Below are positions 1 to 37,739 of a DNA stretch of 37,739 nt, piece after piece. The position numbers and the translations under genes were made by a program. A model generated the notes under the pieces. That model ran no database searches and was not told where the DNA came from. It was given only the letters and a program-made list of their open reading frames with translations. Every line of letters begins with the position of its first letter. Within the stretch, counting starts at the first letter, position 1. The stretch comes from a virus: IMG/VR virus record IMGVR_UViG_3300038309_000096, positions 1-37,739 of that record, one strand, 5' to 3'.

Positions 1-131
1 TGGTATCTCATACTCCTCTTGAACAGTGTTTACCTTAATGGTATCTCATACTCCTCTTGAACAGTGTTTACCTTAATGGTATCTCATACTCCTCTTGAAC
101 AGTGTTTACCTTAATGGTATCTCATACTCCT
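1..131. repeat. 38-bp tandem repeat array at the contig start
   Basis: Three exact 38-bp copies lie at 1-38, 39-76 and 77-114, followed by the first 17 bases of a fourth (115-131). A half copy (37664-37684) and one full copy plus 17 bases (37685-37739) close the other end of the contig. Each unit carries CTTGAACAGTGTTTACC. 38 bp is twice 19 bp, the period of the neighbouring arrays. It is probably an iteron-type protein-binding array in the divergent control region. Copy number is not reliable because the contig was opened inside it. Confidence 0.95.
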
Positions 132-181
132 CTTGAACACTGTTACTCCTCTTGAACAGTGTTATTCCTATTGAACAATGT
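125..181. repeat. Three degenerate 19-bp repeats
   Basis: Copies at 125-143, 144-162 and 163-181 follow TACTCCTCTTGAACAGTGT with few changes. The first reads GAACACTGT and the third TTGAACAATGT. AACACTGTT (136-144) and AACAGTGTT (155-163) form a perfect 9-bp inverted repeat. The array is continuous with the 38-bp array and shares its TTGAACA core. Confidence 0.85.
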
Positions 182-203
182 TACTTAAAAGTACAACAGT
201 TAG

Positions 204-269
204 TTTGGTGAATCCTGTTCAGCCTGGTGAATCCTGTTCAGCCTGGTGAATCCTGTTCAGCCTGGTGGG
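204..269. repeat. 19-bp tandem repeats with CTGTTCAG core
   Basis: Copies at 204-222, 223-241 and 242-260 follow CCTGGTGAATCCTGTTCAG (the first starts TTTGG), and a partial fourth runs to 269. Read on the other strand the core is CTGAACAG, which shares TGAACAG with the 38-bp array. A separate small palindrome, GTTCA-TAG-TGAAC, follows at 277-289. Confidence 0.92.
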
Positions 270-276
270 CCCTATG

Positions 277-289
277 GTTCATAGTGAAC
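277..289. promoter_or_regulatory. GTTCA-TAG-TGAAC palindrome (operator candidate)
   Basis: A perfect 5-bp dyad with a 3-bp centre lies between the 19-bp array and the terS promoter. The half-site GTTCA/TGAAC is the element common to the repeat arrays at both ends of the genome, so this may be a single high-affinity site for the same DNA-binding protein. That role is an inference. Confidence 0.45.
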
Positions 290-339
290 TAGGAATTATA
301 ATGATCTTTAATACCAATTTTCCACTGTCCCAGTATTTC

Positions 340-421
340 GCTTTCACAGAAAACGTATGATATACCTCAGCTTTCACAGAAAACGTGTAATTGCTGCAAC
401 AGTCAGCTTAACAAGAAACGT
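340..421 (+). promoter_or_regulatory. Three GCTTTCACAGAAAACGT sites upstream of the terS promoter
   Basis: Exact 17-bp copies lie at 340-356 and 370-386, and a diverged copy, GCTTAACAAGAAACGT, at 406-421. The start-to-start spacing is 30 and 36 bp, close to three helical turns. The last copy ends 12 bp before the -35 of the only visible rightward promoter. The placement is that of an activator-binding array for late transcription; the protein is unknown. Confidence 0.6.
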
Positions 422-433
422 AAAATAAAACTG

Positions 434-462
434 TTTACATTTTTCTATATCTATTTTATAGT
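434..462 (+). promoter_or_regulatory. Sigma70-like promoter for the rightward (late) arm
   Basis: The -35 TTTACA (434-439) and -10 TATAGT (457-462) are separated by exactly 17 bp. The spacing and the identical -35 match four leftward promoters in this genome. The expected start point, about 7 bases after the -10, coincides with the ATG of terS at 469, so the transcript may be leaderless. Confidence 0.65.
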
Positions 463-468
463 AATTAT

Positions 469-1080
469 ATGGAATCTAATTTTATACATTCATTTAACAA
501 GGAAGCCAGAGAACGAGCCAAGGAGACTGGGGTGGTTCTTCGACCTTTTGTAGGTGACCCCAGTCTCCTACCTCTCGCTGAAAGGCAAGAGGTAATATAC
601 AAGTTTCAGTACTTAGAAGAGTCGATAGAAAGCCTTGCTCTTCAATATCGTCTCGCTCCTCCTAAATTAGAGACCTGGCTTAAAGAAAATAAAGTAGAGC
701 GGAAAAGGCTTGTCTCAGATGAAGAGATCCAGGCTTTTGAAAAAGAAGTAACTGAGACCTATAAATCTATTCAAACTAGACTTATAGGTCTTACTGTGCT
801 CCATTCAGCGAAAGCCTGGCAATCTCTTGCCCGTGTAGAGGAAGAGCTACTGGCCAGTTTAGAGAATGCAGCAAAAGCTATTAGTGAACAGGTTAACCCT
901 GATCATAGAATGCTTTCATCTTTAGCCAATACTCATGAACGTATTGTAAACCGGCATACTATAATTCAGGAAGGGCTTAACAAAGCGAAAGAAACTGGAT
1001 CATTATTTCAAGCTATAACCAGAATTGAACGGGTTATAGTAAATCCTGAAGCTTCAGGAGAAGAAAAAGATAATGGGTAG
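469..1080 (+). CDS. terS: Terminase small subunit (probable)
   Basis: This 203-residue protein lies directly upstream of the large terminase and overlaps it by 8 bases, which is the main reason for the call. In P22-like phages the small subunit recognises the pac site and feeds DNA to the large subunit. A helix-turn-helix-like stretch (about residues 40-75, with LEESIESLALQYRLAPPKLE) fits DNA binding. The rest looks helical, as in oligomerising TerS cores. No internal Met offers a later start until deep in the protein. There is no Shine-Dalgarno before the ATG, and the promoter -10 ends only 6 bases upstream, so translation may start on a leaderless mRNA. The family assignment by sequence is weaker than that by position. 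Confidence 0.75.
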   Translation: MESNFIHSFNKEARERAKETGVVLRPFVGDPSLLPLAERQEVIYKFQYLEESIESLALQYRLAPPKLETWLKENKVERKRLVSDEEIQAFEKEVTETYKSIQTRLIGLTVLHSAKAWQSLARVEEELLASLENAAKAISEQVNPDHRMLSSLANTHERIVNRHTIIQEGLNKAKETGSLFQAITRIERVIVNPEASGEEKDNG

Positions 1081-2311
1081 CACGCTACAAATACAAACGC
1101 CTGCTTGGGCTTTGCCATTGTGCCAACCTGCACGATATAAGGCAGCTTATGGCGGGCGTGGCTCTGGTAAGTCACACTTCTTTGCAGAGGAAGTGCTGGA
1201 GAGTCATATTGCAGATCCTAATCGTGCTACAGTTTGTCTTCGTGAAGTGCAACGGTCAATCAAGATGTCTGTAAAACGACTTCTCGAACTCAAGATAGAG
1301 CAGCTCAACCTTGGCCAGTATTTTGAAGTACAGGATCAGGTTATAAAGTCAAAGTTTGGTAAAGGTTTAATATTGTTTCAAGGTATGCAAAATCATACTT
1401 CAGACTCTATTAAATCTTTAGAAGGTTTTGACTGTGCCTGGTTTGAAGAGGCACAAAATGCTTCACAACGGTCTCTTGATCTTCTTCGTCCTACAATACG
1501 TAAACCTGGATCTGAGATGCTATTTAGTTGGAACCCTGAGAACCCTTATGATCCAGTAGATAACTTATTCCGCGGGGGAACCCCACCACCTGACTCACAA
1601 ATAGTACAGGTGAATTTTAATCAAAACCCTTGGTTTCCTAAAGTACTTCGTGCTGAAATGGAGTATGATAAATCACGAGATTATGAAAAGTATGAATGGA
1701 TTTGGGGAGGGAAGTACCGTAGAATAAGTAATGCTACAGTATTTAAAAACTGGCGGATTGAAGAATTTGAAACCAATCCTGAGGCCAAATTTAGATTTGG
1801 TGCTGACTGGGGCTTTTCAATTGATCCTACTGTTTTAGTAAGACTTTATACAATAGGTCGTACTATTTATATTGATTATGAAGCATATCAGGTGGGTTGT
1901 GAGATTGAAGATACACCTGATCTTTTTATGCAAGTGCCTGATTCTGAAAAATGGCCTATTGTAGCGGATTCCGCAAGACCTGAAACCATAAGCCATATGC
2001 GGAATAATGGCTTTCCTAAAATTCGTAAAGCTATTAAAGGTAATGGGTCATTAAAAGACGGTATAGAATTTCTTAAGTCTTATGATATTGTAGTTCATCC
2101 AAGATGTATACATGTTATAGATGAGTTAAGAAGCTATAGTTATAAAGTTGACCCTGTAACTTTACTTGTATTACCTGAGCTTGAGGATAAGGATAATCAT
2201 GTAATTGATGCTGTTCGATATGCTTTGGAAAGTGACCGTAGAGCACGACGTGCTGCAGAGCAACAAATCGGTACTGACTTTGTACCTATGCCCATAACAA
2301 ACTATATGTAA
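1073..2311 (+). CDS. terL: Terminase large subunit (ATPase-nuclease)
   Basis: A 412-residue packaging motor of the Terminase_3 type. The ATPase domain carries Walker A YGGRGSGKS (about residues 26-34) and Walker B with the catalytic Glu in CAWFEEAQ (about 120-130). The C-terminal RNase H-like nuclease shows three acidic positions: FGADWGF, IVADSARPET and HVIDAVRYAL. The length is normal for the family. It docks on the portal, pumps DNA into proheads and makes the headful cuts. The ATG overlaps the end of terS, and the purine-rich AGGAGAAG lies about 11 bases upstream, so translational coupling is likely. Confidence 0.96.
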   Translation: MGSTLQIQTPAWALPLCQPARYKAAYGGRGSGKSHFFAEEVLESHIADPNRATVCLREVQRSIKMSVKRLLELKIEQLNLGQYFEVQDQVIKSKFGKGLILFQGMQNHTSDSIKSLEGFDCAWFEEAQNASQRSLDLLRPTIRKPGSEMLFSWNPENPYDPVDNLFRGGTPPPDSQIVQVNFNQNPWFPKVLRAEMEYDKSRDYEKYEWIWGGKYRRISNATVFKNWRIEEFETNPEAKFRFGADWGFSIDPTVLVRLYTIGRTIYIDYEAYQVGCEIEDTPDLFMQVPDSEKWPIVADSARPETISHMRNNGFPKIRKAIKGNGSLKDGIEFLKSYDIVVHPRCIHVIDELRSYSYKVDPVTLLVLPELEDKDNHVIDAVRYALESDRRARRAAEQQIGTDFVPMPITNYM

Positions 2312-2319
2312 GGTTGATT

Positions 2320-2637
2320 ATGCCAAAGATTACAACAATAAATAGTGATGGAGACTATACTATTAGGGCTGCAGAAAATCTTACAGAAGGCTATTCTGTT
2401 ATTGGTGTTGAGGCTAACGATGACGCAGCCACATTAACTGTTGGGTACAAAAGTGCTTCAGGATCTTTTGTACAATTATCTAGCACCACTTTTACTACTA
2501 TAGGTGTAAAAGTAGATCACGGCTTTTTGCCTGTTTTTAGCTCTTTAAACTTTACCGGGTCTTTGGGTATTGATCAAGTCACTATAGGCGGCACTTTATA
2601 TCTTTTAGGTACATTAACAGCTGTTAAAATGGAATAA
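2320..2637 (+). CDS. Small beta-rich structural protein, function unknown
   Basis: 105 residues, beginning at the ATG that follows AAGG by 6 bases; an in-frame TTG 6 bases earlier is a poorer start. The composition is that of an all-beta protein: many Thr, Ser, Gly and Val, alternating hydrophobics and no Cys. It lies between terL and portal in the virion block, which suggests a head decoration or accessory component. No family is recognised. A 70-base spacer before the portal gene holds no clear signal. Confidence 0.7.
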   Translation: MPKITTINSDGDYTIRAAENLTEGYSVIGVEANDDAATLTVGYKSASGSFVQLSSTTFTTIGVKVDHGFLPVFSSLNFTGSLGIDQVTIGGTLYLLGTLTAVKME

Positions 2638-2707
2638 TAAGTACTTTAGACTTAATAACTGATGTAATAAAACCTACAATTAGTGATATAGTAAAACGGA
2701 TTTGAAT

Positions 2708-4765
2708 ATGAAAAAGCAATCACAAAAGTTAAAAAATCTTCATCAAAATGCTCTTACTGAATGGGATAAAATCCAGAGCGCTTATTTTGAGGAACGATTA
2801 AACTGTCTAAAAGACCGTAGGTTTTATATTGTACCTGGAGCACAATGGGAAGGTTCTGTTGGTACACAATTTGAAAATAAACCCAAGTTTGAAATAAACA
2901 AAGCTCAACTTGGTGTCACTCGAATTAAAAACGAGTATCTTAACAATCGTATTACTGTTAGTTTTAAAAGTAAAACTGGTGAAGAGAATGATCAACTGGC
3001 CAGTACGTGTAATGCTTTATATCGTGCAGATGAACAGGATAGTCAAGCAGAAGAAGCCTATGATAATGCTTTTGAAGAGGGGATAGGCGGTGGAATTGGC
3101 GCTTGGAGGCTTTGTGCTGAGTATGAGGATGAAGAGGACATTGAAAATGAATACCAACGTATTAGATTTAAGCCAATTTATGATGCTGACTCCTGTGTGT
3201 TTTTTGACCTTGGGAGCAAACTTCAAGATAAAAGTGATGCAAAACGCTGTTATGTTATTTCACCAATGTCTATTGATGAATACAGAGAAGAGTATGAAGA
3301 TGACCCTTCAGAATGGCCTAGAGAAGTAGCCCAAGTAGAGTTTGATTGGGCGACTCCGGATACAGTATACATCGCAGAGCTCTATCAAGTTGAATATGTA
3401 AATGAAGAATGGAAAATTTTTGAAGATCCTTTAGGTAATCGTGAAAAATATCGTACTGAGGATCTTGAAGATGATTATGATACTCAATTAGCTTTAAGGG
3501 CAACTAGTGCTAAAGAAGTAGATACTCGTATTATAAAAAGAAAACGAGTTCGAAAATACATAATGTCAGGTGGTGGTATTCTTGAAGATTGTGGATATAT
3601 ACCAGGTTCTGAAATTCCTGTAATTGCAACTTATGGAAAACGATGGATTGTAGATGGCATTGAAAGATGTTGTGGGCATATTCGTCAAATGAAAGACAGT
3701 CAGCGGCTTAAGAATCTTCAAGTAAGTAAACTTGGTGAAATAAGTGCTCGGTCAAGTATTGAAAAGCCTATTTTTACCCCTGAACAAATCAAAGGTCATC
3801 AATTAATGTGGGCAGAGGATAGTGTAAAAGAGTTCCCCTATATGCTTATCAATTTGATTGAGAATCCCATGGGGGATAATATGATTGCTGGGCCCTTAGG
3901 TTATACAAAGCCCCCTGCAGTCCCTCCTGCTCTTGCAGTTCTTTTACAGCAGACCGAAAACGATATTAAAGACCTTCTTGGTGATCAGGAAAGAGTCGAT
4001 GATATTCAGCCAAATGTGAGTGGTATTGCAGTTGAGCTTATTCAAGGTAAAATTGACATGCAAACGTACATTTATATGTCAAATTTTGCTAAAGCTATTC
4101 GTAGATGTGGAGAAATTTGGCTGGGTATGGCTAAAGAACTCTATATTGAAGACAACCGTAAAATGGCTGGTATAGGTAAACAGGGGGAGCTTACACCTAT
4201 TGAACTTAATCGACCTGTTAAATCTAATGGAATAACTGAGTATCAAAATGATTTAACAAAAGCAAATTTTAAAGTATTTGCAGATGTAGGTCCAAGTTCA
4301 GCCACAAAGCGACAGGCTACAGTAAGAAATTTAACTGCAGTTCTTTCAGTTACCCAGGATCCTGAAACCGTGTCTGTTATTAACTCACTTATTATGATGA
4401 ACCTTGAAGGCGAAGGCGTGACAGAAGCCCGTGAATACTTTAGAAGGAAACTTCTTAAAGCTGGGGTTGTTGAACCAACAGAACAAGAAGCAAAAGATCT
4501 TCTTGAAGCAGCACAGAATGCGCCTAAAGATCCTAATTCTACTTATTTAGAGGCTGCAGCACAAAGTGAACTTGCTAAAGCCAAACTTGATGAAGCTAAA
4601 ACACTTGGGACTCTTATTGATGCAGAGGGTACTCGAGCTAAAACTTTAAAGACTTTATCTGATATTGAGACCTCCGATATCAGTAAAGCTAAAGCGCTGA
4701 GACAAGATCTCAGTAGTACACAAACTTTAAATCCGCCTATTCAAGGTGAGCAAGGAGAACGATGA
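2708..4765 (+). CDS. Portal protein, P22-like
   Basis: A 685-residue protein matching the P22-like portal family in length, position and N-terminal features (the WDKIQSAYFEER and RFYIVPGAQW region, then KPKFEINKAQLGVTRIKNEYL-type wording around residues 60-80). Portals form the dodecameric DNA channel at one capsid vertex and bind terminase and the gp4-like adaptor. The C-terminal 130 residues are Ala/Lys/Glu-rich and predicted helical, like the barrel extension of P22 gp1. I start at ATG 2708; an in-frame TTG at 2702 has no better ribosome site. The stop overlaps the scaffold start. Confidence 0.93.
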   Translation: MKKQSQKLKNLHQNALTEWDKIQSAYFEERLNCLKDRRFYIVPGAQWEGSVGTQFENKPKFEINKAQLGVTRIKNEYLNNRITVSFKSKTGEENDQLASTCNALYRADEQDSQAEEAYDNAFEEGIGGGIGAWRLCAEYEDEEDIENEYQRIRFKPIYDADSCVFFDLGSKLQDKSDAKRCYVISPMSIDEYREEYEDDPSEWPREVAQVEFDWATPDTVYIAELYQVEYVNEEWKIFEDPLGNREKYRTEDLEDDYDTQLALRATSAKEVDTRIIKRKRVRKYIMSGGGILEDCGYIPGSEIPVIATYGKRWIVDGIERCCGHIRQMKDSQRLKNLQVSKLGEISARSSIEKPIFTPEQIKGHQLMWAEDSVKEFPYMLINLIENPMGDNMIAGPLGYTKPPAVPPALAVLLQQTENDIKDLLGDQERVDDIQPNVSGIAVELIQGKIDMQTYIYMSNFAKAIRRCGEIWLGMAKELYIEDNRKMAGIGKQGELTPIELNRPVKSNGITEYQNDLTKANFKVFADVGPSSATKRQATVRNLTAVLSVTQDPETVSVINSLIMMNLEGEGVTEAREYFRRKLLKAGVVEPTEQEAKDLLEAAQNAPKDPNSTYLEAAAQSELAKAKLDEAKTLGTLIDAEGTRAKTLKTLSDIETSDISKAKALRQDLSSTQTLNPPIQGEQGER

Positions 4766-5679
4766 TGGCAAAAAAAGTTAAAGCAGAAGATGAGGGCCTT
4801 GAAATTGATTTTGATGTATTAGAGGATGATCCTAATACTGAAAATGATGAGTCTGATGATGAGTCTGATGATGAGTCTGATGATGAGTCTGATGATGAGT
4901 CTGATGATGAGTCTGATGATGACTCAGATGATGAGTCTGATGATGACTCAGATGAAATCACAGTCTCAATCGAAGGAGAAGATGAAGATCCTGAAGACAA
5001 AGAGGTACGAAAAGCGCCTAAATGGGTAAAAGATCTTCGTAAGGCAAATCGTGAGCAAGCAAAGCGTATTAAAGAGCTTGAATCAAAACTAAAGTCAGAA
5101 CCCGAACAGAAGGCTTTGACTTTAGAAGCCAAGCCCACACTTGAAGAGTGTGATTTTGACTCAGGCCAGTACGAAAAGAAACTTGCTGATTGGTTTGAAA
5201 AGAAAACTGAAATTGATAAAGCAAAAGCTAAGGAGAAAGCAAAACAGGAAGAAGAGAAAAAACTTTGGCAGCAAACAGTTCAGACTTATGAAGAGAAGAA
5301 AAAAGCTCTGAAAGTCTCTGACTATAATGACGCTGAAGATACTCTTTCTGAAATTGCAAATGAGACTCAAATAGGCATTATTGTACAAGGTGCAGAAAAT
5401 CCTGCTCTTGTTGTTTATGCCCTTGGGAAAAACTCAAAAAAGGCTAAAGAACTTTGTCAAATCAAAGATCCTGTAAAATTTTCTTTCGCAATAGCAAAAT
5501 TGGAGTCATCATTGAAAGTAACTAAACGAAAAGTAAAAACATCACCGGAAAAGATTGTTGAAAGTAAGCAAGGGCTTTCTGATTCAAATAAAACTTTGGA
5601 AAAGCTCCGGAAAGAAGCAGAAAGGACTGGAGACTATACTAAAGTAACTGAGTTTAAACGAAAACTTAAAAAGAAGTAA
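4762..5679 (+). CDS. Scaffolding protein with Asp/Glu/Ser repeat tract
   Basis: A 305-residue, highly charged protein between portal and coat, the usual scaffold position. Residues about 29-64 are an acidic tract of repeated DESD tetrapeptides. Residues about 80-110 and 145-185 are Lys/Glu/Ala-rich coiled-coil-like helices, and the C-terminus is strongly basic (FKRKLKKK), like the coat-binding helix-turn-helix of P22 scaffold. Scaffold directs procapsid assembly and leaves before packaging. AAGGAG lies 4 bases before the ATG at 4762; ATG 4765 is an alternative start. The acidic tract is encoded by a 12-bp tandem repeat (4846-4953), so its length may vary between relatives. Confidence 0.85.
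   Translation: MMAKKVKAEDEGLEIDFDVLEDDPNTENDESDDESDDESDDESDDESDDESDDDSDDESDDDSDEITVSIEGEDEDPEDKEVRKAPKWVKDLRKANREQAKRIKELESKLKSEPEQKALTLEAKPTLEECDFDSGQYEKKLADWFEKKTEIDKAKAKEKAKQEEEKKLWQQTVQTYEEKKKALKVSDYNDAEDTLSEIANETQIGIIVQGAENPALVVYALGKNSKKAKELCQIKDPVKFSFAIAKLESSLKVTKRKVKTSPEKIVESKQGLSDSNKTLEKLRKEAERTGDYTKVTEFKRKLKKK
4846..4953 (+). repeat. Nine 12-bp repeats encoding DESD
   Basis: Nine in-frame copies of GATGAGTCTGAT run without a break; copies 7 and 9 read GATGACTCAGAT (synonymous for Ser, Asp for Glu). The near-identity at codon level suggests recent expansion by slippage within the scaffold gene. Confidence 0.95.
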
Positions 5680-5699
5680 AGAAGTAAAGGAGGTCTATA

Positions 5700-6968
5700 A
5701 TGGCCAATAATTTTAGCAAAGAAGAACGTGTTGCATTTGAAGAAATCCTGGAAGGTTTCAATGATGCACTCGTCCTTTCAAAAAATGTTTCTCAGTACAA
5801 CAAAGAAAAAGCAATGATGACGCGTGCTGGTGATACTATCTGGCGGCCGCAGCCGTATATTGCTATTTCATATGACGATATAGATTTGACCGGAAAGTTT
5901 GCTGGCATGACTCAACTTTCTGTTCCTGCCACTATTGGGTACCGATCAGGGGTTCCCTGGGTTATGGATGCAGAAGAACTGAATGATGCACTTCAGGAAC
6001 AGCGCCTTGGCTCTGCGGCAAAACAGAAAATTGCAAGTGATATCAATGTTGCAATCATGAATGTCGCAGCGAATGAAGGAACCCTGTTCGTAAAAAGAAC
6101 AACGGCTGCAAGTGGTTATGCTGACCTGGCTGCTTGTGATGCCCTTATGAACGAACAGGGTGTTAACATGTTCGATCGTTATGCTGCACTTTCCTCTCGT
6201 GACTATAATGGTATGGCTGCTGACCTAGCTGGTCGTGAAACCATGAACACGAAACCGATCTCAGCATATGAAAAGTCCTATGTCGGGACTGTCGCCGGGT
6301 TCGATACGTTCAAAATGGATTATGCGAACAGTAAGACAGCAGCTGCTGGTGGTGCTGCACTTACCATCAGTACACTGGATGCAGCTGGTAATTACTATAC
6401 GCCTGTAGCAACTCGGGTTGCTTCCACAGGTGAGCGCTCCAATGTCGATAACAGGTATCAGCAAGTGACTATCTCTGCAACAACAAACGTAGTTGCTGGT
6501 GATGCTTTTACAATCGCTGGTGTTTATGCCGCGCATCATATCACAAAGAATTCAACTGGCCAGTTGAAAACCTTCCGTATTATTTCGGTTGATAGTGGCA
6601 CCACCATGACGATCTCTCCTCCGATCATTTCAAACCAGGGTGGAACAGTCGCAGAAGAGCAGTACCAGAATGTTGTTGTTTCCACCAAATCAGCTACAGC
6701 AGCTATCGTCTTTCTGAACACAGTCACAGCATCGGTCAACCCCTTCTGGCACAAGGATGCAATTGAAATTCTGCCTGGTTTTTACACTGTTCCCCCGAAC
6801 TCCGGAGCAGCTGTAATGCGGGGGTCTACTGATCAGGGAATTGAACTGGTTATGACCAAGTTCTTCGATATTGATACGATGATTACCAAGTTCCGATTGG
6901 ATGCTCGATGGGGCGTTTGTTGTAAACAGCCCCAGATGGCTGGGGTTATGATGTTCAGCCAGACCTGA
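5700..6968 (+). CDS. Major coat protein, P22 gp5-like
   Basis: 422 residues, close to P22 coat (430). The N-terminus contains DTIWRPQPYI, comparable to the NTIWMPVEQE region of P22 gp5. The centre (about residues 240-310), with NVDNRYQQVTISATTNVV and AFTIAGVYAAHHI, matches the inserted I-domain region of P22-type HK97-fold coats. An AAAGGAGG site 6 bases before the ATG is the strongest ribosome site in the arm. Codons are visibly richer in G and C than in neighbouring genes, as expected for the most abundant product. One CTGGCCAG site (6556) lies in the I-domain segment inside a 14-bp palindrome, CAACTGGCCAGTTG. Confidence 0.95.
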   Translation: MANNFSKEERVAFEEILEGFNDALVLSKNVSQYNKEKAMMTRAGDTIWRPQPYIAISYDDIDLTGKFAGMTQLSVPATIGYRSGVPWVMDAEELNDALQEQRLGSAAKQKIASDINVAIMNVAANEGTLFVKRTTAASGYADLAACDALMNEQGVNMFDRYAALSSRDYNGMAADLAGRETMNTKPISAYEKSYVGTVAGFDTFKMDYANSKTAAAGGAALTISTLDAAGNYYTPVATRVASTGERSNVDNRYQQVTISATTNVVAGDAFTIAGVYAAHHITKNSTGQLKTFRIISVDSGTTMTISPPIISNQGGTVAEEQYQNVVVSTKSATAAIVFLNTVTASVNPFWHKDAIEILPGFYTVPPNSGAAVMRGSTDQGIELVMTKFFDIDTMITKFRLDARWGVCCKQPQMAGVMMFSQT

Positions 6969-7023
6969 TCGATATTATTTGTTAGGATAAACTTTAAAAC
7001 TTATTATCCACAAGGAGGATATA

Positions 7024-7626
7024 ATGGGTTATGATACAATTAAAGGACATGGGGTTGCTTATGATACAGTCCCTGCAAGTTCTTATTTGGAGGTAAAATC
7101 AGATTCCCCGGTCAAGATTTACAAAAAAGTCGGCTATCCGAGCATTCCGGATTCTTGGACACTACTGAAGGCTACACAGGCTTTTGAAATTTACCGTTCA
7201 GCAGCTTTCAGTGCAGCAACTGAAATCCGGATTGAAGCAAGTGCTGCTATGGCATATTACGAGATTGGGACAGCTCCGCAGATTACTGAACCTCTCCTGA
7301 GAACACTGACTCGTACAACAATCGCTGATGCAGGAACTGTGACTGCTGCCCAGGTACTTACAGGTATTTTGTATCAGGATGCCTCGGGTGGAGCAGTTAC
7401 TATGACTTCTCCGACAGCAGCTCTGATGGATGCAGCTGTTGATCTTAGTATCGGGGGCTCTTTTGATATGTATGTTGCAAGTAACCATGCTACAAACACA
7501 TCAACAATCTCTGGTGGAACGGGAGTAACTGTTGTTGGTTCAGGAGCAGTTACAAATACTGGTGGCCATTTCAAATGGATCAAAACTGCTGCAACTCCGA
7601 CTTATGATCTTGTACGTGTCGGGTAA
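7024..7626 (+). CDS. Head-surface or decoration protein candidate sharing a domain with the tailspike
   Basis: A 200-residue protein directly downstream of coat, with a strong AAGGAGG ribosome site. The N-terminal half (about 1-90) contains beta segments such as SYLEVKSDSPVKIYKK and a FEIYRSAAFSAATEIRIEA stretch. The C-terminal about 95 residues resemble the last about 100 residues of the tailspike (16984-19215): a Thr-rich TAxxLLT start, a central TLP/TSPTAA segment, a VVG turn and a terminal YDLVRV / YITYRV strand. The position and beta-rich sequence suggest a head fibre or decoration protein. Its codons are also GC-rich, so abundant expression is likely. The function is inferred. Confidence 0.72.
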   Translation: MGYDTIKGHGVAYDTVPASSYLEVKSDSPVKIYKKVGYPSIPDSWTLLKATQAFEIYRSAAFSAATEIRIEASAAMAYYEIGTAPQITEPLLRTLTRTTIADAGTVTAAQVLTGILYQDASGGAVTMTSPTAALMDAAVDLSIGGSFDMYVASNHATNTSTISGGTGVTVVGSGAVTNTGGHFKWIKTAATPTYDLVRVG

Positions 7627-7637
7627 TTGAAATTATC

Positions 7638-7669
7638 TGAGAGTACTCAGTAGTATCTGAGTACTCTCA
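7638..7669 (+). terminator. Perfect 13-bp hairpin after the coat block
   Basis: TGAGAGTACTCAG (7638-7650) pairs without mismatch with 7657-7669 around a 6-base loop (TAGTAT). No U-tract follows, so it is not a standard intrinsic terminator. It may stabilise the 3' end of the coat transcript, or be an RNase processing site that separates abundant head mRNA from the genes beyond. Confidence 0.6.
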
Positions 7670-7689
7670 AACTCATAAAGGAGAATAAA

Positions 7690-7938
7690 ATGCTCGTCTA
7701 TAAAGATGATGGCCCTCATCAAAGACCCGGAGGAACTTACGATTTTAAAAATGTACTCGAGGAAGAGCTCGAGTCTGCTTTGGAACAGGGCTTTTTTAAA
7801 ACTATGGAAGGTGTAATTACAGGGAAAGATCCTATAATCACACCCACAGGAAAGGAAGTAAAAACAAATGCCATTAAAAAAGGGCAGGAGCAAAAAAGTA
7901 ATATCTCAAAACATAGCAACGGAAACACAAAGCGGTAA
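7690..7938 (+). CDS. Small phage protein, function unknown
   Basis: 82 residues, with AAAGGAG 6 bases before the ATG. It begins MLVYKDDGPHQRPGGTYDFK, a start seen in other podovirus head regions, where it precedes a tiny basic protein just as here. The centre is acidic (LEEELESALEQGFFKTMEG) and the tail basic. The 3' end overlaps the next gene by 71 bases in another frame, so the last about 23 residues are doubly encoded. No biochemical role is known to me. Confidence 0.72.
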   Translation: MLVYKDDGPHQRPGGTYDFKNVLEEELESALEQGFFKTMEGVITGKDPIITPTGKEVKTNAIKKGQEQKSNISKHSNGNTKR

Positions 7939-8026
7939 GAAGTCATCTCAAGCTGTAGCTATAGCGTATTCTAAAGCTGGGCTTACAAAGTCCAAAAAGA
8001 AACGTAATAAAAGGAAGAAGTCATGA
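7868..8026 (+). CDS. 52-residue basic protein of podovirus head modules
   Basis: The ATG at 7868 opens a short reading frame that ends in the ATGA overlap with the gp4-like gene. The product begins MPLKKGRSKKVISQNIATE, has a central SSQAVAIAYSKAG helix and ends in a Lys/Arg-rich tail. Proteins with a basic start, a KQAVAIA-type helix and a basic end are a recurrent small gene in podovirus structural regions, which supports it. Their role is unknown; the charge suggests nucleic-acid contact. No clear ribosome site is present, so it may be translationally coupled to the preceding gene. Confidence 0.75.
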   Translation: MPLKKGRSKKVISQNIATETQSGKKSSQAVAIAYSKAGLTKSKKKRNKRKKS

Positions 8027-8496
8027 TAATTACCAAACGAAGGCTAATTGAAGATGCTTATGGTGAAATAGGGCTTGCCTCGTATTTTTTTGACCTTGAA
8101 CCTGGCATGCTTGAAAGGTCTTTAAGAGTAATGGATTCTATCCTTGCAGAATGGAATTCAGAGGGTGTTCGTATTGGATACCCTCTAAGTTCTAATTCTG
8201 ATCTTGATGAAGAATGTGATATTCCTGATGTAGCAATTAATGCTATTGTACAAAATGTAGCTCTTAGGGTAGCTTCAAGTCATGGAAAACCCATTCAGCC
8301 TTCACAACAAGTGTGGGCGAAAAGAGCTTACAACTCTTTACTATCCTGGGCAATGAGTTCTAGTACTCCTGAAGTTGATATCTCTGCACTGCCATCTGGT
8401 GCTGGAAATAAACCTGGTAGAGCATATAGAGAGTTTATGCCTAAGAAGCAAGAGGACCTCTCTATTAGTAATGATAACACTCTTGACTTTGAATAG
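8023..8496 (+). CDS. gp4-like head-to-tail adaptor (P22 tail accessory factor)
   Basis: 157 residues, close to P22 gp4 (about 166). The N-terminus, with ITKRRLIEDAYGEIGLASYFFDLEP and LRVMDSILAEWNSEGVRIGYPL, has the helical gp4-family pattern. Family members assemble as a ring under the portal and are the first factor to plug the packaged head. The start overlaps the stop of the 52-residue gene (ATGA), and GGAAGAAG precedes it. The order portal, coat, gp4, gp10 matches P22-like phages. Confidence 0.88.
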   Translation: MIITKRRLIEDAYGEIGLASYFFDLEPGMLERSLRVMDSILAEWNSEGVRIGYPLSSNSDLDEECDIPDVAINAIVQNVALRVASSHGKPIQPSQQVWAKRAYNSLLSWAMSSSTPEVDISALPSGAGNKPGRAYREFMPKKQEDLSISNDNTLDFE

Positions 8497-8505
8497 GTGT
8501 AAACT

Positions 8506-8955
8506 ATGGGAAAATCAATATTTCAATTATCGTCCATTGATACTTTAGCAACAGGTGACCTGCTTGCTATTGGTGATGCCAGTAATACAGATACACGTAA
8601 AGCTTCTTTGGCTGCCCTTGTTACCTTTCTCAACAGTAACCTTACTTTTCCTGCAGTTACACTGGCCAGACAAGCTGCGTCACCAGCAGCAACAGGGTTT
8701 TCTGTTACAGTACTGTCTGGTGATACTTGGCTTATCCTTACACCTCTTGCTGGGTACGCTGCAGGTGAAATTGTACTTCCAACAGGGTCAAATGGAGCAA
8801 TAGTAACAGTAAATTGTACCCAAGCAGTTACTACTTTAACCATTACTGCAACAGGGACTGCAAGTGTAGTAGGAGCGCCAGCTACACTTGTGGCTAATGA
8901 TTATTTTACACTTAAGTATGACCTTATTAATGACTCTTGGTATAGGATAGCATAA
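8506..8955 (+). CDS. Small virion or tail protein with a beta-sandwich-like C-terminus
   Basis: 149 residues between the gp4-like and gp10-like genes. Residues 1-45 (SSIDTLATGDLLAIGDASNTDTRKASLAALVTFL) resemble the short N-terminal adaptor segment found on phage tail proteins. Residues about 50-149 form an all-beta domain (SVTVLSGDTWLILTP, VTVNCTQAVTTLTI, VVGAP, WYRIA) of a type that recurs at the C-termini of phage fibre and decoration proteins. It is probably a tail-associated appendage. The end overlaps the next start by one base (TAATG). Confidence 0.7.
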   Translation: MGKSIFQLSSIDTLATGDLLAIGDASNTDTRKASLAALVTFLNSNLTFPAVTLARQAASPAATGFSVTVLSGDTWLILTPLAGYAAGEIVLPTGSNGAIVTVNCTQAVTTLTITATGTASVVGAPATLVANDYFTLKYDLINDSWYRIA

Positions 8956-10364
8956 TGCAAATACCTATTCTAAATGGTATATATTCTGACTTTAATGCAA
9001 ATCTACGGATTTCGTATCCTAAGAATATGTTTCCTGTACCTAAAAATTCTGGGGTTTCTGAAGGCTATTTAAGACCAGCTTATGGGATAGTGCCCTGGAA
9101 TACTAATTGTTCAGGAATCTGTAGGGGGGCCATAAATTGGAATGGTACTCTTTACAGAGTCATGGGTGAATATCTTGTTAGGTATGATAAACTAGGAGTT
9201 GAAACAGTTATAGGAAGCGTAGGTGCAGATAATACTCCTGTAACAATGGACTACTCTTTTGATCGATTGGCTATAGCTTCAGCAAGTAAGTTTTATTATT
9301 ACGATGGAGTAACTCTTACTCAAGTCACAGATCCTGATTTAGGTATTGTCAAAGACTTCATTTGGGTTGATGGCTATTTTATGACTACAGATGGGGAGTT
9401 TCTTGTTATAACTGAACTTAATAACCCCGAGCAGGTTGACCCTTTAAAATACGGTTCTTCAGAAGTTGATCCTGATCCGATAGTTGCTATTAAAAAATTA
9501 ATAAATGAGCCTTATGCAATTAATCGTTATTCAATTGAATCTTTTGATAATGTTGGTGGCAGTGGGTTCCCGTTTAGAAGAATAGATGGTGCAAAAATCA
9601 ACCGAGGAGCTATAGGTACTCATGCATGTTGTATTTATGGTAGTGACTCCATTGCTTTTCTTGGCGGGGGTAGAAACGAGAGTACTGCTATCTGGCTCGC
9701 TGCTGGTGGCTCAAGTGCTAAATTATCTACACATGAAATTGATATAATCATTAGCCAGTATAGTGAAGAAGTATTGTCACAAGTAGAACTTGAATCTGTA
9801 TATGATAATAACCATTTATTTTTACTTATCCATTTACCTGATAAAACTTTAGTTTATGACCAATCAGCTTCTTCAACAATAGGTGAACCTGCTTGGCATA
9901 TTTTATCTTCAACTGCTTTTGGAGAAAATAAATATAGAGCACGACATTTTACTCGATACTATAATAAATGGATTGTAGGTGATACAGAAAGTAATTCCAT
10001 AGGGTATATTGACAAAAGTATAAGTACTCATTGGGGTGAGGATATAGGCTGGGAGTTTTCAACAGTTATTCTCTATAATATGAACAACTCTGCAATCTTT
10101 CATAGTCTTGAATTAACTGCTTTAACTGGCCGTTCTGAATATGGCATAAATCCTGTTATTTGGACTTCTTATTCAAAAGATGGGCTTACATGGAGCCAAG
10201 AAAGACCCATTCAAGTAGGAAAACGAGGGAACTATGATAAACGCATTATATGGTTTAATCAAGGGGTCCTTGATACTATGAGAATCCAGAAGTTCAGAGG
10301 ATTGAGTGATTCATTCCTATCAATTTTACGTCTTGAGGCTAACCTGGAGGCTTTGATTTACTAA
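8955..10364 (+). CDS. gp10-like packaged-DNA stabilisation / tail hub protein
   Basis: 469 residues, the length of P22 gp10 (472). It starts IPILNGIYSDFNANLRISYPKN and continues with repeated beta-propeller-like strands (NWNGTLYRVMGEYLVRYDKLG, FDRLAIASASKFYYYDG, FIWVDGYFMTT), characteristic of the gp10 family. The protein forms the hexameric hub under gp4 that holds tailspikes and the needle or plug. The position immediately after the adaptor gene supports the call. The gene is joined to its neighbours by single-base overlaps (TAATG), implying coupled translation. Confidence 0.9.
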   Translation: MQIPILNGIYSDFNANLRISYPKNMFPVPKNSGVSEGYLRPAYGIVPWNTNCSGICRGAINWNGTLYRVMGEYLVRYDKLGVETVIGSVGADNTPVTMDYSFDRLAIASASKFYYYDGVTLTQVTDPDLGIVKDFIWVDGYFMTTDGEFLVITELNNPEQVDPLKYGSSEVDPDPIVAIKKLINEPYAINRYSIESFDNVGGSGFPFRRIDGAKINRGAIGTHACCIYGSDSIAFLGGGRNESTAIWLAAGGSSAKLSTHEIDIIISQYSEEVLSQVELESVYDNNHLFLLIHLPDKTLVYDQSASSTIGEPAWHILSSTAFGENKYRARHFTRYYNKWIVGDTESNSIGYIDKSISTHWGEDIGWEFSTVILYNMNNSAIFHSLELTALTGRSEYGINPVIWTSYSKDGLTWSQERPIQVGKRGNYDKRIIWFNQGVLDTMRIQKFRGLSDSFLSILRLEANLEALIY

Positions 10365-11932
10365 TGGCTGAAGAGTATATTCCAAGACCATTAACACGAA
10401 AAGAGCTTGCTGAGTTTTTACCAAATATGCGTTCAATTAGGGCATTTGAACAGTTGTTTGATAATGCCTATCGACTTTCTGATATACAACGATTTTTAAC
10501 TGTTACTAATATTGATAACCCTTCTGAGCTTAATACAATTGAAGGTGGTCAAGATGGCTATTTATGTGTTGCTGTCCAAGGTAATGAATTTACATTATAT
10601 GTTTATACTTCTGAAAGATTTACAGAAAATATACCTTATACTATAAATGGACTTTCAGGATCTTGGACAGCTATAGCGGGAAAATATGTAAGCTCAGAAT
10701 CTAACATTGAAGAGATAAACACAGATGTGATAACATCGGCTCTTGGGTATATTGATAATTTAGAAAGCGATGAAGTAAAGGCTGCAATTCTTGAGGCAAT
10801 TCAGGTAAAGACCTCATATATTGATTTAGACCTAACTTATACAAATGGGCACCAAGAGGGAAGAATTCATTGGAATGCAGATGATGGTGTCCCTGAAGTT
10901 GGTATGCCTGGGGGAAATGTTATACAGCAAATAGGACTTGAACTCCTGGCCAGAGTTACTAATAAAACTGGTAGCCTTATTCCAAATGGGACCCCTGTTT
11001 ATGTTAACGGGGTTCAAGGGAACCGGCCTACTATTGATCTTGCAAAAGCTGATGCAGAGATGACCTCAGTCACTTTCCTTGGTTTAACTACTGAAGACAT
11101 AATAAATAACAATAATGGGTATGTTTGTTTGACAGGTTATGTTAGGGATATTGATACAAGTGCATTTTCTGCTGGAGATGTATTGTATATTTCTTCTACA
11201 GTTGCAGGAGGCTTAACCTCAACGAGACCTACAGCCCCTAATTGGAAGATAGGAATTGGTATATGTTTAAATGACCATGCTACTGAGGGTATTATTGGTG
11301 TCTTACCTCGTATGTGGCCGAATCTTAACAGGCTACAAGATGTGTATCTTTCATCTCTAATTGATCGAAACTTGATGGTCTACAACCTGGCTAATCAGCG
11401 TTGGGAAAACACGACTGCTTGGAAAGATATACAGTTTTCGTTAACAACTGCTAAGTTACCAGCAGTTAATGCTCCTGCATGGACAGCTTTTACAACAGCT
11501 CTTTATAAATTTACATATGCAATTGGTGACTATTCTTATCTTGCTGCAAATGAGATATCTCATAGTTATTTACAAGAGTCAGATTTTACTTTTCATTGTC
11601 ATATTTATACTAATGGTGTCGATGGGACAGATAGGACTATTGCTTTTGAGCTTATTTATGCCATAACAAATAAAAATGGTATAGCCTCTGAGACAACAGT
11701 TATTTCTCCAGATTTTACTATTCCAGCAAATACCCCAGACAGAACACATTTTTATGTTCCTATTGTGACTGTTACAGGTACTGGCTTTTTAATAGGGGCT
11801 GATATTGCTTTAAGATTTAGACGGGTCGCAGCAAGCGCTGGAACAGCACCGACGAATGACCCATTTGTAAGTATGGTAGGAATGCATATAGAACAAGACT
11901 TCCATGGAAGCCGAAACGAGACCTCAAAATGA
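10364..11932 (+). CDS. Tail protein (needle-position structural protein)
   Basis: 522 residues. Residues 1-40 form an N-terminal anchor (RPLTRKELAEFLPNMRSIRAFEQLF). Residues about 155-330 contain the phage fibre domain recognisable by HQEGRIHWNADDGVPEVGMPGG, the segment ending NGTPVYVNG, and DIDTSAFSAGDVLYISS, widespread in tail fibre and plug proteins. The C-terminal about 150 residues are beta-rich. In P22 this position carries the gp26 needle; no gp26-like trimeric coiled coil is visible, so this protein or the tailspike may take over that role. The end overlaps the cupin-SET gene by 4 bases. The family is certain only as a generic tail structural domain. Confidence 0.72.
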   Translation: MAEEYIPRPLTRKELAEFLPNMRSIRAFEQLFDNAYRLSDIQRFLTVTNIDNPSELNTIEGGQDGYLCVAVQGNEFTLYVYTSERFTENIPYTINGLSGSWTAIAGKYVSSESNIEEINTDVITSALGYIDNLESDEVKAAILEAIQVKTSYIDLDLTYTNGHQEGRIHWNADDGVPEVGMPGGNVIQQIGLELLARVTNKTGSLIPNGTPVYVNGVQGNRPTIDLAKADAEMTSVTFLGLTTEDIINNNNGYVCLTGYVRDIDTSAFSAGDVLYISSTVAGGLTSTRPTAPNWKIGIGICLNDHATEGIIGVLPRMWPNLNRLQDVYLSSLIDRNLMVYNLANQRWENTTAWKDIQFSLTTAKLPAVNAPAWTAFTTALYKFTYAIGDYSYLAANEISHSYLQESDFTFHCHIYTNGVDGTDRTIAFELIYAITNKNGIASETTVISPDFTIPANTPDRTHFYVPIVTVTGTGFLIGADIALRFRRVAASAGTAPTNDPFVSMVGMHIEQDFHGSRNETSK

Positions 11933-12774
11933 AACCTATTATTGCTAAAAATAAAGGCATTGAACAAGTTGAAGCTCATATGCTTAATATGCCTCAAGTT
12001 GATTGTCCAGTGCAACATTTCTTTGGCCCCGGCATTTATATACGACAAGTTACGCTTCCTGCAGGTATAATAGCTATAGGGCATGCACAAAAATTTGAGC
12101 AACTCAATATTATGTTAACAGGAGAAGTTGCTCTAATTGATAATGGTGAAGTTAAATTATTGAAAGCTCCCAAAGTTTTTATGGGACCTCCTGGTAAAAA
12201 AATAGGTTATATAAAAGAAACGACGGTCTGGCTCAATGTTTATGCTACAGATGAGACAGATATAGAAAAACTTGAAGATCTGCTCTTTGAAAAGAGTGAC
12301 TCTTTTAAACAAGCTGAATCAAGTAAAGAAGAGTTACAAAAGGAAGATACTGTAAGAGACAGGGAAGACTTTTTTAAACTTATTAATGACTATGGTTTTG
12401 ATTTAAATGAAGTACATAAACAAGTTATAAATGAAGAAGATCAAGTACCTCTTCCTGATCCTTGGACACCTTTTATAACTATACGAAAGTCAAATATACA
12501 TGGAAAAGGCGTGTTCTTATCGTATCCTGTTGAGGCAGAAACAATTATTGCACCAGCAAGACTTGCAGATAAAAGAACACCTGTTGGTCGGTTTACAAAT
12601 CATTCATATAAACCTAACTGTGAGTTTATAAAAGATGAGTACGGCGATATTTATATAAAAGCGTTAAAGCCAATTTCAGGGTGTCTTGGTGGGAGTCAAG
12701 GAGAAGAGCTAACAGTAAATTATAGACAAGCTTTAGCTTTATCAGGAATAATGGAGGAACTATGTCAGCAATAG
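11929..12774 (+). CDS. Cupin-SET fusion (putative protein-lysine methyltransferase)
   Basis: A 281-residue two-domain protein. Residues about 25-110 look like a cupin barrel (IYIRQVTLPAGIIAIGHAQK, EQLNIMLTGEVALID, FMGPPGKKIGY). Residues about 110-180 are a charged linker. Residues about 183-269 carry the SET signature: IRKSNIHGKGVFLSYP, then RFTNHSYKPNC (compare RFxNHSCxPN), then GEELTVNY (compare GEELTxDY). SET enzymes use AdoMet to methylate lysines. The NHS, PNC and terminal Tyr positions are kept, so activity is plausible; NHSC reads NHSY and DY reads NY. It lies between tail and ejection genes with overlaps on both sides, so it is expressed with virion proteins and may be packaged or modify them. 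The substrate is unknown. Confidence 0.8.
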   Translation: MKPIIAKNKGIEQVEAHMLNMPQVDCPVQHFFGPGIYIRQVTLPAGIIAIGHAQKFEQLNIMLTGEVALIDNGEVKLLKAPKVFMGPPGKKIGYIKETTVWLNVYATDETDIEKLEDLLFEKSDSFKQAESSKEELQKEDTVRDREDFFKLINDYGFDLNEVHKQVINEEDQVPLPDPWTPFITIRKSNIHGKGVFLSYPVEAETIIAPARLADKRTPVGRFTNHSYKPNCEFIKDEYGDIYIKALKPISGCLGGSQGEELTVNYRQALALSGIMEELCQQ

Positions 12775-13466
12775 CTACAGCAATAGTTGGTGGGGCTGTT
12801 ATAGGTGGTACTGCTGCTTATCTTGGCCAAAAAGAAGCTGGGTCAAGCGCAGAAAAAGCACAAACTCGAGGAGCTAATATTGCTGCAGAAGCTGAGCTCG
12901 AAGCGACAGAAATGTCTATTGAAGAACAGCGTAGGCAGTTTGATGAGATACGGACTTTACTTCAACCCTATGTATCAGCTGGAGAGACCTCACTTACTCA
13001 AATGCTCAACCTTACTGGGATGGGTGGTGACCAGGCTCAACGAGCAGCTATTGCAGGACTTGAAGGATCTCCACAGTTTGAGGCATTAACAAAATCAGGT
13101 GAAGAGGCTATATTGCAAAATGCTTCAGCGACTGGTGGGCTAAGAGGCGGTAATATACAGTCTGCCCTTGCTGAGTTTCGCCCTTCTATCTTAAGTCAGC
13201 TTATTGAAAATCAGTATAGTAAACTTAGAGACATTACAGGTATCGGGCAAGCCTCTGCTGCAGGTGTAGGAGCAGCTGGCCAGGCGACTGCTGGGAACAT
13301 TTCAAATCTTATGCAATCAATGGGTGCTTCTCAAGCAGCTAGAGCAATGAATGTTGGTAATGCACAAGCTCAGAATGCTTTACTTCAAGGCCAGGCATTT
13401 TCTAATGCAATATCAGGTATAACAGGATCGATTCCTCTTGGTATATATGCAGCTAAAAAGTTCTAA
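12762..13466 (+). CDS. Ejection protein, P22 gp7-like (DNA transfer protein)
   Basis: A 234-residue, Ala/Gly/Gln-rich protein beginning with a hydrophobic glycine-rich segment (AIATAIVGGAVIGGTAAYLG), followed by a helix with EEQRRQFDEIRTLLQPYVSAGETSLTQM. This pattern is characteristic of the gp7/p32-type DNA transfer proteins of P22-like phages (P22 gp7 has 229 residues). Such proteins are packaged in the head and ejected into the envelope before the DNA. It is the first of three consecutive ejection genes. The ribosome site AATGGAGGAAC precedes the ATG, which lies inside the end of the SET gene. Confidence 0.86.
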   Translation: MSAIATAIVGGAVIGGTAAYLGQKEAGSSAEKAQTRGANIAAEAELEATEMSIEEQRRQFDEIRTLLQPYVSAGETSLTQMLNLTGMGGDQAQRAAIAGLEGSPQFEALTKSGEEAILQNASATGGLRGGNIQSALAEFRPSILSQLIENQYSKLRDITGIGQASAAGVGAAGQATAGNISNLMQSMGASQAARAMNVGNAQAQNALLQGQAFSNAISGITGSIPLGIYAAKKF

Positions 13467-13475
13467 GGAGGATTT

Positions 13476-15026
13476 ATGATAAACCCGCAACCTATAAATT
13501 ATACTAATTATCTGTCAGGTGTTAAGTCTCCTATGGATACTGCGATTCAAGGGCTTCAAGGTATTCGTTTTCTTCAAGATATTGAGCAAGCTGATGTATC
13601 CCGAGATTTGGCTACAGCAAAAATGAAACAGATTGAAGACCAACGAGCTCAGGCATTAAGAATGCAAGAGGAGCTTGGTGCTCTTGCAGCTAAAAAAGAT
13701 GTTAAGTCCTCAGATTATATTTCAATGATAACTAAGTACCCAGCGCTTTCTGAACAGCTTAAACTTCCTTTTGAAGTTATGAATACAAATGAAAAACGTG
13801 AGACTCAAAGGAAGGCACTTAATGTCTTTTCAGCAATTGAAGGTGGGCAGACTGATGTTGCTAAGTCAATTCTTCAAGAGCAACTTGATGCTTCTATAAA
13901 TTCAGGTGACAAGCAGGGAGAGAATTCAGCTAAAGCTATGTTGAAAATTATTGATGCTAATCCTGATGCAGCAAAGACAACTGCAGGTCTTCTCCTTGCT
14001 TCAACAATGGATGAAAAAGAGTTTTCTGATACCTTGCAGAAGATTCTTGGCATTGGTAAAGGTTTTGGCTATGAAGGCAATATTGGTGCTTTTGTTGCTG
14101 ACCGGGTTCAAGAAGCAAATGATATTGCCAAAGAAGTAACAGGTAAGCCTTTAACAAATAAAGAGATTGCAAAAATTCGCCCTGCAGCGGCTCTTGAGTT
14201 TAAACGAGCACAAGCAGAAGAAATTGCTGCAAACACCCTTTCAAAAGATATTGCAACAGCACAGAACGCTGAGCTTATTGCTTATAACAAAATGCTTGGT
14301 GAAAGAAATGCAGAAATTGGAACTGCTTATAAGCTTTTAAAAGCTAAAGGCGAAATTACACCTATGGAGTCTAGTGAAAAAGCTAGAGCTCGTATGGGTG
14401 AAAACCTTTCAACGCTTGTTGACTATTATACCAAACTTGATAGGCTTGGTGGTATTGTTAATGCTGAAAATAATACAATGAGTAATATTTGGGCTCGAGC
14501 AAAGAATGCAAAAATACCTCAGGCTATTCAGTCTGCTATGGGTACTGATGAGCAGCAAATAAGAAATGCTATTAACAATATTAAACCTATTCTTATTCAA
14601 GATATCCGTCAGTCTACTCAAATGAGCGCCCGTGGCCTTGACAGTGAAAGGGAACTTGATTTTTATCTTAAAGCTGTCACAAGTGAAACGAGTGATCTTC
14701 AATCAAATATTGCTACCGCACTTTTACTTGATAAAGCATATGGTGAAGGCCTTCTTTATGATAAAATAGCTCCTCAGCTTTCAACAAAGACAAAAGAGTT
14801 CTTGAACGAGTCACTTAAAGAAGGGAATCGTATTCGTAACGGGGCTCTAATGAAACCTGAAGAGAAGGCTGAAGCTATTAAGCGTATGACAGATGCACGT
14901 AATAAACTTTCAAATGAAGAGCTTACTAAACTCAATAAGCAAGAACAGATTTATAATAAGGTATCTGAGTCTGCTATTGAAAGTCCTGAAGTTCCACTCT
15001 ACCTTAAAGAATTGGGAATTCAATAA
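13476..15026 (+). CDS. Ejection protein, P22 gp20-like
   Basis: A 516-residue, almost entirely helical protein without Cys, rich in Ala, Lys, Glu and Gln. The opening (INYTNYLSGVKSPMDTAIQGLQGIRFLQDIEQADVSR) and the coiled-coil run after it (KMKQIEDQRAQALRMQEELG) resemble the second ejection protein of P22-like phages (P22 gp20, 471 residues). It is expected to form part of the trans-envelope conduit. AAGGAGG lies 6 bases before the ATG. No lytic transglycosylase motif is seen. Confidence 0.8.
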   Translation: MINPQPINYTNYLSGVKSPMDTAIQGLQGIRFLQDIEQADVSRDLATAKMKQIEDQRAQALRMQEELGALAAKKDVKSSDYISMITKYPALSEQLKLPFEVMNTNEKRETQRKALNVFSAIEGGQTDVAKSILQEQLDASINSGDKQGENSAKAMLKIIDANPDAAKTTAGLLLASTMDEKEFSDTLQKILGIGKGFGYEGNIGAFVADRVQEANDIAKEVTGKPLTNKEIAKIRPAAALEFKRAQAEEIAANTLSKDIATAQNAELIAYNKMLGERNAEIGTAYKLLKAKGEITPMESSEKARARMGENLSTLVDYYTKLDRLGGIVNAENNTMSNIWARAKNAKIPQAIQSAMGTDEQQIRNAINNIKPILIQDIRQSTQMSARGLDSERELDFYLKAVTSETSDLQSNIATALLLDKAYGEGLLYDKIAPQLSTKTKEFLNESLKEGNRIRNGALMKPEEKAEAIKRMTDARNKLSNEELTKLNKQEQIYNKVSESAIESPEVPLYLKELGIQ

Positions 15027-16978
15027 TGGATGAAATCACAGCAAGAAAAGTTTATGATGCTTATAAGGCTGGTAGACTGTCTCCAGAGGCTTCAATGCAA
15101 TATGAATCAGCCTTACAGTCAGGAGAAGCTATACTCCCTACTGGTATTACCTCATTAAATGAGGAAGCTATGGTACCTACTCCTGAGACTACTCCAGTTC
15201 CTGAGACTGGTATTGTACCAAGGCCAGAAGCAACTGCAACACCTGAGATAGTACCAGCTGCTGAGCAGATTAAATCCTTACAAGAGGCCCCTGTTCTTGA
15301 TAAAAGAGTATGGGATGCATTTCAATCTGGCCAGTTAAGTGAAGAAGCAAGTAAGCAGCTTTTCAATGATATTTATGATGGTAAATGGCAAATTCCTTAT
15401 GCTACTGCTGAAGAGGTGGGTTCTAGTTTTGGACAGGATGCTTTTACTACTTTACAGAATATAGGAAAAGTTTATCCTGTACTTGAGTCAGTAGCTAATG
15501 CTATTACTTCTGCCTATGGTGTTCCTGCCTCAGGTCTAGCAGGCCTTCTTGCTCTTCCTTTTGGGGTTGAAAACTCTAAGAAGACTATTGATGCAGTACA
15601 AAAGGCCTTAGTTTATACACCGCAAACAGGTGGAGGAGAACAGTTAACAGAGACTGCTGCCTATCCTATGAGAAAACTTAGTGAAGGAGGTAAAATTATC
15701 TCAGAACCTATTGCAGAGGCTGGATACCCCGGTACTGCAACGGCGATTCAGACAGCTGTAGAAGCAGCACCTTTATTGATTACAGGAAGAGCTCCTATTA
15801 AATCTGTAGCACGAGGAACTGTTGCTCCTGTCTTAAAAGCAGGTGCAAAAACTATTGAAGCTGGTGAAAGAGCCATAGGTAGGGCTGTTGAAACTGGAAC
15901 TGAGACAGCAATGAGAGCCATTGGGAAAGAGCCTATTCCAAGACCTAAGCCACTTGATAACCAAGCTATTAGAATTATTGAAGCAGACCCTGAAGTTGAT
16001 GTTGTTATTAAGAAAGGTATTGGTAAAGGAATTTCACCATCTCAAAAAGGCAAGATGACTGCTGGCCAGTTGAAAAAATATTATAATAATGCTGCAGAGG
16101 CTGTTAAAGAAATTGTAAAACGTAAAGATGAATTACAGCTTATTGATAAAGATAACCAGGTAGTAACTAAATTACCTGAAACTCTTGATGAGTTTCAGCA
16201 AGCTGTCGATCAGGTTAAAAATAGCATTTTTAGAGAATACGACAGTCTTGCTCAGAAAGCAGAAGGCACTGGAGTTACAATTGATTTAACTAAAACAGTT
16301 AAAGAGCTTAAGCCTATTTTTTCAAATGACGTAATTCGTAAAATGTCTCCTGAGACTCTTAAGTATGCAAAAAAGCGTATTAAAGAGCTTACAGGACAAG
16401 AGTCATATGGACGTGCTATAGCTGCTGCTAACCGTAATAAGCTTTCAGTGCTTGAGGCCCAGGAAGCTATAAAGTATGCTAACCAGTCACTTGATGCTTT
16501 TTATGCTAATCCTACTCCTGTTATGAAAGGCCGAGCTTATGTAGACTCTTTAATAGCTAATAAACTAAGAGACCAATTAGCAACAGCTATTAATCAGTCT
16601 ACAGGAGAATTGTATACCCCTTTAAAACGAAAATATGGAGCTCTTAAAGCCATTGAAGATGATGTAAGGAAAGCTGCTTTTAAAGATATGAAAAAGATTG
16701 ATCCTACAATGGCAGACTTTTCTGATATTTATACAGGTGTACAAGCAGTACGTGGTATATTAAAAGCAGACCCTGCTATAGTGGCCTCAGGAGCTGCTGG
16801 AAAAGGTATTACATCATATTATAAAATGATAAAAAATCCAAACAGGCAAGTTAAATTAATGTTTGAAGGCGTGGATGAAATCCTATCTAAAAAGATAGAG
16901 GGGCCTAAGGTTAATATTTCAAAATCTACTTATTTAAGTACAACAGTTAAACAAAGCCTTTCAGATCAGGAGGAATAA
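15026..16978 (+). CDS. Ejection protein, P22 gp16-like
   Basis: A 650-residue product of the third gene in the ejection cluster, comparable in size to P22 gp16 (609). Residues 1-90 contain two short similar segments (VYDAYKAGRLSPEASMQYES and VWDAFQSGQLSEEASKQLFN), an internal repeat, separated by a Pro/Glu/Thr-rich linker. A Gly/Ala-rich amphipathic region (about 155-290) could insert in a membrane, and the rest is helical. No catalytic motif is visible. It starts in a single-base overlap with the preceding stop (TAATG). The assignment rests on order, size and composition. Confidence 0.75.
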   Translation: MDEITARKVYDAYKAGRLSPEASMQYESALQSGEAILPTGITSLNEEAMVPTPETTPVPETGIVPRPEATATPEIVPAAEQIKSLQEAPVLDKRVWDAFQSGQLSEEASKQLFNDIYDGKWQIPYATAEEVGSSFGQDAFTTLQNIGKVYPVLESVANAITSAYGVPASGLAGLLALPFGVENSKKTIDAVQKALVYTPQTGGGEQLTETAAYPMRKLSEGGKIISEPIAEAGYPGTATAIQTAVEAAPLLITGRAPIKSVARGTVAPVLKAGAKTIEAGERAIGRAVETGTETAMRAIGKEPIPRPKPLDNQAIRIIEADPEVDVVIKKGIGKGISPSQKGKMTAGQLKKYYNNAAEAVKEIVKRKDELQLIDKDNQVVTKLPETLDEFQQAVDQVKNSIFREYDSLAQKAEGTGVTIDLTKTVKELKPIFSNDVIRKMSPETLKYAKKRIKELTGQESYGRAIAAANRNKLSVLEAQEAIKYANQSLDAFYANPTPVMKGRAYVDSLIANKLRDQLATAINQSTGELYTPLKRKYGALKAIEDDVRKAAFKDMKKIDPTMADFSDIYTGVQAVRGILKADPAIVASGAAGKGITSYYKMIKNPNRQVKLMFEGVDEILSKKIEGPKVNISKSTYLSTTVKQSLSDQEE

Positions 16979-16983
16979 AACAA

Positions 16984-19215
16984 ATGACAACTTATCAAAT
17001 AGGACAACCGTACCCTATATTCAATGATAAAAAAGGAGATCCTCTTGATGGGGGCTATATTTATATAGGTGAATCTGGGAAAGACCCATCAGCATATCCT
17101 ATTCAAGTGTATTGGGATGAAAATTTAACTCTTCCTGCTTTACAACCACTACGTACAATTAATGGGTATATTGTACGCAATGGAAGTCCTTACAAAGTAT
17201 TTTGTGAAGAAAATTTTTCTATTCTTATCTTAGATAAATATGAGTCTGTTGTAGCTTACTCTTTAGTCGGTTTTTCATTAATAAAACCCGTAACAACAAC
17301 GGATCTTGGTTTTGTTCGTAAGGCAACTGATCAAGAAATATTTGACGGTGATCCTATAGCTTCTGATGCTTTCTTAGACCCAGAACAGTTTAAGAGGTTT
17401 AATGGATTTATTGATACTTTAGCTGATCTGCAAGTTGCTGATACCTATGTCAATCAATTTGTCTTTGTTAAAGGCAGAAATTCTCCTAATGACCGGTATC
17501 AGGGGTTTTTTACGTGGGATAACGGAGATTTTTCAATCCAAGTTGCTGCTGACCCAAATTATTTTAATTATGTGCCGAAGTCTGGAGATGATGGGACAAA
17601 TGGAGCTTGGCTCAGAATGTCCATAGGTTTTGGTAATTCTCAAGAGCTTCGTAGAACGTCCTTGGGAATAAATGCATTAAAGATTTCTACAGGATCAGCT
17701 GAAACTGCTATTGGTGAAGAAGCATTAGGAAATGCTTCCTGGGGGGCAGGGAACGTAGCAATAGGCTATCAAGCACATTACAATAACACTTCTGGCTATG
17801 ATAATGTTGCAATTGGAGACCGGCCTTTATTCAATAATACTACAGGAAGCTTAAATGTAGGTATAGGATTTGCAGCACTTGAAGAGAATACGACAGGATA
17901 TGATAATATAGCTATAGGGGCTGACGCATTAAAATTTTGTACTACAGGAAACCGCCAAACTGGAATTGGTATAAATTCTTGTACCAATAGTGTTACAGGA
18001 ACACATAATACAGGGGTCGGTTATAATTCTTTGCGTGGTAATACTGTAGGTAACTGGAATATAGCTATAGGATCAAATGCGCACCATGGAAGTATTGGAG
18101 CAAGAGCAGAAGGCCTTATTACATTCTCAGGTCTTCCCAATCTTGGGGAAACTTTTGAGGTCCATACTCAAGTTTTTACTTGGGCTACATTACGTGCTGG
18201 AGCAGGACAAGTAATGCTAGGGGCGACTATTAATGAATGTATAGATAATGCTATTTTTGCTATTAATACTGATACATCTGATATAGGGGCATTTAGTTTT
18301 TCCAGCTCTACTATTACTGTTTTTGCAAATGCAATAGGAACTTCCGGAAACTCGATTGTATTTCAGAATTTAACATCAACAAATATGTCTTTCTCAGGGA
18401 CTAAGACACTAAGTGGAGGCACAGACCAGCCTACGAATGATTGTGATGGAAATATTACTTTAGGTTTTCAGGCTTCATATAACAAAGAAGCTGGGGACAA
18501 TTGTTTTGTTTTAGGAACAAATGCTTTATATAATATACCGGATGGAAGTAATATTTTTGCTGTAGGTACACGTTCAATGTTTTCTGCTTTATCTGGGACA
18601 TTTGATTCAGTTGGTATCGGATCGAACACATTGGAAAATATAACTGATGACAGTCCCTATACTGTAGCTGTTGGTAGCCAAGCTGGTCGTTATTATACAG
18701 GGCTTAATGCAATGACAAATGCAAAGCATTGTGTGTTTTTGGGATTTCGTTCTCAAGGTTCACAAGCTACTGCGTTAAGACAGATAGTTATTGGTTCTAA
18801 TGCTAGTGGAATGGGTGACAATACTATTACTATTGGGGAAGGAAATAATGTTTCAGCCCTAATGTATGGGACAAATCTTGAAGAACAAGGTTCACCTGCT
18901 GCAAAAACTACAACAGTTACACTTACGGCAACAGAATTGCTAACAAGGATAATAATCGCGTCACATTCTGCTGGGGCACCCCAAGTCTATACATTACCAA
19001 TAAATACAGATATTACAGCAGCATTACCCATGGCAAGTGATACAAGTTTTACTTGGTACATTATAAATCTCGGATCAGGGATTAACTCTGTAGTAGTTAC
19101 TGCTAATACAAACCACACAGTTGTTGGTAATATGATTGTAGATGCAGGTTCACAAGCTCAATTTATTACAAGAAAAAATAGTGTTGGAGACTATATTACT
19201 TATCGAGTCGCATAA
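16984..19215 (+). CDS. Tailspike with P22-type head-binding domain and YadA-like repeats
   Basis: 743 residues. Residues 1-110 match the P22 tailspike head-binding domain (YQIGQPYPIFNDKKGDPLDG, YWDENLTLPALQPLRTINGY, YIVRNGSPYKVFCEENFSI). Residues about 220-365 carry at least six repeats of the type NVAIGYQA...NNTSGYD, like the left-handed beta-roll of trimeric autotransporter adhesins. A separate beta domain (about 375-485, ITFSGLPNLGETFEVHTQVF ... LSGGTD) interrupts them, and roll repeats resume to about 620 (NITLGFQASYNKEAG, VGIGSNTLEN). The last about 100 residues resemble the C-terminus of the 200-residue head protein. No enzymatic motif is evident. It should form trimers that bind the host surface. 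Confidence 0.88.
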   Translation: MTTYQIGQPYPIFNDKKGDPLDGGYIYIGESGKDPSAYPIQVYWDENLTLPALQPLRTINGYIVRNGSPYKVFCEENFSILILDKYESVVAYSLVGFSLIKPVTTTDLGFVRKATDQEIFDGDPIASDAFLDPEQFKRFNGFIDTLADLQVADTYVNQFVFVKGRNSPNDRYQGFFTWDNGDFSIQVAADPNYFNYVPKSGDDGTNGAWLRMSIGFGNSQELRRTSLGINALKISTGSAETAIGEEALGNASWGAGNVAIGYQAHYNNTSGYDNVAIGDRPLFNNTTGSLNVGIGFAALEENTTGYDNIAIGADALKFCTTGNRQTGIGINSCTNSVTGTHNTGVGYNSLRGNTVGNWNIAIGSNAHHGSIGARAEGLITFSGLPNLGETFEVHTQVFTWATLRAGAGQVMLGATINECIDNAIFAINTDTSDIGAFSFSSSTITVFANAIGTSGNSIVFQNLTSTNMSFSGTKTLSGGTDQPTNDCDGNITLGFQASYNKEAGDNCFVLGTNALYNIPDGSNIFAVGTRSMFSALSGTFDSVGIGSNTLENITDDSPYTVAVGSQAGRYYTGLNAMTNAKHCVFLGFRSQGSQATALRQIVIGSNASGMGDNTITIGEGNNVSALMYGTNLEEQGSPAAKTTTVTLTATELLTRIIIASHSAGAPQVYTLPINTDITAALPMASDTSFTWYIINLGSGINSVVVTANTNHTVVGNMIVDAGSQAQFITRKNSVGDYITYRVA

Positions 19216-19227
19216 TAAAGGATTTAT

Positions 19228-19512
19228 ATGACTGAATGTGAATCTAAAAATGAGTGCTCTCAAATGGCAAAAGAGTATGCTGAGCAAGCAGCAGAAAAGG
19301 CAGTTAAGAAAACTTTTGCTATACTTGGGGTTGATGTTGATGATCCTAATGCCTTAGAAGAGTTCAGAGAGGACTTACGGTTTGGAAAAAGAATGCGCAG
19401 AGCTGCTGACAAAGGTTTTATGACAGCAGTTACTGTATTGACAGGGGCACTCATGTTAGCACTTTGGGTGGGGATACTTATTAAAATCGGAGAGTGGATT
19501 AAAACGCCATGA
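19228..19512 (+). CDS. Single-TM lysis-cassette protein
   Basis: A 94-residue protein with a charged N-terminal two-thirds (Cys, Glu and Lys-rich; VDDPNALEEFREDLRFGKRMRR) and one C-terminal membrane segment (about 64-87, GFMTAVTVLTGALMLALWVGIL). Small proteins with a DDP...FxxDLxxxxRMRR-like segment plus one TM next to holin genes are common in phages (DUF6127-like). An antiholin or holin-partner role is possible but unproven. It overlaps the holin start by 4 bases, with AAAGGA 7 bases before its ATG. Confidence 0.72.
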   Translation: MTECESKNECSQMAKEYAEQAAEKAVKKTFAILGVDVDDPNALEEFREDLRFGKRMRRAADKGFMTAVTVLTGALMLALWVGILIKIGEWIKTP

Positions 19513-19952
19513 GTATTATTGCTAAGTTAGGAACCTTTCTTTTAGGAGATGGAAATGCCGTCGCAAAACCTATTGAAGCGTTTGGCGATGCAGTTGACAA
19601 AATATTTACAAACAGCGAAGAAAAACTGCAAGCGCTTGCTGTTCTGCAAAAACTGGAACAAAATCCTATGGAATGGCAGACAGCAATCAATAAAATTGAG
19701 GCACAGAGTACAAGTCTTTTTAAATCGGGGTGGAGGCCTTGTCTCGGTTGGATCTTGGATGTCACTCTTGCTCTTTATTACATCCCTCAGTTTACTATGG
19801 CTACTATTCTTTGGGTAAAATTCTGTGTAACTTCTGGCCAGTTTGTACCATATCCCATAACGGAGTTATCAGGCTTGTTTGAGCTTGTACTGCTTATGCT
19901 TGGTGCTGGGACCTTACGAACTATTGAAAAGTTTGGAGGGATAACGAAATGA
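19509..19952 (+). CDS. Holin, 3-TM family
   Basis: 147 residues. An N-terminal soluble part (about 1-70) is followed by hydrophobic segments (WILDVTLALYYIPQFTMATILWV, then LFELVLLMLGAGTLRTIEK). The phrase SGWRPCLGWI before the first segment is diagnostic of the GTA-type 3-TM holin family, whose members contain SxWRPxxGW. It would permeabilise the inner membrane to release the endolysin encoded immediately downstream (4-base overlap). Confidence 0.88.
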   Translation: MSIIAKLGTFLLGDGNAVAKPIEAFGDAVDKIFTNSEEKLQALAVLQKLEQNPMEWQTAINKIEAQSTSLFKSGWRPCLGWILDVTLALYYIPQFTMATILWVKFCVTSGQFVPYPITELSGLFELVLLMLGAGTLRTIEKFGGITK

Positions 19953-20338
19953 GCTTTAAATTTTCACAAGCTTCAAAGAATAATATGATTGGTGTAAACC
20001 CAGATTTAATAACAGTTGCCCAGCTTGCTTTATCGATATCATATATTGATTTTGGTATACCTACTGATGGTGGATACCGTTCGGTAAAGACACAAAGAGT
20101 CCTATTTGAAAATAAGAAAAGCCAGTGTGATGGTGTGATAAAAAGAAGCAAACACCAGGATGGTAAGGCGTTAGACTTTTATGCTTATGTTAATGGTAAG
20201 GCTTCATGGGATTTACAGCATTTGACTATTGTAGCTGCAGCTTTTATGGAAGCAGCTCAACAGTTAAATAAAAAGATTGAATGGGGTGGGCATTGGAAAA
20301 GCTTTCGTGACTATCCTCATATTCAATTAAGTACTTGA
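19949..20338 (+). CDS. Endolysin, M15-type D-Ala/L-Ala-D-Glu peptidase
   Basis: A 129-residue protein of the VanY/M15 zinc peptidase group (T5 endolysin-like). The zinc ligands sit in SKHQDGKALDF (His and Asp about residues 69 and 76) and DYPHIQL (His about 125); the catalytic acid is likely the Glu of IEWGGHW. The preceding segment, FGIPTDGGYRS, is also typical. It cleaves peptidoglycan stem peptides after holin opening. It has no signal peptide, in line with holin-dependent release, and is the last gene of the rightward arm. No spanin gene is recognisable nearby. Confidence 0.92.
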   Translation: MSFKFSQASKNNMIGVNPDLITVAQLALSISYIDFGIPTDGGYRSVKTQRVLFENKKSQCDGVIKRSKHQDGKALDFYAYVNGKASWDLQHLTIVAAAFMEAAQQLNKKIEWGGHWKSFRDYPHIQLST

Positions 20339-20355
20339 TTTATTTATCACAAATA

Positions 20356-20449
20356 GTCTCCAAAATGGACTTCTAAGATACTTTAATTTAAAACCTATAG
20401 TTTACTATTAACTAATTTTAAAAGTGCCTTAGAAGTCCATTTTGGAGAC
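20356..20449. terminator. 22-bp perfect inverted repeat at the convergence of the two arms
   Basis: GTCTCCAAAATGGACTTC... (20356-20377) pairs perfectly over 22 bp with 20428-20449, with a 50-base AT-rich loop. It occupies the only gap between the last rightward gene (stop 20338) and the last leftward gene (stop 20460), so it is positioned as a bidirectional transcription stop. No run of U directly follows either arm. Related arms occur at 25833-25927 and 37470-37555. Confidence 0.75.
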
Positions 20450-20459
20450 CCCATTATAA

Positions 20460-20912
20460 TTATTTATCATCCCAGAATGAAGAAGCATATAAAGTAAGCT
20501 GTCTCACTTTAACCCCAGCTTCTTTAAGCATCAATTTAGCCTCTGTCTGAGATTCTATCCAAGTTCTTAAGTTACTCTCTTCTGCATAGACAACTTCTGC
20601 TATTTGTTTTTGAATGATTGCAGCTGCACATTGAGCACAAGGGCAAAATGGATAAACGTACATTATCATTCCGGCTAAATTTACATTACTATTAAGTATC
20701 GTATTTAACTCAGCATGTAATGACCTTAAGGTTTTCTCATTCTGTGATAGACCTTCGTCTTTTACATTTCTTGGTGGACCATTATAGCCTATACTTATCT
20801 GTCTGTTAAAAGAATCAACTATAACAGCGCCAACTTTATGTTTAGGATCCTTACTCCAAGTAGAAACAAGCTTAGCTTGGTCCATAAATCGTTTATCCCA
20901 TTTACTTGCCAT
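20460..20912 (-). CDS. dCMP deaminase
   Basis: A 150-residue zinc deaminase of the cytidine/deoxycytidylate group. Zinc ligands and the proton shuttle are visible as LHAELN (His-Ala-Glu) and FCPCAQC (PCxxC). SIGYNGPPRNV is the family's substrate-side loop. The enzyme converts dCMP to dUMP, which the ThyX of this genome can methylate. GGAGG lies 6 bases before the ATG. The start overlaps the end of the helicase gene by 11 bases. This is the last gene of the leftward arm. Confidence 0.93.
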   Translation of the reverse strand: MASKWDKRFMDQAKLVSTWSKDPKHKVGAVIVDSFNRQISIGYNGPPRNVKDEGLSQNEKTLRSLHAELNTILNSNVNLAGMIMYVYPFCPCAQCAAAIIQKQIAEVVYAEESNLRTWIESQTEAKLMLKEAGVKVRQLTLYASSFWDDK

Positions 20913-22281
20913 CCAAGTCCTCCATTGTTCTCTTTCTTAAGTATTCTAAAAGTCTTCTTTGAGTCATATCCTTTGCATTTAAAGCTTGGTATACTGTTTC
21001 ATCAATAGTATTCTTTATAATTAAATGCTGAATGAGTACATGGTCCATCTGGCCAGGTCTATGTAGTCTTTTATTTGTTTGAAGATAATCATCTAGACTC
21101 CATGGAAGGGCGAACCATACTATTACACTTCCTCCTTTCTGCATATTTAGCCCACGACCTACCGACCGTGGGTGCGCAATTAATAATGGTAGCTCTTTAT
21201 TATTCCATTGTTTAAGGTATCTATTTCTATCTGAGGCCTTTGTCGCCCCAGTTATGAATGGGGTGCCTGGAAATGCCTTTTGTAGTAAGTCGATTTCAAA
21301 TTTGAATTGAATAAGGCACAGAACATTTCGTCCGTAAAGACTCTCAAGTAGATCTTTGAGGGCACGGACTTTAGTATCATGAATGAAGTGTGTCGTTCGT
21401 GTACCGTCATCATGATTTTCATAGATGGATCCTTGAACAAACTGTCGAAGCTTGGAGCTAAGAGACGCCGTATTGAGACTGCTAACCGAGGCATTTTCCA
21501 AAAGCAGTATGAAATCTTTTTTAAAGGATTTATACTGTGCTCTCTCTTTAGGTTGAAGATCCAGCCTAATTGTATTGATGACTCGTTCAGGAAGCTGAAT
21601 GTGGTCTTCGGATGACAGCCTAAATGTTTTACCAGAAATAGCTTTATGAATTGCTGTCTCTGTTCCAAAGCGTGCATTCCAATCGTATTTACGATATGGA
21701 TCTTTTGTGAAGTACTTATCTCTGAAGGAATTGAAATTGTCACCGAGGGACTCTCCTTTATCTATAATATAATATTGTGACCAAAGGTCTAAAAGTGAAT
21801 TAGGCGATGGGGTACCACTTAATAGTGCAATGTATTTGAATAAATCTCGCATTGCACATAAAAGGCCAAATCTATTTGAAGTATTGGATTTAACAAAAGT
21901 AGACTCATCTAAGACAAGTACTTTATATGGAATAGGCTTCTTGGCTCTATGAAGGTCATATAATTTTTTATAAAGCCAAGGAAGCCCATCGTAATTTATA
22001 ATATGCACTTGCTTAGAAAAGTCTAACTTTTTATTATTCCCGTGTAGAGCCTGAAAACTTAACTCTGCCTGAAGATCCCAGTCATAAATTTCATCTGGCC
22101 AGGTGTTCTCCATTACAGTTAAAGGCGCTATAATTAAAGTAGGTAAATTTAACTGGTTTATTGTATGTAATACTATAGCAGTTTTCCCTAAACCCATATC
22201 AATGGCAAAGTATACTTTCTTGTTCTTAAGCCAGTATTCTATTGCTTTTTCTTGGTATGGACGAAGTTGTTTAGCTTTCAT
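20902..22281 (-). CDS. SNF2-family DNA helicase / translocase
   Basis: A 459-residue two-RecA-domain superfamily 2 ATPase. Motif Q/I is LRPYQEKAI ... DMGLGKTAIV (Walker A about residues 29-34), motif II is LVLDES, motif III is ALLSGTPSPN, and motif VI is QTNKRLHRPGQ near residue 410. The compact length is typical of phage SNF2 proteins. It probably remodels or translocates on DNA during replication or repair beside polymerase, ligase and nuclease. The CTGGCCAG copies at 21049 and 22095 lie in this gene; one encodes the conserved RPGQ of motif VI. No good ribosome site is present, so it is likely coupled to the upstream zinc-ribbon gene. Confidence 0.92.
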   Translation of the reverse strand: MKAKQLRPYQEKAIEYWLKNKKVYFAIDMGLGKTAIVLHTINQLNLPTLIIAPLTVMENTWPDEIYDWDLQAELSFQALHGNNKKLDFSKQVHIINYDGLPWLYKKLYDLHRAKKPIPYKVLVLDESTFVKSNTSNRFGLLCAMRDLFKYIALLSGTPSPNSLLDLWSQYYIIDKGESLGDNFNSFRDKYFTKDPYRKYDWNARFGTETAIHKAISGKTFRLSSEDHIQLPERVINTIRLDLQPKERAQYKSFKKDFILLLENASVSSLNTASLSSKLRQFVQGSIYENHDDGTRTTHFIHDTKVRALKDLLESLYGRNVLCLIQFKFEIDLLQKAFPGTPFITGATKASDRNRYLKQWNNKELPLLIAHPRSVGRGLNMQKGGSVIVWFALPWSLDDYLQTNKRLHRPGQMDHVLIQHLIIKNTIDETVYQALNAKDMTQRRLLEYLRKRTMEDLDGK

Positions 22282-22516
22282 AACATTGCCATATTAGGTT
22301 TTCATAGCATTCACTATGTATTGAATAATCTACCATTGGATTGGGTGGGCCTTGGCAAGATTGTTGACAGTCTTCACAAACTGGAAGACCACAGTCTTCA
22401 CAGATTCCATAGTCATCATTAAGAATAAACTTACCACACTGACCACACTGACAATTTGGACAGTACTCAGTTTCTTCATAGATGACTATATCACATTTAG
22501 GGCATACATTTATCAT
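22271..22516 (-). CDS. Cys-rich zinc-ribbon protein, function unknown
   Basis: 81 residues with 13 Cys arranged as CxxC pairs (VCPKCD, YCPNCQCGQCG, ICEDCG, VCEDCQQSC, then SECYEN and QCYES). At least two zinc-binding modules are likely. AAAGGAG lies 4 bases before the ATG. It sits between ligase and SNF2 helicase, so a DNA-associated role is possible. No family beyond zinc ribbon is recognised. Confidence 0.75.
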   Translation of the reverse strand: MINVCPKCDIVIYEETEYCPNCQCGQCGKFILNDDYGICEDCGLPVCEDCQQSCQGPPNPMVDYSIHSECYENLIWQCYES

Positions 22517-22525
22517 ATAGCTCCT

Positions 22526-23338
22526 TTATAGATCCCATCTGAAAGCTTTAAATCGAGGCTGAATAGGCTTACCATATTTACTATAAGCCTTAAACTCAAT
22601 GACAATCTGTTCACCAAGAAAATTCAACTTATTGTCATAAACTTTTTGCCGCCACTCATCTGTCTGACCTTTAAAGATACCTACATCAAAATAGGTATCC
22701 TTCCCACCAATGGTAGCTTTACATGACATTCTACCCATTGAATGTTCATACTTTTTTCCTTTTGTCCCAGGAAGAATGTCAATAACTATCGCTTCAATAG
22801 ACTTAAGAGGTACAAGTTTCATCCAGTCCCAAGTACGTTTTCCAGGTTGGTAAATATGATTTGGAGAGATCCAACATATACCTTCTTCACCTTTTCGAAG
22901 TGCTTCTTTATAAAAGGCATCTACTTCTCGCGGAGAACTTGTATAAATCATAGATTCAAGTTTTACAAATTTACTGTTAAAGAACCCGGCGTTTTTAAAA
23001 CTTATAAGTAGCCCATACCGATCTGAGAACTTTAACTCGGGATAGACACAATTGAAAATAGAAAAAACTGCAGTAGGTGTACTATTACCACTTCTAATAG
23101 CACCTGATGCAGTTTCAAAGTCTTCTCCTGGTATGGTTACTTCACCAACAACTGGAAAAGGAATATCTTCAATTACTTTCTTGATATGATCAAGACCTAC
23201 AATTTCTCGTGGAGTTCTTGAATAAAACATATTAAGAAACGGATCATATATGGCATGAATACCATTACGTTTTACCGAAACATACCCAGGTCTAAACTTA
23301 GACCATTTAAAAGTTTCTAACTTTTCCGCTTTTATCAT
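22526..23338 (-). CDS. ATP-dependent DNA ligase (T7-like, compact)
   Basis: A 270-residue nucleotidyltransferase-OB ligase. Motif I reads VKRNGIH (residues 22-28), where the usual form is KxDGxR: Lys23 is kept but Asp and Arg are replaced by Asn and His. Motif III is GEVTIPGEDF, motif IV EEGICWISP and motif V WDWMKLVP. The C-terminal OB part includes VEAIVIDILPG-like and VIEFKAYSKYGKPIQPRF segments. It seals nicks in replicated DNA. The 5' end overlaps the VRR-NUC gene by 32 bases. The catalytic Lys suggests an active enzyme despite the variant motif. Confidence 0.88.
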   Translation of the reverse strand: MIKAEKLETFKWSKFRPGYVSVKRNGIHAIYDPFLNMFYSRTPREIVGLDHIKKVIEDIPFPVVGEVTIPGEDFETASGAIRSGNSTPTAVFSIFNCVYPELKFSDRYGLLISFKNAGFFNSKFVKLESMIYTSSPREVDAFYKEALRKGEEGICWISPNHIYQPGKRTWDWMKLVPLKSIEAIVIDILPGTKGKKYEHSMGRMSCKATIGGKDTYFDVGIFKGQTDEWRQKVYDNKLNFLGEQIVIEFKAYSKYGKPIQPRFKAFRWDL

Positions 23339-23654
23339 TTTCTTTTACCTTTTGTATAAATTGTTTAATTCCTTCTAAACCATAAACTACAAAATGGTTT
23401 AATCCAAGACTTGTAATAAACTTTTGAAACTCAATTTGTAAAGGCGAAAGTTTTCCTGATTTTCGTTTAACTTCTACAAACCACATCTGGCCAGGATAAA
23501 CTACAATTCTATCTGAAACTCCACGATTCATTTCAGAGACAAACTTGAAAGCTTTCCCACCAGATAAGCGTACGGCTTTAACAAATTCTGCTTCAACACC
23601 AGCTTTACCAATTTCTTTCTTCTCTTTTTGTTTATATGGGTTTAATTCAAACAT
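23307..23654 (-). CDS. VRR-NUC domain nuclease
   Basis: A 115-residue single-domain nuclease of the PD-(D/E)XK superfamily. The core is MNRGVSDRIVVYPGQMWFVEVKRKSGKLSPLQ: Asp in GVSDR and Glu-x-Lys in VEVKR are the metal-binding residues, and the following SPLQIEFQKF helix is typical of VRR-NUC. Such stand-alone domains act as structure-specific nucleases in phage replication modules. The start overlaps the stop of the preceding gene (TAATG). Confidence 0.92.
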   Translation of the reverse strand: MFELNPYKQKEKKEIGKAGVEAEFVKAVRLSGGKAFKFVSEMNRGVSDRIVVYPGQMWFVEVKRKSGKLSPLQIEFQKFITSLGLNHFVVYGLEGIKQFIQKVKENDKSGKVRNF

Positions 23655-23902
23655 TATTGATAGCTCACGTTTATTGTTTGACCTGAAAGCTTTTCAAGTT
23701 CCTTAAGCTCACGTATAGCTCGCAACTTATTATACCGTGTACGAGCTCTATCAATATACTGTGCACGATTGGAATGTTGGATTTCCCAAAGAATATACTC
23801 TCTAATAATATCTTCATCTTCTTCATTTCTAAGCCATTCAATAAATACTTTCCAAGATGAAGAGTCATTAGAAAAGTTAATCTTTTTTGTACCGTCTACC
23901 AT
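23654..23902 (-). CDS. Small helical protein next to the polymerase, unknown function
   Basis: 82 residues with an excellent AGGAGG site 5 bases before the ATG. The start lies 26 bases inside the polymerase gene, so translation is likely coupled. The sequence is charged and helical (VFIEWLRNEEDEDIIREYILWEIQ, then a basic RTRYNKLRAIRELKELEK helix). No family is recognised. The position suggests a replication accessory or adaptor role. Confidence 0.72.
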   Translation of the reverse strand: MVDGTKKINFSNDSSSWKVFIEWLRNEEDEDIIREYILWEIQHSNRAQYIDRARTRYNKLRAIRELKELEKLSGQTINVSYQ

Positions 23903-25826
23903 AATAGCCTCCTGCTTTAAGCGGAATAGTTTCTGCCCACTTAGGTTTTTCTTCTACAAGTTTAATATACCGTTCAAGTCTTTCTTTTGGAAAGTCTTCA
24001 GAGCTGATAGAAACAAGTTCATCATGAACAGTCATAAGAGGTATAAAATCTTTACTCCTACTTACTGTAAGAATACTATAACCCATAAGATCTCGGGCAA
24101 GTTTTTGAATTATATTTTCTGTAATACGGCCAGGTGAAAGAAATCTATGAGTCCATTTATAATTGTGTAGGCCCATATGCTTTAACTCATGACCATACTT
24201 TCCTTCAGTTACTTCAGGAGAGTGGTAAAAAAGTTTTGTTCCTGAGGGTAAAGTAATTATAAGCCAACTTGTACCTTGTTTATCTTTGAGGCTTATAAAT
24301 GTGCACTTGTTTACATTAAACTCATGACCTGGGTTCAAGCAAGAAGCAATACAAGCTCTGAATACATTATCCCATAGCTTAGCAATAGGTGCGTACTTTT
24401 GACGATAACCTTTAACTGCTTTAACTGCAAGGTCTTGAGAAATATTTACACCAAACCGAGCACAGGTTTCTTTAAACTTGGGAGGGCCCATTTGGTAACC
24501 ACAGCCAAGGATAACTTGTTTGCCCATAAAGTACTCAAGATTGTCGATGGCATGCTTATCAATCTCTTCATACTTTTTATTATAGAGAAAGGCAGCCATG
24601 TCAATATAAGCACTTTTATCATCTTCAAAACGCTGCAGCATTTCATACATATCTGTAATCCAGATAAGTAAAAGGTACTCAATACTTGAATAATCAGCTT
24701 GGTATAACATCTGGCCAGTGGGTGCCTGAATTACAGAGCGGCACAAAGCTCGAGCTGCATGTATTGGATTCTCAATTTCTTCAAAGTTAAGGAACCTTTG
24801 AAGAAGTTCTTCAGGATCAGCTACTGTAGCCTTTGGTAAAGAATGGATTTGGTACCCTGCGCCAGCCCACCGTTGAGTGTTAGTCGCTCCATAACGAAGA
24901 AAGTCATGAACTTTATTACCAACTCTCATGTCTAAAAGCTTATCAAACTTTGCAACAGAGGAAGCTCCTGCAGCTTGGCGCGCTTCAATAAGAGTACGAC
25001 AGTCAGTAGGAAGGAACTGCTTGTAATCGTCATCATCAATAAGCTTTTCAAGAGTATCTGCTGTTATATCTTTTACTTTAACTCCTCTTGAAATAAGGTA
25101 ATCTTTAATTCGCTTAGTCTGTGTTGGCTTAGTAATAAGGCCTCCAGTTAAGTCAGGAAGCATATCACAGATAACTTCTTTATACTCGTCACAGCGGACT
25201 TTAATACTTTCAACAGCCTCATATTGAATAGGAAGGCCTCTTTGATTCATACGAAATGTCTCACGCCAGAGCTCCCATTCATCATTTGAAACTTTCATAG
25301 AAGGACAAGCCTTGAGAACTTCAAATGATGCATCAATATCTGTTTTGTTGTATTCAAAAAGATTGTTATAATCTTCTTGAGTAGGTTGGATCGAGTTCTT
25401 TTTACAGCATCGTTTTATATAAAGGTTCCCAGCTGGATTCTTTTTAATAGGTGTATTTAACACTTGGGCAGCGCCTTCAAGATTCTGTGGAAGTGAAAAC
25501 TTTGATAGTACAACTTGAATATCCTTCCAGCGATTAATTGTACCAGGAATTATAATCTGGCTAGTGTTGACTGTACTTGGGGCTGTTACACCAAGAAAAT
25601 CAAAAGTGGCATTAAGAGCCCAGATATAATCATAGTTACAAAGATTAAGCTCTACAGGATTCTGAAAGGTCCAAAGTTGAGTAGGAGCGTTTTCCATTGT
25701 TACGGGGTCAAACGCTTTGAAAGCCAAAGAAAGAATTTTGAATGAAGGGTGCTGAGTATATTTTGTAACTCCAACAGTTGGGAGATCTAAATCACAATAA
25801 GTCTCAATATCAAGTAAAAGATCCAT
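23877..25826 (-). CDS. Family A DNA polymerase with 3'-5' exonuclease
   Basis: 649 residues. The exonuclease domain has motif I DIET (Asp6, Glu8), motif II NATFD (about 72-76) and motif III YNKTDIDASFE (about 159-169). The polymerase domain has TNTQRWAG (about 315-322), motif A QADYSSIEYLL (Asp378, Glu383), motif B GKQVILGCGYQMG (Lys436, Tyr444) and motif C TVHDELV (His601, Asp602, Glu603). No 5' nuclease is present. The conserved Arg that normally follows motif A's Glu is replaced (IEYLL instead of IELR or IEAR), and the Arg four residues before the motif B Lys is Tyr. GGAG is 8 bases before the ATG. It is the replicative polymerase of the phage. Confidence 0.95.
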   Translation of the reverse strand: MDLLLDIETYCDLDLPTVGVTKYTQHPSFKILSLAFKAFDPVTMENAPTQLWTFQNPVELNLCNYDYIWALNATFDFLGVTAPSTVNTSQIIIPGTINRWKDIQVVLSKFSLPQNLEGAAQVLNTPIKKNPAGNLYIKRCCKKNSIQPTQEDYNNLFEYNKTDIDASFEVLKACPSMKVSNDEWELWRETFRMNQRGLPIQYEAVESIKVRCDEYKEVICDMLPDLTGGLITKPTQTKRIKDYLISRGVKVKDITADTLEKLIDDDDYKQFLPTDCRTLIEARQAAGASSVAKFDKLLDMRVGNKVHDFLRYGATNTQRWAGAGYQIHSLPKATVADPEELLQRFLNFEEIENPIHAARALCRSVIQAPTGQMLYQADYSSIEYLLLIWITDMYEMLQRFEDDKSAYIDMAAFLYNKKYEEIDKHAIDNLEYFMGKQVILGCGYQMGPPKFKETCARFGVNISQDLAVKAVKGYRQKYAPIAKLWDNVFRACIASCLNPGHEFNVNKCTFISLKDKQGTSWLIITLPSGTKLFYHSPEVTEGKYGHELKHMGLHNYKWTHRFLSPGRITENIIQKLARDLMGYSILTVSRSKDFIPLMTVHDELVSISSEDFPKERLERYIKLVEEKPKWAETIPLKAGGYYGRRYKKD

Positions 25827-25832
25827 ACTATT

Positions 25833-25927
25833 GTCTCCAAATTTAAGTTTTAAGAAGATAATAAGAGTAGGCCTTAATATAGGCCTACTCTTAAAATTAA
25901 ATCTCTTTAAATCTCCATTTTGGAGAC
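25833..25927 (-). terminator. Nested inverted repeats between the SSB-like and polymerase genes
   Basis: An outer pair GTCTCCAAA (25833-25841) / TTTGGAGAC (25919-25927) encloses a perfect 13-bp stem, TAAGAGTAGGCCT (25862-25874) with 25881-25893, loop TAATAT read on the plus strand. In the leftward transcript the inner stem is followed by AU-rich UUAUUAUCUU, which could act as a weak terminator or attenuator, reducing polymerase mRNA relative to the SSB-like gene. The outer arms belong to the same family as 20356-20449 and 37470-37555. Confidence 0.65.
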
Positions 25928-25928
25928 C

Positions 25929-26486
25929 TTAAAAGGCGTCAGTTTCATCTTCATTCTTTTCAGGTGCAAGACTTGCAAAAGCATCCTGAGCAGACTGTCG
26001 ACCATCAAGGCGATCACCGTCTTCCACAAACATGATATTGGACAGGCCCCAACCGATACCTTTGTTTCCGCTATTGTCATAGGGGTACGGTTTGACCTCG
26101 ATGTTAACATAGCAACCAGAATAAATTTTGTCTGCATCCATAACAGGACGGAGATTTTCATCTACGACTCCGGGCTTACCGTATTTGGGGTCCATTGAGG
26201 CATTGAAAAAATAAATACCCTGATAACACTTGTCTGTGAGATCACCACTTTCAAACTCAGCATCACCATCACGAAGAGGCTCGTAGCGGAACTTAGGCTT
26301 CTTACCGCCCCACATAGATTCCATGCCTTTTTTGATGGCTTTATCTATGCCATCCTGAGCCCTTTTCAGGTTTTCTTTATCATCTTTCTCAATATGGACC
26401 TGGCATGAATATTTCAGGTCTCCACTGAGATTTTCTGCTGGTTCTACAACATGAACAAAAGATACACGTACATTTTCAAGAATCAT
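25929..26486 (-). CDS. DUF2815 single-stranded-DNA-binding-like protein
   Basis: A 185-residue protein of the DUF2815 (SSB-like OB-fold) family. The segments ENVRVSFVHVVEP at the start, KYSCQVHIEKDD, FNASMDPKYGKPGVVDENLRPV and YSGCYVNIEVKPYPYDN with GIGWGLSNIMFVEDG are characteristic. The C-terminus is acidic (APEKNEDETDAF), as in SSBs that recruit partners by an acidic tail. Codon choice is richer in G and C than in the surrounding genes, consistent with high expression. It accompanies DUF2800 and polymerase in many phage replication modules. Confidence 0.9.
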   Translation of the reverse strand: MILENVRVSFVHVVEPAENLSGDLKYSCQVHIEKDDKENLKRAQDGIDKAIKKGMESMWGGKKPKFRYEPLRDGDAEFESGDLTDKCYQGIYFFNASMDPKYGKPGVVDENLRPVMDADKIYSGCYVNIEVKPYPYDNSGNKGIGWGLSNIMFVEDGDRLDGRQSAQDAFASLAPEKNEDETDAF

Positions 26487-26842
26487 TGCTTTCTTTCCTT
26501 TCGGCCGTAGCCTTCATTATTTATCCTATTTTCTATCTTGGCCAAAGTTTTATCCATTGCTTCCTCAAGGCTAATGGAAGGTTCAAGTATGATAAAAAGC
26601 ACAATGGCGAAAACAATCACATCGCATACTTCAAAAGCTGCCTTATTACGATCTAATTGTTGCTCAAAAATGTTTATCCATGGTCTCCATGGAGTCTCAT
26701 CAAGAGCTTCCATAGCTTCTTTGACAAGGGAAAGGGTTATATCTCGATAATAGTCCATTCGTTCTTCAACAGACTGATTTATCTTTTTAATATAACCCAT
26801 TTTACTTTGTAGTTGAAAAATCTTATCTACGAGATTTTGCAT
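26483..26842 (-). CDS. MazG/dUTPase-2-like NTP pyrophosphatase
   Basis: A 119-residue all-alpha protein. The metal-binding pattern is visible as LVKEAMEALDETPWRPW and, one helix later, EVCDVIVFAIVL (ExxD). The C-terminal AKIENRINNEGYG matches the KxxxNxxR-type end seen in this superfamily. Family enzymes hydrolyse nucleoside triphosphates to monophosphates; next to ThyX and with a dCMP deaminase in the same arm, dUTP to dUMP is a likely reaction. The ATG overlaps the ThyX 3' end by 16 bases, with AAGGGA upstream. Confidence 0.8.
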   Translation of the reverse strand: MQNLVDKIFQLQSKMGYIKKINQSVEERMDYYRDITLSLVKEAMEALDETPWRPWINIFEQQLDRNKAAFEVCDVIVFAIVLFIILEPSISLEEAMDKTLAKIENRINNEGYGRKERKQ

Positions 26843-27513
26843 GACATTTTCCCTTGATTACAAATTGGGCTGTGCCCACTTCCATTCATTTTACAAGGCT
26901 TCTCAATATTGCTAAAGATCTCAGGAAGCCAGTCCATACATACGAACCAAAGTTTACCTGCAAAAATTTGCATTTCAAGAGTATTACGACGACAGAGTCG
27001 AACTCTAAGAAACTCTGACAAAGCACGAGGATTCGCAGTGATAACAAGATTTACTGCGCAAGCATTAGGAAGAACTTGTCGTGCTTCTTCAGGCTTTTCA
27101 CCAAGAGCAATAAGATCAATATACCGTTGAAGTGCATCATCAAGAGTTTGCTGGTACACAGCACCAATCTTTTCATTTTTATCCCAGCCAGGTCTTACAA
27201 CCATAGGATATTCACGGTAATCTTGATAATGCTGTGAAGCTGAGGTAAAACTGAAATGCCGTTGACGTGTCACCTGGGCAAGAAGAGACCTTGAAATGCC
27301 ACTGGCCAGGAATGTAATAGACGCGTGTTCAAAGATTGAGGTATGCTCTGCTTTGATAAGATATTTAGCTAATCCTGGGCCAAGTTGTTTGCTTCCAATA
27401 GCATTCAGGTTCAGCTTTTTCTGTGTCACATCACAGGCAGTCTGCATTGCTCGTGATGAGTTTGATTGCTGGAGTACTTTAATACTGATGTTGTCATATG
27501 TTTGTATTTGCAT
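26827..27513 (-). CDS. thyX: Flavin-dependent thymidylate synthase
   Basis: A 228-residue ThyX that converts dUMP to dTMP with FAD, NADPH and methylene-tetrahydrofolate. The signature (usually RHR-x7-S) is RQRHFSFTSAS (residues 83-93), so the His of RHR is Gln. SIFEHASITF (about 59-68) and the C-terminal dUMP-contact Arg segment RVRLCRRNTLEMQ are typical. The C-terminal about 30 residues contain extra Cys (KPCKMNGSGHSPICNQGKMSC). GAGG lies 6 bases before the ATG. The gene groups with other nucleotide genes. Confidence 0.93.
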   Translation of the reverse strand: MQIQTYDNISIKVLQQSNSSRAMQTACDVTQKKLNLNAIGSKQLGPGLAKYLIKAEHTSIFEHASITFLASGISRSLLAQVTRQRHFSFTSASQHYQDYREYPMVVRPGWDKNEKIGAVYQQTLDDALQRYIDLIALGEKPEEARQVLPNACAVNLVITANPRALSEFLRVRLCRRNTLEMQIFAGKLWFVCMDWLPEIFSNIEKPCKMNGSGHSPICNQGKMSCKIS

Positions 27514-27775
27514 AAGGCCTCTTATTGATTGCTTGTTCTGTTAGCGTTGCATAGCCTGCAATATCGTGCCAATGATCAGCTTCCATTGGGTCACCTATAG
27601 CAATTCTTGAAAGCTTCATACAAATACGATCAAGAGCTTCATTAATATAATCAGGTCTTGAATCAGCTTGTTTATATAAAGTTCTTTTTAATTGCTGTGC
27701 AATTGCAGCCCCTTCTTCCCAGGAGCCATGAGTGCTCTCACGGCTCTTAATTGTTTCATGAATTGACTTATCCAT
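27494..27775 (-). CDS. Small conserved phage protein (DUF6378-like)
   Basis: A 93-residue helical protein. The segments ESTHGSWEEGAAIAQQLK and INEALDRICMKLSRIAIGDPMEADHWHDIAGYATLTEQ are the pattern of a widespread phage family (DUF6378-like) often found near nucleotide-metabolism genes. The GDPxxxDHWxDIAGYA motif suggests a conserved polar site, but no reaction is established to my knowledge. The start overlaps the preceding stop (TAATG). Confidence 0.75.
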   Translation of the reverse strand: MDKSIHETIKSRESTHGSWEEGAAIAQQLKRTLYKQADSRPDYINEALDRICMKLSRIAIGDPMEADHWHDIAGYATLTEQAINKRPYANTNI

Positions 27776-28161
27776 TATTCAGCAAGCTCCTTTGAAGGTT
27801 TAGAATTAAAAGCTTCAAGCAAGTCTTTCATTGTGGGGTCACTTTTTGCAGCGAGTTCAAATTGCTGCAAAATATTAACGCGTTCAAGCCGTTGTTTCAT
27901 TTGTTTGAGAATAAATTGCTTTCGTTTGAGCTCATCAAGCTTATCCTCAAAGGTTTTAATATCAATTTTGCATACAACCCATTTTACTGCCTTACTCTCT
28001 TCACAGAAAAGGGTTGTAACTTTTGCAGTTTTGTACCCATAAGTAGAGTCAACAACAACAATGTCACCTACAGCAATTTCAGGAATATCAGTAAGATAAG
28101 CATACTCCTTGTGATTATGTTCATTTTGTCCAATAAACTGAACTCCGATAGTGTTAAACAT
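27775..28161 (-). CDS. Conserved phage protein with N-terminal beta barrel, function unknown
   Basis: 128 residues. The N-terminal half (GVQFIGQNEHNHKEYAYLTD, EIAVGDIVVVDSTYGYKTAKVT) looks like a small SH3- or PriA-like beta barrel; the VGDxVVVDS..G...KV pattern recurs in phage replication modules. The C-terminal half is a charged coiled coil (LDELKRKQFILKQMKQRLERV). AAAGGAGA stands 5 bases before the ATG, just after the terminator of the upstream winged-helix gene. No function can be assigned. Confidence 0.72.
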   Translation of the reverse strand: MFNTIGVQFIGQNEHNHKEYAYLTDIPEIAVGDIVVVDSTYGYKTAKVTTLFCEESKAVKWVVCKIDIKTFEDKLDELKRKQFILKQMKQRLERVNILQQFELAAKSDPTMKDLLEAFNSKPSKELAE

Positions 28162-28199
28162 AGAGTCTCCTTTAAACGTGTATTGTGTGATAAGATTAA

Positions 28200-28232
28200 A
28201 ATTAAAGCGGTAATACGCTTACCGCTTTAATT
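28200..28232 (-). terminator. Intrinsic terminator after the 193-residue winged-helix gene
   Basis: A perfect 14-bp stem (28200-28213 with 28219-28232; core AAAGCGGTAA / TTACCGCTTT) has a 5-base loop. On the leftward transcript it is followed by UUUUAAUCUU. It lies 6 bases past the stop of the 28239-28820 gene and ahead of the next gene, so some read-through must feed the replication operon. Confidence 0.82.
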
Positions 28233-28238
28233 GCTAAA

Positions 28239-28820
28239 TTAACTGTTAATCTTTTCTTCCAGGTTATCCCGTTCGAGTTCAGTGATCCGTAGCTCAATGG
28301 ATGCTTTCTGGGCACGGAGCTGAAGAATCTCATTACTCGGATAGTCCAGAGCTTTACCTTGAGCAGACTCATTGGTGGTAGTCAGCTTTTCGATACGTTT
28401 TTTCAAGGCTTCGAGCTGCTCTTCTGGACTTTTCTTGGGAGCCCGTTTTGCTTTTACCTTGGAAGCTTTCTCGGCTTTGATTGCTTCCCATTCTTCAGGA
28501 GAAACCAGGCGATAAGTCATAACAGTAACTTCGTTACCCTCTTCGTCGGTTTCGGTAACCGGGACATCTTTAACCGGGCAGTACCCCATCAAACGCAGCA
28601 TTGAGAAGATACTCATAACAGAAGCATATTTGCAATCAGCAGCTTCAGTCAGAGTTTCCATTGTTGCACCACCAGCCTGGATGGTTTCAATAATGATATC
28701 ACGTTTGGTTTTTTCGGGTGCACTGGCTCCTTCAGTCATGGCATTTTCTTCTTCAGTCATAGCATCTTCAATCATGGTGTTCTCCTCTTCAATGTTTTCG
28801 GTTTTCTTTTTACGAGCCAT
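28239..28820 (-). CDS. Winged-helix DNA-binding protein with coiled-coil C-terminus
   Basis: A 193-residue protein. An acidic N-terminus (about 1-35) precedes a helix-turn-helix region (TKRDIIIETIQAGGATMETLTEAADCKYASVMSIFSMLR, about 38-76) and a beta wing (VTETDEEGNEVTVMTYRLVS). A basic linker (KASKVKAKRAPKKSPEE) leads to a C-terminal coiled coil. It resembles the 99-residue protein at 36796-37095 over the helix-turn-helix, and the two appear paralogous. It has its own promoter (28857-28885), AGGAGA 8 bases before the ATG, a strong terminator and GC-rich codons. These mark it as an abundant, separately controlled product, possibly a nucleoid-type protein or transcription regulator. Confidence 0.78.
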   Translation of the reverse strand: MARKKKTENIEEENTMIEDAMTEEENAMTEGASAPEKTKRDIIIETIQAGGATMETLTEAADCKYASVMSIFSMLRLMGYCPVKDVPVTETDEEGNEVTVMTYRLVSPEEWEAIKAEKASKVKAKRAPKKSPEEQLEALKKRIEKLTTTNESAQGKALDYPSNEILQLRAQKASIELRITELERDNLEEKINS

Positions 28821-28856
28821 TTTAAGTCTCCTATACTTAATGTTAAAGTTAAATTT

Positions 28857-28885
28857 ATCTTATAATAAAAAATCTAATTTGTAAA
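28857..28885 (-). promoter_or_regulatory. Leftward sigma70-like promoter for the 193-residue winged-helix gene
   Basis: On the minus strand: TTTACA (28885-28880), 17 bp, TAAGAT (28862-28857). The expected transcription start is near 28850, giving a leader of about 30 bases with AGGAGA. An A-rich run (minus strand, 28887-28908) directly upstream could act as an UP element. Confidence 0.68.
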
Positions 28886-28921
28886 CCTTTTTTTCTTTTT
28901 TTTTATTATGTAGTTTACCTC

Positions 28922-30064
28922 CTAATCTCTATCTACTAAATGAGAGAATACCGAACTTGCAGAAATACCATCTGTATAATCTGGTCTAGGATCATCAGCA
29001 CTTACAATAGTAGGCTTACCTAAAGGTTTAATTATAAGCTTTTGGAACTCTGGGTCTTTCTTAAGACCTTTGACTGCTTTTTCCATTTGAGCTGGCGATT
29101 TTAAAGAAGGTGTTTCATAAATATCTTCAATATCACCATAGTTTTCACACAAATAATTAACTACTTGTTCTTCAGAGATATAAGATCTTGTGCTTCTTCC
29201 AGCAACTCTTTTTAAATTAAGCTCAGCCAATTGATCAGAGTTAAGCCTTTGAAATTCATCTTTTATAGCCTTAAAAAACTTTTTAAACAAAGGCTCCATT
29301 GCCAAAGCTTTTGACATTTGTTTGAATGAAATTTCATTCTTTTTCATTATATCATTTGTCTTAAAAACTACAGCAGCATGATTACGAATATACTCTTCAT
29401 ACTCAGCACATCTTGTTTTACCACGGCACCAAAAGCATTGAATTTCACCTGCAATGATATCATAGCTTTTGATAGCATTCTTGATTGCATTAAGCAATCC
29501 AATAAGTTCTTCAGTTGGGCATTGATATGAAGAATAATAATCAAATCGAGGCTGAGCAAGATGAATCCAGAGCTCTTTATATTTTTGCAAAGCTTCAATA
29601 TTTTCTGCCGCACCAAGAAGGTAAGTCATAAGTTGTTCATTCTTATTTACATAAACAGGAACGCCTTTACCAAACTTCCAGTCAACAATATGTATAGTCC
29701 TTTTCCCACTCCCTCCAATAACATCTGCAGTTCCACCTGAGTCTTCAATACCATAGCCTTTAAGGTCAACTTGACGCTCAGTTTGAACCCAGGTTATATT
29801 ATGTTTATCCTGAAGTTCAAGAAGCCAGGCATAGCAGTCTTCAATACACCCTTTCTGTTCAGCATCCAACTGGTCAGTGATGGGCTCTCCTTGAATATAG
29901 TTTTCCATTTCTTTGTGGAGCATTGTGCCTTCATCTGCTTCTGTTGTGGTTTCATCAGCAGGTATTTTACTCTTTTGAATAAGGTACTGAATAAAGTCTT
30001 CACTACCTGGGCATCGTATTAATCTATTGATTTTTGATGCGCTATACTTTGCATGCTTTGCCAT
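28922..30064 (-). CDS. DUF2800 Cas4-like PD-(D/E)XK nuclease
   Basis: A 380-residue protein of the DUF2800 family. The opening KYSASKINRLIRCPGSEDF and DEGTMLHKEMENYI are typical of Cas4/AddB-type nucleases. The catalytic core is GGTADVIGG ... IHIVDWKFGKG (Asp, then Asp-x-Lys). Four Cys fit a Cas4-type iron-sulfur cluster: one in LIRCPGS near residue 18 and three in CFWCRGKTRC. It probably processes DNA ends in recombination or replication together with the DUF2815 protein. A TAATG overlap couples it to the preceding gene, and AAAGGAG precedes the ATG. Confidence 0.9.
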   Translation of the reverse strand: MAKHAKYSASKINRLIRCPGSEDFIQYLIQKSKIPADETTTEADEGTMLHKEMENYIQGEPITDQLDAEQKGCIEDCYAWLLELQDKHNITWVQTERQVDLKGYGIEDSGGTADVIGGSGKRTIHIVDWKFGKGVPVYVNKNEQLMTYLLGAAENIEALQKYKELWIHLAQPRFDYYSSYQCPTEELIGLLNAIKNAIKSYDIIAGEIQCFWCRGKTRCAEYEEYIRNHAAVVFKTNDIMKKNEISFKQMSKALAMEPLFKKFFKAIKDEFQRLNSDQLAELNLKRVAGRSTRSYISEEQVVNYLCENYGDIEDIYETPSLKSPAQMEKAVKGLKKDPEFQKLIIKPLGKPTIVSADDPRPDYTDGISASSVFSHLVDRD

Positions 30065-30249
30065 TAATTCTCCTTTCTTGGGTTTCTTTTATAGTAGTCA
30101 CAAGTATCACATAAACCATCAGGATGTGATACCGATACAAAATACCAAGTGTAAAAGTTTTCAGATTTAACTTTTACACTTGGTTTATTTTTTAGTACTT
30201 TCCTACGAACAGGTTTACCACATTTACAAGTTACTTTATATTCTTCCAT
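30064..30249 (-). CDS. Small four-Cys zinc-finger protein
   Basis: 61 residues with two Cys pairs, TCKCGKPVRRK (CxC) and LCDTCDYYKR (CxxC), and many Lys/Arg: a likely zinc-binding nucleic-acid protein. GAGG lies 6 bases before the ATG. It is coupled to DUF2800 by TAATG and overlaps the previous gene by 19 bases. No family is recognised. Confidence 0.65.
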   Translation of the reverse strand: MEEYKVTCKCGKPVRRKVLKNKPSVKVKSENFYTWYFVSVSHPDGLCDTCDYYKRNPRKEN

Positions 30250-30611
30250 CGTTTACCTCGTTTAATTTCTGATATGCCTACTGGGTCATAGTTATATCGT
30301 TTAGCTAAGATACATCTTGGCTCTTTACTTGCTCTTATTTCACGAATTTGTGTTATTGTAAGTTTAGGTTTCTTACAACCACCATGAGACTCTAAAGGTA
30401 CTCCCATTCGTTGTAATTGCTTTCTTATACCTGTAATTGATATATCAAAGAAATTTGCTAACTCAGTTGATGTAGTACCTCCTATATACTCTTTATGGAT
30501 ACATTCATAATAGAAATGGTATAAAGTTCCATTTTGAGTATTATACTTTTGAAGTAACTCTCGCTTTTCTTCCATATAAGCTGTATGATATTCGAATTTC
30601 TTATAATTCAT
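30231..30611 (-). CDS. DNA-binding protein with two helix-turn-helix-like segments
   Basis: 126 residues. One helix-turn-helix lies at TSTELANFFDISITGIRKQLQRMGVP (about 49-74). A second unit ends in the motif PVGISEIKRGKRWKNIK, the short DNA-binding tail (I...I..G..WK.I) often found at the end of homing endonucleases and related phage proteins. No HNH or GIY-YIG nuclease core remains, so it may be a stand-alone regulator or a relic of a homing enzyme. It overlaps both neighbours. Confidence 0.72.
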   Translation of the reverse strand: MNYKKFEYHTAYMEEKRELLQKYNTQNGTLYHFYYECIHKEYIGGTTSTELANFFDISITGIRKQLQRMGVPLESHGGCKKPKLTITQIREIRASKEPRCILAKRYNYDPVGISEIKRGKRWKNIK

Positions 30612-31003
30612 TTACAAACCAACTTTGTTTTAGTTACTTCTTCTTTATAATATTCTAACTCACAAGTCTGCAAAGTAGAATAATAAACTTCTATTCTAAC
30701 CAAAAGGCTAAGGTATTTTGCTAAAATATCCATAGATTGTACATCAGGATAATGATGGACGTCAATATTTGTTAAATTAAGAAGCTCATCAAAATCTTCT
30801 ACTAACTGCCAGATAATATAGTTTAACGGTCTTGTTTCCGTCTTATCTGGCCAGTAAGTAAATGTAGCTTGTCCTGTCCCAGAGCATTTTAAATTGTGCT
30901 CTCTACAATATTGCGCTGTTTTTCTTTTCACCTCTTGGATAAGATACCAATTATTAACTTTTTGCTTATTGTTTTTTAAAACTTGTTTAAGCTCTTTATT
31001 CAT
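30608..31003 (-). CDS. Hypothetical protein
   Basis: 131 residues from the ATG at 31003, which follows AAGGTG by 8 bases and overlaps the previous stop as ATGA; an in-frame GTG at 31012 has no ribosome site. A basic helical start (KELKQVLKNNKQKVNNWYLIQEVKRKTAQYC) is followed by FTYWPDKTETRPLNYIIWQL and an acidic helix-rich end. No family or catalytic motif is recognised. One CTGGCCAG copy (30847) encodes the Trp-Pro-Asp. Confidence 0.68.
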   Translation of the reverse strand: MNKELKQVLKNNKQKVNNWYLIQEVKRKTAQYCREHNLKCSGTGQATFTYWPDKTETRPLNYIIWQLVEDFDELLNLTNIDVHHYPDVQSMDILAKYLSLLVRIEVYYSTLQTCELEYYKEEVTKTKLVCK

Positions 31004-31230
31004 TTTATCCACACCTTTTCATGTTTAGGATAATTACTAAGCTCTGTACAAGAGCTTTCTTTACCATTTACAAGTATTTTTACACATTCATTTTTACTTG
31101 TAGACCAATAAACTCTAATGTCATCTTTCATAACTACGAAGACTGTAAACACTAAAGCAATAATACACCAAATGACTGCACCAATAAACTCTGCAAGTAA
31201 TGACTCTTTTTCTTTATCTGTTCTTTTCAT
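31000..31230 (-). CDS. Small membrane protein, type II-like
   Basis: 76 residues. A charged N-terminus (MKRTDKEKESLLAE) precedes one membrane helix (about 15-34, FIGAVIWCIIALVFTVFVVM) and a C-terminal domain of about 40 residues with two Cys (NECVKILVNGKESSCTEL) that could form a disulfide if exported. Function is unknown; superinfection exclusion or host-membrane effects are possible for such early phage genes. GAGGAG lies just before the ATG. Confidence 0.7.
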   Translation of the reverse strand: MKRTDKEKESLLAEFIGAVIWCIIALVFTVFVVMKDDIRVYWSTSKNECVKILVNGKESSCTELSNYPKHEKVWIK

Positions 31231-31567
31231 TTGCTCCTCTCAAATAACAAGTAATAGAATCAATAGTATAATAAAATTTATACTCAGGATAGATTTCTGC
31301 AAGTCTACGAGTAATACCATTCATTTTACATTTATCAGGTCCTGGGGCTAATGAAAAGTCTCGAAATCTTAATACTGTGACTCCTCTTCCAATATAGAAA
31401 GTGGATCTGGCATAAAATTGTTTTGAGTATTTGTTAGGCCTAAAGTTGTAAAAGTCTTTACCGATATTCTTAACAGTTTCACGGATATGATCAATTTCAA
31501 GAAAATCAATAGACATTTCTTGGTTTTTAGTAGCATTGAATGGTATTACTCTAGCAGATTTACCCAT
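31214..31567 (-). CDS. Hypothetical early protein
   Basis: A 117-residue mixed alpha/beta protein with an AAGGAGG ribosome site. Visible features are a helix around DFLEIDHIRETVKNIG, aromatic-rich strands (FYNFRPNKYSKQFYARSTFYIGRGVTVLRFRDFS) and a Cys-containing CKMNGITRRLAEIYPEYKFYYTIDS segment. No family is recognised. It overlaps genes on both sides within the early block. Confidence 0.65.
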   Translation of the reverse strand: MGKSARVIPFNATKNQEMSIDFLEIDHIRETVKNIGKDFYNFRPNKYSKQFYARSTFYIGRGVTVLRFRDFSLAPGPDKCKMNGITRRLAEIYPEYKFYYTIDSITCYLRGANEKNR

Positions 31568-32237
31568 TTATAGCCTCCTTTTCAAGTTTCATAATAGCTT
31601 CTGCAATATTTGCAAACTTAATATATTCATGATTTTCTGAATATTTATTAACTATGGCATTTCTGAACTGTTTAATTGATCCTTGAAAACACCCACATAC
31701 AACTTGTATATTGGTTTGATCTTTATCCCAGTAAATACATGTATTTTTCCAATTTAAACCAAGTCCTTTTTGAGCATATCTATTGGGGTTCTTTTTAAAA
31801 TTGAAGCAATCGGAGCAACCGGAGCAACCGGAGCAATCGGAGCAACCGGAGCAACTGGAGCAACGGGAGCAACCGGAGCAACGGGAGCAACCGGAGCAAT
31901 CGGAGCACCAGGAGCAACCGGAGCAACCGGAGCAATTGGAGCAATCGGAGCAATCGGAGCAACCGGAGCAACCGGAGCACCAGGAGCAACCGGAGCAATT
32001 GGAGCAATCGGAGCAATTGGGGCAACCGGAGCAATCGGAGCAACCGGAGCAATCGGAGCAATTGGAGCAACCGGAGCAATCGGAGCAATTGGAGCAACCG
32101 GAGCAATTGGAGCAACCGGAGCAATCGGAGCAATTTTTTAAACTTTTACTACTTTTTTCGGCCTGCTCTTTTGTATAAAGTCGACTACTCCATTTGTTAT
32201 TATTTTCATCTACGTACCAACCATTTTCAAGTTTCAT
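31560..32237 (-). CDS. Protein with 36 tandem Cys-Ser-X triplets
   Basis: 225 residues. The N-terminus (1-35, [16 protein letters not shown]...) is followed by 36 uninterrupted triplets Cys-Ser-X from Cys36 to about residue 143 (X is Gly, Asp, Asn, Arg, Trp or Ser; one triplet is Cys-Pro-Asn). A globular C-terminus of about 80 residues follows ([43 protein letters not shown]). The ribosome site AAAGGAGC before the ATG shows that this strand is coding. A Cys every third residue could line one face of a solenoid and bind many metal ions or cross-link by disulfides. Similar Cys-Ser-X phage proteins exist in annotation, without known function. Confidence 0.82.
31800..32135 (-). repeat. 9-bp-periodic tandem repeat inside the Cys-Ser-X gene
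   Basis: The tract repeats GGAGCAACC / GGAGCAATC (plus-strand view), one unit per Cys-Ser-X triplet. The high identity of units suggests expansion by slippage or recombination. It is also more GC-rich than its surroundings. Confidence 0.9.
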
Positions 32238-32599
32238 TATATAGCTCCTTTTTGTTTAAGATTCTGTAAACATTCATTAAGATATTTATCATCATGCTCA
32301 GGATATGTATAAAGCTCTGCTGGAACAAGTGTAAAATCAGATCGATCTTCACCTAAAACTTTTCCACGATAATTAATACTAAACCATACAGGGTCAATTT
32401 TATAACCACGTAAATTCATTTCACCCATCACCCTAAGATGATAAGAAAAAAGAATTGCATAAGGGTGGCTAAAAACATAATCAACAGTTGAGTGTTTTTT
32501 ACCCCAACCTTTTCCACGAAGAGCACAGCACTCTCGATGCTGGCCAAGAAGCTGTTGACGTGGTAGTAATGGAATTATATCTGTGTGCCATAGTCTCAT
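32237..32599 (-). CDS. Pyrimidine-dimer DNA glycosylase-like protein (TIGR02328 type)
   Basis: 120 residues from ATG 32599 (MRLWHTDIIPLLPRQQLLGQ), which follows GGTGA and overlaps the previous stop; a TTG four codons upstream is less likely. The segments HRECCALRGKGWGKKHSTVDYVFSHPY and RVMGEMNLRGYKIDP match the family related to T4 endonuclease V, including the Glu of HRE that corresponds to the catalytic Glu of QxxxExRE. It would excise UV-damaged pyrimidines. The T4 enzyme uses Thr2 as nucleophile; here the second residue is Arg, so chemistry may differ or be lost. Confidence 0.82.
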   Translation of the reverse strand: MRLWHTDIIPLLPRQQLLGQHRECCALRGKGWGKKHSTVDYVFSHPYAILFSYHLRVMGEMNLRGYKIDPVWFSINYRGKVLGEDRSDFTLVPAELYTYPEHDDKYLNECLQNLKQKGAI

Positions 32600-32730
32600 A
32601 GTATCACCCAATAATGTATGGCTATAATTTCATAGCCACCGCGTTTAAGAGTATGTGCCAAAGAATTCGGGTTATCAATAGTATTGTATTCAAACTGTTT
32701 AACTTTTGACCTATAAATTATTGTGTGCAT
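32596..32730 (-). CDS. 44-residue protein upstream of the glycosylase-like gene
   Basis: The ATG at 32730 is preceded by a near-perfect AGGAGG with a 6-base spacer, and the stop overlaps the next ATG (ATGA), so this short frame is well supported. It begins MHTIIYRSKVKQFEYNT, has a basic LKRGGYEIIAIHYW segment, and shows no Cys or membrane helix. No family is recognised. Its start lies 20 bases inside the DnaJ-type zinc-finger gene. Confidence 0.75.
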   Translation of the reverse strand: MHTIIYRSKVKQFEYNTIDNPNSLAHTLKRGGYEIIAIHYWVIL

Positions 32731-32986
32731 TGTAAACCTCCTCAGTACCATAACCTTCACAGTTTATACATTCATTTTCAACTTTACTAGAACCATGGCA
32801 ACCTATACAAATATCAGTAACTTCACCTTGGCCCTTACATGCTTTACACATTGAGCCATCATACATACCCTCACCAGAGCCATTGCAAAAGGTACAAAGA
32901 TAATCATAGAAACCAGAGCCTTCACAATCAGGGCAGGTTTCTTCTGTATAACCTTTACCATTGCAGCATGAACATTCTCTTTCCAT
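32711..32986 (-). CDS. Stand-alone DnaJ-type zinc-finger protein
   Basis: A 91-residue protein built almost entirely from CxxCxGxG-like motifs (CSCCNGKG, CPDCEGSG, CTFCNGSG, CKACKGQG, CIGCHGSS, CINCEGYG): six motifs instead of the four of DnaJ, with no J domain. DnaJ-type fingers bind two zinc ions and unfolded or partner proteins. In phages such proteins may act as redox or chaperone cofactors or host-protein adaptors. GGAGG lies 4 bases before the ATG, and a promoter at 33030-33058 drives it. Confidence 0.88.
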   Translation of the reverse strand: MERECSCCNGKGYTEETCPDCEGSGFYDYLCTFCNGSGEGMYDGSMCKACKGQGEVTDICIGCHGSSKVENECINCEGYGTEEVYNAHNNL

Positions 32987-33029
32987 AGTCCCTCCAAATA
33001 GAAAATTAATATTTATTAATCATGGATTA

Positions 33030-33058
33030 AATATAACATGTAATTTTCTATTTGTAAA
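33030..33058 (-). promoter_or_regulatory. Leftward sigma70-like promoter for the zinc-finger / small-gene block
   Basis: On the minus strand: TTTACA (33058-33053), 17 bp, TATATT (33035-33030). It lies immediately after the stop of the primase-helicase gene (33067) and about 40 bases before the zinc-finger ATG. It shares -35, spacing and flank (TTTACAAAT) with the other leftward promoters. Confidence 0.72.
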
Positions 33059-33066
33059 TAATTATT

Positions 33067-35583
33067 TTAATCTTTTTCTTCAACAGGTTTAAGGCATGTT
33101 TCTGGTATTAACTCTTTGTCAATATACTTCATTAACTTAGCTTTATACGGAAGGAAATGGTATAAAGAAGGCTTTGGCTTACCAGTATTATAGCTTACTA
33201 CACCTTGTTTATATATAATCTTTTCATAAGTTCTAGTCTCGTTTTGGAAGCCTAATAAATTATCCAGAAACCCTGCAATCTCATGGTTAAAAGACCCAAG
33301 TTTAAAGTCAACGTTCTCATTCATAATACAAAGATTCTGCAAATGAATAAAACATTTATTTCCATGTACTGGAAAGAACAAATCATCATTTATAAACATA
33401 CGTTGCAGTTTCTGTGGAAAGTTATTAAACAATTTATCAAAGTCAAACTCATCATGGCTAAATAAAATACTGTCACCATGCTTATCTGTAAAAGCCATCT
33501 CTAAAGACTTAGCACTGATTGTCTGTTTCATAAATTGATTGTCAATCTCATTAATAAAACGTTTTTCCTGGCCAGAAATGCTCCACTCTTCAATAGGCAT
33601 TTTTTCTGCATAGTGGAGCAATTCCGCCCACACTTGCTGGTAGTCACATTTAATAAATGGTTGTGCATCACAAGTATCAATTGGTATTACCCAAAACCGT
33701 CTATTCCCAGTACGATCTAATTTGAGCAGAGTTTTATTTGTAGTACCGAACATACCTGCTGCTCTAGGATGGTCATCAAAAGTCTGTGAGTACATTGTCC
33801 TAAATGAATCCTTATCCTGTGTAATAACATTCTTAAAGTCAGATAAATTAAGGTTGTCTAATACTGCATCTACTTCATCAATATTAAGAATAAAAGTCCC
33901 AGTAACAGCTCGCTGAATTTCTAATGTATCCTTTACACTTGAAGGTGTGATATTAGACACAAATCCAGCTTGAGTAGGAAGCAAGCATTCTATCCAGGTA
34001 GATTTACGAGTATTCTGATACCCAGCCAAAATTAATATACCTTGTGGTTTTCTAAACCTGTCATTCACTGTCAACTGATTATTAATTGTCCTATATGCCT
34101 TAGCCCGAAGTCCAGCCATATGAGTTAAATGCTTCAGAATCAACTTATAACAAAAGTCCCTTGGTACATCAGTAGGAATAGTAGTATAATCTAGGGTTAT
34201 AGATTCCTTAATCAGAGCCTCAACTCGCTTTTTCTGATCCCATGGCTTAGAGGTCATCCATTCATATAATATATCAATTTGTTTTGTACCTATTTTATTA
34301 AGGCCCGCAAATATAGGATGAGTCCGCCCAGCATTCTTAATTCCATAATGACGGCATAGTTTTATAAGGCGGTAGATAAGGTCATCATCTGATTTAGGTT
34401 TAGCTGCAAATGGAATTGATATATCTTTTATACCTGAAGTTAAATAATAGAATTGGTCATTTTGAAAATATGTTTTAATTAAGGAAGCGGGCCCTTTAAT
34501 ATAATGATAGCCTCGAGATATCTCTTGATAAAGTGCTATATTAAGAAACTCGATAAGAAACTCATAATTCTCTGGGTCTGTTGCATCAATAGTCTTTATA
34601 CCTTGTTTGTCTACCTTAACAACTGGAAAGTCAGAAATGGGTATACGGTAAGACCAAAAGATTTTACGTAAAGAATTGAATGATACAATAGGCTCAGAAG
34701 TAGTTTGAGTTTCTTTGATAGAGCGCTCGAACCGTTCATTACAGTCAGTTTCGTTCTTATAAGTAGAGCCTTTAGCAGACCACTCGTGGAACATTAATTG
34801 GAGCCGTTCAATAACTGTAGGATACTCACTGGCCAGTTGGAGAGCAAGATCAGCTAAAGCATGTGATACTAACAGCCAGTGAGTATATGAGTTTAACTCA
34901 AAATCCTTCATCCGAGTCTCATAGGCAATCTCAAGCAAGTTGTCAATATCAACAGGGACTATTGCCAACATACGTTGAACTTCAGCCAGCATCTTATCTA
35001 AATCAATATACTCTAAATTGGGATTGGAGCCTTGTTTAACTTGAATTGCTCTAGGCTGGAGCGCTTTGCCAAGTTCAGGTATAAATGTAGTTAACTGCTC
35101 TAACGTGATAGAAGCGACATACTCATCTGAAAAGTCAGTAAGGTCAGGGTCAGTAGTAGTTACAAACATCCCGCAGAAGACTTCACCATATTGATGTTTC
35201 ATCATTTTCTTAGGTGTGGGCTTATCAATAAAATAGTATATTTTCCAGCCATTACCTGATTTACTTAAATGGTGGTGAGTAGGATGGTCTGCTAGGAGGT
35301 CTACAAATGGCTCAGGCAATTCCTTATGATGGTCAATATCAATCGTAAGAATCTGGTCACTAACAATCCCCACAACTGGAGCGTACTTGTTTGTTTTGAT
35401 TGCTTTATTAAACCGTTGCATCGCTTTATCCCAGGTATTAAGGGCAAAAGCAGACTTCTTGGAAAAATTAAACTCGCTGACTTTCTCTTCACGTGATCTT
35501 TGTATAACTAAAGACCAAATAGGTAAATCTTGTAATTGAGTTGGTGGAACATATGTAAAAGTTGAATTAGCTAAATCAGTCAT
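33067..35583 (-). CDS. Primase-helicase (PrimPol-like N-terminus, VapE-type ATPase)
   Basis: 838 residues. The N-terminal domain has the archaeo-eukaryotic primase pattern: ILTIDIDHH (about 79-86) and HHHLSKSGNGWKIYYF (about 103-118). The C-terminal ATPase (about 510-680) is of the VapE / SF3-like type: Walker A GYQNTRKSTW (521-530, with Arg where Gly is usual), Walker B FILNIDEVD (about 564-572), sensor FGTTNKT and the hallmark DRTGNRRFWVIP with its arginine finger. It would unwind and prime DNA for the family A polymerase. The ribosome site AGGT is modest. Confidence 0.9.
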   Translation of the reverse strand: MTDLANSTFTYVPPTQLQDLPIWSLVIQRSREEKVSEFNFSKKSAFALNTWDKAMQRFNKAIKTNKYAPVVGIVSDQILTIDIDHHKELPEPFVDLLADHPTHHHLSKSGNGWKIYYFIDKPTPKKMMKHQYGEVFCGMFVTTTDPDLTDFSDEYVASITLEQLTTFIPELGKALQPRAIQVKQGSNPNLEYIDLDKMLAEVQRMLAIVPVDIDNLLEIAYETRMKDFELNSYTHWLLVSHALADLALQLASEYPTVIERLQLMFHEWSAKGSTYKNETDCNERFERSIKETQTTSEPIVSFNSLRKIFWSYRIPISDFPVVKVDKQGIKTIDATDPENYEFLIEFLNIALYQEISRGYHYIKGPASLIKTYFQNDQFYYLTSGIKDISIPFAAKPKSDDDLIYRLIKLCRHYGIKNAGRTHPIFAGLNKIGTKQIDILYEWMTSKPWDQKKRVEALIKESITLDYTTIPTDVPRDFCYKLILKHLTHMAGLRAKAYRTINNQLTVNDRFRKPQGILILAGYQNTRKSTWIECLLPTQAGFVSNITPSSVKDTLEIQRAVTGTFILNIDEVDAVLDNLNLSDFKNVITQDKDSFRTMYSQTFDDHPRAAGMFGTTNKTLLKLDRTGNRRFWVIPIDTCDAQPFIKCDYQQVWAELLHYAEKMPIEEWSISGQEKRFINEIDNQFMKQTISAKSLEMAFTDKHGDSILFSHDEFDFDKLFNNFPQKLQRMFINDDLFFPVHGNKCFIHLQNLCIMNENVDFKLGSFNHEIAGFLDNLLGFQNETRTYEKIIYKQGVVSYNTGKPKPSLYHFLPYKAKLMKYIDKELIPETCLKPVEEKD

Positions 35584-35590
35584 AGGTAAC

Positions 35591-35797
35591 CTATTTAATT
35601 AAAGATTGAATAGTATTAACAATATACTTTGAAGAGAACTGGCCAGTGGTGGTTGTAGATTTAAAACTTCGATAATATAGAGTAACAAGTGAATATTTAA
35701 GATCAAGAGCTTCTGCTACAATTTTAGGTGGGACCTTAAATTGCCAGCATTTTTTAATAATTTGGTAAGATGTCTGGTCGACTAACTGTTTGGGCAT
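35591..35797 (-). CDS. Small helix-turn-helix protein upstream of the primase-helicase
   Basis: 68 residues with one helix-turn-helix (YQIIKKCWQFKVPPKIVAEALDLKYSLVTLYYRSFKS), basic overall (three acidic residues). AAGGA lies 9 bases before the ATG. It lies next to the noncoding repeat region and 7 bases before the primase-helicase, so a replication-initiation or operator-binding role is plausible. A TATAAT (minus strand, about 35842-35847) stands about 40 bases upstream without a convincing -35. No family is recognised. Confidence 0.68.
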   Translation of the reverse strand: MPKQLVDQTSYQIIKKCWQFKVPPKIVAEALDLKYSLVTLYYRSFKSTTTTGQFSSKYIVNTIQSLIK

Positions 35798-35900
35798 AAG
35801 TCTTGGTCCTTTGAAATTATGTTTGATTAATTGGCTAATTGATTATACCTTATTAATATAACGTGAAAAAATGAAAATGTAAATAAAAATGTTAATTTAT

Positions 35901-35974
35901 TATTTATAATAAAATCAAGGGTTTATAATGGAATAATTTTCAACTGAAATATTTATAATAAAATCAAAGGTTTA
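35901..35974. repeat. 25-bp direct repeat pair
   Basis: Copies at 35901-35925 and 35950-35974 differ at one base (AATCAAGGG versus AATCAAAGG), and both contain TTTATAATAAAATCAA. Their starts are 49 bases apart. They are iteron-like and lie upstream of the small helix-turn-helix gene. Confidence 0.85.
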
Positions 35975-36315
35975 GAGCTACACCAAGCCTACACCTTTTT
36001 TACTCCATATAAGTTACTGAAATAATTAAGAAAAATGAGAGAAGTATATAATTTTGCATAACTTCATATAATTTAAAAAACAATGTTTACTTAATAAAAT
36101 CAGTAACTTAGGAGAAATTACACCGAGGTTTTTTGAAAATGGGGTAGGGTGTAGCTCTAAGTTACTGAAATCGTTATAAATAATTGCGAATTACACCGTT
36201 ACTCCAAATTAGCCTTTTTTCAAAAAACCTTTTACATATGAATAACATTAGGTCTAAGGAAATATAGTTAAACTATATAAATATGGAGTAATAGAGTATA
36301 AGTAAAGAATTATTT

Positions 36316-36592
36316 AATGAAAACAAGTACTTACGCCTTGCGCTGCACACACACTGGCCGGATACCGAGTGTTGCAAATTTTGCATTCTTTTTCCGGTCC
36401 AAAAAAGTTATCTAATAAAAGCAAGTACTTACGTCGCTACACCTTTTAACTCCAGGTGTAGCGAAAAGCTTTTTTCTCTTTTGGTCCAAAAATAATACTT
36501 TATATAAAGAAGAATTTTTAATAAAAACAAGTACTTATATCAATTAGTCCTAAATTCCAAGTGTAACAAAAGCTTTTATTACTTTTTATTTA
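36316..36592 (+). repeat. Triplicated roughly 100-bp structured unit
   Basis: Each unit starts with AATRAAARCAAGTACTTAYR (36316, 36414, 36520). It continues with a dyad ending in a GTGTWRC element, then AAAAGCTTTT or a variant, then a T-rich run and, in units 1 and 2, GGTCCAAAAA (about 36396 and 36483). Unit 2 forms a perfect 11-bp hairpin (36434-36444 / 36454-36464); unit 1 keeps part of it; unit 3 has lost the left arm. The AAGTACTT core is itself palindromic. The units could be terminator-like small RNA modules or origin elements. Confidence 0.7.
36434..36482 (+). terminator. Hairpin plus U-tract, rightward, in the noncoding region
   Basis: TCGCTACACCT (36434-36444) pairs perfectly with AGGTGTAGCGA (36454-36464) around a 9-base loop, and is followed by AAAAGCTTTTTTCTCTTTT. 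The orientation is rightward, against the direction of the genes on both sides, so it implies a rightward transcript, perhaps a small RNA, or a structured DNA element. Confidence 0.6.
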
Positions 36593-36710
36593 GTTCAGTA
36601 AAATGGTTCAGTTCAGTAAAATGGTTCAGTTCAGTAAAATGGTTCAGTTCAGTAAAATGGTTCAGTTCAGTAAAATGGTTCAGTAAAATGGTTCAGTTCA
36701 GTAAGGCTGG
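36593..36710. repeat. 18-bp tandem array GTTCAGTAAAATGGTTCA
   Basis: Five exact copies (36593-36682) are followed by a 13-base short copy (36683-36695) and a final GTTCAGTAAGG. Every unit junction reads GGTTCAGTTCAG, giving two TGAAC half-sites in direct orientation. The array lies directly downstream of the winged-helix gene and its terminator. It is probably an iteron array for a replication or regulatory protein. Confidence 0.93.
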
Positions 36711-36722
36711 AGTTTTGATTTT

Positions 36723-36766
36723 TAAAAAAAAAAAAAGAAAGGGTTGAACTTTTCAGTTCAACCCTT
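36723..36766 (-). terminator. Strong intrinsic terminator after the 99-residue winged-helix gene
   Basis: A perfect 11-bp stem, AAGGGTTGAAC (36739-36749) with 36756-36766, has a 6-base loop. On the minus strand it is followed by UUUCUUUUUUUUUUUUU (36736-36723 region), giving a textbook leftward terminator 30 bases past the stop at 36796. Its stem also contains the GTTCAA/TTGAAC core found in the arrays. Confidence 0.92.
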
Positions 36767-36795
36767 GAGGGAGGAGTTTGGAGGGAGCTTGGAGG

Positions 36796-37095
36796 TTACC
36801 AACCAAGTTGACTCAGTTCAACCACAGCCAACATGGTTTTATCATTTCTTCTCAGTGAAACAATTGTTTTCCCATCAGTTTCAAACTCTTGACGAATTCG
36901 AGTCAGATTTGAAGAAACATTCTTTGAAGTGATTTGACAAGCTTCACTCAAGTCTTCAATAGTATTCATACCTTGATAAATCAGTTCAATGATCCTATTC
37001 TTTACGCTCTGGCCAGATCTTTCTTTCAGTTCAGCATTAGCTTTTTCAAGTTCTGCAATTCTTTTTGCCATTTCTTCTTTAGTCATGGTTGTCAT
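36796..37095 (-). CDS. Winged-helix regulator (99 residues)
   Basis: An N-terminal coiled coil (TKEEMAKRIAELEKANAELKE, about 5-25) leads into a helix-turn-helix (VKNRIIELIYQGMNTIEDLSEACQITSKNVSSNLTRIRQEF) and a beta wing (GKTIVSLRRNDKTMLAVVEL). It resembles the helix-turn-helix of the 193-residue protein at 28239-28820. AGGAG lies 7 bases before the ATG. It has its own TTTACA-17-TATGTT promoter and a strong terminator, so it is made as a monocistronic early message beside an iteron array. It is the best local candidate to bind the TGAAC repeats. Confidence 0.8.
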   Translation of the reverse strand: MTTMTKEEMAKRIAELEKANAELKERSGQSVKNRIIELIYQGMNTIEDLSEACQITSKNVSSNLTRIRQEFETDGKTIVSLRRNDKTMLAVVELSQLGW

Positions 37096-37129
37096 AATTT
37101 GTCTCCTTGTTTAGGTTGTTGTTAAGTTT

Positions 37130-37158
37130 AACATAACATATAAAATTTGATTTGTAAA
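37130..37158 (-). promoter_or_regulatory. Leftward sigma70-like promoter for the 99-residue regulator
   Basis: On the minus strand: TTTACA (37158-37153), 17 bp, TATGTT (37135-37130). The expected start near 37123 gives a leader of about 28 bases that contains AAGGAG. Confidence 0.7.
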
Positions 37159-37166
37159 TGGTTTTT

Positions 37167-37244
37167 TTAAAACATTAAAGAAATTATTATAATGTTAATT
37201 AATGTTCCATAAAGAAAACCATATTTAATTGAATTAATTGTCAT
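37167..37244 (-). CDS. 25-residue hydrophobic peptide (putative membrane microprotein)
   Basis: The ATG at 37244 follows AAGGAA by 8 bases, 11 bases beyond the stop of the 33-residue gene. The product starts MTINSIKYGFLYGT and ends in a run of Ile, Leu and Phe, enough for one membrane helix. It would be the second gene of the first leftward transcript. Too short for coding statistics; support comes from ribosome site, order and a clean stop. Confidence 0.5.
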   Translation of the reverse strand: MTINSIKYGFLYGTLINIIIISLMF

Positions 37245-37255
37245 TTTAAATTTCC

Positions 37256-37357
37256 TTATATTTTTTGAACTTTTCCAATTAAATCATAAATTTCATCATA
37301 AAACCAAACCATTATATAACCTTCTTCAATTTCAGATATGTCAAGTATTTCAATCAT
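37256..37357 (-). CDS. 33-residue acidic peptide, first gene of the leftward arm
   Basis: The ATG at 37357 lies 7 bases after AAAGGAG and about 28 bases after the expected start of the 37392-37420 promoter. The product begins MIEILDISEIEEGYIMVWFYD and is strongly acidic and aromatic. As the first early gene nearest the control region it may be a host-takeover peptide. No family is recognised. Confidence 0.6.
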   Translation of the reverse strand: MIEILDISEIEEGYIMVWFYDEIYDLIGKVQKI

Positions 37358-37391
37358 GTTATTCTCCTTTGTTTGTTTGTTTGTTAAATAT

Positions 37392-37420
37392 AATATAAAC
37401 CATTAAATTAAGTTTGTAAA
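37392..37420 (-). promoter_or_regulatory. First leftward sigma70-like promoter
   Basis: On the minus strand: TTTACA (37420-37415), 17 bp, TATATT (37397-37392). It is the outermost leftward promoter, just inside the divergent control region, and should start the early transcript with the 33- and 25-residue peptides. Confidence 0.72.
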
Positions 37421-37469
37421 CAATTATTTTATCCAAATTAAAAAAAAAATTAAATTTTGAACTTTGTCT

Positions 37470-37555
37470 CCAAAATGGAGTTTTAAGGAGACTTTAAGGA
37501 AAACTAATATTAATATAAAGGAAAAAGATAAAAGTTCCTTAGAACTCCATTTTGG
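37470..37555. terminator. 20-bp inverted repeat of the GTCTCCAAAATGGA family
   Basis: 37470-37489 (CCAAAATGGAGTTTTAAGGA) pairs with 37536-37555 over 20 bp with one G-U pair; the loop is 46 bases and AT-rich. GTCT precedes the left arm. The same arm sequence recurs at the convergence point (20356-20449) and before the polymerase gene (25833-25927). Here it lies between the control-region repeats and the first leftward promoter, where it could insulate the two arms. Confidence 0.7.
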
Positions 37556-37627
37556 CTTATAGGATTTCATTTTATAAAATAAAGGTATCTTATTTTAAAG
37601 TATTTTAAAGAAGTCCTCAATTCCTTT

Positions 37628-37678
37628 TAAACACTGTTCAAGAAGCTAGTCAATAATTATTTTCTTGAACAGTGTTTA
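37628..37678. repeat. 17-bp inverted repeat bounding the 38-bp array
   Basis: 37628-37644 (TAAACACTGTTCAAGAA) is the perfect inverse of 37662-37678 (TTCTTGAACAGTGTTTA); the right arm is part of the first, incomplete 38-bp unit. The array therefore begins with its core in both orientations, separated by 17 bases. It is a likely strong binding site for the array-binding protein. Confidence 0.85.
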
Positions 37679-37684
37679 CCTTAA

Positions 37685-37739
37685 TGGTATCTCATACTCC
37701 TCTTGAACAGTGTTTACCTTAATGGTATCTCATACTCCT
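37685..37739. repeat. 55-base terminal direct overlap with the contig start
   Basis: Bases 37685-37739 equal bases 1-55 exactly. The same 55-mer also occurs at 39-93 and 77-131 because it lies in the 38-bp array. It indicates a circular or terminally redundant molecule opened in this array, or an assembly end created by the array itself. Confidence 0.95.

Follow-up and report, generated by a model that had tools for sequence, protein, structure and literature searches.

Why would a P22-like podovirus keep, among the genes for its virion, a gene that joins a cupin barrel to a SET lysine methyltransferase-like domain, and what might the product modify? The question was raised by an IMG/VR record of 37,739 bases, all of which was analyzed here and is termed the window; the fusion, its domains, and its neighbors had been predicted from the letters of the sequence. 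We examined the locus, the two domains and their conserved residues, and the distribution of the fusion and of each of its parts in other phages.

The fusion gene and its neighbors

The virion genes of the window that are relevant here are as follows.

1073: terminase
2702: portal
5700: P22-type coat
8023: P22 tail accessory factor gp4
8955: gp10-like head closure
10364-11932, plus strand: 522-aa gene in the tail-needle position, placed after the gp10-like gene
11929-12774, plus strand: cupin-SET fusion gene, 281 aa, ATG start (open reading frame, Pfam SET, PHROG 34170, AlphaFold2 model)
12762-13466, plus strand: gp7-like DNA ejection protein gene (Pfam P22_gp7, PHROG 598)
After the gp7-like gene at 12762: two large genes at the places of gp20 and gp16

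The fusion gene is a real open reading frame with the strand, start, and length listed above, and its product matches PHROG 34170 over residues 8-275 (E 5.1e-81). As originally claimed, it is overlapped on both sides, having 4 nt in common with the upstream gene and 13 nt with the downstream gene. The latter was likewise correctly recognized as gp7-like, with matches to Pfam P22_gp7 (E 2.9e-13) and to PHROG 598, “DNA ejection” (E 2.1e-36). The upstream gene had been described as a tail gene; it does lie in the needle position, but it matched none of the P22 tail-needle (gene 26) profiles of Pfam and PHROG, so the label is positional. Relatives of this 522-aa gene differ widely in length from phage to phage. 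Given that the gene order of P22 is 10, 26, 14, 7, 20, 16, the fusion gene occupies the place of P22 gene 14.

Elsewhere in the window, the minus strand carries a replication block (20460-35583) that encodes a dCMP deaminase-like protein, a SNF2-like helicase, an ATP-dependent DNA ligase, and a family A DNA polymerase, together with an Enc34-type ssDNA-binding protein, ThyX, a DUF2800 nuclease, and a VapE-like primase/helicase.

Domains and conserved residues of the fusion protein

The protein is divided as follows; residue conservation refers to 84 non-identical full-length homologs.

11986-12276, plus strand: cupin barrel, residues about 20-116 (PHROG 12032 and 24280, model strands, cupin fold matches)
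12277-12453, plus strand: helical linker, residues about 117-175 (helices 124-140, 142-154, and 159-167 in the model)
12454-12732, plus strand: SET domain, residues about 176-268 (Pfam SET, fold matches to MLL1 SET and vSET 3kma)
12496-12516, plus strand: cofactor motif IHGKGVF, residues 190-196 (G192 and G194 invariant, 84/84)
12589-12618, plus strand: RFTNHSYKPN, cofactor and active site, residues 221-230 (N224, H225, and P229 invariant, 84/84)
12700-12723, plus strand: GEELTVNY with the predicted catalytic Tyr265, residues 258-265 (E260, T262, and Y265 invariant, 84/84)

Multiple lines of evidence support the SET assignment. The Pfam SET profile (PF00856) scored 31.4 bits on the fusion protein against a cut-off of 22.4 and was matched by 49 of 49 representative homologs; the motifs on which the original prediction rested, i.e., IHGKGVF, RFTNHSYKPNC (221-231), and GEELTVNY, are all present. 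An AlphaFold2 model computed from 49 sequences, i.e., that of the window and environmental ones, reached a mean pLDDT of 91.9 and a pTM of 0.86 and contains the SET fold. Residues 175-266 of the model superposed on the MLL1 SET domain with its cofactor product (Z 12.8, rmsd 1.5, 81 residues), a superposition that spans NHS and ELTVNY and includes the crossing C-terminal segment of the SET fold. Structures containing EZH2 (about Z 12) and the PBCV-1 protein vSET (3kma; Z 11.0, rmsd 2.5, 82 residues) were also matched. In sequence searches of the PDB, the family profile recovered MLL1 (E 1e-8) and vSET (1n3j, E 1e-4), whereas phmmer with the single fusion protein gave chance-level matches only; the family profile was thus needed for this detection.

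Conservation was assessed in homologs retrieved with patterns that included RTxxGR(Y/F)xN and a motif from the cupin, the 80 most similar sequences being kept. In addition to the residues listed above, R216, T217, and G220 are invariant (84/84), with the conservation at 216-224 being partly selected for because the retrieval patterns contain those residues; H225, P229, E260, T262, and Y265 are absent from the patterns. N230 is kept in 82 of the 84. Hence the NH, Pro, and Tyr residues central to the original prediction have not been lost in any homolog. From the sequence, we take GxG, NH...PN, and GEELTxxY to be SET motifs and Y265 to be the catalytic Tyr position of SET enzymes. Position 233, which is presumably equivalent to a SET7/9 active-site Tyr, is Phe or Met in most family members. 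The SET domain is very short, with no SET-I insert recognizable in it, and a family-specific GCxGG loop (251-255) precedes its last motif. The linker is less conserved overall, yet D147 and D171 are near-invariant.

Median dN/dS values, which are rough because they come from 175 pairs of 75-98% identity with dS near 1, were 0.023 for the cupin, 0.054 for the linker, and 0.078 for the SET domain. Both the cupin and the SET domain are therefore kept by purifying selection. Judged by its sequence, the SET part of the fusion is a predicted lysine methyltransferase domain with apparently intact cofactor and catalytic residues.

The N-terminal cupin was also borne out, through the matches to PHROG 12032 and 24280 and a double-stranded beta-helix fold in the model, although no Pfam cupin profile matched the window protein itself. 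The cupin part of the model aligned with HP0902 (Z 10.2, rmsd 2.6, 85 residues) and PpnP (Z 10.2), and a Foldseek search matched it to 4e2g (E 1.7e-5). A complete cupin metal motif would consist of three His plus Glu, or of HxD/E...H; the corresponding positions in the window protein are H52, Q54, and Q58, with no His at position 92. Of the family, 96% keep H52 and many have H58, but the second-motif His is absent at position 92 from all 84 homologs. This incomplete motif makes an adaptor role more likely for the cupin than a catalytic one.

Distribution of the fusion and partners of its cupin

The full fusion occurs in named or cultured phages, i.e., Rhodoferax phage P26218, Pseudoalteromonas phage PH1, phage zth2-2, and Manatee Spring podoviruses, and PHROG 34170, a family listed under “unknown function,” corresponds to it. 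A scan of IMG/VR yielded at least 579 stretches confirmed by tblastn, which may include cupin-only relatives; all 80 of the best 80 are fusions. Bacterial genome collections gave seven matches, six of them fusions, with one located within a 368-kb Paraburkholderia contig, which points to prophages. A DNA-pattern scan using the SET domain alone found nothing. The original prediction had proposed looking for the same fusion beside gp10/gp7 genes in other podoviruses; of 91 fusions, 88 are followed immediately by a gp7-like gene, the remaining three being two contigs that end too early and zth2-2, where a gp7-like gene went undetected.

Versions of the cupin that lack SET are widespread as proteins of 129-181 aa, under database names such as “short tail fiber” or “tail fiber adhesin.” A cupin-only gene directly precedes a gp7-like gene in Vibrio phages VvAW1, 41E34.2, and 1.067.O and in Thalassomonas phage BA3; in Sphaerotilus phage R1, which is T7-like, the gene that directly follows it is T7_gp14 (PF24072). 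The cupin therefore accounts for the position of the fusion gene: its SET-free homologs fill the slot before gp7-like or T7 gp14-like genes in both P22-like and T7-like phages. Other partners of the cupin were located as follows.

L131:4602-5441 and L147:4515-5381, environmental viruses: cupin N-terminus fused to a gp13-family domain
L005:5477-6396, BPP-1 bbp24-bbp23: GNAT gene overlapping the cupin gene
L212:2552-3462, Manatee Spring podovirus MW202722: GNAT gene overlapping the cupin gene

The domain fused to the cupin in the two environmental viruses is of the same kind as T7 gp13, an “internal virion protein,” and matches PHROG 4177 in both and also PHROG 308 in L131. Its relatives are annotated as putative acetyltransferases. 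A model of the domain (pLDDT 79.8, built from only 4 sequences) matched GNAT acetyltransferases throughout its top 50, among them ribosomal-protein and N-terminal acetyltransferases; on the basis of this model, T7 gp13 itself may be a protein of acetyltransferase fold. In a further record (L165), the end of a PHROG 308 gene lies close to where the cupin gene starts, and in BPP-1 and MW202722 the GNAT acetyltransferase gene and the cupin gene share 4 nt. Together, the cupin-only slot genes and the gp13-related and GNAT partners indicate that the cupin belongs with the internal-virion or ejection cluster, and its SET, gp13-related GNAT-fold, and GNAT neighbors indicate that it has repeatedly been coupled to protein-modifying folds.

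We considered and rejected a plain exchange of GNAT for SET in this slot. PF00583 occurs in both sets of records (3 of the 51 with the fusion and 6 of the 54 with the cupin only), and zth2-2 (L013:5929-7578) carries the cupin-SET fusion plus a GNAT gene a few hundred bases downstream, which argues that the two are not simple substitutes. PF11090 was found in 2 of 54 cupin-only records and in 0 of 51 fusion records, a count that has no positive control of its own.

In the cupin tree, SET fusions fall at two places: a main group, and PH1 with L099 and L100 inside the SET-free Vibrio-type cupins (SH-aLRT 99). In the SET-domain tree, the PH1-type domains are nested in the main SET group. Both trees rest on short alignments with long branches and are suggestive only; their simplest reading is that a second cupin lineage may have acquired the SET domain, or that the Vibrio-type cupins may have lost it.

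SET domains were also seen in other settings in phages. The T4-like cyanophage P-RSM6 has a free-standing 99-aa SET gene (L102:3977-4276; PHROG 28741, unknown function) immediately upstream of genes for a gp25-like protein and a baseplate wedge. Its free-standing relative in P-SSM7 lies beside nrdB, and Pelagibacter phage Kolga likewise has a free-standing SET gene. In three records (L009-L011), SET domains are attached to other proteins, one being a functionally uncharacterized phage protein of 583 aa with a C-terminal SET domain like that of PHROG 28741 (L009:3546-5297).

Possible roles of the fusion and comparison with known systems

Computation shows that the fusion is real and has the folds of a SET domain and a cupin, that its cofactor and catalytic residues are conserved, that it is under purifying selection, and that its place before gp7 is nearly constant. 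The explanation we tentatively favor, while giving it somewhat less than an even chance, is that the protein is an active lysine methyltransferase, docked through its cupin, that acts on ejection or portal proteins of the virion during assembly. A virion-morphogenesis cupin, i.e., a conserved part native to the podovirus ejection-protein cluster, would have gained a minimal SET domain that works as a lysine methyltransferase. By docking, as is probable, on the ejection/portal complex, the cupin would place the SET domain for its target; in the producing cell, the SET domain with AdoMet would then yield methylated lysines on ejection or portal-vertex proteins. We infer catalysis, docking, substrate, and timing: the conserved residues suggest a working methyltransferase, and the position among virion genes suggests late expression and association with the ejection module. 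Coat and tail, the virion targets named in the original prediction, are not specially favored because the neighbors and fusion partners of the cupin point to the ejection-protein cluster. Some observations count against this explanation. Our analysis of conserved lysines found none in gp7 and several in gp20, gp10, and coat that point to no particular substrate, such that no candidate stands out, and the SET domain lacks a recognizable SET-I insert. The occurrence of the same cupin in many phages without SET also implies that methylation is not essential to the slot.

By analogy with PBCV-1 vSET, the SET protein might instead be packaged with the virion, ejected, and methylate a host protein early. 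This is less probable than assembly-time methylation but a serious possibility, and its more specific form, in which the phage would inject the methyltransferase with the ejection proteins via the cupin adaptor and modify host proteins at the start of infection, is less probable again. PBCV-1 encodes and packages its minimal SET enzyme, which trimethylates K27 of algal histone H3, with circumstantial evidence for inhibition of host transcription (PMC7019647); the family profile and the fold of the fusion both match vSET, and its gene adjoins ejection genes. In P22, the ejection proteins gp7, gp16, and gp20 exit the virion; DNA delivery requires them, whereas particle assembly does not (PMC4992974). 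On the other hand, the sequence points to no host substrate, and the cupin-only and gp13-related slot genes resemble assembly factors, T7 gp13 being listed in Pfam as a “probable scaffold protein” and the annotation of P22 gp14 being head morphogenesis. Methylation of a host protein in the cell late in infection, for example of a ribosomal or transcription protein, independent of the virion and with the cupin giving oligomerization only, would fit the SET genes that stand alone and away from virion genes in P-SSM7 and Kolga; it is improbable in light of how constantly the family keeps gp7 beside the fusion and of the cupin’s own tie to the ejection cluster.

Slightly more doubtful is a SET domain that no longer catalyzes and would serve as a structural or docking module, binding AdoMet or a peptide. 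The shortness of the domain, its missing SET-I insert, and the Phe or Met at position 233 would agree with this, but vSET is likewise minimal and yet active (PMC7019647). Moreover, Tyr265 and the NH pair are invariant in all 84 homologs, and drift would be expected to break such residues. The original prediction had also envisaged a demethylase-like cupin, i.e., a metal-dependent oxygenase that would reverse or partner the SET reaction. JmjC demethylases do have a cupin-type barrel, and H52 and H58 recur in the family; nevertheless, we rejected this proposal as very improbable indeed given the incomplete metal motif, with Q54 and Q58 in the window and never a His at 92, and given that the cupin is widespread without SET.

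Parts of this picture were already known. Phage proteins have been annotated as “SET domain containing protein” (uncultured Caudovirales) or given a PBCV-1-methyltransferase-like name (MW202744), and the fusion was listed as a PHROG without function. Our literature search found no paper on a cupin-SET fusion, on SET in phage virions or cyanophages, or on Bbp23, and no proteomics of any fusion member. What is new is the family-wide invariant active site, the nearly constant adjacency to gp7, and the finding that one ejection-slot cupin has modifying-enzyme partners of two kinds. Lysine methylation by phage enzymes has hardly been explored, and the slot gene before the ejection proteins (T7 gp13, P22 gp14) has no clear molecular role in the literature we found. 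A putative methyltransferase and GNAT-fold partners tied to this slot suggest that post-translational modification may belong to ejection-complex assembly or early takeover. Since the cultured phages P26218 and PH1 carry the fusion, these ideas are directly testable.

The close counterparts among known proteins include other members of PHROG 34170, such as PH1 gp49 and Rhodoferax P26218_30, which share the full-length fusion and the place before a gp7-like gene and are 31-44% identical to the window protein; the only database remark on P26218_30 is a similarity to a putative tail fiber protein. Members of PHROG 12032 and 24280 (BPP-1 Bbp23, Vibrio phage VvAW1) have the same cupin in the same neighborhood but without SET, and their tail-fiber name, an annotation for which we found no experimental source, is not supported by a position inside the ejection cluster. 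T7 gp13 (PF11090, PHROG 308) and P22 gp14 (PF11039) occupy the same slot, immediately before the gene of the smallest ejection protein, and have no sequence relation to the cupin or SET; a gp13-related domain, of predicted GNAT fold, is fused to the cupin in L131 and L147. Like vSET (A612L) of PBCV-1, the window protein has a minimal viral SET domain with shared cofactor and catalytic motifs (Z 11.0, profile E 1e-4), here in a new architecture and place. Whereas vSET is a stand-alone protein of a eukaryotic virus (a chlorovirus) with a histone substrate, the present SET domain is fused to a cupin and encoded in a podovirus ejection cluster. Were it injected, a bacterial virus would have its own version of the strategy that PBCV-1 follows with vSET.
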